A stretch of DNA of 64,000 bases from Gammaproteobacteria bacterium (GTDB taxonomy: Bacteria > Pseudomonadota > Gammaproteobacteria > Arenicellales > Poriferihabitantaceae), in assembly GCA_022822625.1 (NCBI GenBank), contig JAJEAV010000026.1, positions 1 to 64,000 of the forward strand, in the 5' to 3' direction. Positions 1 through 64,000 of this stretch are shown here, one piece after another. The notes beneath the pieces are model-generated. The model had not been told where the DNA came from. It ran no database searches and saw only the letters and a list, made by a program, of their open reading frames with translations. The translations under genes and the position numbers were made by a program. Numbering within the stretch: the stretch's first letter is position 1; the number at the start of each line of letters is the position of its first letter.

Positions 1-1
1 C

Positions 2-400
2 TTTCGAAGAAAATCCTCGAGTCCCAAACTCAATGTACTAAACACGGCACTTATGACGGTCGAAAGCGGATACAGCTTCGATGAGGCTATGGCGGACCGA
101 ACCTACCGGGGGAGACTTGTTGAAAGTGCAGTTGGTGCCCATTTGTTTAACACGGGCATGTCGGATTGCCGCCTTCACTACTGGCGAAACGAAAACCATG
201 AAGTAGATTTTGTTCTGTCAAGAGGTCCGAAAACAATTGCCTTTGAAGTGAAAAGTGGCCCATACAGACGACAAAAAATGTCTGGGCTTGAATTGTTTGC
301 AAGGGAATTCAATATTAGTCGGTCCATTGTTGTCGGAGATGGTGGAGAAATCCCCTTGTCGGAATTTCTTTCCATGCCGGTGGACGAATGGGTTAATTGA
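2..400 (+). CDS. C-terminal part of a DUF4143-family AAA ATPase (5' end lies outside the window)
   Basis: Frame is open from base 2 upstream of the listed ATG (FRRKSSSPKLNVLNTALMTVES...), followed by HEVDFVLSRGPKTIAFEVKSG, typical of the DUF4143 C-terminal domain. Confidence 0.75.
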   Translation, partial: FRRKSSSPKLNVLNTALMTVESGYSFDEAMADRTYRGRLVESAVGAHLFNTGMSDCRLHYWRNENHEVDFVLSRGPKTIAFEVKSGPYRRQKMSGLELFAREFNISRSIVVGDGGEIPLSEFLSMPVDEWVN

Positions 401-3400
401 TCATGGAAACCTATATCTCCAGAAAAGTTCGGGAAATCAGGTATTCTGATGCACGCATGGACACGGATACAAAATCATATCCCATTGAAAATTTCCGGTC
501 CGTAGCTGCTTATGTATTACTGGGTCCACCGGGTGCTGGAAAAAGCACAACTTTTAATGAGGAGGCGCGTAACCAGTCAGGAACGTATGTGACTGCGCGC
601 AATTTTAGCACCTTCACTGATAAGCCAGAGTGGCATAACACTACTTTGTTCATTGACGGGCTTGATGAAATCAGGGCTGGCCAAGATGATAGACAAACCT
701 CGTTTGACAAGATTCGAAATACGCTCTACGGGCTTGGGTGTCCTAGTTTTCGACTGTCCTGTCGAGAAGCTGATTGGTTCGGTGCGTACGATACCGATCA
801 GCTAAAGGATGTGTCATCAGACAGGAGTATCAGGATATTACGCCTTGAGCCTTTGTCGGACAAAGATGTCTGCGACATACTACGGATTAACCTTCGTATC
901 CCAGACCCCGAATGTTTCATTACAGAGGCTCAGGAAAGAGGAGTTCAGGGTTTGCTAACCAACCCCCAAAGTCTTGAAATGCTTGCTCGTGCAGTGAATA
1001 ACGGTGACGGTTGGCCAAAAACAAAAACCGAGGCTTTTACTATGGCCTGTGAAACCCTCCTGAAAGAGCACAATAATAGCCATAGTTCAGTGACTAAAAA
1101 CAAATTCAGCATGCCTGATCTGATGAAGGCTAGCGGCAGGATTTGTGCAGTGCAGTTGTTAACTGGAGCTTCTGGATTTAGTATTACGAATACCGAAGAT
1201 GGCAATAACGTTGTCTCGCTAGAACAACTTTCGGAGCATGGAAGTGGTGTATACCTTCGATGCCTGCAGTCCAAGTTGTTTGAGTCAATGATCGATGGTC
1301 AGATGACTCCTGTTCACCGGCTGATTGCAGAGTTTCTGGCGGCGGGGTATTTGGCTAATCTTGTCGATAAAGACGGTCTACCCATTGCACGTTTCCTCTC
1401 ACTCGTTACCGGGCATGATGGTGTCGTAGTTTCAGAATTGCGCGGATTGGTTGCATGGCTTGGGGCACAATCCCAGATTGCCAGGTCGGAAATCATTCAT
1501 AGGGACCCTATCGGGACAGTTCTATATGGAGATGCTAGAAGATTCTCATTTGATGAGAAATACTTACTACTCAAACGGCTCAAAATTGAAGTTGACAGCA
1601 ATTGTGGACCACTTCCCTGGGATGTTCTGGTATCAAGTCTTGGTGAACTGATAACATCAGAAATAGCAGGTATTGTACAGAAAGCATTGGAAGAACCATC
1701 AAGGGAAGAGTCGGCACAGTCCTTTGCTGTCATTCTGCTCAAAGCGCTCAATAACGCTACTGTCCTTAAAGGTTTTAACGAACTGCTAATGCAAATAGTT
1801 CGCGATAAAACAAGATGGACTAGTGTAAGGAGAAGAGCACTTGAAGTACTTATACGTTACCGGGAGTTAGATAACGGGGGTTTCGATGAATTTATAACCT
1901 TGGTTGAAGATATCCATAATGGGAAGGTCCAAGACCACGAACACGACTTGACATTGTATCTGCTAGATGTGCTTTATCCCAACGTAATACCTGAATCAAA
2001 GATTATTGAATATCTCAAGATTCCAGTAACCTGGCACAATGACTTTGAGCATGAATATTTTTGGACCGTTCTTCTGCCAAGGAAATCTTCTCCGGAGCAG
2101 CTGGCGGTAATTTTGGATCAATTAGTAGACCGTTCTAATCAATTGTTAGAAAATGATAACCATCAATATTCGGCTTCTTTTCTTTATAAATTTGCAGGGG
2201 CTCTGCTAGCTGAATTCCTCAAAAGAGGGCATGAGTGTCAGGAATTAAATCGGCTGTTCGACTGGTTGGGGCTGATAATGGATGAAGATTGTCAGGATGA
2301 CCACTATTGCGACCAAAATATATCCGTCATTCGGGAATGGCTCGAAAAGCATCCAGAAGAATGGAAATTTCTGCTGTTAAGAAGCATTGATCTCTGTGCC
2401 GACCAAACTCCCGATACAGAATATGGCGAATTTTTCGCTTGTATGTACAACGAGGTACGTAGCAGGCTCTTCGACAAGAAACCAGATGAGTACGGGGTTT
2501 GGTATCTTGATCAGGCGATCGTTGCGAGAGATTGGAAGATTTCTCATTGGCTATTGGAGGAGGTGGCTGAGTGCTTACATTATGAATGGGGAAATCAAGA
2601 ATTATCGAACGAAATTATATTAGGCAGGCTTGCAGGTTTTCCTGATAAAAGGGATTTTTTCGCCAAATATCTCAAGAAAATGCAGGGTCATACGGAGTCT
2701 CGGGACAGGAAAATCCCGCTAAAAGAATCACAGGCGCGTACCAAGTATTCTGACTGGCATGATGATGTAAAGCCATTTCAAGATAAATTTCGTGAAAATA
2801 AGGCATCTCCTATTCTTCTGCATCGGCTTGCTATAGCCTATTTCGGCGGATACTCCGGTGTTCGCGGAAGTAATTCTAAAGAGCGGTTGAGGTTTATTTT
2901 GCGCAACAATAATCCGTTGGTCGAGGACGTGTTGACCGGATTTCGCAAGGCAATCGAACGGAAAGATCTCCCGGCATACAAGGAAATCCTGCGTCTTCGT
3001 GTTGCGAATCGTACGCACCATCTCGCTTATCCGATCATGGCCGGGCTTGAGGAAATTTCTAGCCCGGAAGTATTGGATAAAATGCTGGCAAAAAAAAGAA
3101 TTATCAGACTGGTCTTGGCAATTCACTACTCTGTGCCTGTATGGTCGACAAAGCGCAATCCGGCTGACCGGTCACCATTTTGGTTCAATAGGCTCCTGTC
3201 TGCTCACCCTGCAATTGTTGCCGATGTGTTGACAGAATTTGTGGTCGGACAGCATAGAAATCGTAAAACGGCCTCGCCCCTGTATGATTTGGCAAATACC
3301 AAGGAGTATGAGGAAGTGGCTCGTTTGGTCACGATGCCCATTTTGGAGAAATTTCCAGCCAACTGTACTTCTGAACAACTCTCGGACCTGAACTATTTAT

Positions 3401-4572
3401 TCGCATCGGCCAGTAAATTTTGCAACGGGCAGGCACTGTTATGCCTAGTAGAGAGAAGTTTGGCCAAAGATCGAATGAGTATTGCCCAGAGAATCCACTG
3501 GCTGGTTGCGGGATTATTTTTTTCACCTAGTGATTATGCTCCTAGACTAGAGTCCTATGTTTCCGGCAAGGAACGGCGGATTCGTTTTCTGGCAAAAGCA
3601 GTATCCGGGAGATTTGAGCTTTCCCAAACCATTCCCGATAATCAGAGAGTTGTCGTAGCAAGTTTACTTATCCGGTTACTTGGGACTTCATACAGGCCAG
3701 TTTTGCTTGATAACGATTCAAAAGGGGAAGATGAAGGCAATTTTTTCACGCCCGAGATGTTTACAAGTACAAGGCATCAGACCAGCATATACATAGAGCA
3801 GATGGCAAAAATGCCATCATCAGAGGCTACTAGTTCAATCCAGGAACTGCTATGCAATGAGAAATTGCGGCCATGGAAGTCTCACCTTGAAAGAGCTGCT
3901 TATCATCAAAAGGAAGTTCGGCGAGAAGATGAATTCCGTTATTACAGCTTGCAACAAGTACTTGATACTCTCGACAAGGGGGATCCTGCTAATGCAACTG
4001 ATTTGGCTGTCCTCACATACGAGAAACTTATGGAAATCAAAAGAGAGAGTCGTTGTGCTAATACATCTGATTGGCGTCTGTATTGGAATGTAGACAGTTA
4101 TAACCGTCCAGAGAACCCGATGCCTGAAAATGCTTGTCGTAACTTGTTGGCTTCAAAGCTAAGAGACAAATTGAAGATGCATGGAATTGGTGTTGAAAAA
4201 GAACGTTCCCATGTGGACGATAATAGGAGTGATATCAGTGTTATTTATCAAGGTTTTAATGTTCCAATTGAAGTGAAGAAAAGTTCTAGTTCTGATTTGT
4301 GGAGGGCAATAGAGACTCAATTAACACCAAAATACTCGATAGACCCTGGGTCTGGAGGTAATGGAATCTATCTTGTGTTCTGGTTTGGCAGGACTGAACA
4401 ATGTCGTGTGAAACCCCCACCTTCAGGGAAGACCCCACCAACTAGTGCAAGGGAACTTGAAGATAGGTTGAAGGAGATGCTGCCGGATGACAGGATGTAT
4501 AATATTCACATATGTGTTGTTGATGTATCGAAGCCGGATGAAGGTGTGGAGAGGGCAGGGGGCAATGCTTGA
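397..4572 (+). CDS. Large STAND/NACHT-like P-loop NTPase with C-terminal PD-(D/E)XK-like domain; putative defence protein
   Basis: Walker A GPPGAGKST, Walker B TLFIDGLDE, sensor-like FRLSCREADW, long helical middle, C-terminal SDISVIYQGFNVPIEVKKSSSSDLWRAIETQL (D...ExK). Start is TTG 397 or ATG 403. Confidence 0.7.
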   Translation: MIMETYISRKVREIRYSDARMDTDTKSYPIENFRSVAAYVLLGPPGAGKSTTFNEEARNQSGTYVTARNFSTFTDKPEWHNTTLFIDGLDEIRAGQDDRQTSFDKIRNTLYGLGCPSFRLSCREADWFGAYDTDQLKDVSSDRSIRILRLEPLSDKDVCDILRINLRIPDPECFITEAQERGVQGLLTNPQSLEMLARAVNNGDGWPKTKTEAFTMACETLLKEHNNSHSSVTKNKFSMPDLMKASGRICAVQLLTGASGFSITNTEDGNNVVSLEQLSEHGSGVYLRCLQSKLFESMIDGQMTPVHRLIAEFLAAGYLANLVDKDGLPIARFLSLVTGHDGVVVSELRGLVAWLGAQSQIARSEIIHRDPIGTVLYGDARRFSFDEKYLLLKRLKIEVDSNCGPLPWDVLVSSLGELITSEIAGIVQKALEEPSREESAQSFAVILLKALNNATVLKGFNELLMQIVRDKTRWTSVRRRALEVLIRYRELDNGGFDEFITLVEDIHNGKVQDHEHDLTLYLLDVLYPNVIPESKIIEYLKIPVTWHNDFEHEYFWTVLLPRKSSPEQLAVILDQLVDRSNQLLENDNHQYSASFLYKFAGALLAEFLKRGHECQELNRLFDWLGLIMDEDCQDDHYCDQNISVIREWLEKHPEEWKFLLLRSIDLCADQTPDTEYGEFFACMYNEVRSRLFDKKPDEYGVWYLDQAIVARDWKISHWLLEEVAECLHYEWGNQELSNEIILGRLAGFPDKRDFFAKYLKKMQGHTESRDRKIPLKESQARTKYSDWHDDVKPFQDKFRENKASPILLHRLAIAYFGGYSGVRGSNSKERLRFILRNNNPLVEDVLTGFRKAIERKDLPAYKEILRLRVANRTHHLAYPIMAGLEEISSPEVLDKMLAKKRIIRLVLAIHYSVPVWSTKRNPADRSPFWFNRLLSAHPAIVADVLTEFVVGQHRNRKTASPLYDLANTKEYEEVARLVTMPILEKFPANCTSEQLSDLNYLFASASKFCNGQALLCLVERSLAKDRMSIAQRIHWLVAGLFFSPSDYAPRLESYVSGKERRIRFLAKAVSGRFELSQTIPDNQRVVVASLLIRLLGTSYRPVLLDNDSKGEDEGNFFTPEMFTSTRHQTSIYIEQMAKMPSSEATSSIQELLCNEKLRPWKSHLERAAYHQKEVRREDEFRYYSLQQVLDTLDKGDPANATDLAVLTYEKLMEIKRESRCANTSDWRLYWNVDSYNRPENPMPENACRNLLASKLRDKLKMHGIGVEKERSHVDDNRSDISVIYQGFNVPIEVKKSSSSDLWRAIETQLTPKYSIDPGSGGNGIYLVFWFGRTEQCRVKPPPSGKTPPTSARELEDRLKEMLPDDRMYNIHICVVDVSKPDEGVERAGGNA

Positions 4573-4835
4573 GAGATTCAACCTACTTTCAACTATAGCT
4601 CCTTTCAATCACTTTGGCCTTCCATTCTCTTAAACTCTTGAAGACAAACAAGAAGGGAAGGGCCATCACCATCTGGGGGCTGGATTATAGAAGTCACTCG
4701 GCTCAACACCAATTGAACAACCAACACTATCCATATAATTTGGGAGATTGCTGAAGAAGTTTTTCGCTTCTTCTGCAGTATGTTCTCCCCCACGCACTAT
4801 TTTTTCGCAAGCCCTAAGGGTAACAACCCCTCTTT

Positions 4836-6890
4836 TTATGATGGGCTGGACTTGATATAAGTGACTTCAAATGCTTTGCTTGAACGGTGTTGCTGAAGAC
4901 GATTGGAAAAAGCAAAGGAATTATTCATTTCATAGGGTTGAAAAATATCCAAACCCCGGTCCAACGATATTTTCCAACCATGATCAGTCGTAATATGACG
5001 AGCATGGATTGATCTTGAGCTATCGAACTCCCAGGTGAATCGAATACCAGCTGAATAGCTTGATTCCTTTATTTTCTCAAAATTTTCCATTTGTTGATCG
5101 CACCTAACTTCATCTTCTGTTGTCACAAGATGTACAGACACTTCTTGGTCCAGACTCTTATGCTTGACAACAGTCTCCAACAGTTCCATCAGATTGCGGA
5201 TTTGATAGAAAAGGCGTATGTAGGGATCGGTAACCTTTATTTCAGTCGCTCCGCTCAAATAAGGGCCAAATAGACTGTCAAACGAGATACCTTTCTGATT
5301 TTCCTGATAGGCAAGATGCTGTTCCTCAAGAACGGGTTTGGTTGAAGATGATTTTGATTCGTTTTGAACTGGGTGTGTTTGCGTGGCGTCTGAAAAATCA
5401 CTGCTATCGCTATCCTTGACCACTTTATAGTAATAACTGGAATATTCACCTTCTTCCAGAGTGGTTACAGGTTCCACGCTCCGATCAGCCCTCTGATAAC
5501 TAAATTGAACGGATTCATATGTGGGGTCAATCCTCATTAACTGGTCCTTGACTCGCTTTCGTCCTTCGATAGAAAATCGAATTAACTGCTCAATCTCTTT
5601 GTCGGATGCATCGACATTTGGAAAAAGAATTTTCATCAGGCCAGAAAAGGTTTTATTGATTCCGTCTCGATCTCTAGTTGAAATATCAGGAGACAGCGCG
5701 AAACAGTCCTTGTAGCGGTCTGAGTAGTCATGGTTCCGTAAGGAACGAAGAATTTCAGCAAGGTAATCCACCACGAAGCCATAGCCATCAGAAAACATCT
5801 CTCCCCGAATGATATCGACTTCCCAGCCAGGAATATAGAAATGAATCCGATCAAGAAATGCAGAGTCGTAGAAGTTGCTCGGTAACTCGCAAAATAAATC
5901 TGAATGTTTCAGCATATATGGCACGGTATGTTGGGTATTTCCCACGAAAACCATTGAGGCATCGGCTCCCAGTGTTTCAACTCCACGTGAAAAAGACTTG
6001 TTGGCCATATAGTTTTTCATGATGTCAACCAAAGCCTTGTCTACTCGTTTTTGCCTGCCGGCAAATTCATCAAAGCCGATACAGTCCCAGTAGCCAACCA
6101 GGCCGATTTTTCCGGAGGAGTTATTTACGAATAGTTTGGGCACCGTTACCTCTCCACCCGATATCAAAATACCGTGAGGAGAAAATTCCGAGTAGATATG
6201 AGATTTTCCAGTTCCCTTGGGACCTAGTTCAATTAGATTGTAGTTACGCTCGCAATAAGGAATCAAGCGGACAAGCTGGGTCAGTTTGCTACGATATCCA
6301 AACATCTCAGGGTTAAGCCCTATGCTCTGTATCAGCAAGTCAACCCATTCTTCGGTAGAGAATTGCTTGCGGGCTTCTACATAACCATCAAAATCAAAAT
6401 GAGACATTTGAATTGGCTTTAGGCTACCCAAAATCCAGGGGCTGGAGCTTTTATCTTCGCAAAACTCGTACTCCAGATCAGCTATGCACCATACTCCACC
6501 AACCAAAAGCTTAGGATGTTTTTTTACGGTTCCTGAGTCAATCAGAATATTCTTGATCCCCAGGTTTGAAAATTCTGCTTCGTAGACATCTTTCTTGTCA
6601 TTCAGGTCAACGCTTATTTTATCGATGACTTTGTAGCGTCCTTTCTCTTTAATGTTTGAACGAACTAGGCCCGCTTCGTTGCGGTGTACATAATGCTTGC
6701 GCAGAATATCCTTGACTGTCTGGATACCTGACTGAATGGACGGTTCATCACTCGTGGCACAATATTGTCCTAAAAGGTATTCAAGTACATATGTGGGAAC
6801 GATGGCGTTTCCCTTGACCGTCTTGACGAGATCTTTGCGAACAACAAGCCCTGGGAAATGGATATTAATTTTCAGGTCAAGATCATCCAT
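4836..6890 (-). CDS. brxL: BREX protein BrxL (AAA+ Lon-like ATPase) with C-terminal MIT_C-like domain
   Basis: ELGPKGTGKSHIYSEFSPHGILISGGEVTVPKLFVNN...GYWDCIGFDEFAG; position at the end of the BREX operon; C-terminus GATEIKVTDPYIRLFYQIRNLMELLE...HARHITTDHGWKISLDRGLDIFQ. Confidence 0.92.
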   Translation of the reverse strand: MDDLDLKINIHFPGLVVRKDLVKTVKGNAIVPTYVLEYLLGQYCATSDEPSIQSGIQTVKDILRKHYVHRNEAGLVRSNIKEKGRYKVIDKISVDLNDKKDVYEAEFSNLGIKNILIDSGTVKKHPKLLVGGVWCIADLEYEFCEDKSSSPWILGSLKPIQMSHFDFDGYVEARKQFSTEEWVDLLIQSIGLNPEMFGYRSKLTQLVRLIPYCERNYNLIELGPKGTGKSHIYSEFSPHGILISGGEVTVPKLFVNNSSGKIGLVGYWDCIGFDEFAGRQKRVDKALVDIMKNYMANKSFSRGVETLGADASMVFVGNTQHTVPYMLKHSDLFCELPSNFYDSAFLDRIHFYIPGWEVDIIRGEMFSDGYGFVVDYLAEILRSLRNHDYSDRYKDCFALSPDISTRDRDGINKTFSGLMKILFPNVDASDKEIEQLIRFSIEGRKRVKDQLMRIDPTYESVQFSYQRADRSVEPVTTLEEGEYSSYYYKVVKDSDSSDFSDATQTHPVQNESKSSSTKPVLEEQHLAYQENQKGISFDSLFGPYLSGATEIKVTDPYIRLFYQIRNLMELLETVVKHKSLDQEVSVHLVTTEDEVRCDQQMENFEKIKESSYSAGIRFTWEFDSSRSIHARHITTDHGWKISLDRGLDIFQPYEMNNSFAFSNRLQQHRSSKAFEVTYIKSSPS

Positions 6891-6904
6891 TACTATCCTA
6901 TCCC

Positions 6905-9412
6905 TCAGAAATCGAAATCGGTAGTAAATGATCGACGCATACTATATCGAGCTGATTTGTATTCCTTGTAATGTGACGTGAAAGAGTGTTTTTCGCGAAG
7001 CCGCAGAATCACTTCTTGATTATTGACTTGATCAGCATCCCTTGTCAGCACAAAGCGTATCGGTAACTCTCTATCTCTAGGATGATCAGAAGCAAAATCA
7101 AAGGAAAGGACATGAAGGTCTGAAATGAGGTTGCCTGACTCGGTATAAATGCCTGCTTGTAGCTCACGTTGTTGCACTTTATCAGTAATCGGTTCGGCTT
7201 GGTACAGAATTACGGAAAGTTGTCCGGAGGTAATCACCGAACTGGCCCCCTTCAGTATATCCACCTCAACTTTTCTGACATCGCTCTGTCTCTTCTTGTT
7301 GACTTTAAGAACTGGTATTACTACTTCCTGGAGTGATGCACCGCCATGTACAAATCGGCTACCAGAACCTTTAAGGCGCAGACGATTGATTGATTTAGGA
7401 ATTTGAATTTCGATTTCACCAACCAGCCCAAGTTGTTCAGAAGTGAAGTGATGAAAGCTTTTCGATCGGGTTAAATCCTTGCCAAACACAAAACGGCGGT
7501 CTCGATAAAGTACTTCCTTGCCTGATGCGTCGACGCTCAAAAAATCACTTTCATCAAGTATTCGATGTTGATATATAAACCCATGATCTGCGGTAATGAG
7601 GATATTGCTGGCATTTGCTCCAGTTAGTCGGTTAATTAAATTATCAATATCGGATAAGGCTTCTTGCACTGCTTCAAAAGCCAAACCCTCTGAATGCAGT
7701 TTATCGCCCGTGTGGTCTATTCGATTGTGATAGATATAGACTACGTCGTTGTCTTTAAGCAATCCCCGGCTATCGTCACGGTTAAACTGCATGAAGTCCT
7801 CATATTTGATAGCTCGACTCCTATTGCCCACAGCTTCTTGCAATATCTTATTACGATTGACTGTACCTGCAGACTTTTTTCCGTTTACCAACACGGTTCC
7901 GGAATCATTATCGGTAATAGATAATTCGCCGTTGGGTAATAGCGATGCCATTCCAAGCTGGGTATAACTGGGCAACATCGAAAGCATTGGCTTTAATTCG
8001 GCACTGTATCGGTCTTTTTGTCGAATAATCGTAAGTAGTTCATCTCCGATTTCGTAACGCAGGGCATCGGAAATGATCACACAAACCTTGTTATTTTTGT
8101 GAAGGAATGGTTGAACCCAATGTTCGAAAAACTGGTCTTGCTTTATTATCGATTCGTCACCCCAGTTTTCAGCCCTATCAACGAATGATTGAAACTGATC
8201 GCCAATCTTTAACAAGAAATTATTGGTATAAAAATTTTCAATTTGTTCCATCAATCTTTCTGTAAGTGAGGCGTTTCCAGATCTGTGAACGTGATAAACA
8301 AATTTACGATAGAGTTGGTCCAGTCGATACCATGATTGGCAATATTGTTTGATGCCCTCAGCTAGACTGTTTGTGGTCAGATTTGTCTTGTGCAAGTTAT
8401 CGACAAATTGAGTAGCAAAATTAATCACCTCGTAAAGGTGCCGGAATTCACCATGCCAATGACTTTGTCGTCTCTGGCGAATCCAGTTAGACACATCATC
8501 ATGGGAAACTGTCTGTGACACTAGATTGTTTACTATCTCGGAGATTATTTTCTGGTCAATCAACCTAAAGTAATCTAGCTCCATTAACTCCCGAAAATCC
8601 CGTTTTTCTAGGTCCTGCTGAATACCAAGAACTTCAGCTGATTTGCCGGACAAGATTTCAAAACTGTCTTGAAAATTTCGACTGTCTTTCCAGTTCTTGA
8701 GAAAAAATAGAGCGTTATTAGTTAACTTCGATTTCTCCTGGATGCCTATGCCCATTGCGTAGCAGGACTTGAATAGTTCAATAGCAAAGTCCTGGATACC
8801 TGGTTCATCAGATTTATAGCCAAATTGACGATTTAGCTGGCTCCAGAGAAAATCATCCAAATTACACCGTTTGATCAATCTGATTTTCTCCTCGCTATCT
8901 TGAGACAACTCCTGTAGCAGGATTTCCATGATTTTGTCCAGACGAGAATCTCCTGAATCTACACAGACCGCCAGCATTTTCATACGGATTAGTTCAGGAG
9001 TGTCATCATGTGTGAGAATCTTCTTGAGAGATTCCCTTCGCTTAGCAGCTCTAAGCAGTTCCAGATGAGGCTTAATTACATCTGTAAATTCAACGCCCAG
9101 CTCTAATTCGGAAAGCCAGATGGATAACTGGTCTGCCCGGAATACTCCTTCAGCCAATTGCACATCCAGTAACCAGTTTTCCAAGTTTTCTGGTTCGGGT
9201 CCTTCGCGATAAAGCAGGAATTTTTGTTTCGGTTCTTTTTTCAGAATTCGGTACTTGATGCTGTATTCGTTGTTATCAATTTCCAGTTTTCCGACTTCAG
9301 GAAGATCAAGCATTTCAAATTCATTACGCAATTCTATATTGGAGTCGTACCAAAAGATAATGCGGTGCTGGCCGAAAAGACGGGTTAATGCCTGGGCAAT
9401 ACGGTTACTCAT
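6905..9412 (-). CDS. pglZ: BREX alkaline-phosphatase-superfamily protein PglZ
   Basis: 835 aa; N-terminal FGQHRIIFWYDSNIELRNEFE; VCVIISDALRYEIGDELL; ILITADHGFIYQHR. Overlaps the pglX stop by 4 nt. Confidence 0.93.
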   Translation of the reverse strand: MSNRIAQALTRLFGQHRIIFWYDSNIELRNEFEMLDLPEVGKLEIDNNEYSIKYRILKKEPKQKFLLYREGPEPENLENWLLDVQLAEGVFRADQLSIWLSELELGVEFTDVIKPHLELLRAAKRRESLKKILTHDDTPELIRMKMLAVCVDSGDSRLDKIMEILLQELSQDSEEKIRLIKRCNLDDFLWSQLNRQFGYKSDEPGIQDFAIELFKSCYAMGIGIQEKSKLTNNALFFLKNWKDSRNFQDSFEILSGKSAEVLGIQQDLEKRDFRELMELDYFRLIDQKIISEIVNNLVSQTVSHDDVSNWIRQRRQSHWHGEFRHLYEVINFATQFVDNLHKTNLTTNSLAEGIKQYCQSWYRLDQLYRKFVYHVHRSGNASLTERLMEQIENFYTNNFLLKIGDQFQSFVDRAENWGDESIIKQDQFFEHWVQPFLHKNNKVCVIISDALRYEIGDELLTIIRQKDRYSAELKPMLSMLPSYTQLGMASLLPNGELSITDNDSGTVLVNGKKSAGTVNRNKILQEAVGNRSRAIKYEDFMQFNRDDSRGLLKDNDVVYIYHNRIDHTGDKLHSEGLAFEAVQEALSDIDNLINRLTGANASNILITADHGFIYQHRILDESDFLSVDASGKEVLYRDRRFVFGKDLTRSKSFHHFTSEQLGLVGEIEIQIPKSINRLRLKGSGSRFVHGGASLQEVVIPVLKVNKKRQSDVRKVEVDILKGASSVITSGQLSVILYQAEPITDKVQQRELQAGIYTESGNLISDLHVLSFDFASDHPRDRELPIRFVLTRDADQVNNQEVILRLREKHSFTSHYKEYKSARYSMRRSFTTDFDF

Positions 9413-12400
9413 GCGAAAGTGTCCCGAATAACTTTTGTTGAACTCAATCCGGGAACTTTTTTCAAGGCTTTGCCAAATTTGGGGTAGTTAATCTTCACGC
9501 CATCGTCGAGGTCGATATTGACCTGACGAGTGGCAAGAGGAAAGAGCACTTCATCCTCGTATTCTTTTAACTCCAAAATGATCTTGTTGATTTTTTCGAT
9601 TTCCTTCAGGGCTTGGACCCTTTCGTTTTGATTACTACTAGTTCTGATGCTGATAGCCTCGTGCTGGTTTTTTTGAGATGCGAGCTTTGTTTGGAACTCA
9701 CGTAAATAGTCGTTCAGGATCACGCTGACGGTGTCGGGCTTATAGCGATGAAGGTAGACAAGAGCATTAAAGCTACCTCTAGAGCTTGAAAACATCCAGT
9801 AAATGGGTCGTTTCCTGTAGTACTTCACATGATCAGAATAAAACTCATTGAGAAAGTAAGTGCGCATGTTGAAATTTCTTCTGTCATTAATGTTCAACGC
9901 TTTTTCAACAAATCTCAGATTGTCTTCATAACTTTCCTTGCCAAACGTCACACGCAGAAACTTGTGGAAACGATCAGCAATGTCATCATGAAACCAGTTT
10001 CCGTCTAGCACGGGGATAACGTTGTTTTCATCTGCCATGAATGCAGGTTCAGGTACAAGTTTCAAATAGTCATCAATCGTTTTGCCTTGATCAGCGAGAA
10101 TCAGGCCAGGCTTGTCAAGCGCATAGCGACCAAACATGCAGCCTACTGCATAGGACACCAATTCACGCATAGTGTCGGCCAAAAGCAATTTTTCCAGGTC
10201 CTCTTCACTTCTGTCATCGCCATAACGGTAATGTGGGTTACAGGTCAGAGTAATTTCTCTAAGCGGGACATCCGGAGTCATGTCATTCTGCAACTCGTAA
10301 GCTTCAATAAATAGTTGATTACTTCCTTCTTCTAGTTCTTTCATATGCATAGACATCTTTTGCCAATGCGAACGAAGATTGAAATAAGTCGATCGGAGTG
10401 TCGTTTGGAGAAATTCATCATGAAGAAGAGGGAGAGTATTGAAATCCCAAGATATTTCATAAGAGTCCCAGTCTTTTCTAGCAATCTCGATAAGCGATTG
10501 TGATAATTCACTTATAGGTCCACGGCGATAAGAAATAGCTTCTTTCAATATCGGGAGAGAAGCCACGTTACCAACTTGAAAGTTTAGAGTTGGGTTGATG
10601 ATTTGTAAAAACCGATGAGTTTGCTTAGAGCAAAGATATGCGACGGTCCAAAAATGGTCTTGGACTGCCGGAAATACTGACGAACCACCTACATCAAATA
10701 TTGCCCCAGAGTCAGAATGTCTTACACCAAAGTAAGCGGAGCTAACAAAAGACCATGTTATAGAGGGTAGAAAGTAGAAATCGCAGTTCTGGCTACGTGA
10801 TCTTGCTTTTCCTCCGTTTTCTGTGCCAAATTCGCGGATTTCTTTTCCATCAAATTCCCAGTTTACCAAATATTCATTATTCCCGTACCATTTCCTGAAT
10901 CCGCCACCTTTGTTATAGGGAAACCATTTCTTTTTACTTAGCATGGCTTCACTGCGGTTTGCGAATCCAAAGCCACATTTATCTTGACCAATCTCAAACC
11001 AAAGTCGCAAAAACTGATCGTTATCAGCAGTTGCTAAGCCCTGTTTTACAGGCGAAATTTTCCCAAGTTGTGTAGCATCATGAAATATCTTTCGGATACG
11101 CCCAGTTGTCCAATATGCGATCGGGCTTCCCGGGATTCTCTGGAAATCCGAGCTAGAGGCTCGGTAGAACCAGCCGCAATTGGAGTTTTTGATTGCCTCG
11201 AGTGTCCTAGGACCTTGATTTTCAGACCCTCGAAAATCAGATAACCGTACATAGCTACCCCTAAACTCTGGATAATGTGAATTTCCCACAGTAAAAATAC
11301 AAATTGGTACTGTAGCGCCATCAAAACCAGAGTATTCCAATTGAACTAGAGATGTAATTGTTTTCTTACTGAGAAGTAGTTTTCTCAATTTTGTATGGGT
11401 AGAAATGAACATCCAAACAAATGGAGACATGAAACCTAACTGTCCTTTTTCTATCGTCAATTCTGTATTTCGAACAATGAATGAGGAAAAAAGATCAGAG
11501 CTACTATCCGAATAGTTGCTCTTTAACCACTGAGCCAAACGACCATTCATGTTCCTGCTTCCCATGTATGGTGGATTAGCTATTACCACATGGTATTTAT
11601 TACTGAGGTAGATTGACTGTCGCAAGACCTGAAGAACTTTTTCATGGGTTTTTTGGAATAACACTTCTCCTAGGACATCCTTTGACTCTAAAACATTAAG
11701 AACTTCTGCAGCATCGGTAATCGCTGGGCGGATCAGGGAACCAAAATTATCAGCTTCTTTAAATTGATGTAATGTGATTTGAAGAAAAGGAGAGAATAGT
11801 TCGCGACCGATAAAGTTCATATAGTCATCTAATTCATCTTGCTCAAAATGAATCGGCTCTAATACACAGATGTTGGGTTTAATGCCTTTGCCAAAAAGTT
11901 GGTGGTGCTTCCCACGAGCTTTCATTGTTAAGGCAAAGGCAGCTAATTCTCCAGCACGCTTATCAATCTCAATGCCATATAAATTATTCACGAGGATCTT
12001 TTCAGGAATATCTTGGGGCGAATATCCTTCCTCTTCATACATGGCATAAAGGAGGTCGAATGCATAAGTTAGCATGTGTCCGGAGCCGCATGCAGGATCG
12101 CAAACCCTGATTTCTTCAGGGCTACTAATACATAGATAATCTGTTTCCGGTTGGTCCGACTTTATGTAGTAGTCCATCCGCTCAATCAATCTTGAGTCAG
12201 GGTGATTCAACATCCATAGGCGGCCGAGCGAGTTTTCAACAAGATAACGAACGATCCAGTTCGGGGTAAACAACTGGGTAGCTGTAGGTATATTTTCGGG
12301 ATTGATTTTTTTGTTTTTCTTGAGATCGGCAAATACCTTGTCTTTTTTCTCCGAAATATAATACTGATAAAGCCAACCGATTACTTCGACATTCTGGCAA

Positions 12401-12970
12401 ACATCAGAGGTCATCGCCTCTCGGGTAAACGCAAGATATTGAGTTTCCTGAGAGCAGATCATCGGGAATGAGCAATTCAGTGTAATCATTGATACGCTGG
12501 AACAGAAAAGGCATTGCCTTGCTCCAATAGTTTGAAACGGCAAATAGAAGCATGTGATACGCCTCACTCTGCGGATTGTGACTTGGAATCTTGCCATTTA
12601 GTAGATCAAGGACCTTCTTTCGAATGACTTCATGGACATATTTTTCATCAATATGCCCTGTTTTGGCTACAGCCAAAATTTCAGGAAGGGATTCTCCTGT
12701 AGCAGGTGATACGGATCCTATGTGCGAATATCGATTCTCATCCATGAAGCGTAATGCACAGAAGCGATTGAACCATGTATAAGCCGCTCGCTCCACGACT
12801 TGGTCCACATCATAACGCTCAATTTGATTTTCAAGGCTTTTCACAGCCTTTGCATTTTCTCGTCTAGCTGGACTGTCTTTGTTCAATACAAGGTCAACTT
12901 TAGCGGAGATATCACCAATTAGTCTGTGTCGGGCGTATTGAGCGAACCTCTTTAATTTTGCGGTTTCCAA
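9409..12970 (-). pseudogene. pglX: BREX adenine-specific DNA methyltransferase PglX, split by an apparent 1-nt frameshift near 12436
   Basis: N-terminal ORF 12404-12970 (METAKLKRFAQYARHRLIGDI...DYTELLIPDDLLSGNSI) continues in the next frame as LAFTREAMTSDVCQNVEVIGWLYQYYISEKKDKVF...; methylase motifs VCDPACGSGHMLTYAFDLL and VVIANPPYMGSRNMNG. Span is 3562 nt = 3x1187+1. Confidence 0.9.
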
Positions 12971-12996
12971 CTTGCACTAAATATTTTTGGTAAGTT

Positions 12997-13527
12997 TTAT
13001 GTTGACAGATCAGGCAAGCGGGAGGCCGGCCATTTGGGGAAAAATTTATTCCAGGTTTCCAGATTGACAATTTGACAACTTTGAGCCAATGCTTTTATCC
13101 AACGTTGGGACACAAGCCCTACGGGAAGCTCATGTTCCAGCAGTCTTTCGATCCTTCGATTCACTGCATTGTCAAAATTGATCAGGCAAATATAATGAAT
13201 GGGCTTGTCTACCTTTTGTTCAGCATGCCTGTATAGATAAGAGTCTCGAAATTTTTGTTTGAGATAGTTCTTCAACCACGTGAAGTGTTCCTTTCTCTGT
13301 CTTATTTCGTTGATATTTGTAGCAGTATCCGAATTGTAACTTTCCGGATGGTCATAATTTTTCAGTTCAATATATACATAAGAGTCTACAAATTCGGCAA
13401 CAATATCCACGGCTTTCATTGGCGCTCCATGAAATGTTGGTTTATCCTTGTCCTTTTCATCAAAAACAAATGCTTCTATGGCATCCTCAAATCGTATTTC
13501 GATTCCGCCTGTTTCAACAATAATCAC
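12997..13527 (-). CDS. Small putative PD-(D/E)XK-fold nuclease embedded in the BREX operon
   Basis: 176 aa with AVDIVAEFVDSYVYIELKNY (D-x12-ExK pattern); 4-nt overlap with the upstream ATPase gene. Confidence 0.55.
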   Translation of the reverse strand: MIIVETGGIEIRFEDAIEAFVFDEKDKDKPTFHGAPMKAVDIVAEFVDSYVYIELKNYDHPESYNSDTATNINEIRQRKEHFTWLKNYLKQKFRDSYLYRHAEQKVDKPIHYICLINFDNAVNRRIERLLEHELPVGLVSQRWIKALAQSCQIVNLETWNKFFPKWPASRLPDLST

Positions 13528-14588
13528 TTGCCAAGACCTCCCATATCTTTTGCAATTTTAAGGCCAGTGATTTGCCCATAAGCTTTATCTATTGGATTGA
13601 TGTCAATCGGACTAGTTTCAATCGGAAGATAATTATCGGTTGAGACGACATTAATTTCGGAGGTTTGTGCATCCCGGAATAAATTGTGAAACCGTATATT
13701 ATCCCCCTTGTTTTTATCCATCATAACGTCAAACCAACTGATTAATGCATGGTCGTGAGTTGTCAGAACTATCTGTTGCCCAATTCGAGAAATCTCTAGC
13801 AAAATTTCAACCAAGGGTTTCATCAAGACCGGGTTTAGATTTAAATCTGGCTCATCCCAAAATAGGGTACCGCTGATGCCTGGGCTGATTGCACTGGTTT
13901 CAAGTAGTCGTGAGAGTATTCCGAGCTTGCGGAAACCCTCGGCAATTACATTGGCTGAATATTCGACATTATTCTTCATGAAGGTAACTCGACCACCGCC
14001 ATAAAAGATGAAATGTCCACCGCATATATTTTCAATCTCCTCCATTGCCCATTTTGATTTTTCATGAAGAGCTCCGGGGCGGGCTTTAGGAAGGTCTAGC
14101 AGAATGCTAATATCGTGATAAGTTTGATCAAAAGAAACTTCGAATTTTTCATATAGGCTATTAAATCCTTCCATGAAGGAGATTACTTCTTTAGTTGGTA
14201 TAAATACCGCATCAGTATTTTGCGGATTCTCACCATACTGATTTTCTACCGTCAATAGCTTTGAATTGACATTAAAGGATATTGCGGACTTTTGTCCGCT
14301 CAGCCAATGTATTAGCAAATAAGTTTCATCAACCGCACCTTGCCTACGAAGCTTCCAAACTTTCCCCCCAATCGGCAAAAATAGTTGAAGGAGCCTGGAG
14401 GTCAATAATTTCTGTACATCATCCCTATCTGCTTCAGGCTTGATCTTATTGTGAAGGGCATAGGCGGCTTTGAGTAGATGCGTTTTACCAGTACTGTTTT
14501 CTCCAATAATGATGTTGATATTCGGTGATAGGTCCAGCGTAAGTTTTCTGAAAGCCGTGAAATTTTTAAGTTCAAACTGTTTGATCAT
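13524..14588 (-). CDS. AAA_15/AAA_21-like (SMC/ABC-type) ATPase embedded in the BREX operon
   Basis: IKQFELKNFTAFRKLTLDLSPNINIIIGENSTGKTHLLKA (Walker A), GTLFWDEPDLNLNP (Walker B), VLTTHDHALI (H-loop). Confidence 0.85.
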   Translation of the reverse strand: MIKQFELKNFTAFRKLTLDLSPNINIIIGENSTGKTHLLKAAYALHNKIKPEADRDDVQKLLTSRLLQLFLPIGGKVWKLRRQGAVDETYLLIHWLSGQKSAISFNVNSKLLTVENQYGENPQNTDAVFIPTKEVISFMEGFNSLYEKFEVSFDQTYHDISILLDLPKARPGALHEKSKWAMEEIENICGGHFIFYGGGRVTFMKNNVEYSANVIAEGFRKLGILSRLLETSAISPGISGTLFWDEPDLNLNPVLMKPLVEILLEISRIGQQIVLTTHDHALISWFDVMMDKNKGDNIRFHNLFRDAQTSEINVVSTDNYLPIETSPIDINPIDKAYGQITGLKIAKDMGGLGK

Positions 14589-17500
14589 ATTTGAATCCTT
14601 TTGTTGTCGCGGATTTTATTCAGCAAGATTTCGCGTAAACGCCCCAGAAAGACATCTAAATCTTCTTCATTGGCTATCCATGCTCTATCAAAAGCAGAAT
14701 TTAAATTCACCGAGCTGAATGGAACATATTCATTATTTTCAATGGGTGAGCTTTGTTGATCTGTTGAGGTCAGAAGTGAAAGTAGTTTAGGATACGTTAA
14801 TTCCTCGAATTTTCGGGGCATATCACGAATAGCTGCAATTAAATTCTGATTTTCGATTTCTTCAATAGCTTGGCGAAAATATATCCTGATTTCAGTCTGT
14901 CGCTCATCATCCAGTTGATTGAATTCCTGCATACCACAGAGTTTGTTTTCAAGTCCAGCTACTTTCTGTGTCGCTTCCAATACTTCGTCGTTGATCTGGG
15001 TATCGATATTTTGCTTTAAGCGCCCAGTTATCTGTTTCAGACGTTGCATCCCATTTCCTTTAAAACAATCGGAGGCATTCAACAGGGATTGCAATTCTTC
15101 GACTTCATTACTTTCAATGTAGCTTAGGTTAGACCTTTGGACTTGAGCTATATTTTGGGCATCATCGAATATTACCTTCTGCGAACCGTTCATAAATTTA
15201 AGTATAGGGTCGATCACATCTTCCTTCATGGAAAGCAGGTCATTTTTTTGCTGGAATTCCTCCAAGTACCATGAATAGGGCTTGCCAACAATTTGTCTAA
15301 GGAGTTCGACTATTGGTTCAAGCGTGCATAGAAACGGATATTGAGATTTTTGATCTACATACTGATTTAGCTCATTCAGTTTTGCCTGAAACTTTTCCCC
15401 GGTTTGCCTTCCAAGGGATCTAGCTTCACTGGAATCAGGTTCGGTATCAAAAAAGCCCTGAAAAAAATCTTTAAGGGAGTGGACCTGGGAAGAGGAAAAC
15501 TCAATTTGTGGATCAAGCAAAACATTGCCGTGACCATGAGTATTGCGAAAAGCCTGTTCCAGTTTGTCATTTTCTTCCAGTAGATTGCCATCAATGCGCA
15601 CTTCAACTTTGCTACGCGCACATAGCATGGATAGCGTACAAAGTATCGCCGCATAGTGCCATCCGTATGGCCTTCTTTCAAATTTTTCCAATAAGAATTT
15701 CAGCGTGGTGCGTAGACCTTTGTCACGGTTACTTTGAATAGCCGTCAGCAATTCCGACTCGGTTTCTGTCAGTGATGTGGCATTGTTGCCAATCAACCCT
15801 GAATCGGATGATTGTAGATATTTGGTGATATCGTTTTCGGTATAGATAATGCCACGTAACATACCAAGATTTGTATAGGTGCTGGTTATCAGTTTCTGAA
15901 AGCCGTTGGTCACTCTGGTTTGCGCTTCTCCAGAACCAGGTTCAATGCGCTCACCCGCTACAAATATATTTGCACTACCAATTTGACTCTGAACATGAAT
16001 TTTCAGGTCATTATATCGTGAATGATTTTGTGATCTTTTCTGCTCCAGAATGCGTTCGGTCGTCTCTGCTTGTGTTGCTGAAATATTTTGCCGAACATAT
16101 TTTTCAGTTCGTTTGTATACTGATAGATCATATGCTAGCCTAGCATCAGGAGGCAGGACCACAAGCAAGTCATCAGGATGTTTCGCCGAAAGGTTAGCCA
16201 GCAATTTTTCGTTTCCAGAATCTTCGTGGAATGAGGTGATGATATTTATGCCAAGTTCATGATCTCGTCCATATTGCTGACTATCCAGTTTTCTGGAAAA
16301 TGGATAGTCGCATTTGCTTTTATCATGTCTAATTTTTGATTGCTTGATAATCTGCTGAAAAATAATTTCCTGCAGTTCATTACTGACTTCGGATTGTTCA
16401 ATTTGAGTATTTTTGATTTCCTGCTCTATATCCTTCTCTTCGTTAGTCAGGTATTCATAATGCTCACCATTTCGTTGAATGTAAGTTTGTTGTTCAAGCA
16501 GATTGAGACTTCCTTCAACATTCATACGGAGGGTTGAAATATCCTGATTGAAGTTGTCAATAACTAATACACATAAATTGCGAATAGTTGGCTTCAAGTC
16601 CTCTTTGACATACTTGATTAGAAGTAGTGTTTTCAATAACCGAATTGCTAGTTGATTATCGAGGTTCTTTTCAGATTGAATAATGGCACCTTGAATTTGT
16701 GACTTCAATGCGGAGCGAATTCCCTCAAACATTGAATCAAAAGCTGCAAGTTGACCAATTCCATGTTTCTCAATGTCAATCACTACTTTTTGAAACACGC
16801 TTAACATGGAGCGTTCACCTACCGAACTGTGCTGGCCCTCGAAAGCGTTGTGATCCGATAGAGCCTTGATGCAGGATTGGAAAAGATCAAACTGATAGGG
16901 TACAAACGGATAACTGCTTATAAAGTGATCTTGATCCTGAAAGTTACGATAAGATTTTGAACCATCGACAAAATTAAATAATGTCTTGAAGTTGTTGGAC
17001 TGCCCACAATATAAATCCGTTAGCAAGGTAATGGCTTCATCGGTTTTTACAAGCAGGCGTTTCTGGATTACTTCAGCGACATCGGCACTCGTTAGTTGCA
17101 TGCGATTTGAGAACCGGTCCTGAATTTTTGAAAAATCATTTGCTTGTTTTTTGTCTCTTTCCCCTATAACCTTTTCCATGTCTTCTTGGGCGGTTACAAA
17201 AATCCATGCGCGGCCCTTACATTTGGTGGCAAGACTCTCCGCTATCGTCTGCAGATTAGTCATCAATTTGATGTTGTCAGCTATATATTGACCCACTTCA
17301 TCGACAAAGAAGTTCAGTCGAAAATTAGACTGTTGTTGTTCGATATAGGCATTCACCTGGTTCGCAAAATCCTCGATTGAGACGCTGTATTGCTCTCTGT
17401 ATTTATCGATGATTCCGAAAGCCACGTTTTTATCATCTCCTGTTGTTTGAGAGTAGGCTTTGGCTATGTTATTCGCTTCAAATAGCGCTTGCTCACGACC

Positions 17501-18070
17501 CGTTGTCCAATCAATACCTGCCACTGATCGATAATTTGACTGAAACTGCTCAAAGAGACCTCGCTTATCGAGGTCACGCTCAAATTGTGCAATATGGCCT
17601 TGTTTCCCGTAATAGCCGCACATCTGGTCAAAAACCTTGACAAATACGGCCAGAAGGGCATCGACCTCGAATTTGCTGATAACGTCAGCCTTCTGGTCAA
17701 TATTAAAAAGTATGCTTTTGGACGGTATGTTGACCGCCTTTTGAATTTCTGCTAGTAGAAATTGATTTCCCCCAAGCTTTGGAATGAACAGGTCGAGAGC
17801 CCTGTCGTCATCGACCTGCCGGTTTTCCAGTAATAGTGCCAGCATCTTGAGCAAGTGGGATTTTCCAGATCCGAAGAATCCTGAAATCCAGACGCCATTG
17901 GCACCCTGGAAATTGTTATAGGAATTGAGGAAGGATTCAATACGATTTTCGATCTCATTGGTTAATATATATTCTTCGACCTCGATATGCAGACAGGTTT
18001 CATCGTCAGCTTTGATTACGCCTTCAATTGGGCGACCCACAGATTTATTGAAAATAGATTTAAGTTTCAT
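14585..18070 (-). CDS. brxC: BREX P-loop protein BrxC
   Basis: 1161 aa; MKLKSIFNKSVGRPIEGVIKADDE...GVWISGFFGSGKSHLLKMLALLLEN; follows brxB. Confidence 0.95.
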   Translation of the reverse strand: MKLKSIFNKSVGRPIEGVIKADDETCLHIEVEEYILTNEIENRIESFLNSYNNFQGANGVWISGFFGSGKSHLLKMLALLLENRQVDDDRALDLFIPKLGGNQFLLAEIQKAVNIPSKSILFNIDQKADVISKFEVDALLAVFVKVFDQMCGYYGKQGHIAQFERDLDKRGLFEQFQSNYRSVAGIDWTTGREQALFEANNIAKAYSQTTGDDKNVAFGIIDKYREQYSVSIEDFANQVNAYIEQQQSNFRLNFFVDEVGQYIADNIKLMTNLQTIAESLATKCKGRAWIFVTAQEDMEKVIGERDKKQANDFSKIQDRFSNRMQLTSADVAEVIQKRLLVKTDEAITLLTDLYCGQSNNFKTLFNFVDGSKSYRNFQDQDHFISSYPFVPYQFDLFQSCIKALSDHNAFEGQHSSVGERSMLSVFQKVVIDIEKHGIGQLAAFDSMFEGIRSALKSQIQGAIIQSEKNLDNQLAIRLLKTLLLIKYVKEDLKPTIRNLCVLVIDNFNQDISTLRMNVEGSLNLLEQQTYIQRNGEHYEYLTNEEKDIEQEIKNTQIEQSEVSNELQEIIFQQIIKQSKIRHDKSKCDYPFSRKLDSQQYGRDHELGINIITSFHEDSGNEKLLANLSAKHPDDLLVVLPPDARLAYDLSVYKRTEKYVRQNISATQAETTERILEQKRSQNHSRYNDLKIHVQSQIGSANIFVAGERIEPGSGEAQTRVTNGFQKLITSTYTNLGMLRGIIYTENDITKYLQSSDSGLIGNNATSLTETESELLTAIQSNRDKGLRTTLKFLLEKFERRPYGWHYAAILCTLSMLCARSKVEVRIDGNLLEENDKLEQAFRNTHGHGNVLLDPQIEFSSSQVHSLKDFFQGFFDTEPDSSEARSLGRQTGEKFQAKLNELNQYVDQKSQYPFLCTLEPIVELLRQIVGKPYSWYLEEFQQKNDLLSMKEDVIDPILKFMNGSQKVIFDDAQNIAQVQRSNLSYIESNEVEELQSLLNASDCFKGNGMQRLKQITGRLKQNIDTQINDEVLEATQKVAGLENKLCGMQEFNQLDDERQTEIRIYFRQAIEEIENQNLIAAIRDMPRKFEELTYPKLLSLLTSTDQQSSPIENNEYVPFSSVNLNSAFDRAWIANEEDLDVFLGRLREILLNKIRDNKRIQI

Positions 18071-18082
18071 TTCTTTCCTTCA

Positions 18083-18676
18083 CTACACTTCAAAGTGGAA
18101 GATATTGAATGCACGGTAGTACTTGTCATCCCGAAGTTCCCCAAAAAGTTCCAGTGATGTGCCTGAATCAGAATCATGTGTATATGAACCCGGGAAAAAC
18201 ATTATGGTAGGTTGTGTTTTAGCGGTGCTTTGGAGGTTGTTTAGAACGTTATGTGACCGAATGTATGGAAATACTTCACCAACACCGGTAATAAACAATA
18301 CATCAAATTCCTCGCTCGTTATTTTTGACGCAATTGCAGGTACAAGGTATTCTTCAGAATCCAATACTCCCTGCAGTAATTCCTTTAGATTATTTTTAGA
18401 GATGGAATGCTCTGACTCAATTATCTTGTTCAAGACATTGCGGTTGTCTAGAATTTCGATGGAAAGGTCATACAGATCAATTTCCAAAATTTGAACCCCC
18501 TTTTTTTCAAGTTGGTTAGTCAATTGTTGACGAAGTCGTATAATTTGATTGGCATCTTCTGGCTGGAATGGACAAATAAAAAATGGAACCTCATTACCGA
18601 TCCCTTGCCTAGTAAGAAAACGCTTGCTTGAGATTACCCTTACCAGGTGGTCAAGCATTTCTTTGTTTGGATTCAT
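18083..18676 (-). CDS. brxB: BREX protein BrxB (DUF1788)
   Basis: 197 aa; FFICPFQPEDANQIIRLRQQLTNQLEKKGVQILEIDLYDLSIEIL; FDVLFITGVGEVFPYIRSHNVLNNLQ. Confidence 0.92.
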   Translation of the reverse strand: MNPNKEMLDHLVRVISSKRFLTRQGIGNEVPFFICPFQPEDANQIIRLRQQLTNQLEKKGVQILEIDLYDLSIEILDNRNVLNKIIESEHSISKNNLKELLQGVLDSEEYLVPAIASKITSEEFDVLFITGVGEVFPYIRSHNVLNNLQSTAKTQPTIMFFPGSYTHDSDSGTSLELFGELRDDKYYRAFNIFHFEV

Positions 18677-19299
18677 CGTAATATATTTTTAATATCAGAC
18701 TCGCATACCGGAAAAAACATCATATCTTCAGGATTATTGTGATAAAGCAATTCCAGCAGTTTTCGGCTAAGTATTGGTGGCATGATGTGATTTTGTTTGT
18801 TTAAATATCCCAGTTCTCGTAGCATTTTAAATAAAACCCATCGCAACCTATTGCGGGTATTAATACTTAAAGTATCAAGTTCTGGACTCCATTCCGACTT
18901 TTTATTAAAAAAAGAATCAAAATCCTCATGTTGCAATCTTGATTTCAAGGTGAGGTGATATTCTCTCAAAACCTCAACAGCAAATTCTCCAATAAAGCGG
19001 TATCGACGACAAATAGCGACCCACAATAGATGTGCTTGTTCCTGATGCGAGCTACTTATCAAGAATTTAATTTCATCCATGTTCAGGACTTGCAATCGGG
19101 TTAAAACTTCCTGGCAGATGCGTATACACGCACTCTGCGTCCTGGTCTGCAATAAATTTTCGGCAATAACTTTCTTGCGAACTGCACGATAAGTGCCCAA
19201 ATCCAGATACAGAGCTGCAATACTAACCGACTCGTAGTGCAATAAACTGCCTGCTGTAAATGACATGCTGTATGCAAGAGAGTTTGAACCATTTTTCAT
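18673..19299 (-). CDS. brxA: BREX protein BrxA (DUF1819)
   Basis: 208 aa; YSMSFTAGSLLHYESVSIAALYLDLGTYRAVRKKVIAENLLQTRT; first gene of the BREX operon, 4-nt overlap with brxB. Confidence 0.9.
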   Translation of the reverse strand: MKNGSNSLAYSMSFTAGSLLHYESVSIAALYLDLGTYRAVRKKVIAENLLQTRTQSACIRICQEVLTRLQVLNMDEIKFLISSSHQEQAHLLWVAICRRYRFIGEFAVEVLREYHLTLKSRLQHEDFDSFFNKKSEWSPELDTLSINTRNRLRWVLFKMLRELGYLNKQNHIMPPILSRKLLELLYHNNPEDMMFFPVCESDIKNILR

Positions 19300-19726
19300 C
19301 CTTATAAAATAGATATCTGAAAATATTGACGCATAATTCTATCCTGAGTCAATCCAGCCATGCTCAATAAATCGATCATTTGCCTATATTATTGCAAATT
19401 CGCGACTCAGGATTCGGAATTCAAAATGTGTGATTTCATAATACCAAGCCCCGATAATCGTGCTCTCTGGAAATTGTCCAGAAGTCGAGTTGCAGAGCTT
19501 GGTCAGGAGTTCTTCCATGTGCCGGCCGATGAAATGGGGAACGATGGTCGTTGAGTACTCAGTACTGATTGCAGGCTTTCGATTGCTTGATGGGCCCGAC
19601 TTGAAACACCTACGATAACCGGCATGCGTAGTTGAACATATCAATGGTTGCGCGTCCCACTAATCTTGTGCTTCCCATCTAATAGAATCCGGACATGCCA
19701 AGTGGCCTGAAAAATCCATTGGTATC

Positions 19727-20884
19727 TTATCTCGATTCAATCAGACGCTTTGGAAGTGTCCCGATGTCGGTAGCAGAAAGAACAGTGATGCACTCCGTTA
19801 CTGGATAGTTGCGGGTGCCGGGATAGATTACAAACAAGTGGTCGAGTTCAAGCAAGGTTGCGGATTTCCTCAACATTGCAGATACCTTCGGTGATTCGCT
19901 GTGCTTGATTTCAAAACCAAATCTGTATCCGCGGTAATGAATCAGTAAATCAATTTCTCCTCCACTGTGAGCACTCCAGAACCATGCAGGTGGATGGTTA
20001 AGGAAACTCAGAATCTGTTCAATAATGAATCCCTCCCATGAAGCTCCAACTTTTGGGTGACGGTACAATTCCTGATCGTCCTGAATATCCAGCAAGGCAT
20101 GAAGCAGTCCAGAATCCCGGAAATATATCTTGGGAGCCTTGACTTGCCGTTTTGCGATGTTTGCATGCCATGGCTGGAGTTGGCGAATCAAGAATACCCC
20201 CGTCAAAATGTCCAGATAGTTGCGCATGGTCTTGTCACCCACGCCGAGTGACCTACCCAGTTCTGATGCATTCCAGACCTGCCCATGCCAATGTGCCAGT
20301 ATATACCAGAATCTCTCAAGTGCCGAGGCTGGAATACGGATACCGAGTTGCGGTATATCTCGTTCGAGAAATGTGCGGATAAAATTCTTGCGCCAGACGA
20401 TGCTGTCATCGTTCGACGATGCCAGAAACGATCGTGGAAATCCTCCTCGATACCATAAATTATTCAAGTGGTCAAAGCCAGATTCCCGAAGGTCGAATCC
20501 AGTAATATCGACAAACTCCATGCGACCTGCAAGACTCTCCGATACCCCCTTTACTATGGAAGGAGAGGCACTGCCGAGAATAAGAAACCGGGTTTCCGAA
20601 GGCTCCCTGTCTGCGAGAACCCGTAGCACTGGAAACAGTTCTGGCATGCGTTGAATCTCGTCAATCACCACGAGACCACTTATTGAACCGAGTACCAGTT
20701 CCGGATTTTCAAGCGCCCTCACGGCAGAACTGGATTCAAGGTCAAATACAGTTGAGACATGATCTTTCGAAAACTGGCGAGCCAGGGTTGTTTTTCCAGC
20801 TTGACGAGGCCCAATCAGTGCGGTAACAGGGGACCGAGCAACAGACTTCTCCAACCGATTCAGGTATTCTTGCCGTGAAATCAT
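19727..20884 (-). CDS. DUF4143-family AAA ATPase, full length
   Basis: ALIGPRQAGKTTLARQF, LVVIDEIQRMPELFPVLR, FLILGSASPSIVK, C-terminal GGEIDLLIHYRGYRFGFEIKHS. Confidence 0.9.
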   Translation of the reverse strand: MISRQEYLNRLEKSVARSPVTALIGPRQAGKTTLARQFSKDHVSTVFDLESSSAVRALENPELVLGSISGLVVIDEIQRMPELFPVLRVLADREPSETRFLILGSASPSIVKGVSESLAGRMEFVDITGFDLRESGFDHLNNLWYRGGFPRSFLASSNDDSIVWRKNFIRTFLERDIPQLGIRIPASALERFWYILAHWHGQVWNASELGRSLGVGDKTMRNYLDILTGVFLIRQLQPWHANIAKRQVKAPKIYFRDSGLLHALLDIQDDQELYRHPKVGASWEGFIIEQILSFLNHPPAWFWSAHSGGEIDLLIHYRGYRFGFEIKHSESPKVSAMLRKSATLLELDHLFVIYPGTRNYPVTECITVLSATDIGTLPKRLIESR

Positions 20885-20892
20885 GATTATCT

Positions 20893-20947
20893 ATCAAAAA
20901 AGTTTGATATTTCGTATATTATATCCGAAATATCAAACTTTTTTGAT
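20893..20947. repeat. Perfect 22-bp inverted repeat (11-nt spacer) immediately upstream of the DUF4143 ATPase start
   Basis: ATCAAAAAAGTTTGATATTTCG (20893-20914) - TATATTATATC - CGAAATATCAAACTTTTTTGAT (20926-20947). The minus-strand spacer contains TATAAT. Confidence 0.95.
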
Positions 20948-21192
20948 CTGTTGCTGTCAGAAAAAGGATCTATGGGTAAAATTTGCAAACTATCTGATGA
21001 GCGTTGGTCATCCGTCTCTTAGAACATCCGCCAAGGCACCTATCCCTCCAGCGTACGGCTCTTGAGAACATGAGGGGAATGGATGATCGGAACGTCATCA
21101 CCCCGCCATCGTTGAATCGAGCCTTGGGTCTTGACCGGAACCACCACCATCCGCCCCCGGGCAACAAGGCAGAGTAGGCAGCAGGCCGATGG

Positions 21193-21999
21193 CTATTTGC
21201 CTTTCCAGTCCGGCTTCCTCTTTTCCGAGAATGCTCTCCCGCCTTCCATGAAATCTTCCGAACGAAGCATGCTTTGATAGATGGGGAAGTCTGGATTTCC
21301 AGGTTTAGTAGCAGCGAAAGCATCTCGGATCGGCATCTCATTGATTCTTGGTACTACTTCCTTGAGAGCCTGTAGTGCAAGCGGTGCTCCCTGGGCAATG
21401 ACTTTTGCAAGCTCTCTGGCCCTCGGAAGCAGTTCAGCTTTAGGCAGAATCTCGTGAACCAGCCCCCAGTGCTTTGCTTCTTCCGCATCCATACGACGAC
21501 CCGTGTATAGCAGTTCCATGGCGACGTTGTAGGGCAGCTTGCGCGGCAAATGTTGAATTCCTCCCACATCCGGCAGGAATCCGCGCTGCATCTCGGGAAA
21601 GAAGAACTCGGAATCTTCTCTGCACAAGATCAGATCGCATGCGAGTGCGATCTCGAATCCTCCGCCTACCGCGATACCGTTGATCGCAGCGATTACCGGT
21701 TTGCAAAGGTCCCAGTACTCGGTGATTCCGGCGAATCCACCGGGGCAATCCAGCGCATCGGCCAGTGCCGCTTCGTTCGATTCCATGGAAGCTAATTCCT
21801 TGAGGTCCCATCCTGCACAGAAAATTCTTCCGTCACCACCGGTGATGATTCCGCACAGCAGGCTGTTATCATTCTGCAAGATCTCCAGAGCTGCATGAAT
21901 ATCTCGCGAAACCGAGTTGGTGATGGCATTTGCAGGAGGGCAGTCGAGGGTGATTTCAATTACATTTTCATGGATTTCCACTTTGACTTCTTGATTCAT
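21193..21999 (-). CDS. Enoyl-CoA hydratase/isomerase family protein (CaiD-like)
   Basis: CGIITGGDGRIFCAGWDLKELA; KPVIAAINGIAVGGGFEIALACDLILC. Confidence 0.88.
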   Translation of the reverse strand: MNQEVKVEIHENVIEITLDCPPANAITNSVSRDIHAALEILQNDNSLLCGIITGGDGRIFCAGWDLKELASMESNEAALADALDCPGGFAGITEYWDLCKPVIAAINGIAVGGGFEIALACDLILCREDSEFFFPEMQRGFLPDVGGIQHLPRKLPYNVAMELLYTGRRMDAEEAKHWGLVHEILPKAELLPRARELAKVIAQGAPLALQALKEVVPRINEMPIRDAFAATKPGNPDFPIYQSMLRSEDFMEGGRAFSEKRKPDWKGK

Positions 22000-22027
22000 C
22001 AGTATTTACTCCCAGAGCGATATATCG

Positions 22028-24166
22028 ATGTCAAATTTAACTGATAAACCTTATCCAATTCCAGTGCAGATTTCTGATTTTTTCGATTGCGGGCACTGGT
22101 TCGACAGAATGCTGTCACCGGCTTCGATCGCTATTGTCGGAGCGTCAGACAGGCCGGGTCGTCCGGGAAACATGGTGCAGAGAGTGCTCCAGGCGCACGG
22201 CTTTGCGGGCGATATATGGCCTGTCAATCCGAATCATGACCGCATCGGAGAGCTTGTGTGCTATCCCGACTTGTCGGAACTGCCGTCCGCTCCTGATCTA
22301 GTGGTTGTGGTGGTCAATAGCAGCCGTGTCGAAGTCGCGGTTCAAGTAGCGATTGATATCGGATCCGGAGGCATTGTCATCTTCTCGAACAACTTCATTG
22401 AGCAGGATGTCGTACCACCCCTGCTGGAGCGCCTGAAGACCTTGTGCCGCAATGCCGACATCCCGGTTTGTGGCGGCAATGGCATGGGATTTTACAATTA
22501 CGATTCTCATGCCTTGGTAAGTTTTGACTCCCCTCCGGAGCGTCCCTCCGGTTATATCTCACTGATTGCTCATTCCGGTTCGGTGATGACCTATCTCGCG
22601 AACACGGACCCGCGCCTGATGTTCAATTTGGTAGTGTCTCCGGGGCAGGAAATTCATGGCACCGTTGCCGACTACATCCAGTATGCCCTGCATATGCCGA
22701 GTACCCGGGTTATTGCGGTGTTCATAGAAACGATTCGCGACCCGGAAGGTTTTGTGCTGGCTCTCTCGAAAGCCCGGGAAATTAGGATTTCGGTAGTGAT
22801 TGTCAAAGTCGGAGCGACCGAACAGAGTGCTCGCATGGCCGCCAGTCACTCGGGAGCGATAGCTGGAGACGACAACGTTTTTCAGGCGATCTGCGACCGA
22901 TACGGAGCAATTCGGGTTCGGGACATCGATGAACTGGCGGCAACCGCTCTATTGTTCTCTCAGAAACACAGGCCAGGTTCAGGAGGATTGTCGAGTCTTC
23001 TCGATTCAGGAGGGCTGAGAGAACAGATGGTAGACCTCGCATCCGATTTCGGCGTGACGTTTACCCGGCTTTCCGAATCGTCTCGGAATCAACTGGCCAG
23101 TATTCTTGAGTACGGACTGATTCCAGACAACCCGGTTGATGCCATGGGTTCAATCAGCGCAGATGTAGCGGAGACATATTCGCAGTGCCTGGACATTCTT
23201 GGAAACGATCCTGGTACAGCCATGCTCTCTCTCGAATTCGAGTTCAGAGACGGTTTCAGTCACTACCCATCCCTTCTCGAAGTTGCAAAGAAGTGGAGAA
23301 ATAAATCTGACCAGTCGTTTATTGTGATCAATAGCACCTCTCGAGCTGACAACAACCAAAAGGCACTTGAACTGGGGCGTTGCGGTATTCCGGTCATCAA
23401 CGGAATCTCTCTGGCTCTGGCCGCAATCGGCAATGCTTTCCGTTACCGTGACCATCGGATGTACCCGCTTGCGGACATTCCATCAATTCCTGAAACAGCC
23501 CAGTATCACGAGGCGAATATCCTGAGAAAAGGAAATATAGAAGAAGCCGAGACCCTCTTAATGCTGTCGGATTTCGGCCTTCCGGTCGTAGAGTTCCGGT
23601 TAGTGAAAAATACCCGACAGGTTCTGGAGGCGGCCGAAGAATTAGGGTATCCAGTCGTTCTCAAGTCGGCCCGGCCCGGATTGCTCCACAAATCCGAAGT
23701 AATGGGGGTCATAACGAGCATCCAGAACCGGAGCGGATTGCTCGACGCTTACAGGGAATTGTCTGCCCGCTTGGGTGATGAGGTTATCGTAGCCGCAATG
23801 CTAGGCGATGGTGTCGAGCTAGGTTTCGGCATGGTCAATGATCGGCAGTTTGGTCCTGTCGTGATGGTTTCGGCTGGCGGAACTCACATAGAGTTGTTCG
23901 ACGACAGGCGGTTCATCAAGGCACCTTTTTCAACCGAAGAAGCATGGCATCACATCCAGAGCCTCAAGATTTGCGGGCTCCTCGAAGGTTGTTGGGGGCG
24001 AGTTCCATGCAGGATGGATCTGGCGGCAACAGCACTTTCGCGGTTCTCGGAAGTGGCCTCCACACTCAAGGATTGCGTGCTGGAAATGGATGCGAATCCC
24101 GTCATCGTAACCCCGCACGATTGCCGGGTCGCTGATGCGATGGTCGTTGGCATGGATGGCGGATAG
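22028..24166 (+). CDS. Acetate-CoA ligase (NDP-forming)/acyl-CoA synthetase family protein
   Basis: MLSPASIAIVGASDRPGRPGNMVQR, GSGGIVIFSNNFIEQD, C-terminal ATP-grasp GYPVVLKSARPGLLHKSEVMGV. An alternative start is ATG 22109. Confidence 0.88.
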   Translation: MSNLTDKPYPIPVQISDFFDCGHWFDRMLSPASIAIVGASDRPGRPGNMVQRVLQAHGFAGDIWPVNPNHDRIGELVCYPDLSELPSAPDLVVVVVNSSRVEVAVQVAIDIGSGGIVIFSNNFIEQDVVPPLLERLKTLCRNADIPVCGGNGMGFYNYDSHALVSFDSPPERPSGYISLIAHSGSVMTYLANTDPRLMFNLVVSPGQEIHGTVADYIQYALHMPSTRVIAVFIETIRDPEGFVLALSKAREIRISVVIVKVGATEQSARMAASHSGAIAGDDNVFQAICDRYGAIRVRDIDELAATALLFSQKHRPGSGGLSSLLDSGGLREQMVDLASDFGVTFTRLSESSRNQLASILEYGLIPDNPVDAMGSISADVAETYSQCLDILGNDPGTAMLSLEFEFRDGFSHYPSLLEVAKKWRNKSDQSFIVINSTSRADNNQKALELGRCGIPVINGISLALAAIGNAFRYRDHRMYPLADIPSIPETAQYHEANILRKGNIEEAETLLMLSDFGLPVVEFRLVKNTRQVLEAAEELGYPVVLKSARPGLLHKSEVMGVITSIQNRSGLLDAYRELSARLGDEVIVAAMLGDGVELGFGMVNDRQFGPVVMVSAGGTHIELFDDRRFIKAPFSTEEAWHHIQSLKICGLLEGCWGRVPCRMDLAATALSRFSEVASTLKDCVLEMDANPVIVTPHDCRVADAMVVGMDGG

Positions 24167-24833
24167 ATTTGCTGTTTCGGAGTTCAGGTATGCAAGCCAG
24201 AGATAGAGACTGTTGCCGATTCCCTATGGTCAGCGGGCGGTTGCGTCTTTCTACGCCCCATCAAGGCGTTACGAAACAAGCCACAGAACAAACTAAGATG
24301 GTACAATTCATCTTGATGCGGCCTCAAGCACTTTTGCACTTTTGACCATAACTCGATACGTTTATTGATAAAGTCCAAGAATTGCCGGGGGCATGGCTCA
24401 GGGTGATACCCAAGAATAAGTATTGGCTAGTGTCACGATGTTATCGCATTATGGTTGATACGTAGCGAATACGGTTCCTGACTCCATATGGTGCAGTCTG
24501 ATATATGCCTGGAAATACTTTCATGGAGAATATCAATAGATTTATAAGGTCTCGGTAAAAACTTCTTGAATTAATGAGATTTTATAACGTTGTTCGCTTC
24601 AAGATACTTCATATTGTATTGATTCTGGCTTATACGGCAGATAATTTCTAATTTCTTTATTACTGGGTAAATCGGCATCGTTCAGTTTGATTGGTTTCTC
24701 ATTCTTGTTGTCCATTCCGAAGTGGATTGCGACATGAAAACGGTGAATTAGATTTACAGTCAATCCATTTCCTCTACAGGAATGACGACCGATCCGATTG
24801 CCTTGATTTCATTTGTACTGAGTAAACCTGAAC

Positions 24834-26657
24834 ATGCCTGAAAAATCGGTCATTTCCGATATATCACAAATTCGTAATTTCTCGATCATTGCCCATGTAG
24901 ATCATGGCAAATCGACTCTTGCCGACCGTTTTATCCAGAAATGCGGCGCTCTGGAGAACAGGGAAATGAAGGAACAGGTACTGGATTCGATGGAACTCGA
25001 GCGTGAGAGGGGAATCACCATCAAGGCCCAGAGTGTTACCTTGTTCTACGAAGCAAAAAACGGCAAGCAATACCAGTTGAACATGATCGACACTCCAGGC
25101 CATGTCGATTTTTCATATGAAGTGTCCAGATCATTAAGTGCCTGCGAAGGGGCCCTTTTGGTAGTGGATGCCGCCCAGGGAGTTGAAGCACAGACTGTTG
25201 CAAATTGCTATACCGCTGTTGATCGCGGGCTCGAAGTCATTCCGGTCTTGAATAAAATTGACTTGCCTTCCGCTGAACCGAATCGGGTACTTTCGGAAAT
25301 CGAAGATGTAATCGGGATTGACTGCACAGGAGCAATCGAGGTCAGTGCCAAGACTGGACAAGGGGTTGAAGAAGTTCTCGAACAAATTGTGCAGTACATG
25401 CCATCCCCGCCTGATAACCAGGAATTGCCATTGCGGGCTCTGGTCCTCGATTCCTGGTTCGATAACTACCTTGGAGTAGTCTCATTAGTCAGGATTGTAG
25501 ACGGAGTCCTGCCTTCCGGAAAAACCCGCATCACGATAATGTCAACCGGTCGAGAATACCAACTGGAAAAAGTCGGCATATTTACCCCGAAACCTGTTGA
25601 AGTTGAAAAACTCTCAACCGGCAATGTTGGATATGTCATGGCTGGATTGAAAGATATTCACTCGGCAAGAGTCGGGGATACCATAACCCTGGCTCACAAT
25701 ATGGCATCAGAACCGCTGCCCGGTTTCAAGGAAGTCAAGTCAACCGTATTTGCTGGACTCTACCCAGTCAATAATGCCGACTTCGATTCGTTTCGAACTG
25801 CTCTCGAAAAACTCAGCCTGAACGATGCATCTCTGTCTTATGAACCAGAGACCTCACAGGCGCTTGGCTTTGGTTTTCGATGCGGATTTCTTGGGATGTT
25901 GCATATGGAAATCATCCAGGAACGACTCGAACGGGAATATCAGATTGAATTGATTACTACAGCCCCGACCGTGGTCTACGAAATTCATATGAAAAACGGC
26001 ACGGTTGTCGAGATCGATAATCCATCCAGACTCCCGGATCTTTCACGTGTCGACTTCATCAGGGAGCCCTATATCCTTGCTCATATACTCATTCCCTACG
26101 ATTATGTGGGTGCTGTCATGGGTCTCTGTGTAGAACGCCGTGGAGTTCAGAAAAACATTCATTATCACGGACGCCAGGTGATGCTGGATTTTGAAATTCC
26201 GCTGACCGAAGTTGTTGTGGATTTCTTTGATAGGTTAAAATCCGTAACCCAAGGCTATGGGTCACTCGATTATGACTTCATTGAAAGTCGTCCAGCCGAC
26301 ATGGTCAAGGTAGATATTCTGATTAATGGAGATAGGGTAGATCCATTAGCGATTCTGGTTCATAAGGAGCAAAGCCAGTACAGGGCTCGAGAACTGGTTG
26401 CGAGAATGAAGAAACTGATCCCGAGGCAAATGTTTGATGTAGCCATTCAGGCCGCCATAGGTTCGAGAATCATTTCTCGGGAAACTGTAAAGGCCATGAG
26501 GAAGAATGTAACCGCAAAATGCTATGGTGGCGATGTGACCAGAAAACGCAAACTGCTGGAAAAGCAAAAAGCCGGAAAAAAAAGAATGAAGCAGATCGGG
26601 TCTGTACAAATCCCACAAGAAGCCTTTCTCTCGGTTCTCAAGGTTGACCGTGCCTAA
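24834..26657 (+). CDS. lepA: Elongation factor 4 (LepA)
   Basis: [61 protein letters not shown]. Confidence 0.98.
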
Positions 26658-26715
26658 TAGCCATGCGTCAAATGTACCCGGCTGTCGGTAATTTCAAAAA
26701 ACGAAAATAGCAATT

Positions 26716-27507
26716 ATGGATTTATCCCAGATATTTCTAATCGCACTAGGTGTAACCGGTGGGATTATCGTATTACACAAGATATACAGGATCTGGACGA
26801 AAATTCGAGGAAGAGACCGTTACATGGATGCTCCAAGACTGCCTCGTATCGTTGACTACTCGAGATCTTTTTTCCCAATCATCCTGATTGTATTCTTGCT
26901 GCGATCATTTGTGATGGAACCGTTCAGAATTCCATCCGGGTCCATGTTGCCCAATCTACATGTTGGTGATTTTATTCTTGTCAATAAATATACTTACGGC
27001 TTGCGAGTGCCAGTGACCCATAAAAAGTTCAAGAGTTTGGGCAGCCCGGATCGTGGTGATGTCATGGTATTTCGATATCCGGTGGATCCCAATCTTAACT
27101 TTATCAAGCGTGTTGTCGCATTACCTGGAGACGAGTTGTCTTACGTCAACAAACGATTGTCCATTAATGGTGTAGAGGTTACGACCAGCTCAGAAGACAG
27201 GTTTTATCCAGATAAAAATACCAGTCATGATTATCCTCTTGATCAGTTTCTTGAAACGATTGATACCGAGAAGCACCTGATTGTGATCGATGCCAATCGT
27301 GGATCACGGGATTTGGAGCGGGTAATTGTGCCGGAAGGCCATTATTTCGTTATGGGTGACAACCGTGATCATAGCAATGATAGCCGATATTGGAGATTTG
27401 TGCCTGAGGATCATATCGTTGGAAAAGCCTTTATGATCTGGTTCAGCTGGAAGGGGTCAGAAAACGGTTGGATAGACTGGAGTCGTATTGGAAACCCTAT
27501 TGATTAG
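26716..27507 (+). CDS. lepB: Signal peptidase I
   Basis: MEPFRIPSGSMLPNLHVGDFILVNKYTYGLR; FVMGDNRDHSNDSRYW. Confidence 0.97.
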   Translation: MDLSQIFLIALGVTGGIIVLHKIYRIWTKIRGRDRYMDAPRLPRIVDYSRSFFPIILIVFLLRSFVMEPFRIPSGSMLPNLHVGDFILVNKYTYGLRVPVTHKKFKSLGSPDRGDVMVFRYPVDPNLNFIKRVVALPGDELSYVNKRLSINGVEVTTSSEDRFYPDKNTSHDYPLDQFLETIDTEKHLIVIDANRGSRDLERVIVPEGHYFVMGDNRDHSNDSRYWRFVPEDHIVGKAFMIWFSWKGSENGWIDWSRIGNPID

Positions 27508-27536
27508 CGAATTGCTGGATGCAGATAGGCAGATGG

Positions 27537-29672
27537 TCAGGTTGTCAGTTTTCGGTAAATATCTGCAACCCTGAGTGGGAGTTTTCTTATCTCATCAATC
27601 ACCACATAGTTGGCCGGTCCATACAGGTGGGGCAGATAATCAACGGCATCCCTGTCAATCGTGATGCAAAAGGGATGAATACCGCTATGCCGTATTTCAA
27701 ACAGTGCCTGTCGAGTGTCCTCAATTCCGTACTCTCCTTGGTATCCGTCGTAATCGTCAGGCTTGCCGTCGGAAAGGGTTATCAGCACACGTGTTCTGGC
27801 TTCAACCGTATTCAAGATGCTGCCGAGATGGCGAATCACAACCCCCATTCGCGTATAGTCTTGTGGCCTTAACCCGCTTATCCGGGCTTCAATCTCCTTG
27901 TTGTACCTCTCGTCAAATGTCTTGATCCTGTAGACCTCACAGCGGTTGCGGGTCATTCCGGAGAATCCGAATATTGCATATTGATCTCCCAGAATCTCCA
28001 GGGCCTGGCACAGCAGCAGCAGACTCTCACGTTCGGCTTCATTGATCCAGCCCTTGGTAGAGCCACTCATATCAACCATGAACGCGACCGCTAGATTGCG
28101 TTCCTGTTTTCTCATTAGAGAATACAGACGGTCGGACATTTCCACTCCGGTTAACATGTCTGATCTTGCGGTTATCACTGCATCCAGGTCGATTTCGTCA
28201 CCAAAAGATTGAGCCTTTAGGAACTTGTTTTCGCCTCTTAGGGCTTCAAAGTGTCTTTTGATATCGCTCACGAGGTGACGATACTTTTCCATGGTAGTAG
28301 CAGCAAAGTCGTCATAGACCGCACTGACCTCTTGTTCAGTCAGAATACACCAGTTTTTTCGATAGCATTGTCTTCGAAAATCCCACTCATCATAGTAAAA
28401 GACATTTCCCTGATCCGGGGCTGTTGATGTACCCAATGACATGCTTTCACCGGATTTGGGATGATCGACATGCTGGTCACTGCCCTTCATGTCGAGCCAC
28501 TCCGGCGGAATGGAATCGATATCCTGATGGATCGAGGAGAGCAGTTGTTCGAGATCATCCGGCAGAGGAACCGACTCCCCATCCATGGTAAATTCTGGGT
28601 TGCCGAATTCATCCATCACCGCTTGTAGTTCCCGGGTATCCGTACCCTCTGAAATTTCATCCGATTGCGATTGATCCAGAAGGGATTCGGCAAGCTCGGA
28701 CAGACTCTTCTTGAGCATCATGCGATCAATTTCAAGTCGATTCTCAATCGCATCTCTCGCAGATTCCAGGCTCATTTCACCCTGATAGGGAAAAGGGTCA
28801 GGCCAGGGTTGCTGAAGCATATAGAGTTTCGATGTTGCATCGAGTGAATCAATGACGGTTGCATCCTCCTGCTGCAAGTGCTGAATTATTGCCTGCCAGG
28901 TTGCATCATGAATTTCGGGAGTAGGGTAGAGGCCATGCTGTTCTCTCGCAAGTCCGGGCAGCTCCCGTTCTATGCAGGCGTTCAAACGAAAGGTCTCAAG
29001 CAGATTGAAGAGACGGAGGGCACGGCCATTGTCTTCATACTCAGACAGTATTTCATGCAGATGGGGAGAATCAGGACCAGGTCTCCTGAAGGTGCCGAAC
29101 CAGGTTTGTGCCCAAAGATGTACAGTCAGAGTCTTGTAGAAGGTGTAATTGAGTTGGTAATCATTGAAGCGGTTGACTTTGGCTGGCAGATACAGGTTTC
29201 GGGTATCGGTGAAGATTTTGGAGCTGGCCTGGATAGCCATTTCTCGCCCGGACAAGCCCCGCACGAAGATATCCAGAATATGCTTTACTTCCTCAAGCTT
29301 GACCGTGATGTTGTTAAGTCGATATTCCCTGGCAAACCCTTCAATCTGGCCAAGTACGGAACTACCGGGGTACAACCCTTCACGATCATAAACATCCATG
29401 GCTTCCAATAGCCATTGTCGAGTACCTTCGGTGCCCATCAGCTTGATTGCCAAAGGTGCTTTACTGATAAACTGAAAGGCCATTTCGGCATTCGACTTGC
29501 TTATGGCATTGGTCCAGTCAAGACAGAATATCTGATCAGGATGATCGAGCAGAAGCAATCCTCTTGTTGGTTCTTCAGAGGTTCTTCGAGTAGAGAGAAC
29601 CGGTTCGAGATAAGTATCGAGCAACGAGCCGATTTGGGTTGCAGTCAGTGGGAGTGGGGTCTTGCTATCCAA
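27537..29672 (-). CDS. NorD/CbbO-like von Willebrand factor A domain protein
   Basis: C-terminal vWA domain: VAFMVDMSGSTKGWINEAERESLLLLCQALEILGDQYAIFGFSG...VLITLSDGKPDDYDGYQGEYGIEDTRQALFE. Confidence 0.82.
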   Translation of the reverse strand: MDSKTPLPLTATQIGSLLDTYLEPVLSTRRTSEEPTRGLLLLDHPDQIFCLDWTNAISKSNAEMAFQFISKAPLAIKLMGTEGTRQWLLEAMDVYDREGLYPGSSVLGQIEGFAREYRLNNITVKLEEVKHILDIFVRGLSGREMAIQASSKIFTDTRNLYLPAKVNRFNDYQLNYTFYKTLTVHLWAQTWFGTFRRPGPDSPHLHEILSEYEDNGRALRLFNLLETFRLNACIERELPGLAREQHGLYPTPEIHDATWQAIIQHLQQEDATVIDSLDATSKLYMLQQPWPDPFPYQGEMSLESARDAIENRLEIDRMMLKKSLSELAESLLDQSQSDEISEGTDTRELQAVMDEFGNPEFTMDGESVPLPDDLEQLLSSIHQDIDSIPPEWLDMKGSDQHVDHPKSGESMSLGTSTAPDQGNVFYYDEWDFRRQCYRKNWCILTEQEVSAVYDDFAATTMEKYRHLVSDIKRHFEALRGENKFLKAQSFGDEIDLDAVITARSDMLTGVEMSDRLYSLMRKQERNLAVAFMVDMSGSTKGWINEAERESLLLLCQALEILGDQYAIFGFSGMTRNRCEVYRIKTFDERYNKEIEARISGLRPQDYTRMGVVIRHLGSILNTVEARTRVLITLSDGKPDDYDGYQGEYGIEDTRQALFEIRHSGIHPFCITIDRDAVDYLPHLYGPANYVVIDEIRKLPLRVADIYRKLTT

Positions 29673-29705
29673 GTAAATAACCAGTCTGTAGACGAGCCAT
29701 GAAGA

Positions 29706-30800
29706 CTAGACATTGAAGCGAAAATGAATGATATCACCGTCTTTCACCACATAATCCCGACCCTGTTGATGCAGGCGCCCCGCTGCCTTTGCGCCTTGTT
29801 CACCCTTGAATGAGATGTAGTCTTCATAGGTGATCGTTTCAGCACAAATAAACCCCCTTTCGAAGTCACCGTGAATCGTACCGGCGGCTTGCGGTGCAGT
29901 AGCACCTTGCTTGATTGTCCATGCACGGACTTCCTTGGGGCCGGCGGTGAAAAAAGTATGAAGCCCCAGCAGGGAATAAGCTGCCCTGATTACTCGGTCA
30001 ATACCCTTTTCCTTATACCCCAGTTCCTTCAGGAACAATGTAGCTTCCGAGGGATTTAACTCGGAGATTTCCTGTTCGATGGCAGCACAGATCGGTACCA
30101 TCGTTGCGTTCTCGGAATCGGCAATACCCTGGATAGTCTCAATCCGTTCGTGGTCGCTTTGCATATTGTCAGAAACATTGACGATATACAGAACCGGCTT
30201 GCCGGTTATAAGGCAAAGCGAAGTAATGCGTTTCTGTTCTGACTCTTCCAGATCCAGCAGTCGTACCGGTTTTTCCTGTTCAAGATGGGATTTGACTCTT
30301 ACAAGAAGCTTGGCCAATGAGGATTGTTCCTTATCTCCCGATTTTTTGTGTTTCTCGGCATTGGCGAGAGCCTTTTCAACAGTCTGCAAGTCTGCAAGGA
30401 TCAGTTCAAGGTTGATGATCCTGATGTCGGAAATGGGATCAATCCGATTCGATACATGCATTACATTGCCGTCTTCAAACGCGCGCACCACATGGGCAAT
30501 TGCATCAACTTCGCGGATATGGGCTAAAAACCGGTTGCCAAGTCCTTCACCTGTCGATGCGCCTTCAACAAGACCGGCTATATCAACAAACTCGACTGTG
30601 GCAGGTATTAGTTTTTGCGGTTGTACGATATCGGAGATTGCCGTAATTCGCGGGTCTGACACCTCAACCATGCCAATATTGGGATCAATGGTGCAAAACG
30701 CATAATTTTCAGCCGGAGCCTGGCTGCCTTGCATCAGGGCATTGAACAGAGTTGATTTACCGACATTCGGCAATCCGACAATTCCGCACTTGAGTCCCAT
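29706..30800 (-). CDS. ychF: Redox-regulated ATPase YchF
   Basis: MGLKCGIVGLPNVGKSTLFNALMQGSQAPAENYAFCTIDPNIGMVEV. Confidence 0.98.
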   Translation of the reverse strand: MGLKCGIVGLPNVGKSTLFNALMQGSQAPAENYAFCTIDPNIGMVEVSDPRITAISDIVQPQKLIPATVEFVDIAGLVEGASTGEGLGNRFLAHIREVDAIAHVVRAFEDGNVMHVSNRIDPISDIRIINLELILADLQTVEKALANAEKHKKSGDKEQSSLAKLLVRVKSHLEQEKPVRLLDLEESEQKRITSLCLITGKPVLYIVNVSDNMQSDHERIETIQGIADSENATMVPICAAIEQEISELNPSEATLFLKELGYKEKGIDRVIRAAYSLLGLHTFFTAGPKEVRAWTIKQGATAPQAAGTIHGDFERGFICAETITYEDYISFKGEQGAKAAGRLHQQGRDYVVKDGDIIHFRFNV

Positions 30801-30802
30801 GG

Positions 30803-31420
30803 CTAACTGGACTCCAGGTGACCCTGGTCTCTGGTATGGAGGTGATGCATTGCGCGTTCCAGTTCTCCAGATATCACAAGATTCATGACCTGCATGGATT
30901 GATCCATAGACCGGTTAATGAGTGCAAGATTACGTACTCCAGGATTGGATAAAACATGATTGGTAACCAACGAGGCAGACTGGGGATGTCCGACTCCAAT
31001 ACGCAACCTGAGGAAGTCAGCTGCATCAAGAGATTTTCCCAAGTCTCGAAGTCCATTGTGCCCGCCATGTCCACCTCCAAATTTGAGCCGGCAAATTCCG
31101 GGGGCAAGGTCAATTTCGTCATGAACAACCAGAATCTGGTTTGGCTCAATCCTGAAATAGGAAGCACAGGGTGCAACAGACCGGCCGCTGTTATTCATGA
31201 AAGTGGTCGGGGCTAGAACACGAATAACCCTCTGCTCAAAGAGGAATTCACTGAAAAGACCCTGAAATCGTGTCTCCGGTTTCAGGTCGAAATGGTATTC
31301 ACTTCCTAGTCGATCAAGAAACCACCAGCCTACGTTATGTCGCGTATCAGCGTATTTTTTACCCGGGTTTCCAAGTCCGACAATCAGTGAAATTTCACGA
31401 AACCCGCTCACTCGAACCAA
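30803..31420 (-). CDS. pth: Peptidyl-tRNA hydrolase
   Basis: LIVGLGNPGKKYADTRHNVGWWFLDRL; FMNNSGRSV; KFGGGHGGHNGLRDL. Confidence 0.97.
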   Translation of the reverse strand: MVRVSGFREISLIVGLGNPGKKYADTRHNVGWWFLDRLGSEYHFDLKPETRFQGLFSEFLFEQRVIRVLAPTTFMNNSGRSVAPCASYFRIEPNQILVVHDEIDLAPGICRLKFGGGHGGHNGLRDLGKSLDAADFLRLRIGVGHPQSASLVTNHVLSNPGVRNLALINRSMDQSMQVMNLVISGELERAMHHLHTRDQGHLESS

Positions 31421-31468
31421 TTCCAGGATTCCTGTCGAAAACAGGGACGAAGATCGATGTTTCCATGT

Positions 31469-32152
31469 CTATTCGTCTGGGCTTTCCTTGTCAGTGTCTG
31501 GTTTTCCTTCCTGTTCGTCTTCTGCTGCAACTGTCACCTCCTGTTCTTCTTCAACAACGGTTTCGACTCGACGTGCGGAAACAGACACAATCGCCAAATC
31601 ATGCATTCCCGACTCATCGTACATCAGGGCGGTTAACTGAACACCCTCAGGAAGTTGAATATCGGACAGATGTAGTGACTCATTCTTTTGCATGCTGGAT
31701 ACATCGACCTCAATCCGTTCTGGCAGATCTTCGGGTAGGCAGGTTACCTCTACCGAAGTGATGAGGTGATTAATCATGCCACCGTCAATCTTCACGCCCA
31801 CGCATTCATCTTCGCCTTCAAAATGGATTGGCATACTGATAACAATCGGTTTGTTGCGATCAACTCTCTGGAAGTCTGCATGCAGGATATTGGCTTTGTG
31901 AGGATGCCTTTGGACGTCTTTCAAAATAGCCTGTTCCTTGTTGCCATCGGTATTGATGACGATCACTGCTGAATAGAAGTTTTCTTCTTCCAGAGAATGA
32001 AACAGTACATCATGATTAATGGCGATACTGATGTTGGGTTTCCCACCACCATAAAGTACGGCAGGTACATCGCCTTCGCGCCTCAAGCGTCGAACCAGAC
32101 CGGTGCCGGAGCGAGCTCGAACCCGAGCGGTTAATTCAAATTGTTCAGACAT
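31469..32152 (-). CDS. rplY: 50S ribosomal protein L25 (general stress protein Ctc family)
   Basis: MSEQFELTARVRARSGTGLVRRLRREGDVPAVLYGGGKP; the ORF track extends upstream to 32326 but the family start fits 32152. Confidence 0.95.
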   Translation of the reverse strand: MSEQFELTARVRARSGTGLVRRLRREGDVPAVLYGGGKPNISIAINHDVLFHSLEEENFYSAVIVINTDGNKEQAILKDVQRHPHKANILHADFQRVDRNKPIVISMPIHFEGEDECVGVKIDGGMINHLITSVEVTCLPEDLPERIEVDVSSMQKNESLHLSDIQLPEGVQLTALMYDESGMHDLAIVSVSARRVETVVEEEQEVTVAAEDEQEGKPDTDKESPDE

Positions 32153-32174
32153 GGTTATTACCTTGGTATATTGA

Positions 32175-33128
32175 TTATTCAATGAAAAGATTGCTGATGG
32201 AATCGCCTGTTGCGATTCTACGAATAGACTCTGCGAGCAATTCGGCAACTGATAACTGGGTGATTTTTGGACAGTTTCGTGCTTCTTCACTAAGCGGAAT
32301 TGAATTTGTGACCAGCACTTCATCAATTTTCGATTCTAAAATGCGATGGATAGCAGGGCCGGACAGTACCGGGTGAGTGCAGCTTGCCAGGACCTTGATG
32401 GCGCCATGATCATACAATGCCGTAGCAGCCTGACACAAGGTATTGGCCGTATCTACCATATCATCAATCAGAATGCATGACCGATCCGTGACATCACCGA
32501 TGATGTGCATGACTTCGGCCTGATTGGCCTGAGGTCTTCGCTTGTCAATAATCGCAAGGTCCGTATCCAGCAATTTGGCCATGGCCCGGGCCCGCACTAC
32601 ACCGCCCACATCAGGGGAAACAATGACGGGGTTTGGGAGTTGTTTCCTCCATAACTCACTCATCATTACCGGAGAACCATAAATGTTATCGGTTGGAATA
32701 TCAAAAAATCCCTGAATCTGGTCTGCATGCAGATCCATGACCAGAACCCGGTCGGATCCGGATATGGTAATCATTTCGGCAACCAGCTTGGCCGATATGG
32801 CAACCCGGGAATTGCGCGGACGCCGATCCTGTCTAGAGTATCCGAAGTAGGGAATGACGGCCGTGATTCTCGCTGCTGACGAGCGTTTCAGTGCATCAAT
32901 CATGATCAACAGCTCCATGAGATTATGATTGCTCGGAGCACAGGTTGGCTGAATGATGAAGCAGTCTTGACCACGAACATTCTGCAGGATTTCAACATTT
33001 ATCTCGCCATCGCTGAATGTTTCCACCGTAGCCTTGCCGAGTGAAACCCCCAGTACCTGGGCAACTTCAACTGCCAATGGCAAATTGGCGTTGCCAGTAA
33101 AAATTGTCAGGTTCTCGGGAGACAGCAT
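32175..33128 (-). CDS. prs: Ribose-phosphate pyrophosphokinase
   Basis: [58 protein letters not shown]. Confidence 0.97.
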
Positions 33129-33152
33129 GATAAGGTCGATTGACGGTCATTA

Positions 33153-33229
33153 TGGCTGGGGTGGGAGGATTCGAACCTCCGAATGCCGGGATCAAAACCC
33201 GGTGCCTTAGTCCACTTGGCTACACCCCA
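33153..33229 (-). tRNA. tRNA-Gln (anticodon TTG), 3' CCA encoded
   Basis: Reverse complement TGGGGTGTAGCCAAGTGGACTAAGGCACCGGGTTTTGATCCCGGCATTCGGAGGTTCGAATCCTCCCACCCCAGCCA; 7-bp acceptor stem, anticodon loop TTTTGAT, T-arm GGAGGTTCGAATCCTCC. Confidence 0.97.
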
Positions 33230-33739
33230 AACTGGTTTTGAAATGATGTTTTCAAGTCATTAATTGCCAAAATTCAAATTCTGATTTTTGTGTTTTCATC
33301 TAGAGTCATCCCAGAATTGACTGCTCGATACTCACGGAAAACATCGGGTGCAGCAATCGCAAACATGGTTCCCGGCACGATAGGCCGCAGTCATGTCCAT
33401 CAGGAACGGCCTACAACATCGGCCGCACTGGAATATGCATCGACTACAGGTGATTTCGGCGTTAGGGTAATCAGGATAAGCCTGAGTTTGAGTAACTTGC
33501 CAAATGCCCGGCTGTTTTTTCGGAGGTTGAATTGTAATTTCAGGATACCTTGCTGTCAATTGAAAATACACTGCAAGCCGATTCCGGCACGACATGGAGT
33601 CGATGGGATTGATGTGGCTTAACCGAGTCAAGGTTCCGGTTCAGGGCAACCTGGACAATATTGGAATTGTTGGTTTTCAGTCAAATTGTTCAGAAATTGA
33701 CAATTTAACCAAATTAATGAAAATTAAATTCACAAAAAA

Positions 33740-33761
33740 CGAAAATATTTGTATATTATCG
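33740..33761. promoter_or_regulatory. Imperfect palindrome upstream of glpV; possible operator
   Basis: CGAAAATAT-TTGT-ATATTATCG (8/9 arm match), about 60 bp upstream of the glpV start; the half AACGAAAATA fits the GlpR half-site WWCGAWMATW. Confidence 0.3.
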
Positions 33762-33819
33762 AAACATGTGCTTGATTATTGCAAGTTTTCATTTTGACCT
33801 ATAGGAGGTTTACATTACA

Positions 33820-35562
33820 ATGATGAAGAAAATCTTGCTGACCTTTGTGGTTACCCTGCTCATTTTGACAGGCGCTTTACGCATCGCGTCAGCCGACATG
33901 GCAAGAGCCATGAGCTGGATCAGTTCCGAGTTTCAGCCATCTACGCTCACGGCAGATGAGCAAAGAGCAGAAATGGAATGGTTTATCAAGGCGGCCGAGC
34001 CCTTTAAGGGCATGGAGATCAATGTCCTGTCGGAAACCATTCCAACTCACGAATACGAGTCAAAGGTTCTGACCAAGGCATTCGAGGAAATTACCGGAAT
34101 CAAGGTCAACCATCAGTTGCTTGGTGAGGGTGAAGTGGTTCAGGCTGTGCAGACACAGATGCAGACTAATCGAAATCTCTATGATGCCTACATCAACGAC
34201 TCGGACCTGATTGGGACACATTCACGTTTGCAGCTTGCTGTAAACCTGACCGACTGGATGGCTGGAGAAGGAGCCGATGTAACTTCGCCGACACTGGATG
34301 TCGATGACTTCATGGGCAAAAGCTTTACCACGGGTCCGGACGGCAAGCTCTACCAGTTACCCGATCAGCAGTTCGCAAATCTGTACTGGTTCCGTTACGA
34401 CTGGTTCAATCGTCCCGAACTGCAGGCCCGCTTCAAGGAACTGTATGGCTATGATCTGGGTGTGCCGGTTAACTGGTCAGCCTATGAAGACATTGCCGAG
34501 TTCTTCTCGGTACATGTCCAGGAAATAGACGGAGTTCGAGTTTATGGTCACATGGACTACGGAAAACGTGCACCTGACCTTGGCTGGCGCATGACTGATG
34601 CATGGTTGTCCATGGCTGGTGCCGGAAGCAAGGGGTTGCCGAATGGTGTACCCGTGGACGAATGGGGAATTCGCATGGAAGATGGAACCTGCAATCCGGT
34701 TGGTGCATCAGTATCGCGTGGTGGTGCAGCGAATGCTCCGGCCGCAGTTTATGCAATTCGCAAGTGGGATGAGTGGCTCCGTAAATATGCACCTCCCGGT
34801 GCTGCAAGCTATGACTTCTATCAGTCCTTGCCGGCACTGTCTCAGGGCAATGTTGCCCAGCAGATTTTCTGGTACACCGCTTTCACGGCATCCATGGTTG
34901 CACCGAAGAGTGAAGGCAACAATACCGTGGATGACGAAGGCAATCCGCTTTGGCGAATGGCACCATCGCCACATGGCCCTTACTGGGAAAAAGGCCAGAA
35001 ACTCGGCTATCAGGATGCGGGGTCCTGGACTCTGTTCAAGTCAACACCGGTTGAGCGTCGCAAGGCGGCCTGGCTGTATGCCCAGTTTACCGTTTCCAAA
35101 GCCGTTTCACTGAAAAAGACGCATGTTGGTTTGACCCCGATTCGTGATAGCGATATTCGTCACAAGTCATTTACGGAACGTGCACCGAAACTCGGAGGAT
35201 TGGTTGAGTTCTACCGTTCGCCCGATCGGGTAAGATGGTCGCCTACCGGCATTAACGTGCCCGATTACCCAAAACTGGCGCAAATCTGGTGGCAACAGAT
35301 CGGTGATGTGAACTCTGGTGCATTTACACCTCAGGAAGCCATGGATCGACTAGCTTCTGAAATGGACCAGGTCATGGCAAGAATGCAGGTGGCGGATGAG
35401 CGTAACCAGACTTACGGTGGCTGTGGGCCCAGACTCAACGAGGAGAAGGACCCAGAGTGGTGGCTCAGTCAACCCGGTTCACCCAAGGCCAAGGTCAATG
35501 AAAAGCCACAGGGTAAAACCGTAAATTATGATGAACTTGTCAAGCGCTGGAGCGAGAATTAA
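33820..35562 (+). CDS. glpV: Glycerol/glycerol-3-phosphate ABC transporter substrate-binding protein (GlpV-like)
   Basis: Signal peptide MMKKILLTFVVTLLILTGALRIASA; extracellular solute-binding protein of about 580 aa, first gene of the glp locus. Confidence 0.85.
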   Translation: MMKKILLTFVVTLLILTGALRIASADMARAMSWISSEFQPSTLTADEQRAEMEWFIKAAEPFKGMEINVLSETIPTHEYESKVLTKAFEEITGIKVNHQLLGEGEVVQAVQTQMQTNRNLYDAYINDSDLIGTHSRLQLAVNLTDWMAGEGADVTSPTLDVDDFMGKSFTTGPDGKLYQLPDQQFANLYWFRYDWFNRPELQARFKELYGYDLGVPVNWSAYEDIAEFFSVHVQEIDGVRVYGHMDYGKRAPDLGWRMTDAWLSMAGAGSKGLPNGVPVDEWGIRMEDGTCNPVGASVSRGGAANAPAAVYAIRKWDEWLRKYAPPGAASYDFYQSLPALSQGNVAQQIFWYTAFTASMVAPKSEGNNTVDDEGNPLWRMAPSPHGPYWEKGQKLGYQDAGSWTLFKSTPVERRKAAWLYAQFTVSKAVSLKKTHVGLTPIRDSDIRHKSFTERAPKLGGLVEFYRSPDRVRWSPTGINVPDYPKLAQIWWQQIGDVNSGAFTPQEAMDRLASEMDQVMARMQVADERNQTYGGCGPRLNEEKDPEWWLSQPGSPKAKVNEKPQGKTVNYDELVKRWSEN

Positions 35563-35580
35563 TTTTCCCTGAGTTGAGTT

Positions 35581-35635
35581 ATCGTTTGTCTGCTTTGAGT
35601 GAATTCTTCATTCAGGCAGGCAAACGATTTTCTTG
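35581..35635 (+). terminator. Stem-loop terminator/attenuator downstream of glpV
   Basis: ATCGTTTGTCTGC (35581-35593) pairs with GCAGGCAAACGAT (35616-35628), 12/13 Watson-Crick plus one G-T; inner TGAGTGAA/TTCATTCA pairing; followed by TTTTCTT. Confidence 0.7.
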
Positions 35636-35772
35636 ATCCTGTTTACTGGGAATACCGGAATGTATGCATCCTGATTCCGAATCGGCATTCCTCGTAGTGC
35701 TCCCTTTGTCGTTGCATGCTCGCTGGTTCGATATTGCAGCATCATTTCAGCCAAGGCCAGAGAAACCAGCCA

Positions 35773-36591
35773 ATGGAACTTGAATCCCGTGAACGTGTAG
35801 ACCTTAATCTGAGACAGAGGGAGGTTTGGAAAATTGCGAAAACAGAAGGACTTGTACAGGTTGATCGACTGGCCGAGAGACTCAACGTTTCGGCACAGAC
35901 CATACGTCGGGATTTGAATCAACTGACCCGGGCCCGTCTGTTACAGCGAATACACGGAGGGGCCATTACTTGCGACAGTGTTGTCAATCTGGGCTATGGG
36001 GCCCGCAAGTTGCTCGCTACTGAAGGCAAGACACGAATTGCCAGGAAAGCAGCTGAACTCATTCCAAACGATTGTTCCCTGTTTATCAACATAGGAACCA
36101 CGACAGAACAGGTGGCGGCCGAACTGGCTCGTCAGCACGAGGGATTGCTGGTCGTAACCAATAACCTGAATGTGCTTAATACCGTTGTCCAGAACGATCA
36201 GATCGAGGTCTTTATTGTCGGGGGACAGATTCGCCCTCAGGACGGTGGAATTGTCGACAACACTGCTGCGGATTTTGTGAGCCAGTTTCGAGTAGATTAT
36301 GCAGTCATCGGAGCCTCTTCGATTGAAGAGGAAGGTATCGTTACAGACTTTGACTGGCGGGAAGTTCACGTAGCTCAAACCATGATTCAGCATGCACGAG
36401 GGGTGATTCTGGTTGCCGATTCAAACAAGTTCAAGCGCAAGGCGCCTGTTTTCCTGTGTGAATTGAAGGAAATCAACCATTTCATTACAGACGCCGAAGT
36501 GCCCGAAAAACTCATGCAATATGCAAATTCAAATGGAGTGAGTGTGCATATATGCAGCCAGCATCACGAGATTTCTGGCGTTGTCGGTTGA
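35773..36591 (+). CDS. glpR: DeoR-family transcriptional regulator (GlpR)
   Basis: MELESRERVDLNLRQREVWKIAKTEGLVQVDRLAERLNVSAQTIRRDLNQLTRARLLQRIHGGA; located within the glp locus. Confidence 0.9.
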   Translation: MELESRERVDLNLRQREVWKIAKTEGLVQVDRLAERLNVSAQTIRRDLNQLTRARLLQRIHGGAITCDSVVNLGYGARKLLATEGKTRIARKAAELIPNDCSLFINIGTTTEQVAAELARQHEGLLVVTNNLNVLNTVVQNDQIEVFIVGGQIRPQDGGIVDNTAADFVSQFRVDYAVIGASSIEEEGIVTDFDWREVHVAQTMIQHARGVILVADSNKFKRKAPVFLCELKEINHFITDAEVPEKLMQYANSNGVSVHICSQHHEISGVVG

Positions 36592-37651
36592 ACTCAGGAA
36601 CGTAGACAAGGTCGTGGATGGCATGGTTCACATTCATCCTGTGAACCTGCTCCTTCAGGACAGGGAATTCAATGTGCTGCTTGGTGCCACATTAAGTGGA
36701 AAGACCACGCTCTTGAGATTGATGGCCGGGCTTGAGAAGCCCTCATCGGGGGAAGTTTTGTTCTCGGGGAAAAATGTCACTGGCGTTTCAGTACAGAAAC
36801 GAAACATTGCCATGGTCTATCAGGAATTCATCAACTACCCGAATTTCAGTGTTTTCGACAATATCGCATCTCCGCTCAGGGTTGCCGGGAAGAAGCCGGA
36901 CCAGATCAAGCAGGAGGTCGGGGAAATTGCTGAATTGCTCAGGCTGTCCGAATTTCTGGATCGTGATATCGCCAGTCTGTCAGGGGGGCAGCAGCAACGT
37001 ATTGCTCTGGCACGGGCACTGGTAAAGCGGGCTTCACTGGTCCTGCTTGATGAGCCACTGGCGAATCTGGACTACAAACTGAGAGAGCAATTGCGTGAAG
37101 AGCTGCCACGGCTGTTTGTAGCATCCGGTTCCACGGTGGTTTATGCAACCAGTGAACCTGAAGAAGCGCTTATGCTTGGTGGTCACATTGCAATGCTACA
37201 TGAAGGGAAGGTTGTACAGTATGGCAAGACAACGGACATTTATCGACGGCCCGGGAATCTGGAAAGTGCAAGAATATTCTCTCATCCGCCAATCAATGTG
37301 ACAACGATTGTCAAGTCAAGCGGCGTGATTGCGATTCCGGGAGTCACTGAATGGCAGTGCCCCGAGGTATTTCGGGATCGTCCGGATGGCGAGTATCTTC
37401 TCGGAATTCGACCGCATCACTTGAGTTTGACCAGCCCAGAACGAGATGCCAGGCTAGTTACCATATCGGGAACCGTGCAACTAGCGGAAATCAGCGGTTC
37501 AGTCAGTCTTGTTCACATGCGCATTAATGGCAATGACTGGATTTCCGAATCCGGGGGCATTCATCCGCATTCGATCGGAGAGTCGATAAAAGTATATATG
37601 CATCTTGATGGGTGCCTTTATTTTGACCGGGACGGTACCGCGATCTACTGA
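36581..37651 (+). CDS. glpS: Glycerol ABC transporter ATP-binding protein GlpS
   Basis: VELRNVDKVVDGMVHIHPVNLLLQDREFNVLLGATLSGKTTLLRLMAGLE; LSGGQQQRIALARALVKRASLVLLDEPLANLD. TTG 36581 is the likely start; the ORF track begins at 36542. Confidence 0.88.
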   Translation: MSVELRNVDKVVDGMVHIHPVNLLLQDREFNVLLGATLSGKTTLLRLMAGLEKPSSGEVLFSGKNVTGVSVQKRNIAMVYQEFINYPNFSVFDNIASPLRVAGKKPDQIKQEVGEIAELLRLSEFLDRDIASLSGGQQQRIALARALVKRASLVLLDEPLANLDYKLREQLREELPRLFVASGSTVVYATSEPEEALMLGGHIAMLHEGKVVQYGKTTDIYRRPGNLESARIFSHPPINVTTIVKSSGVIAIPGVTEWQCPEVFRDRPDGEYLLGIRPHHLSLTSPERDARLVTISGTVQLAEISGSVSLVHMRINGNDWISESGGIHPHSIGESIKVYMHLDGCLYFDRDGTAIY

Positions 37652-37666
37652 CGAAAATACGAGATC

Positions 37667-38761
37667 ATGACCAAAATCGCCCTGCAGAATATTAGACACA
37701 GCTATCTAGGCAGTCCGCAAACGGACGGGGATTTTGCAATCAAGCACATTAATACGGTGTTTGAAGATGGTGGGGCCTATGCACTGTTGGGGCCATCCGG
37801 TTGTGGCAAGACTACCTTGCTGGGTATTGTCTCCGGCCTCATATCGCCGACCTCAGGGCGAATTCTGTTTGATGGAGAAGACATCACCAGGGTGGATACG
37901 ATTCATCGTCATATCGCCCAGGTATTCCAGTTTCCGGTCATCTACGACACCATGACGGTATTCGACAATCTTGCATTTCCACTTCGCAACAGAAAAGTGC
38001 CGGAATCCGATATCAAGGCCAGGGTTCTTGACGTTGCAAAAATGCTGGATCTGGAAGAGGGCATTCATCGAAGAGCGGCTTCGCTGACGGTTGATGGCAA
38101 GCAGAAAATTTCCCTAGGCCGTGGTCTGGTGAGAGAAGATGTTAATGTCATGATGTTTGATGAACCCCTGACGGTTATTGACCAGAACATGAAGTGGGAA
38201 TTGCGTTCCAAGTTGAAAGAACTGCATCAGAATGTACGGACAACCATGATCTACGTAACCCACGACCAGACAGAAGCACTGACTTTTGCGGATGAAGTGC
38301 TGGTCATGTACGAGGGCAGGGTTGTTCAGTCTGGAACACCGGTCGAGCTGTTTGAAAAACCCAGGCATACTTTTGTAGGCTATTTCATTGGTTCCCCTGG
38401 CATGAATATATTTCCCTGCCAAATCAGCGGTGAGACCGTGGAGTTCTCGGGGTTACCGATTGAGTGTGACAATCAGATTCAAGGTATACGAAGTCTTCAG
38501 GACAGTCAGGCCATTACCGAGATTGGCATCCGCCCCGAATATGTCCGGTTCAGCAATCAGGGTATTCCAGTCAGGATTTGCCGGGTTGATGATCTTGGAC
38601 GACACCAACTGGTACATGTTGAGCATGAGCATCATGCAATCAAGTTGATATGTCCGGAAGATGCGCCCATACCGGAAGGCAGTGCATGCGTCCGTTTTGA
38701 GAAATCCCGAACGTTTCTGTATGCCGATAAATGGCTGGCAGGGGAGGGTAGCCAGTCATGA
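37667..38761 (+). CDS. glpT: Glycerol ABC transporter ATP-binding protein GlpT
   Basis: YALLGPSGCGKTTLLGIVSGLISPTSGRILFDGEDIT; degenerate signature LTVDGKQKISLGRGLVRED; MMFDEPLTVIDQNMKWELRSKLKE. Confidence 0.88.
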   Translation: MTKIALQNIRHSYLGSPQTDGDFAIKHINTVFEDGGAYALLGPSGCGKTTLLGIVSGLISPTSGRILFDGEDITRVDTIHRHIAQVFQFPVIYDTMTVFDNLAFPLRNRKVPESDIKARVLDVAKMLDLEEGIHRRAASLTVDGKQKISLGRGLVREDVNVMMFDEPLTVIDQNMKWELRSKLKELHQNVRTTMIYVTHDQTEALTFADEVLVMYEGRVVQSGTPVELFEKPRHTFVGYFIGSPGMNIFPCQISGETVEFSGLPIECDNQIQGIRSLQDSQAITEIGIRPEYVRFSNQGIPVRICRVDDLGRHQLVHVEHEHHAIKLICPEDAPIPEGSACVRFEKSRTFLYADKWLAGEGSQS

Positions 38762-39624
38762 TCAACAAAACGATAAGGCAAAGTGCCTGGCTTTTTGTCG
38801 TTCCTGTAGTATTGCTGGTTGCCTTCAATGCGTTGATCCCCTTGATGACGGTAGTCAACTATGCATTTCAGGAGACATTCGGGGATAACGTATTTTTCTG
38901 GGAAGGGTTAACTTGGTTTGAACAGGTTCTCAATTCCGACCGGTTCCATGATGCGTTTCTCAGGCAGATCATGTTTACCTCCATCATCCTGTTGATCGAG
39001 GTTCCGCTTGGCATAGCCATTGCATTGAGCATGCCGAGAAAAGGACCCTGGGTTTCGGTTTGTCTGGTCCTGATGGCATTGCCGTTGCTTATTCCCTGGA
39101 ATGTCGTTGGTGCGATGTGGAACATTTTCGCCTTGCCCGATATTGGCCTTCTGGGCTATTCCCTGAACAGCATGGGTATTGACTACAACTTTACCCAGCA
39201 ACCCATATCTGCCTGGGCAACCATGATTCTGATGGATGTCTGGCACTGGACTTCATTGGTGGTCCTGCTGGCTTATGCGGGATTAACTGCCATTCCGGAA
39301 GCCTACTATCAGGCAGCCAGAATTGACGGTGCCTCGAAATGGGCTGTATTCAAGTGGATCCAGTTGCCCAAGATGAAACGTGTCCTGACGATTGCAATTC
39401 TGCTTCGGTTCATGGACAGTTTCATGATTTACACCGAACTCATTGTACTTACCGGAGGTGGGCCGGGTAATTCAACAACATTACTGTCGATTGACTTGGT
39501 GAAGCTGGCTTTAGGTCAGTTTGATCTGGGCCCTGCCGCCGCGATGTCGCTGATTTATTTCTTTATCGTGTTGTTGATTTGCTGGGTGTTCTATACCTTG
39601 ATGATGAAAAATGAGAAACAGTAA
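38758..39624 (+). CDS. glpP: ABC transporter permease (GlpP-like)
   Basis: Multi-TM; YAGLTAIPEAYYQAARIDGASKWAVFKWIQLPKMKRVL (EAA motif). Confidence 0.88.
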   Translation: MINKTIRQSAWLFVVPVVLLVAFNALIPLMTVVNYAFQETFGDNVFFWEGLTWFEQVLNSDRFHDAFLRQIMFTSIILLIEVPLGIAIALSMPRKGPWVSVCLVLMALPLLIPWNVVGAMWNIFALPDIGLLGYSLNSMGIDYNFTQQPISAWATMILMDVWHWTSLVVLLAYAGLTAIPEAYYQAARIDGASKWAVFKWIQLPKMKRVLTIAILLRFMDSFMIYTELIVLTGGGPGNSTTLLSIDLVKLALGQFDLGPAAAMSLIYFFIVLLICWVFYTLMMKNEKQ

Positions 39625-40438
39625 CCGATCAGTCTCAATACCATTGCACCAGCGCCTGGTGCCAGCCGTCTATATCCTTTTCCTGATGTTGCCGATTTAT
39701 TGGCTGCTCAGCATGTCATTCAAGACAACCAACGAAATTCTAGGAGGGTTTTCATTCTTTCCACAGGATTTCACGCTTGAAAACTATATGGAAATATTCA
39801 CTGATCCGACTTGGTACAGAGGCTATCTGAATTCCATTACCTATGTCGTAATCAATACGGTAATCTCGGTTACCGTTGCATTGCCTGCCGCTTATGCATT
39901 TTCACGATATCGATTTCTGGGCGACAAGCACCTGTTTTTCTGGCTTTTGACCAACCGCATGGCGCCACCCGCAGTTTTTGCCCTGCCGTTTTTTCAGTTG
40001 TATGCGGCAATTGACCTGTATGACACGCATATTGCCGTTGCGCTTGCACATTGTCTGTTCAACATCCCGCTTGCAGTCTGGATTCTGGAAGGGTTCATGT
40101 CTGGTGTTCCCAAGCAGCTGGATGAAATGGCGTATATCGATGGATATTCCTTTCCACAATTTTTTGTAAGGATATTCATGCCAGCGATCGCATCAGGAAT
40201 CGGCGTCGCCGCCTTTTTCTGCTTTATGTATTCCTGGGTAGAAATGCTGCTTTCGAAGACACTGACTTCGGTGGCTGCCAAATCCATTGCGGCAACAATG
40301 ACCAGGACGGCCAGCACCGCAGGATATGAACTGGGTCTGCTAGCGGCTGCCGGGGCACTGACAATTATCCCCGGGGCGATTGTGATCTACTTCGTCAGAA
40401 ACTACATAGCCAGAGGCTTCTCTCTGGGACGGGTATAG
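39611..40438 (+). CDS. glpQ: ABC transporter permease (GlpQ-like)
   Basis: Multi-TM; WILEGFMSGVPKQLDEMAYIDGYSFPQFFVRIFMPAIASG (EAA motif). Confidence 0.88.
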   Translation: MRNSNRSVSIPLHQRLVPAVYILFLMLPIYWLLSMSFKTTNEILGGFSFFPQDFTLENYMEIFTDPTWYRGYLNSITYVVINTVISVTVALPAAYAFSRYRFLGDKHLFFWLLTNRMAPPAVFALPFFQLYAAIDLYDTHIAVALAHCLFNIPLAVWILEGFMSGVPKQLDEMAYIDGYSFPQFFVRIFMPAIASGIGVAAFFCFMYSWVEMLLSKTLTSVAAKSIAATMTRTASTAGYELGLLAAAGALTIIPGAIVIYFVRNYIARGFSLGRV

Positions 40439-40442
40439 TCAG

Positions 40443-40727
40443 ATGCTGGATTTATCATGGATGGCATGGACCTGGCCGACTGCCGGATTCTTCATTTTCA
40501 TTCTGTTGTGTATTGTGTCGATGGGCATCTGGGAAAAATTCAGTCCGGGAGGGGGACCCAGACGTGGGGTCCTTGGCATTGATACCACAAGGGGCGATCG
40601 TCTGTTCATCAGCCTGCTCGGCGGCATTTTCATTTTTCTCGGCTGGCTCTGGATATTTTCGACACCTCTTTGGGGAGCATTGGTTCTCTCGATTATCTGG
40701 ACAATTGCTGTCTTTCTCCGCTTTTAA
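40443..40727 (+). CDS. glpU: DUF2160-type small membrane protein (GlpU-like)
   Basis: 94 aa; MLDLSWMAWTWPTAGFFIFILLCIVSMGIWEKFSPGGGPRRGVLGIDTTRGDRLFISLLG; position after glpQ. Confidence 0.8.
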   Translation: MLDLSWMAWTWPTAGFFIFILLCIVSMGIWEKFSPGGGPRRGVLGIDTTRGDRLFISLLGGIFIFLGWLWIFSTPLWGALVLSIIWTIAVFLRF

Positions 40728-40763
40728 CTGACCTGCAGGTCTTTTTTTACCGGGAGAGTTGAA

Positions 40764-42311
40764 ATGACCATTGAACTAGATGAACAGGATATTTTCGATT
40801 TGGTGGTCATCGGTGGTGGCATCAATGGTGCCGGCATTGCTCGGGATGCGTCTGGTCGAGGACTCAAGGTACTACTCTGTGAAAAAGATGATTTTGCCGG
40901 ACATACTTCATCAGCCAGCACCAAGCTGATTCATGGTGGCTTACGCTATCTTGAGAATTATCATTTTGGACTGGTCAGGCACAGTCTGCGTGAGCGTGAA
41001 ATTCTTCTCAGGAATTCTCCACATATCATATGGCCTCTACGATTCATATTACCGCATGACCGTTCCCTGAGACCCAAATGGCTAATCCGGGCAGGGTTAT
41101 TCATTTATGACTCGTTGGCACCGATGCATCAACTGGAAAAATCCAGTCAGGTCAGACTGCAGCAACATGTGGCTGGAGGAGTATTGAAGTCGCAGTATCA
41201 GCATGGCTTTTTGTACTCGGATTGCTGGGTCCAGGATTCGCGGCTGGTGATTTTGAATGTGGTTGCTGCAGAAGCTTTTGGTGCCTGCGTACTCAATCGA
41301 ACCAGGTGTATAGACTTGAAGCGCGAGGAGAACTACTGGTGGGTCACCCTTGACCGGCATGGCGATGGTAGCATGTTGAAGGGGATTAGCCAAATTCGTG
41401 CCCGGGCAGTAGTTAATGCTACTGGTGCATGGGTAGGTTCCATGGCCGGGGACTTTCATCAAGAGGACAGTCAACAGCAGGTCCAGCTTGTTCGTGGCAG
41501 TCATATCGTGGTGCGGAAACTGTTTGATCATCCCTATGCATTTGTCTTCCAGACAATTGATCGCAGGGTAGTTTTCTGCATTCCTTACGAGCGGGATTTT
41601 ACCCTGATTGGAACTACGGAGACGGGTTTGGGCAGACCGGATGACGAGGATGGAATCTCTGATCCAGAAATCGAGTATCTCTGTCGGGTCGTGAATCGAT
41701 ATCTTGCTGTTGCGGTCAATCCAGATGATGTTGTCTGGACTTTCAGCGGAGTACGGACGCTTTGTGGTGATGACGAAACGGAAGCAAGTCGATTATCCCG
41801 GGACTACACGTTACGATACGACGATGCATTGGCCCCGATTGTTTCCGTGTTCGGCGGCAAAATCACAACCTACCGACTCCTGGCAGAAGATGTACTGGAT
41901 CATTTTCGTGATCTCGATGGTTTCAACAGGCCAAAATGGACACATGACGGCATTTTGCCGGGTGGTGATATCGGCAGTAATGATGTCAGGGAATATGCGT
42001 CTCTTCTGTCAATGCAGTACAGCTGGATAACACCGGATCTGGCTAGTCACTATGCCTGTCATTATGGAACAAATTCTCATCGTATTCTGGCGAACTCGAC
42101 AAAACTAGGTGACTTGGGGCAAGAATTTTCACCGAATCTCTTTCAGGCTGAAGTTGACTACTTGATTAAGCATGAATATGCAAATTTTGCTGAAGATATT
42201 ATCTGGAGGCGCACACGGCATGGTATTCGAATGAACCGTGATCAGATATCTGGCTTGCGGCGGTACATGGACTCTGTGTTAGACTTTTCCGGGAATTCCG
42301 GGGGTATGTAA
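40764..42311 (+). CDS. glpD: Glycerol-3-phosphate dehydrogenase
   Basis: FDLVVIGGGINGAGIARDASGRGLKVLLCEKDDFAGHTSSASTKLIHGGLRYLE. Confidence 0.97.
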   Translation: MTIELDEQDIFDLVVIGGGINGAGIARDASGRGLKVLLCEKDDFAGHTSSASTKLIHGGLRYLENYHFGLVRHSLREREILLRNSPHIIWPLRFILPHDRSLRPKWLIRAGLFIYDSLAPMHQLEKSSQVRLQQHVAGGVLKSQYQHGFLYSDCWVQDSRLVILNVVAAEAFGACVLNRTRCIDLKREENYWWVTLDRHGDGSMLKGISQIRARAVVNATGAWVGSMAGDFHQEDSQQQVQLVRGSHIVVRKLFDHPYAFVFQTIDRRVVFCIPYERDFTLIGTTETGLGRPDDEDGISDPEIEYLCRVVNRYLAVAVNPDDVVWTFSGVRTLCGDDETEASRLSRDYTLRYDDALAPIVSVFGGKITTYRLLAEDVLDHFRDLDGFNRPKWTHDGILPGGDIGSNDVREYASLLSMQYSWITPDLASHYACHYGTNSHRILANSTKLGDLGQEFSPNLFQAEVDYLIKHEYANFAEDIIWRRTRHGIRMNRDQISGLRRYMDSVLDFSGNSGGM

Positions 42312-43810
42312 TGCAGGCATACGTTCTTAGCATAGATCAGGGTACAACGAGCTCACGTGCTCTTCTGGTTGATCAAGACGGTAATGTTGTTCACTCCGAG
42401 CAACAGGAGTTCACCCAGTATTTCCCGAATGATGGCTGGGTGGAACACGACCCAAGAGAAATCTGGCAAACAACACTGGGTGCTGCAAGCAAGGTACTTC
42501 AGTATGCTGAAGGCCTGGTTGGAGAAGTCAAGGCGATTGGAATTACCAATCAGCGTGAGACCACGATTGTGTGGGATCGTCATACGGGAGAGCCCATCTA
42601 TAACGCAATCGTATGGCAGGACCGGCGTACTGGGGATTTTTGCCATTCCCTGAACGATCCCGGCACTTCCGAATTTGTCCAGGATAGAACGGGACTTCTA
42701 CTTGATCCGTATTTCTCGGCAACAAAGCTGGCCTGGATTCTGGATCAGGTTCCCGGAGCACGTCAACGGGCGAATCGCGGTGATCTGGTATTTGGAACCG
42801 TTGATACATTTCTGATCTGGCATTTGACCGGGGGAGCATCGCATGTAACTGATGCAACCAATGCATCACGAACCATGATGTTCAATATTCGAACCAATGA
42901 ATGGGACCGGGAGTTGTTGAGGTTATTCTCCATTCCGGAGAATTGTCTGCCAGAGGTCAAGGACTGTGCGGACAATTTCGGTGTTACCAACTCAAGGGTA
43001 TTGGGGCAAGCATTGCCTATTTTGGGTGTTGCGGGTGATCAGCAGGCTGCACTGTTTGGTCAGGCCTGCTTTGAACCGGGCATGCTGAAAAGCACCTATG
43101 GGACGGGTTGTTTTCTTGTCATCAATACGGGCACTGATCTGGTCAAATCCAGATATCGGATGCTATCGACCATTGGCTATCGGCTTGATGGGCAAACGCA
43201 CTATGCCATGGAAGGATCCATTTTCGTTGCTGGTGCTGCCATGCAGTGGCTACGGGATGAACTCCATGTCTTTGACGATGCCGCCGAGTCAGCCGAACTT
43301 GCCTTGTCTCTAGAAGACAATTGTGGGGTCTATATGGTTCCGGCATTGACGGGTTTGGGGGCTCCGCATTGGCTTCCTGATGCACGTGGAGCGATATTCG
43401 GAATGACACGCGATACCGGAAAAGCACAATTGGCGCGTGCTGCACTGGAGTCGATTGCCTATCAGAGTGCAGATTTACTGGAAGCGATTCAGTCTGATGG
43501 TGGAAACATCAACCGACTCAGGGTTGATGGTGGCATGGCCAATAATAACTGGTTTTGCCAGTTTTTGAGCGATGTTCTGAATTTGCCGGTTGATCGACCT
43601 ACAAATACGGAAACCACGGCTCTTGGTGCGGCTTATCTTGCGGGTTTGAAGTGCGGTTTTTACACATCTTTGGAGTCAATCACGAAAAACTGGCGTGCAG
43701 ACATTACATTTGATTCCCGGATGGGTGATAGACAGCGAAAAGAGCATCGAAAGCGCTGGAAAAAGGCGGTTGAAATGGTTGCTGGGTTTGCAAAAAACAA
43801 TGCATCTTGA
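42311..43810 (+). CDS. glpK: Glycerol kinase
   Basis: YVLSIDQGTTSSRALLVDQDGNVVHSEQQEFTQYFPNDGWVEHDPREIW; GVAGDQQAALFGQACFEPGMLKSTYGTGCF. Confidence 0.98.
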   Translation: MQAYVLSIDQGTTSSRALLVDQDGNVVHSEQQEFTQYFPNDGWVEHDPREIWQTTLGAASKVLQYAEGLVGEVKAIGITNQRETTIVWDRHTGEPIYNAIVWQDRRTGDFCHSLNDPGTSEFVQDRTGLLLDPYFSATKLAWILDQVPGARQRANRGDLVFGTVDTFLIWHLTGGASHVTDATNASRTMMFNIRTNEWDRELLRLFSIPENCLPEVKDCADNFGVTNSRVLGQALPILGVAGDQQAALFGQACFEPGMLKSTYGTGCFLVINTGTDLVKSRYRMLSTIGYRLDGQTHYAMEGSIFVAGAAMQWLRDELHVFDDAAESAELALSLEDNCGVYMVPALTGLGAPHWLPDARGAIFGMTRDTGKAQLARAALESIAYQSADLLEAIQSDGGNINRLRVDGGMANNNWFCQFLSDVLNLPVDRPTNTETTALGAAYLAGLKCGFYTSLESITKNWRADITFDSRMGDRQRKEHRKRWKKAVEMVAGFAKNNAS

Positions 43811-44327
43811 TCATCTATTCTGACTCGGCGAAGTATTCAATGAAGCGGGGGTAAGAACTTATAAAGTCATGGCAAATGGGTATAATTGATACCCAGAGAC
43901 CCGTTGCCAGACTGACTGAAATATACGGATTCTTGATTCCGAAAAAACATGGCAGAAAGTATTTGTCTTTTCCTTATTGATTCGTATTTTCAGATGATGT
44001 TTGGTGTTCTTTGTCAACAGAGATGGCGGAAACGGATTTTCCGGCTCTCGGCCCATGCGTAAAGAACTTCGTAGCACGATTGTGCCATTTGACAGGGTAG
44101 GGCATAATGCCTGCAAATATCTCTAATACAAACGCCTCCTGCCTTGGTATTCCTGCAGTGTATGGTACAGACTTATTTTTCAGCATCGATTCCAGGGACT
44201 TGCAATTGAGCAAAATGCCGTCATAGAGGACTTTTCAGGGGTCCTTGGCCGTTAACATCTGTCAGCAGACAGCCAGATTTTCATATCAGGCTATAATACG
44301 TACTTGATGATCGTCAAGAAACAAGTC

Positions 44328-44825
44328 ATGAAATTATCGAGAATTCCTGTCATTGTCCTTGCCATGCTGTCGCTTCAGATTCAGGCGGACGAACCTGCCC
44401 TGTTCAGCACCCAGAACCTGACACCGAAAACTGCCCTGAAGGCCGCCTTGGCAGCGCTGGACAAGTGTCGCGACGAGGGATATCAAGTGGCGGTGGTCGT
44501 TACGGATCGCAACGGTCTTCCCCAGGTCATGATTCGCGACCGGTATGCCGGTGCACACACTCCTGAAACTGCAAGTCGCAAGGCCTGGACAGCCACTAGT
44601 TTTCGTACCAGTACCTCCGAACTGGTTTCCGTGACCTCCGCCGGACAGCCTCAATCCGGCATTCGTCATGTTGAGGGTGCGATCATGATCGGCGGAGGCC
44701 TATTGATCGATGCCGGCGGTTCCACGGTGGGAGCGATCGGAGTGTCCGGTGCTCCGGGTGGGGAACTGGATGATCTCTGCGCTCGGGCCGGAATTGATGC
44801 GATCGAAGAAGATATTTTGTTTTAG
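44328..44825 (+). CDS. Exported heme-binding protein, GlcG/HbpS family
   Basis: Signal peptide MKLSRIPVIVLAMLSLQIQA; CRDEGYQVAVVVTDRNGLPQVMIRDRYAGAHTPETASRKAWTA; GGGLLIDAGGSTVGAIGVSGAPGGELDDLCA. Confidence 0.88.
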   Translation: MKLSRIPVIVLAMLSLQIQADEPALFSTQNLTPKTALKAALAALDKCRDEGYQVAVVVTDRNGLPQVMIRDRYAGAHTPETASRKAWTATSFRTSTSELVSVTSAGQPQSGIRHVEGAIMIGGGLLIDAGGSTVGAIGVSGAPGGELDDLCARAGIDAIEEDILF

Positions 44826-44957
44826 GAAAATTTATTTTATTAAATATATCAATGTATTATAGAATATATTTATAGCATTAAACAAACAACAAGTGTAAAC
44901 TAACGAAAATGGCAGTTACCCTCCGACCTGGAGAGTGCCAACAAGAGAGGATTTGAT

Positions 44958-45611
44958 ATGGACACAGAGATATTCGCCCCCGATCCCATAAAATCGGAGA
45001 CTACCAACACGGGGATACTTCCACGACCCACTCAGCCTGAAGCGGAGGCTGCGGTACGGACGCTGATCGAATGGGCGGGCGATAACCCCGATCGCGAAGG
45101 CCTTCGAGGTACACCTGAACGTGTGGTGCGGGCTTATAGAGAGTTCTTTGCCGGATATGATGTAGATCCTAGTGCATTGCTTGAGAAGACATTTGAGGAA
45201 ACTGACACCTACGACGAGATGATCGTATTACGCGACATCCGTCTCGAATCGCACTGTGAGCATCATATCGTGCCTATTCTGGGAAAGGCGCATATCGGTT
45301 ATCTACCAGCAGGACGTGTTGTCGGGATTTCCAAACTAGCACGTCTTGTCGAAGTGTTCGCCAAGCGAATGCAGATTCAAGAGGTGCTCACCTCGCAGAT
45401 CGCAGATACTATACAGGAGGTGCTGAAACCGCACGGTGTCGGCGTTGTGATCGAAGCGGCACACCAGTGCATGACCACGCGCGGGATTCGCAACCCGAGT
45501 GTCACCATGGTAACTAGCCGCATGCTGGGCAGTTTCCGCAATGATTCAGAGACTCGCCGGGAATTTCTCTCGATCATCGGAAATCCCAGAGGTGATTTCA
45601 ATGGTGCCTGA
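44958..45611 (+). CDS. folE: GTP cyclohydrolase I
   Basis: [72 protein letters not shown]. Confidence 0.97.
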
Positions 45612-46104
45612 AAGTCCCATTCCAGCGGATGCTCTTCCTTTCACTGCAAGGAACAGTATCGAACAGGTCGAGGAAGGTCTTGACTTGGCACCTAAATTCG
45701 ATGCCGACGGACTGATTCCCTGCATCACGACTGATGCTGACACTGGAGAGGTGTTGATGCTGGGATACATGAATGGCGAGGCCCTACAGCGAACGATCGT
45801 AACTGGTGAAGCGCACTATTGGAGCCGAAGTCGCCAGTGTCTTTGGCATAAGGGAGCAACTAGCGGTCTCATCCAAGAAGTTGTCGAAATGCGCATCGAT
45901 GATGATCAGGATGCAATCTGGTTACGTGTTCAGGTTGCGGGCTCGGGCGCAAGTTGTCATGTCGGATACCGTTCCTGTTTCTACCGGTCGGTTGAACTGG
46001 GAGATCATTCTGACAAACCTGCACGGCTCGTGTTCACGGAGTCAGGGAAAACCTTTGATCCAAAGCAGGTTTATGGTAATGAGCCGAATCCGACCAAGCT
46101 TTAA
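45601..46104 (+). CDS. hisI: Phosphoribosyl-AMP cyclohydrolase
   Basis: [69 protein letters not shown] 45601 overlaps folE by 11 nt. Confidence 0.95.
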
Positions 46105-46490
46105 CCTGGATAGCGGCATATATCAAAAAACTTTTCAGAAAAAACGCCCTGATCTGACAACGTTGCATGGCTGAACTGCCCCTTCGACCGTAACCACGAG
46201 ATGTAGCGCATTCCTGAATCAACTGGGTGATGGGTGAATTCCATGATGCTGATCAGCTGCTGGAATTGTTGCCGCCAGAGTGCCAGAATTAGCATTTCAC
46301 CCGGAGGCAGATGGTGTGTCGTATATGTTCTGCCCCTGATTGAAGGACAGATTTTCACTTCGGAGTGGAACTCGAACATGGAAGATATACTTCTCCTGCG
46401 GTTTTTTTACATTCAATGGCAAAGACTGTCACTATCGGGTTTCCCGGCAACATTCGTCAACTTCTTTACAGGAACCTAGAAAATACCAAG

Positions 46491-47726
46491 ATGATTCGCA
46501 GTTTCACTTTGAATAAAACTTCCCTCAATCGGAGTATCGGTTGTCGGGCATTATTGGTAGCCCTGCTTCTGGCATTTTGTGGGAGCTACTCAGGTTTGGT
46601 GAATGCCGAGTTGAAGCCTATTCCTCAGGTTATTCGATCAAACCATGATTTTCCGAAAGTCAAGGCGACCTCATGGATTCTCGCTGACTACCACACAGGG
46701 TGGATATTGGGAGGAGAAAATATTGATGATCGGATAGAGCCGGCCAGTTTAACCAAATTGATGACCAGCTATTTGATCTTTGATGCGATCAAAACAGGGA
46801 AACTGAATGAACATGACATGGTTTTCATCAGTAACAGGGCTTACAAGGCAGTCGGTTCAAGAATGTACGTTGAGGAAAATTCCCAGGTTTCCGTAATTGA
46901 CTTACTGAATGGGCTGATCATTCAGTCCGGGAATGACGCCGCAATAGCTCTCGCTGAACATTACGGCGGTTCCGAGGAATCATTTGCAAAGATCATGAAT
47001 CAAACAGCGGCCGAATTAGGCATGATCAATACCCGCTTTACCAATAGTAGCGGCTTGCCGGATTCTGGACATTACAGCACACTCCGAGATATTACCCTGC
47101 TTTCAATGTCCTTGATTCGAAATTTTCCTGATTACTTCAAGTTGTACTCAGAACTTGAATTCACTTACAACAATATCACTCAGCAAAACCGAAACATACT
47201 GCTAACCCGGGATAGTCGTGTTGACGGGCTGAAAACCGGGTATACCAAAATAGCAGGATATTGCTTGATTGCCACTGCCAATCAGGAGGGATTCAGATTG
47301 ATCGCCGGTGTCTTGGGAGCAAACAGTAAGATGAAGCGTGCTGAACAAGCGCACGGACTGATTCGTTATGGGTATTATGCATATGATTCGATTGACCTGT
47401 TGAAGAAAAATGCCCACGTTGTAGCTGTGCCTATGCTGATGGGTAAGGAAGACGAGTTTTCGGTTGGTTCTGATAAAGAGATTCGGCTGCCTTATCCCAA
47501 AGAGACAAAGCAAAAGCTATCGGCAAGTTTCGAGTTGCCTGAGGAAATGGATGCCCCATTATCCAATGGACAACAAGTAGGATTCATTCAGATTAAATAT
47601 GACAAGCAACCGGTACTACGCTCATCGCTGCATGTAATTGGAGATTATCCTGAAGGGCCATGGTATAAAAAAACATACGATCTGGCGAAGCACGTGATTC
47701 TTGGATGGTTCGATTCACCGGACTAG
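46491..47726 (+). CDS. dacA: D-alanyl-D-alanine carboxypeptidase (PBP5/6 family)
   Basis: RIEPASLTKLMTSYLIFDAIKTGKL (SxxK); IQSGNDAAIALAEHYGGSEESF (SxN); DGLKTGYTKIAGYCLIATA (KTG). Confidence 0.95.
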   Translation: MIRSFTLNKTSLNRSIGCRALLVALLLAFCGSYSGLVNAELKPIPQVIRSNHDFPKVKATSWILADYHTGWILGGENIDDRIEPASLTKLMTSYLIFDAIKTGKLNEHDMVFISNRAYKAVGSRMYVEENSQVSVIDLLNGLIIQSGNDAAIALAEHYGGSEESFAKIMNQTAAELGMINTRFTNSSGLPDSGHYSTLRDITLLSMSLIRNFPDYFKLYSELEFTYNNITQQNRNILLTRDSRVDGLKTGYTKIAGYCLIATANQEGFRLIAGVLGANSKMKRAEQAHGLIRYGYYAYDSIDLLKKNAHVVAVPMLMGKEDEFSVGSDKEIRLPYPKETKQKLSASFELPEEMDAPLSNGQQVGFIQIKYDKQPVLRSSLHVIGDYPEGPWYKKTYDLAKHVILGWFDSPD

Positions 47727-48164
47727 TGCATCCCAGGCCGGGTAAACCTGCCGGACTAGAAAAAGAATAGGCCGGGGCAAGGAGAGTTTCCCGAAAACAT
47801 CAGGGCCAATCATTCCCAAAGATCTTCACAAGCAGCAGTCAATTCATGGAAAAACCATTCCTGCGATTTGGGAAGAAGTTGGGGAGTGGCTAGTAAGTTA
47901 ATAGATTCATCGAAGCTGATGGCGGAACCCGAAGGTAAGTTACTGATGGAGTGGAATCCAGACGGACTGTGATGTATGGCCTTTGCTGTTCATGCCATGT
48001 ACCGTTTCAGGCAGAAAGGTTGAGCATGAAATGGATATATTTTACATATAATCATGAATATAACTGAATATTATCGAAACTTGTTGAAAGTCGTATCCCG
48101 TCAAAGGCAATGCAGGTGAGGGATACTTGATTTGAATTACTGGTCTATCGTTTAAGGTGGCGGG

Positions 48165-48485
48165 TTGACTTCAACTCCGGACAACGGGAATCATTCATCG
48201 CAAAAGCCCTGCGGCAAGAGTATTCGATTCCAAGGCGAACCTGAATTTCCACATATCGTCGAGATAAAGATATTTCTCAAGGCTGCAGAGGATGGAGAAA
48301 TGCAGGTAAGGTCTTTGCCATGCGAAAAATATCCGGAAGAAGGAATCATGTCGATCACCTACCGGCCCAGTAAAAAGGGCAACTATCATTCATTCAATTA
48401 CCGGCTATGTATAGCAGGCGAGACCGAGCTCGTTGAACTGTACGATCATCTGGGTGCACGGGAGCAGGTGCTCTACCTATTGTAG
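48165..48485 (+). CDS. ybeD: DUF493/YbeD family protein
   Basis: RPSKKGNYHSFNYRLCIAGETELVELYDHLGAREQVLYLL; conserved position between dacA and lipB. TTG start in this ORF. Confidence 0.8.
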   Translation: MTSTPDNGNHSSQKPCGKSIRFQGEPEFPHIVEIKIFLKAAEDGEMQVRSLPCEKYPEEGIMSITYRPSKKGNYHSFNYRLCIAGETELVELYDHLGAREQVLYLL

Positions 48486-48493
48486 TTTCTCCA

Positions 48494-49114
48494 ATGACAG
48501 TGAATCAGCCATTGATTATCAGGTATCTGGGGTCTGTTGATTACCTGCAGGCCGAGCGTGCAATGAAGCGGTTTACCCAAAAGCGGACGATGGAAATTAC
48601 GGATGAAGTGTGGCTGCTTCAACACAACCCGGTATATACCACAGGAGTCCGGGATGTCGCTGAACCAAGACGGGATGCGGAATCTATCCCGATCATGAAA
48701 ACGGATCGTGGTGGAGAAATGACCTATCACGGTCCAGGACAGTTAATAGCCTATTTTCTCCTGAACATCCGCAAGCGTCGTTTGGGGCCGAGATTGCTGG
48801 TAAATCAGCTGGAAGAACTGACGATTGATTTTCTTGCCAGTTATGGAGTTACCGCCAATCGTAGGGAAGGAGCGCCCGGAGTGTATGTTGACGGCAGGAA
48901 AATTGCCTCTCTGGGACTCCATACAACAGCAACCTACTGTTATCACGGAATCAGTATCAACATCACAATGGATTTACGACCCTTTGAATATATCGAGGTT
49001 TGCGGTATTCCAGGCCTTGAAATGACTCAGTTATCGAATCTTGTGGATGGGGTCACTATTGAAGACGCTTCGAATAGGCTTGAGAAATATATCCTCAAGC
49101 AGTTTTCAGGATAA
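48494..49114 (+). CDS. lipB: Octanoyltransferase LipB
   Basis: DEVWLLQHNPVYTTGVRDVAEPRRDAESIPIMKTDRGGEMTYHGPGQLIAYFLLNIRK. Confidence 0.97.
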   Translation: MTVNQPLIIRYLGSVDYLQAERAMKRFTQKRTMEITDEVWLLQHNPVYTTGVRDVAEPRRDAESIPIMKTDRGGEMTYHGPGQLIAYFLLNIRKRRLGPRLLVNQLEELTIDFLASYGVTANRREGAPGVYVDGRKIASLGLHTTATYCYHGISINITMDLRPFEYIEVCGIPGLEMTQLSNLVDGVTIEDASNRLEKYILKQFSG

Positions 49115-49119
49115 TCGGT

Positions 49120-49794
49120 TCATGTGAGTAAATTAGCCATTTCCCGTGCTTTTTCCAGCCGCTCGATATTCCCGACATCAACCCAGATTCCTTCATAGAC
49201 TTCGCCAGAAACCCTGCCATCCTTGACTAGAGCACGAAGTACATCACCCAGATCAACCGATGTGTATTTCGAATCCCTGAACAGCTTGGTTCGGTATATT
49301 CCAATCCCGGAAAATGTGAGGCCAACCTTTCGCCCGACACGAGGTGCCAGAACTCCATCGTGAAACAGAAAATCACCCTTTGAGCGATGAGTGGGATTGG
49401 GGACAAGAACCAGATGTGCGTCATAGCCATCACCCAGTTCCAGTGTTTGCGGGCGGCAGTTAGTAAACAGGTCTCCACTCATCACGAGTACGGTGTCGCT
49501 GGTGAATTTGTCGACACATTTTCGTATTCCTTCTGCCGTGCCTATAGGGCCTGATTCCTCAACGGATAAATCAATATCAAGTCCGTTATGACTGTTGTTT
49601 TTTACATATTCATCGATCTGTTCATGAAGATGCGAGATGTTTATCACTACCTTTTCGAATCCCAGTTCGGTCAACATGGACAAGTGATAGTCAAGCATGC
49701 TGTGCCCACCAACTTTCAGCAAGGGTTTCGGGGTTTTTTCCGTCAAGGGAAGCATTCTCGTTCCTTGGCCCGCAGCAAGTATCATCGCATCCAT
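49120..49794 (-). CDS. murU: Nucleotidyltransferase, MurU-like (N-acetylmuramate-alpha-1-P uridylyltransferase)
   Basis: MDAMILAAGQGTRMLPLTEKTPKPLLKVGGHSMLDYHLSMLTELGFEKVVINISHL. Confidence 0.88.
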   Translation of the reverse strand: MDAMILAAGQGTRMLPLTEKTPKPLLKVGGHSMLDYHLSMLTELGFEKVVINISHLHEQIDEYVKNNSHNGLDIDLSVEESGPIGTAEGIRKCVDKFTSDTVLVMSGDLFTNCRPQTLELGDGYDAHLVLVPNPTHRSKGDFLFHDGVLAPRVGRKVGLTFSGIGIYRTKLFRDSKYTSVDLGDVLRALVKDGRVSGEVYEGIWVDVGNIERLEKAREMANLLT

Positions 49795-49950
49795 TGTGTT
49801 TCGTAAATTTCCGTAGATGTAGAATTGTCAAGGGATAGATTATATATCGGTCAATGAAGGATAGAGAATTTTTAATCATGTTCCAGGTTTTTCACTCAAT
49901 CCCGAATCGCATGCAGAAAAACCACTCTCGGCATATAGATTGCCTTCAAC

Positions 49951-52347
49951 GTGCAACATATAATGCAAGCCAATGCAATATGGATTGTGCCGGCCGTCAT
50001 CAGTTCAATGAATTCAATATTTTTTCGTGGGATATTTATGGCGGCCATATCATTGGCCTGTATTCCAGCATTGCCATCGGACTTGAACATAGCACTTCCA
50101 GATGGTAGCTCCCATGGGGGACCATGGTCCTGCGATTTGCAAACGGCGGGCTTTAGTCCAGCCGTTTTACAAGACCTTGAAAGAATTTCCTTTGCACGTC
50201 GTTCAGTCGATCAATTTCACGGAAATGGGTCGGTTTCCATTGAGGCTGACAACATTCGATCTGACGGCAAGGGTAACTGGTTGATGATTGGTAATGTACA
50301 TGCCAGAAATGCACAAGATGGCGTCTTTGCTGACCGAGCCGAATTTAATGAAGTCACACGCATTGCCCGGTTTTTTGGCAATGTACTGTTCTACACCAAG
50401 GATGGTCATCCCCTGTCTGCCGAAAACATGCAGATTGATATTGACATGTTCAAGGGCGCAATGACGGATAATGCCCAGATTCACATTGTCGAGAAGACGC
50501 CATCAATCCCGAAGCAGGACCATTCAATTTCAGGATTCAGCAGTTCGTTGCTTTCCAGCAACCAGGATGATCAATCACGCCGGAGTCAATCGAACAGCAA
50601 TTACCGGTTTTCGGCAAAGGCAGTCGCAGATACCATTGAAGTCAATGGCGAGAACCATCATGTCATCCATAATGCAACTATGACCACATGTCCTGGTGAG
50701 AATCCCGATGTGGAGTTCACGGCAAGTGAAGTAAGGCTTGATCATGAGCGCGGACAGGGCAGGGCAGAGAACCTGGTTGTCCGGTTCAGGAATGTGCCCA
50801 TTTTCTTTTTCCCGAAAGTGTTCTTCCCGATAACCAACGAACGGATGACCGGGTTTTTGTTTCCCCGAGCGGGGTACCAGGGACGATCCGGTCTTATTCT
50901 GTCTTTCCCGTATTATCTGAATCTACACCCTCAGTACGACATGACAGTCACACCGAGCGTCATCAGTAAACGTGGACTGCAAATACATGGCGAAACCCGT
51001 TATGTCACCAAAAATTCCAAAGGGGTTTTTCTGGGCGAGATCCTGCCTGATGATGATATTTACAAGGACGATCGTTATGCACTTTCATATCGTCACCAGC
51101 AATCGTATTCTGACAGCGTCAGGTTGGCAGTTGATTTGGAGAAGGTTTCCGATTCGGAATATCGATCCGATTTTGCTGACAATATTGATTCAAGGGCTTC
51201 GGTTTTTTTGAGGCAAAGAGTCAGCCTTGCTTTCAATAATCAATATATACGGGTGAACACCAGAGCGATGCGGCATGAAGTTATCAGTAGTCATTTCCGG
51301 GAGAGTGCCCAGCCATATGACTTGCTTCCCGAATTCCGGCTACAGCTCCAAAACCAGGATATTTCGATTTTCGAGTTCGGTGCCAGGACAGAATTGACGC
51401 GCTATCGTCATGCAGTAAACTCAATCGATGGGTCCCGCTTCCGATTCATTCCGCATTTATCTCTGCCGATCAGGAAGGTCTACGGATTCCTGGAGCCAAA
51501 ATTCGCACTGCACTCGATACGTTACGAGTTAAGAGACACAAATAGGGACAGGTATCGGGTCCATGAAAGCATCCCGGTCTGGAGTATCGACTCTGGGCTA
51601 TATTTTGAAAGGAATATCACTCTTGGCGGGAAAGAGCATTTGCAAACCCTTGAACCCCGATTGTTTTACCTGAATATTCCTGCAATAGACAAACAAGATG
51701 AGTTTCCGAAATTTGATAGTGGTATTGGCAATGGCAATACCTTCCATCACTACTTCAGGGAAAACCGGTTTTTTGGAGGTGACAGGGTAGGGGATACTCG
51801 TCAAGTTACAGCGGGGTTGACGAGCCGTTTCATCGACCAGGGTTCTGGAAGTCAAACAGGGAAAATTAGTGTAGGACAGGTTTACTATTTCAAGGACCGT
51901 AAAATTGGCGAGAGTGCAAAGACGCCGACCGAGAAAAATGATTCTTCAGATTTGCTGTTAGAATTTGATGGTGCCCTGAATAAAAAATGGGGTATTAGTG
52001 GCTTTACTAGCTGGTCTGATAAACTGGGGAAATTCTCATATATTTCATTACTGTCAAGATATGAGGTCAGTAACAGAACCAGTAGTGAAGCAGGTTATAT
52101 TCGGGATTCAGATCAGAGAGAATATCTCAAGCTTGATCATAATTCGAAATTTTCCAGCAATTGGCTGTATCGAATCAGAACGCATTACTCGATTCCTGAT
52201 GATCGACTTCAATTTGCGGAAATCAGCGGCACATACCTGAATTGCTGTTGGTCATTTGGGGTAAATTTTCAACGTTATCAAAACGACAGAAAAATGGATA
52301 ATCGGGTTATGATTTCATTTGGCCTCAAAGGTCTCGGTGGAAATTAG
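49951..52347 (+). CDS. lptD: LPS-assembly protein LptD
   Basis: OstA-like region (GNVHARNAQDGVFADRAEFNEVTRIARFFGNVLFY), RFRNVPIFFFPKVFFPITNERMTGFLFPRAGY, C-terminal YLNCCWSFGVNFQRY; followed by surA. Confidence 0.93.
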   Translation: MQHIMQANAIWIVPAVISSMNSIFFRGIFMAAISLACIPALPSDLNIALPDGSSHGGPWSCDLQTAGFSPAVLQDLERISFARRSVDQFHGNGSVSIEADNIRSDGKGNWLMIGNVHARNAQDGVFADRAEFNEVTRIARFFGNVLFYTKDGHPLSAENMQIDIDMFKGAMTDNAQIHIVEKTPSIPKQDHSISGFSSSLLSSNQDDQSRRSQSNSNYRFSAKAVADTIEVNGENHHVIHNATMTTCPGENPDVEFTASEVRLDHERGQGRAENLVVRFRNVPIFFFPKVFFPITNERMTGFLFPRAGYQGRSGLILSFPYYLNLHPQYDMTVTPSVISKRGLQIHGETRYVTKNSKGVFLGEILPDDDIYKDDRYALSYRHQQSYSDSVRLAVDLEKVSDSEYRSDFADNIDSRASVFLRQRVSLAFNNQYIRVNTRAMRHEVISSHFRESAQPYDLLPEFRLQLQNQDISIFEFGARTELTRYRHAVNSIDGSRFRFIPHLSLPIRKVYGFLEPKFALHSIRYELRDTNRDRYRVHESIPVWSIDSGLYFERNITLGGKEHLQTLEPRLFYLNIPAIDKQDEFPKFDSGIGNGNTFHHYFRENRFFGGDRVGDTRQVTAGLTSRFIDQGSGSQTGKISVGQVYYFKDRKIGESAKTPTEKNDSSDLLLEFDGALNKKWGISGFTSWSDKLGKFSYISLLSRYEVSNRTSSEAGYIRDSDQREYLKLDHNSKFSSNWLYRIRTHYSIPDDRLQFAEISGTYLNCCWSFGVNFQRYQNDRKMDNRVMISFGLKGLGGN

Positions 52348-52380
52348 GGTGGAAACCAAAAAAACGGAATATACGGTCAT

Positions 52381-53658
52381 ATGCGAAAACTAGTTGTCTG
52401 CATAATCTGTATTCTCAGCAGTTGCTGGATTACGGTTACTGCATTGAGTTCCAGTCTGGACAGAGTGATTGCCATCGTCAATGACGACGCAATTACGTTC
52501 TCGGATTATGTATCCTATTTCAATCTTAAACAGCTTGAAACTGGCGAGACAGTCATTTCAGGAGGACAACTTCCCATGATTGACGAGAACCAACTCGAAT
52601 CACTCGTTGATCAAAAGCTTCAGATTCAGGAGGCTTTGCGAAGGGGACTTAGCGTGTCTGAAAGCGAGTTGGAAATTGCGATAGGAAACATAAGTCGACA
52701 AAACGAGGTTACTGAGGAGCAGTTGCTGAAAAGATTGACCGAGAACAACATAACGGAAGCAGAATTCAGGCGATCAATGAGCGAGCAAATTCTTATCCAG
52801 AAGGTTGTAAACGGTCAGGTTGCCCGATTCGTTCGGGTTAATGACCAGGAAATAGATCAGCTTGTAAAATCCTACCCTGACTTATTTGAAGTGAATGCGT
52901 CCTATGAATTATCCCACTTGCGGATTGCCATTGGGGATTTGGATGCCGAGCAGACCAGTGTCCGGCGAGAATACCTTGATTTGGTCAGGGACAGGATATT
53001 GGCGGGACAGAAACTGGAGGATGCAATGTCTACGCTGAACCTTGATGATCTGGACTTTGATTATCTGGGGTGGAGGAACCAGTCCCTGATTCCGGATCAG
53101 ATTGTTGCTGAAATAGTAAGGGCTGGGGCTGAACCCGTCACCAGTGTTATGGAGATATCGAATACCCTGCATTTGTTCCTGATTCACGCAAGAAGGGGCC
53201 ATGAAATAGTCGTGACCCAAAAGCAAATACGGCAGATTCTGATTGATCCGAATCGAAAGTCCATCACCAAAGCCGAGGCACTGGAGCTTGCCCGGGAAAT
53301 TCGTTCAAAAATTCAGTCCGGAGAAGATTTTGCTGGCCTCGCACGGAAGTTTTCGGATGACCTTAATTCTTCAGCCAATGGAGGGGATGTAGGCTGGGTA
53401 AATCCAGACGACTTGGGATCTGAGCTTGCACAGGTTGTATCAAACCTGGGGGTTAATGAACTGAGTGAGCCGGTTTCTACCTTATTTGGGTATTTTCTGG
53501 TGGAAGTACTGGAAACAAGGGATCAGAATATACTTCAAGATGTCATTCGATCTCGGGCACGTGATATGATATTCGAGAGGAAAGTCAATTCACGGTTTAA
53601 TTCGTGGATATCCAGAATCAGGGGTGAATCCTATATTGAGTTTGTAGGGGTGAACTGA
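52381..53658 (+). CDS. surA: Periplasmic chaperone / peptidyl-prolyl isomerase SurA
   Basis: LDRVIAIVNDDAITFSDY; parvulin domain REIRSKIQSGEDFAGLARKFSDDLNSSANGGDVGWVNPDDL. Confidence 0.95.
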   Translation: MRKLVVCIICILSSCWITVTALSSSLDRVIAIVNDDAITFSDYVSYFNLKQLETGETVISGGQLPMIDENQLESLVDQKLQIQEALRRGLSVSESELEIAIGNISRQNEVTEEQLLKRLTENNITEAEFRRSMSEQILIQKVVNGQVARFVRVNDQEIDQLVKSYPDLFEVNASYELSHLRIAIGDLDAEQTSVRREYLDLVRDRILAGQKLEDAMSTLNLDDLDFDYLGWRNQSLIPDQIVAEIVRAGAEPVTSVMEISNTLHLFLIHARRGHEIVVTQKQIRQILIDPNRKSITKAEALELAREIRSKIQSGEDFAGLARKFSDDLNSSANGGDVGWVNPDDLGSELAQVVSNLGVNELSEPVSTLFGYFLVEVLETRDQNILQDVIRSRARDMIFERKVNSRFNSWISRIRGESYIEFVGVN

Positions 53659-53939
53659 TGTCTATTCAGGATAGAATTTCCAGAATAGCACGTGGCATTG
53701 AAGAATCTCTGCCGACAGGACTGGCAAAAGATTTCAAGTCAAATATTGAGGCAGTAGTTCGCAGTAATCTGGAGGGGCTGGATTTGGTCACGGTAGAGCA
53801 GCTTACGGTACAAAAACGAATCCTGGAACGTGCAGTCAAACGAATTGATGAGCTCGAGGGGCGAATTGCAGAGCTGGAATCTGGGGTTTGCTCAAATGAT
53901 TCCATGAGTGGATCGAACAAGTCATCCGGAGCGAGTTGA
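53658..53939 (+). CDS. ubiK: Ubiquinone biosynthesis accessory factor UbiK (YqiC/BMFP family)
   Basis: 93 aa; DFKSNIEAVVRSNLEGLDLVTVEQLTVQKRILERAVKRIDELEGRIAELE. Confidence 0.88.
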   Translation: MSIQDRISRIARGIEESLPTGLAKDFKSNIEAVVRSNLEGLDLVTVEQLTVQKRILERAVKRIDELEGRIAELESGVCSNDSMSGSNKSSGAS

Positions 53940-53961
53940 ATTTCGATCAAATGTTACTATC

Positions 53962-54423
53962 TCAATAGATGCCGGCTTCGAGCCCGGCCGACATGATGGT
54001 CCCAAGTTCAGTACATTGGCTAACAAACTCATCACGAAAATCCCCCTTAAGTACAAGAGGGGGTTGAATAAGCTTCCATTTGAGTCCCGACAAGATTCGT
54101 TCAACACTGGTTTTTGCACCTTGACCGTCCAGTCCTCCCTTTATATAGAGAGCAACCGGCTTACTTTCGGTTTCAGTGAGACATGGATAATAGATTCTTT
54201 CAAGAAAATCCTTGATTGCTCCGCTCATGTATCCAAAATTCTCGGTAGTTCCGATAATCACACCATCACACCATAGAACATCGTGATGATCTGCATGCCA
54301 TGGTTCCCTGCATCGGGTTTCGATATTTTCAAGACTTTCGTGCTGACAACCTTCGTGGACCGCCTGTTGCAGGCGGCGCGTATTCGGGGAAGGGCAGTTT
54401 GCAACAATCAGTACCTTGGGCAT
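53962..54423 (-). CDS. Flavodoxin-like / NAD(P)H-dependent oxidoreductase family protein
   Basis: VLIVANCPSPNTRRLQQAVHEGC; DGVIIGTTENFGYMSGAIKDFLERIYYP. Confidence 0.82.
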   Translation of the reverse strand: MPKVLIVANCPSPNTRRLQQAVHEGCQHESLENIETRCREPWHADHHDVLWCDGVIIGTTENFGYMSGAIKDFLERIYYPCLTETESKPVALYIKGGLDGQGAKTSVERILSGLKWKLIQPPLVLKGDFRDEFVSQCTELGTIMSAGLEAGIY

Positions 54424-54717
54424 GACAGATTTTGACAGGTAGGGAAAAGGCCAGCAGGACCGTGAACGATATCAGGCGGATAAGTTTTATTGCTCAATGA
54501 ATCACCGGCATCGCCAGTAAACAGATGGTCAGCATGGTAATTTACCATGACTTCAGGTCAGTAATCCGACAGAATCAGGAAAACCGAGACAATCTTATCG
54601 ATACATTTTCTTTTTAATAGTAAAAAATTAACAATAAGATAAAACATATTTTTAATAAAGTATATTATATATAAATTAATATTTATAAAGGGCGTTGATC
54701 CGGTTCCTTGATGTTGA

Positions 54718-55731
54718 TTGACACGGATGCAAACTATCGGACAACTTGTTTTACGTAATAAAGGATTATTCTTTCCCGACTCCATTCAATTGAAACCAAA
54801 GACAGGCAGAATATGGGTGGTATTGGCCGCTATTATTGCCAATGCCCTGATTGCTGTAACGAAGGCGGTCGCCTCGGCAGTAACTGGCAGTGCTGCCATG
54901 CTCAGCGAGGCCGTACACTCCATTGTTGACACCAGCAATCAGATTTTGGTGCTCTGGGGTCTCAAGCGGTCTTCGCGTCCAGCTGATGACAAGCACCCGT
55001 TTGGGTATGGCATGGAGCTGTATTTCTGGACCTTTGTAGTGGCAATTTTGATATTTGCGATTGGCGCAGGTGTTTCATTGTATGCGGGAATCAGTAAGAT
55101 CAGGGATCCGCATGAGCTTTCCGACTTGCATATTAACTACTTTGTGTTGGGTTTTGCGCTGATTTTCGAGGCGAGTGCCTGGACTGTGGCTTTCCGGGAG
55201 TTTCGAAAAAAAAAGGGGAACATGGGCTATTTCAAGGCTTTCAAGTCAAGCAAGGACCCAGCGGTATTCACTGTCCTGTTTGAAGACAGCGCGGCGATTC
55301 TGGGGCTTGCTGCGGCGTTTATTGGGCTGTTGCTCACTCAATTGACCGGAAACCCCATTTATGATGCCGCTGCATCAATTGCAATCGCAATAATCCTAGG
55401 TTGTGCCGCTGCATTGCTTGCATTTGAAACAAAGGGGTTGCTGATCGGAGAATCTGCGAGTTCCGAAGTCATCGCTGGCATACGAAAGCTGGTACTCAGA
55501 GAATCCAACATTCTCACAATCAATGAAATCTTGACCATGCATCTAGGGCCGGAAGATATTCTTCTCAACATCAGCATTGACTTTCATGACACGATCAGTG
55601 CAGGCGCTGTAGAGAGAACCATATCGAGACTGGAGAACCAGATAAAGGAAGAGTATCCCGAAGTTGCCAGGATTTTCATCGAGGCCCAGAACTGGCGAGC
55701 GCACGAAGAGAGTGCAAACGGCATAGAATGA
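54718..55731 (+). CDS. Cation diffusion facilitator family transporter
   Basis: VTGSAAMLSEAVHSIVDTSNQILVLWGLKRSSRPADDKHPFGYGMELYFWTFVVA. TTG or ATG 54727 start. Confidence 0.92.
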   Translation: MTRMQTIGQLVLRNKGLFFPDSIQLKPKTGRIWVVLAAIIANALIAVTKAVASAVTGSAAMLSEAVHSIVDTSNQILVLWGLKRSSRPADDKHPFGYGMELYFWTFVVAILIFAIGAGVSLYAGISKIRDPHELSDLHINYFVLGFALIFEASAWTVAFREFRKKKGNMGYFKAFKSSKDPAVFTVLFEDSAAILGLAAAFIGLLLTQLTGNPIYDAAASIAIAIILGCAAALLAFETKGLLIGESASSEVIAGIRKLVLRESNILTINEILTMHLGPEDILLNISIDFHDTISAGAVERTISRLENQIKEEYPEVARIFIEAQNWRAHEESANGIE

Positions 55732-55752
55732 CCGGCAAGCCTGCATCAGCCA

Positions 55753-55784
55753 TTACTTCGCATAATGTATATTATGTAAAGTAA
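55753..55784. repeat. 14-bp imperfect inverted repeat between the CDF gene and phaE
   Basis: TTACTTCGCATAAT-GTAT-ATTATGTAAAGTAA; arms match at 12 of 14 positions. Confidence 0.6.
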
Positions 55785-56042
55785 TAAAATCATGTGGCCA
55801 TGCTACGGTCTTTTTGATCAGGCATGGTCTGACGGCTACTCCTGTTCTCTCCCGTTTCTTGCGCTTGGAGAACGTATTTTGCGGTGCATTCCATGACAGG
55901 GTGATATGACTTTTGTCATGTAAAGGGTCCTTCAATAACTTCAGGTTGACAGAGAGATAGTGAAATACAAATTTAATCTGCCACAATCTGATTCGTGAAT
56001 ATAATGAAAATTCTGGCATCAAGTCTCTAGCACTGCTTCGCA

Positions 56043-56555
56043 TTGTTCAGTCCAATGAATTCATCTCATACCGATCCGCTGAATAAGTATCTGTATTCCA
56101 GTGCTTTTTATATTCAATCTGCGAATTGTTATCGCCTCATATTGGAGTGGATTGCCAGTGCAGACCCAGAGCAGCGAGATGCCCTTCTTGGTATGATTCA
56201 ACATTCATGGCTTCAGACAACCATAAATGCCTACTCTTCTACCCTGTCACGGATGGGCTTGACCAATACCACTACAATGCAGGGCAACGATTTGATTAAT
56301 TTGGTCAGATTGACACAGATACTGAACCGTATCGCACCACAAATCATTGATGAAGTCGTTGATCGAGTATCCAAACACGTTGATGATACTTTGATGTTCC
56401 AGGACTTTTTTGATATCTGGATCAAGACCTGCATCAAGGCTCATGTCGAGCTGATCAATTCCGAGGAATTTGTTGACTGTATTTCAGACCTCATCAATCT
56501 ATCAATAAAGACATCCGTCGAAACTATGAAGGTCGCGGAATCCAAGAATGGATGA
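56043..56555 (+). CDS. phaE: Short PhaE-like subunit of class III poly(3-hydroxyalkanoate) synthase
   Basis: 170 aa; C-terminal FFDIWIKTCIKAHVELINSEEFVDCISDLINLSIK resembles the PhaE C-terminus; overlaps class III phaC. ATG 56055 is an alternative start. Confidence 0.7.
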   Translation: MFSPMNSSHTDPLNKYLYSSAFYIQSANCYRLILEWIASADPEQRDALLGMIQHSWLQTTINAYSSTLSRMGLTNTTTMQGNDLINLVRLTQILNRIAPQIIDEVVDRVSKHVDDTLMFQDFFDIWIKTCIKAHVELINSEEFVDCISDLINLSIKTSVETMKVAESKNG

Positions 56556-57606
56556 AGATGCTGACAAGTCAAATATCGAAGCAGAAATCGATGCTTTCAG
56601 GGAAAAGTACAAACTGCTTGTCGAAAATTTTCAGAACCTGAAAACCGGCCAGGGCTGGCATACCCCCAATAATGTCTCTTTTGCCCATGAAGGTATGCTG
56701 GTTCGTGAATTTCATGGTCCGTCCGGCAATCGACCTAATCCAGTCCTGATTGTATATTCCCACGTTAATCTACCTTATATAACTGATTTGACCTCACAAC
56801 ATTCTCTTGTTTGCCGATTAATCGAATCTGGGCACAAGGTCTTTTTGATCGAATGGAGTGAGGTGAATAGCGAGGCGAGAACCCGAGATTTATCTGTCTA
56901 TCTCCATGATTACCTGGATAAGTCGATTGACTTCATTCTTGGAAAATATGGGGTAGAGAAACTGGACCTGATTGGAATTTGCCAGGGCGGTACTTTTTGC
57001 TTGTGTTATGCAAGTATTCACCCTGAAAAAATACGCAGTCTGGTGACTATGGTCACACCGGTCGATTTCCAGGCTGGCGAGAGCATAATCTGGAAATGGG
57101 CAAGAAAGATTGATTTCCCGCAACTGGAAAAAATACCGGTAAACATACCGGGTAGCATGATCACCCTATTTTTTCAATCGCTCCGTCCTTTTGATGAGGT
57201 GATGAGAAGTATTCAGGTCATTCAGAATCCCGAATCACTGAAAAACCTGAACTTGACTGCATTGATTGATCAGTGGGTCTTTGAGTGTCCAGACCAGCCG
57301 GGCATGGCGTTTGCCCAGTTCATGCACCAGTTCTATCAGAAAAACAAGCTGGTTCGCGGTGAGTTCAAGATTGGCGAGCATCTCATTAATCTGGGCAATA
57401 TTGATTGTCCGGTATTGAATCTATACGCAACATCCGATCATTTGGTACCTCCGGAATCCGCCAGTGTGTTGAAGAGGTACATTCACCGGAAAAGATATAG
57501 TGAAATGACATACGATGGAGGCCATATCGGACTAATGGTTGGTACCAAAGCTCACCAGACCATACTTCCCCAAATGGCAGAATGGCTGGTGAATGCCCAT
57601 AAGTAA
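56548..57606 (+). CDS. phaC: Class III poly(3-hydroxyalkanoate) synthase PhaC
   Basis: 352 aa; lipase-like box GICQGG; YATSDHLVPPESA; YDGGHIGLMVG. Confidence 0.92.
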   Translation: MDEDADKSNIEAEIDAFREKYKLLVENFQNLKTGQGWHTPNNVSFAHEGMLVREFHGPSGNRPNPVLIVYSHVNLPYITDLTSQHSLVCRLIESGHKVFLIEWSEVNSEARTRDLSVYLHDYLDKSIDFILGKYGVEKLDLIGICQGGTFCLCYASIHPEKIRSLVTMVTPVDFQAGESIIWKWARKIDFPQLEKIPVNIPGSMITLFFQSLRPFDEVMRSIQVIQNPESLKNLNLTALIDQWVFECPDQPGMAFAQFMHQFYQKNKLVRGEFKIGEHLINLGNIDCPVLNLYATSDHLVPPESASVLKRYIHRKRYSEMTYDGGHIGLMVGTKAHQTILPQMAEWLVNAHK

Positions 57607-57648
57607 TGAGCAGTACCTACTTCTACCATGACCGCCCTACCCCCTTGA

Positions 57649-58371
57649 TCAGTACATATGCTGACCTCCATTGATATCAATGGTCGAACCAGTAATAAAC
57701 CCTGCATCATCGCTGACCAGAAACAGCACCCCACGCGCAATGTCTTCCGGATTACCCAATCGACCAACTGGAATGGTAGAAATGATTTTTTCCAGTACTT
57801 TTTCAGGGACCGCGCGCACCATATCCGTTAATACATAACCGGGAGCGATAGCGTTGACGGTAATCCCCACCTTGGCACCTTCCTGTGCCAGGGCCTTTGT
57901 GAATCCGTGGATACCCGACTTCGCTGCAGCGTAGTTTACCTGCCCATATTGTCCGGCCTGACCGTTTATGGAACCAATGTTCACAATTCGGCCAAACTGT
58001 CGTTCCCGCATTCCTTCAATAACAGACCGACTCATATTGAAACAGGATGACAGATTGGTCTTGATGACATCGTTCCACTGGTCATAATCCATTCTGTGCA
58101 TGGTTCCGTCACGAGTAATGCCGGCATTGTTGACCAAAATGGATACTGGCCCTAGATCTTCTTCTATCTGTTTGACTGCTGCCTGACAGGCATCGAAGTC
58201 CGAGACATCAAACCTATAGGTTGAAATGCCTGTACTGTCAGAAAATTTCCTTGCTGACTCATCATTGCCGACATAGGTAGCTGCGACTGCATGTCCAGCT
58301 TCCTTGAGAGCTACGCTAATCGCTTCTCCAATACCTCGAATTCCCCCTGTTACAATTGCTACTGTACTCAC
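57649..58371 (-). CDS. phaB: Acetoacetyl-CoA reductase PhaB
   Basis: VAIVTGGIRGIGEAISVALKEAGHAV; ILVNNAGITRDGTMHRMDYDQWNDVIKTNLSSCFNMSR; GSINGQAGQYGQVNYAAAKSGIHGFTKALAQEGA. Confidence 0.95.
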   Translation of the reverse strand: MSTVAIVTGGIRGIGEAISVALKEAGHAVAATYVGNDESARKFSDSTGISTYRFDVSDFDACQAAVKQIEEDLGPVSILVNNAGITRDGTMHRMDYDQWNDVIKTNLSSCFNMSRSVIEGMRERQFGRIVNIGSINGQAGQYGQVNYAAAKSGIHGFTKALAQEGAKVGITVNAIAPGYVLTDMVRAVPEKVLEKIISTIPVGRLGNPEDIARGVLFLVSDDAGFITGSTIDINGGQHMY

Positions 58372-58401
58372 TATCTAGTCCTCACTATTGTTCATTGCTT
58401 C

Positions 58402-60171
58402 TTAATCTGGTTCCTGATCGATTCGAACCCGAACGTAAGTGCCGGGCGCATCTTCAATAATATCAAGCTTACCGTCTCCCGGAACTCTGCAAGGTACTTT
58501 TTCCCCGCACTTCCCAGAAATCCAGTCCTGCCATTCAGGCCACCAGGAACCTTCATTCACCTTGGCGTTTCCAACCCATTTCTCCAGATCAGCGGGAGGA
58601 TTATCGGTTGTGCGATAATTGTGTTTGCCGGCGGCGGGCGGGTTAATGATTCCAGCAATATGACCGGACCCACTCAGAATGAATTTGACTGGTCCGGAGA
58701 CTAGTTGGGTACCTGCATAAGTAGATTCCCAGGGAGCAATATGGTCTTCGACAGCCGATACAAAACAACTCGGAATATCAATTCTTGACAGATCGATGCC
58801 TATGCCATCAATGCTGACTCCATCTGGCTCCTTCAGCTTGTTGTCGACATAAAAATTCTTGATATACCAAGTGTGCATGCCTGCCGGCATTCTGGTTGAA
58901 TCCGAATTCCAGTAAAGCAGGTCAAATGCCTTGGGGCTCTTACCCAGCAAATAGTTGTTCACGTAAAACGACCAGATGAGGTCATTGGCGCGCAACATAT
59001 TGAAGACGCCAGCCATGTAGTCTCCTTCCAGATACCCCTTTTCGCTCATTTTTTTCTTCAGGCTCTCGAGTTGCTCCTCATCGGTAAAAACTCCAAGTTC
59101 ACCGGGTTCAGAGTAATCCAGCATTGTGGTCAGGAACGTGGATGTATTGATTCCTTCATCTCCTTTTGACCTCAGATAAGCAAGGGCAGTTGCAAGCAAT
59201 GCGCCACCAATACAGTAACCAATGACATTGACCTTGTCTTCGCCGGTGGCCTGCTTCACCGCATCAAGAGCGACTACCAACCCATCAAGGATATAGTGAT
59301 CAAACTGGACATCATGGCAGGTCTCATCAGGATTTACCCAGGACATCACGAATACTGTATGACCTTGGCCAGTCAGCCACTTGATAAAGGAGTTTTCCGG
59401 CTGGAGATCCAGTACATAGTATTTGTTTATCCATGGTGGAACGAGCAGCAAAGGTATGCTGTTAACGGTTTTTGTGCTCGGTTCATATTGCAGCAGCTCG
59501 AACATTCGATTGCGAAAAACTACCTTTCCGGATGAAACAGCGATATTTTTTCCCAGCTCAAAAGCATCTGTATCGGTCATACTGATTTTGAGTGTGCCAT
59601 TACCCTTTCTTAAGTCAGACATCATGTTCTGAAACCCATTGAGTAAGTTTTCACCCTTGGTTTCAACTGCTTTCTCAATAACTTCCGGGTTGGTCAAGGC
59701 AAAGTTGGTTGGAGATAGACTGTCGATGTACTGCTCGGTGAAAAAAGCCATTTTCCTGGCCGTCTGCTCATCAATGCCCTCGGTATTTGAGGCAAGGTCC
59801 CGGAAGCATTTTGAACTGAGCAAATAGGATTGCTTGATCGCATTGAAGATTGGTTGTTCTTCCCAGGCTTGATGGCGAAACCTTCGATCCCCCCTCTCTT
59901 CCTGAATAACCGGTTCTGAATCGATCCCCATCATCTGCATGGCAGTCTGTTGATAGAGTTTCATGGTGTCCTGCCAGTAGTTGATGCCGGTTTCAATCAT
60001 TTTTTCCGGGTTTTTCAGCATTGCGTCATACCATTGCTGCCAGGCTTCAACCAGGTTGAATGGGTCAATATTGGCAATTCCATATTCCGAGGCGGCCTCT
60101 TTCATCAGTTTCTCTAACTGTTCCATTTTCTCTTTGTATTCTTCGCTGGCAATACTGGTCTTGGTATTCAT
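58402..60171 (-). CDS. phaC: Class I poly(3-hydroxyalkanoate) synthase PhaC
   Basis: 589 aa; LLVPPWINKYYVLDLQPENSFIKWLTGQGHTVFVMSWVNPDE; GYCIGG; SAVEDHIAPWESTY; SGSGHIAGIINPP. Confidence 0.96.
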   Translation of the reverse strand: MNTKTSIASEEYKEKMEQLEKLMKEAASEYGIANIDPFNLVEAWQQWYDAMLKNPEKMIETGINYWQDTMKLYQQTAMQMMGIDSEPVIQEERGDRRFRHQAWEEQPIFNAIKQSYLLSSKCFRDLASNTEGIDEQTARKMAFFTEQYIDSLSPTNFALTNPEVIEKAVETKGENLLNGFQNMMSDLRKGNGTLKISMTDTDAFELGKNIAVSSGKVVFRNRMFELLQYEPSTKTVNSIPLLLVPPWINKYYVLDLQPENSFIKWLTGQGHTVFVMSWVNPDETCHDVQFDHYILDGLVVALDAVKQATGEDKVNVIGYCIGGALLATALAYLRSKGDEGINTSTFLTTMLDYSEPGELGVFTDEEQLESLKKKMSEKGYLEGDYMAGVFNMLRANDLIWSFYVNNYLLGKSPKAFDLLYWNSDSTRMPAGMHTWYIKNFYVDNKLKEPDGVSIDGIGIDLSRIDIPSCFVSAVEDHIAPWESTYAGTQLVSGPVKFILSGSGHIAGIINPPAAGKHNYRTTDNPPADLEKWVGNAKVNEGSWWPEWQDWISGKCGEKVPCRVPGDGKLDIIEDAPGTYVRVRIDQEPD

Positions 60172-60355
60172 ATTGGCACCCTGTTACGGACTGTTATAAT
60201 AATTTGAATCCCGGGATTCAGCTGTTCTGGCAAGGATCATCCCGTCATTATATGCCATTATTGTGCATCGCACACAAAATCAGTGCTGTCCTGGAGAATC
60301 TCGGGATTCATGATTCGGTGCAAAGCATATTATCTGGTGTCCTGATCTACAGGCA

Positions 60356-61075
60356 TCATCGATCTATCTTGTCTTCAACAGATTTCAGGATACCTCGCAG
60401 TATATTTACTTCTTCCCGAGTGAGCTGAGAACGATTAAACAGCCTTTTCAGTTTACGCATCAATAGCGATGAGCGCCCATCTATAAATTCAGTCATATTT
60501 AATGCCTTCTCCAGATGTGTCATGAATCCATTGACCTGTTCCCTGTTCGCGAGGTCTTCCCGCTCTTCCTTCCCGAACGAATTTTCGGAATTCATGAGCG
60601 CCTTTCGGAATTCATGGCAGAGAATTGTTGCTGCCGAGGCCAGATTCATGGATGGGAATCTCTCGTCAACATCAATCCTGATCATGTAGTTGCATAAATC
60701 GAGTTCGGCGTTTCCGAGTCCGTTGCGTTCCCTGCCGAAAACAATAGCCAACCGGGCATTCTGGCTGACGGCCTTCTCCATTGCCTGATCGGGTAAAAGC
60801 GTAGGCCAGCTGATTGACCTTTTTCTGGAAGTCGTTGCAAGCACCAGTGTACAGTCTTCAACAGCCTTCTCCAGCGTTGGATAATGTTCCGATTCTAGCA
60901 ATACCCTCCCTGCACCACTGGCACGACGCAAGGCATCTGAATTCACTATATCTGGTGCATTGACCAACGCCATGTTGTTGATTCCCATGTTTGTCATGGA
61001 ACGGGCGACTCCACCAACATTGCCGGGTTCCGAAGGTTCAACCAGAACGATTCGGATATAATTGGACATCTTCAT
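60356..61075 (-). CDS. trmJ: tRNA (cytidine/uridine-2'-O-)-methyltransferase TrmJ
   Basis: IRIVLVEPSEPGNVGGVARSMTNMGINNMALVNAP; LAIVFGRERNGLGNAELDLCNYMIRIDVDERFPSMNLASA. Confidence 0.95.
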   Translation of the reverse strand: MKMSNYIRIVLVEPSEPGNVGGVARSMTNMGINNMALVNAPDIVNSDALRRASGAGRVLLESEHYPTLEKAVEDCTLVLATTSRKRSISWPTLLPDQAMEKAVSQNARLAIVFGRERNGLGNAELDLCNYMIRIDVDERFPSMNLASAATILCHEFRKALMNSENSFGKEEREDLANREQVNGFMTHLEKALNMTEFIDGRSSLLMRKLKRLFNRSQLTREEVNILRGILKSVEDKIDR

Positions 61076-61157
61076 GATATATCGTAATTCGGTGAAATGA
61101 CTGACGGTTTATTGCCTGCTAGCCGGATTTCTCCAATGCTCTTTCAGGAAAATTATA

Positions 61158-61991
61158 TTGGACCCTCTGCTCAATATCGGGATAAAGGCCGCTGTTTCAG
61201 CCGGAAAAGTGTTGACCCAGTCCCTCAATTCACTTGACCGCCTCCATGTAACTCCAAAAGGTCGTCATGACTTTGTGAGCGAGGCCGATCAAATGTCCGA
61301 AGAAATCATTATCGAGATTGTGCGCAAACACTATCCCGAGCATGACATCATTACCGAAGAATCGGGTATACATGTGGGTTCGGGTAATGACGGGGATCAA
61401 TTCGAATGGATCATTGATCCACTGGATGGAACCATGAATTATCTGCACAACCATCCCGACTTTACGGTTTCAATTGCTGTCACAAAAAACAATGTTCTTG
61501 AGCATGGCATTATATTCGATCCCATCCGCAACGACTTGTACACTGCCAGCCGTAATCGTGGAGCACAATTAAACGGGAAGCGGATACACGTAACACATGC
61601 TAGGAATCTCAAGCGGTCTACGATTGCCGTGGGTACACCTCATCCCGACTACGACTACAGGGATTACTGGCTTGATAATGTTTCCGAAATTATCAAGGGA
61701 GTGGGCACAGTTCGAGTTACCGGATCAGCAGCACTTGATCTGGCACATGTTGCTACCGGTAGAACCGATGGTTTTTTCCAGCCCTCGCTGAAAGTATGGG
61801 ATATTGCTGCGGGCAGCTTGCTAGTCCGGGAAGCCAAGGGGCTTGTGGCCGACTGGAGCGGCAATCAAGACCATCTCGAAAATGGATATGTTCTGGCCTC
61901 AGGAACCGGTATTTTCAGTCAACTTCTGGGATTGACCCAGTCCGTTTACGGGGATATTGCGACGACAAGTCCCACAGATATAACTGGATGA
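61158..61991 (+). CDS. suhB: Inositol-1-monophosphatase family protein SuhB (TTG start)
   Basis: DFVSEADQMSEEIIIEIVRKHYPEHDIITEESG; FEWIIDPLDGTMNYLHNHPDFTVSIAV; divergent from trmJ. Confidence 0.96.
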   Translation: MDPLLNIGIKAAVSAGKVLTQSLNSLDRLHVTPKGRHDFVSEADQMSEEIIIEIVRKHYPEHDIITEESGIHVGSGNDGDQFEWIIDPLDGTMNYLHNHPDFTVSIAVTKNNVLEHGIIFDPIRNDLYTASRNRGAQLNGKRIHVTHARNLKRSTIAVGTPHPDYDYRDYWLDNVSEIIKGVGTVRVTGSAALDLAHVATGRTDGFFQPSLKVWDIAAGSLLVREAKGLVADWSGNQDHLENGYVLASGTGIFSQLLGLTQSVYGDIATTSPTDITG

Positions 61992-62135
61992 CTATTCCAG
62001 TCGGCAACATCTTGCTTCATAGTCCACGCCAATTCAAAATTCAGGATAATCGAATATCTCGGAACCCACCAATGATCCTTCTGTAAACGACATGAACATG
62101 GAATCTGAATCTATACGTTGAATTGGTATCGCTTT

Positions 62136-64000
62136 ATGGAACAGGAGTCTCTTATCAAGCCAACACCGGGAGAGCTCAGCAAGTCTGAACTGTCGGGGCA
62201 TACGCCCATGATAAAGCAGTATCTCGCAATCAAGAAGGAATATCCCGATACGATTCTGTTCTATCAAATGGGCGATTTTTACGAGATGTTTTTTGAAGAT
62301 GCCCAGGAAGCATCAAAACTGCTCGATATCACCCTGACATCGCGCAGTCAATCCGGGGGTTCAGAAGTTCCAATGGCTGGTGTTCCTATTCACTCGGTTG
62401 AGCAATATCTTGAGCGCCTGATAGGTCTGAACCTGTCTGTCGCAATTTGCGATCAGGTGGGAGACCCGGCAAATTCCAAAGGCCCGGTTGAGCGTAAGGT
62501 TGTTCGAGTCGTAACTCCAGGCACCTTGATTGAGGAAACACTGCTTAACGATCGACAGGAAAACATAACCGCCTCTGTTTTTGAATTGAACGATCGTTAC
62601 GGAATCGCCACTCTTGAAATATCAAGCGGGAGATTCGTAGGCTATGAGGTCAGTACCCGGGAACTGCTGCTCAGCTCAATTCGTCGAATCAGTCCGGCAG
62701 AAATGGTCATCAGCGATAATCAAAATCCGTTTGAAGACGATACTGCTGCACGACAAGTCCCTTCTTGGTATTTTGACTCATCCCGCACCGAAAACGTTCT
62801 TTGCGAGTTGTTTGAAACAAGGTTTCTTGATGCATTTGATTGCCCGGAGTTCCCGGTTGCAACCCGTGCGGCAGGTGCCCTGATTCTTTACATCCAGGAC
62901 TTGCATGGCAATCAGTTGCCGCATGTCACCGGCATCGAATTCAAGCGGCAAAGCAGTTTTTTGAACATGGACGAGGTGACCCGGAGAAATCTGGAAATCG
63001 AAGTTGGACACGATGGCACTTCCCATAACAGTCTGGTCCGCATTTTCGATGACTGTGGAACTGCAATGGGTGCCAGAATGCTTCGAAGATGGTTCAATGC
63101 ACCAATCACGGATCGAACGGAACTTGTCTCTCGACACGATGCAATCGACTGGTTGCTGGAAATACCTCAGCTTGAAAAAATCAGGACCCTGTTGAAGTCG
63201 ATTGTGGACATGGAGCGAATACTCGCCAGGGTTTCCATGAAGACAGCTCGACCGCGTGATCTGCTGGGACTCCGCAACTCTCTCGAAATCCTGCCGGAGA
63301 TCAACCAGCTCATCGAGCATTGCCCTGCGCCATTGATTCAATCATTACAGGGCAATCTGACACCCCGGCATGAAGTGCATGATCTTCTCAAATCGGCGAT
63401 CAAGGACGATCCCCCGAACATTATTCGTGATGGCGGTGTTTTAAGGGATGACTACGACCAGGAACTCGGCGAGCTAAGACACCTGCAACAGGAATCCGGT
63501 GATCACCTGATTGCGATGGAAGTTCACGAACGAAAATCTACAGGGATTTCAAATCTGCGGATTCGTTATAACCGGGTTCATGGATATTACATCGAAATTC
63601 CACGATCGCAGGAAGGCATGGTACCCGAACACTACATACGACGACAGACGATCAAGAATGCAGAACGCTTCGTAACGGAAGAACTCAAGGAGTTTGAGGA
63701 AAGAATACTGGGTGCAAAGGGCAAGGCATTGATTCGTGAAAAGTACTTGTATGACCAGATTCTTGAAAGCCTACAGCCACATATCAAGGCAATCATGCAG
63801 TGTGCACGCGCTCTGGCCTGTCTGGACCTGCTTGGAAATTTTGCCTCGAAAGCCCAGACACTCGACTTATGCCGCCCGGAGCTGGTGGAAAAATCCAGTA
63901 TTGAAATTATCAACGGACGTCATCCTGTGGTCGAGCAAACGCTGATCCGGAAGGATTTCATTAGCAACACGACTCTGCTTGACGACAACACTCGAATGCA
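62136..64000 (+). CDS. mutS: DNA mismatch repair protein MutS (3' end beyond the window)
   Basis: Translated directly: [95 protein letters not shown]. Absent from the ORF track because no stop is reached. Confidence 0.97.

What the first reader, a model, noticed from the sequence alone, without database searches (positions are those of the whole stretch)
397..4572. STAND/NACHT-like NTPase with a C-terminal nuclease-like domain next to BREX
Seen: 1391 aa with an N-terminal P-loop (GPPGAGKST, TLFIDGLDE, FRLSCREADW), about 900 aa of probable helical repeats, and a C-terminal SDISVIYQGFNVPIEVKKSSSSDLWRAIETQL. There is no obvious N-terminal effector. Established: bacterial STAND/NACHT defence proteins (Avs, bNACHT) usually place the effector N-terminally and the sensor C-terminally. 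Inference: an inverted layout with the nuclease at the C-terminus would be unusual and may be an abortive-infection effector.
Basis: partly seen in the sequence, partly recalled or inferred. Interest (0 to 1): 0.7.

Follow-up and report, generated by a model that had tools for sequence, protein, structure and literature searches.

The report
NLR-like immune nuclease with ATPase partner
This is a bacterial relative of animal NLR immune receptors that carries a DNA-cutting domain at its tail end; it belongs to a family already named as anti-phage (EruA), but to a branch that nearly always comes with a second ATPase gene directly upstream, a pairing I found described nowhere.

Summary
The 1391-aa ORF is real. 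Residues 1-640 fold like NLR NACHT receptors (best PDB matches NOD2, NLRC4, NLRP3), and residues 1240-1380 fold as a PD-(D/E)XK nuclease. Walker A/B residues and seven nuclease residues are (nearly) invariant in 93 divergent homologues. There is no N-terminal effector, so the 'inverted' layout is correct, but it is a family trait: NCBIfam already names the family EruA ('NACHT domain-containing antiphage protein'), and HyoA shares the layout. The window protein scores 861 bits against EruA's 1000-bit cut-off: EruA-like, not EruA proper.

This holds in 64 of 78 checkable loci across many phyla, including one natural fusion. In this genome the partner looks intact, split only by an assembly break (exact 141-bp contig overlap). 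BREX next door is incidental. I read it as a two-gene NLR-nuclease anti-phage module, probably acting by abortive DNA cleavage. Fold, conservation and linkage are computed; trigger, partner role and cell death are inferred.

The parts
397..4572 (+). EruA-like NLR-nuclease gene (1391 aa), whole
   Evidence: NCBIfam NF058535 EruA, 861 bits, E 2e-258, residues 20-1378 (cut-off 1000); ORF
397..1530 (+). NACHT/STAND NTPase and winged-helix region (about residues 1-378): Walker A G46/G48/K49, Walker B D87/D90/E91, R123, WHD-type H307 and E312
   Evidence: AF2 model of residues 1-640, pLDDT 88.1; best PDB matches NOD2 5irm E 2e-8, NLRC4 4kxf, NLRP3 8ri2; residues invariant in 93/93
1531..3813 (+). 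Helical region, putative sensor (about residues 379-1139)
   Evidence: All-helical in the model up to about residue 630; least conserved part of the protein; residues 640-1139 not modelled, sensor role inferred
4126..4530 (+). PD-(D/E)XK nuclease domain (E1244, E1269, D1279, E1292-x-K1294, Q1308, Y1313)
   Evidence: AF2 model of residues 1140-1391, pLDDT 90.6; Foldseek top hits Can2, Can1, PspGI, Cdn1, Hjc, McrC, EcoRV (each weak, E 0.002-0.1); conservation 91-93/93
2..400 (+). 3' end (132 aa) of the partner gene: AAA_14-DUF4143 ATPase (PADLOC PDC-S01), with D-x12-E-V-K motif; its 5' part lies on contig C21 of the same genome
   Evidence: DUF4143 E 9e-16; PDLC04791 E 4e-40; 81% identical to L031 partner P0002; rest at G000:C21:3-1031, exact 141-bp overlap of contig ends, in frame
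4836..19299 (-). Type-1-like BREX locus (BrxL, PglZ, PglX, two HEC-02-like genes, BrxC, BrxB, BrxA), convergent neighbour, not part of the module
   Evidence: PADLOC and Pfam; found beside only one other EruA-like locus, L031

Best explanation
It is the receptor-effector gene of a two-gene anti-phage module. The protein is an NLR-like switch: a NACHT NTPase holds it in an ADP-bound, closed state (invariant winged-helix H307 and E312, by analogy with NLRC4/NOD2). A phage product is sensed by the long, fast-evolving helical region, by the upstream AAA_14-DUF4143 ATPase, or by both together. Nucleotide exchange then drives oligomerisation, which brings the C-terminal PD-(D/E)XK nucleases together, and these cut DNA, stopping phage replication and probably killing or arresting the cell. 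The partner ATPase, whose gene overlaps by 4 nt, most likely acts as an assembly, sensor or gating subunit. Shown by computation: the two domain folds, invariant catalytic and switch residues, operon linkage, fusion, correlated divergence. Inferred: trigger, oligomerisation, DNA as substrate, cell death, partner role.
For: Full-length match to the EruA antiphage family. NLR fold with NOD2/NLRC4/NLRP3 as best matches. Nuclease fold with mostly PD-(D/E)XK neighbours and a confident model. Walker and nuclease residues conserved in 91-93 of 93 homologues. Partner directly upstream in 64 of 78 loci; commonest gap -4 nt (24 of 55); one natural fusion, L109, 1832 aa; Mantel r 0.69 against a shuffle maximum of 0.18; linked forms occupy one supported clade. 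Partner keeps Walker A/B and E346/D374/E387-V-K389 in at least 51 of 55, most in 53-55. Standalone EruA relatives lie beside Gabija, SIR2-HerA, PD-T7-4 and MTase genes (control), and one beside Ppl and Abi genes on a plasmid.
Against: No experiment. The source paper for EruA is not in the library, so its tested mechanism is unknown to me. Individual Foldseek hits for the nuclease are weak (no E below 0.001). Neighbours of the ATPase-linked clade include many housekeeping genes, so its defence role leans on family membership. The partner subfamily also occurs without EruA, and some members inside the clade lack the partner (L042, L046, L053, L067, L096). Loci were chosen by similarity, so 64/78 is not a population frequency.
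Confidence: 0.65

Rival explanations
1. The EruA-like protein is self-sufficient, as in the standalone EruA clade; the ATPase is only a hitch-hiking or modifying gene in one lineage.
For: Equivalog-level EruA members have no such ATPase within 1.5 kb nor, in 11 standalone loci, within about 8 kb; several members inside the linked clade lack it; the ATPase family also occurs alone.
Against: 64/78 linkage with overlapping reading frames, a natural fusion, correlated divergence and conserved catalytic residues in the partner.
Confidence: 0.3
2. The pair works like a toxin-antitoxin: the upstream ATPase restrains the nuclease, and phage interference with the ATPase frees it.
For: Gene order (small gene first, overlapping) and strict linkage in the clade.
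Against: Members of the clade without the ATPase should be lethal under a strict antitoxin; one natural fusion (L109); the partner has its own conserved P-loop and ExK motif.
Confidence: 0.15
3. The C-terminal domain is a catalytically silent nucleic-acid-binding sensor of PD-(D/E)XK fold, and the effector lies elsewhere.
For: STAND proteins usually sense with the C-terminus (PMC12169576); some PD-(D/E)XK domains are inactive (general knowledge).
Against: All catalytic positions stay conserved (91-93 of 93) at about 20% overall identity; no other effector candidate is seen in the protein (model of residues 1-640).
Confidence: 0.08
4. It is an accessory subunit of the neighbouring BREX system.
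For: 263 bp from brxL, and a similar arrangement in the closest relative L031.
Against: Convergent strands; BrxL and PglZ found beside no other of the surveyed loci; of 22 relatives' genomes only two hold a PglZ scoring like the BREX one.
Confidence: 0.03

Closest known systems
EruA (NCBIfam NF058535, NACHT domain-containing antiphage protein)
   Same: Full-length alignment (residues 20-1378 to profile 7-1318), same order NACHT - helical region - C-terminal nuclease, all key residues
   Different: About 18-21% identical to the above-cut-off members L002-L008; 861 bits, below the 1000-bit equivalog cut-off; separate clade; carries an upstream AAA_14-DUF4143 partner that those members lack
HyoA (NCBIfam NF058534)
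   Same: Same architecture with the same C-terminal D...ExK...QL...Y nuclease motif
   Different: Only about 165 bits to the window protein; used as outgroup in the tree
Bacterial NACHT proteins with N-terminal PD-(D/E)XK effector, e.g. bNACHT25 (PMC12169576), and Avs
   Same: NLR-like NTPase coupled to a DNase; Avs4 among the fold matches (rank 25)
   Different: Effector and sensor ends are swapped: there the nuclease is N-terminal and the sensor C-terminal (PMC12169576)
PDC-S01 (PADLOC candidate; AAA_14-DUF4143 ATPase)
   Same: The partner gene is a member: PDLC04791, E 2e-163 for P0002
   Different: Listed as a single-gene candidate without validated function (PMC12988326); here one subfamily is tied to an NLR-nuclease

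Membership tests
EruA equivalog (NF058535) | Score at or above the curated cut-off of 1000 bits | tested here: not met
   861.1 bits
EruA equivalog (NF058535) | Full-length colinear match including NACHT and C-terminal domain | tested here: met
   Residues 20-1378 to profile 7-1318/1318
EruA equivalog (NF058535) | Anti-phage activity | not testable with these tools
   Needs phage challenge; source paper not in the library
NACHT/STAND (NLR-like) NTPase | Walker A, Walker B with acidic cluster, winged-helix His | tested here: met
   G46/G48/K49, D87/D90/E91, H307 invariant in 93/93
NACHT/STAND (NLR-like) NTPase | NLR NACHT-WHD-HD fold | tested here: met
   Model pLDDT 88; NOD2 E 2e-8, NLRC4, NLRP3 best PDB matches. 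No Pfam NACHT hit
PD-(D/E)XK nuclease superfamily | Alpha-beta-beta-beta-alpha-beta core with D...(D/E)xK on the strands | tested here: met
   Helix about 1244-1262, strands about 1265-1267, 1280-1284 and 1287-1295, helix 1304-1315, strand 1323-1329, with D1279, E1292, K1294; mostly PD-(D/E)XK hits, each weak
PD-(D/E)XK nuclease superfamily | Metal-dependent DNA cleavage | not testable with these tools
   Needs biochemistry
Avs (AVAST) | N-terminal effector, C-terminal sensor | tested here: not met
   P-loop begins at residue 43; the effector candidate is C-terminal
BREX component | Conserved co-occurrence with the BREX operon | tested here: not met
   BrxL and PglZ beside 1 other locus; PglZ scoring like the BREX one in 2 of 22 relatives' genomes
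PDC-S01 (partner gene) | AAA_14 ATPase plus DUF4143 in one protein | tested here: met
   P0002: AAA_14 E 5e-19, DUF4143 E 2e-27; window fragment DUF4143 E 9e-16

The most novel reading that the evidence does not exclude
AAA_14-DUF4143 ATPases, a very common candidate defence family without known function (PDC-S01), include a subfamily that is a required sensor or assembly subunit of an NLR-nuclease, giving a two-gene bacterial 'inflammasome' in which the NLR carries its effector at the C-terminus and takes its trigger through a partner ATPase.
Probability: 0.35. Interest if true: 0.75.

Novelty: new variant of a known kind. Interest (0 to 1): 0.58.

Why it matters
It shows that the effector-last layout in bacterial NLR-like proteins is a widely spread and strictly conserved design and not a local oddity, and it offers a testable function for part of PDC-S01, reported as the fourth most common predicted defence in prokaryotes but unvalidated (PMC12988326). 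It makes concrete a question about bacterial NLRs: whether some take their signal through a dedicated partner protein encoded with them, as NLRC4 does through NAIPs.

Tried and rejected
Pfam and PDB sequence searches with the single protein found nothing for it. First genome-contig scan with the single sequence found no relative; the alignment did. Paper searches for EruA/HyoA as defence genes found no source paper; the 'EruA' of PMC12839154 is an unrelated SlyA-type regulator. E. coli collection: no match to the EruA relative L002. BREX as functional partner was considered and rejected. Recurrent third genes in the neighbourhood: no defence gene. Homology of the DUF4143 ExK domain to the EruA nuclease: only a 21-column motif match (hhalign, P 0.0017), so not claimed. 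My first homologue alignment was wrong because minus-strand loci had not been reverse-complemented; it was redone. The PADLOC 'LmuA' hit (E 0.0028) spans the nuclease motif and was not taken as membership.
Full report
1. The observation. The ORF at 397-4572 (+) exists as described, 1391 aa, and is far beyond chance: the longest open frame in 200 shuffles of the region is 185 codons. The quoted motifs are in place. The start is either TTG 397, which overlaps the upstream stop by 4 nt as in the closest relative L031, or ATG 403.

2. Family. Pfam gives nothing for this protein and phmmer finds no solved relative. NCBIfam gives a full-length match to NF058535, 'NACHT domain-containing antiphage protein EruA' (861 bits, E 2e-258, residues 20-1378) and a partial one to HyoA (165 bits). 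The score is under EruA's curated 1000-bit cut-off, so by NCBI's own rule it is a relative and not an EruA equivalog. The above-cut-off members L002-L008 are 18-21% identical to it; L009, also above the cut-off, is 30% identical and falls inside the window's larger clade. I could not find the paper behind the EruA and HyoA names.

3. Anatomy. AlphaFold2 on residues 1-640 with 48 sequences gave pLDDT 88; the best PDB matches are NOD2 (E 2e-8), NLRC4 and NLRP3, with Avs4 further down. Residues 1140-1391 with 63 sequences gave pLDDT 90.6 and the element order of a PD-(D/E)XK core, with D1279, E1292 and K1294 on the expected strands and Q1308 in the following helix. The Foldseek hits are each weak (0.002 to 0.1) but mostly PD-(D/E)XK enzymes: Can2, Can1, PspGI, Cdn1, Hjc, McrC, EcoRV, PaqCI. 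Across 93 homologues the P-loop, Walker B, R123, H307 and E312 are invariant, and E1244, E1269, D1279, E1292, K1294, Q1308 and Y1313 are kept in 91-93. HyoA-type proteins carry the same C-terminal motif. Nothing precedes the NACHT domain but about 40 residues. So the effector-last layout is real and is a family property. Residues 640-1139 were not modelled; that they are a sensor is inference from their position and low conservation.

4. What was missed: a partner gene. A scan with the alignment of ten homologues returned 80 loci from many phyla and 4 viral contigs. In 60 of 78 loci with upstream sequence the gene immediately upstream is an AAA_14-DUF4143 ATPase of about 420 aa; L054, L060 and L098 also have it in another reading arrangement and L109 is a natural fusion of the two (1832 aa), making 64 of 78. 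In 55 intact pairs the commonest gap is a 4-nt overlap (24), and most others lie within 30 nt. Pairwise distances of partner and EruA-like protein correlate (r 0.69, maximum of 2000 shuffles 0.18). Linked genes lie in one supported clade of the EruA-like tree, outside which (including L002-L008) the partner is absent; a few members inside the clade lack it. The partner keeps its Walker motifs and an E...D-x12-E-V-K motif. By PADLOC it is PDC-S01, PDLC04791, a candidate family without validated function (PMC12988326).

5. The partner in this genome. The window begins at a contig end. Bases 2-400 are the last 132 codons of the partner. Its first part lies at the end of contig C21; the two contig ends share 141 identical bases and read through in frame. 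The gene is therefore most likely intact and cut only by assembly. Beyond it on C21 lies the same kind of gene, with the same divergent orientation, as in L031.

6. Specificity of the partner. In 399 genomes of the phylum, PDLC04791 at E below 1e-60 occurs in 11; five lie beside an EruA-like gene (G000, G048, G088, G257, G312) and six have no EruA-like neighbour in the stretch fetched, although several of those contigs are short. In the ATPase tree the orphans that were included nest inside the linked group, with low support at several deep nodes, so I read this only as consistent with secondary loss.

7. Context. No third defence gene recurs. BrxL and PglZ are found beside only one other locus, the closest relative, so BREX is an incidental neighbour. 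Genes near 11 standalone EruA relatives match 122 PADLOC models (Gabija, SIR2-HerA, PD-T7-4, methyltransferase), while the same number of genes from other parts of the same genomes matches one. The nearest neighbours of the linked clade match 114 models (AriA, methyltransferases, mad3), but the models are redundant, the top families have only 2-3 members, and that set has no control from its own genomes; Pfam shows many housekeeping neighbours. I regard defence-island placement as shown for the standalone branch and only suggestive for this one. Plasmid relatives are mostly on conjugative plasmids, one beside Ppl and Abi genes.

8. Mechanism. My best reading is an NLR-type switch (NACHT, winged-helix histidine) whose activation clusters C-terminal PD-(D/E)XK nucleases, with a co-encoded ATPase that helps to sense, gate or assemble. 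Folds, residue conservation and linkage are computed results; trigger, oligomerisation, DNA target and cell death are inferred by analogy with NLRs and with bNACHT25, whose N-terminal DNase is activated on infection and degrades DNA (PMC12169576).

9. Novelty. The protein family is known and named. What appears new, within the library and databases I could search, is the ATPase-linked subtype. C-terminal effectors on STAND NTPases have been predicted before for another domain (GT4; PMC8195603). I file this as a new variant of a known kind.

Noticed in passing
window 9409-12597 and 12404-12970 (-): The BREX pglX reads as two ORFs in different frames that together align to the single 1175-aa PglX of L031: a frameshift near 12,435, so this BREX copy may be inactive (or the assembly is wrong there).
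   Followed up: partly
window 12997-14588 (-): Two genes matching PADLOC HEC-02B and HEC-02A (the latter an AAA_21/AAA_15 ATPase) sit inside the BREX operon between pglX and brxC; L031 has at least HEC-02B in the same place.
   Followed up: no
window 4836-6890 (-): BrxL carries a C-terminal phospholipase-D-like domain (MIT_C, E 4e-44), probably the HKD-nuclease variant of BrxL mentioned in PMC12839542.
   Followed up: no
window 19727-20884 (-) and contigs C13, C14, C17, C26, C32, C36 and others of G000: The genome holds about a dozen further matches to the DUF4143 ATPase, one of them upstream of brxA in the window.
   Followed up: no
L109:8675-14173: Natural fusion of the partner ATPase and the EruA-like protein into one 1832-aa ORF.
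   Followed up: yes
L114 and L111 (IMG/VR contigs): EruA-like genes on contigs classed as viral, L114 with its ATPase partner; possible carriage by prophages, or host DNA misclassified.
   Followed up: no
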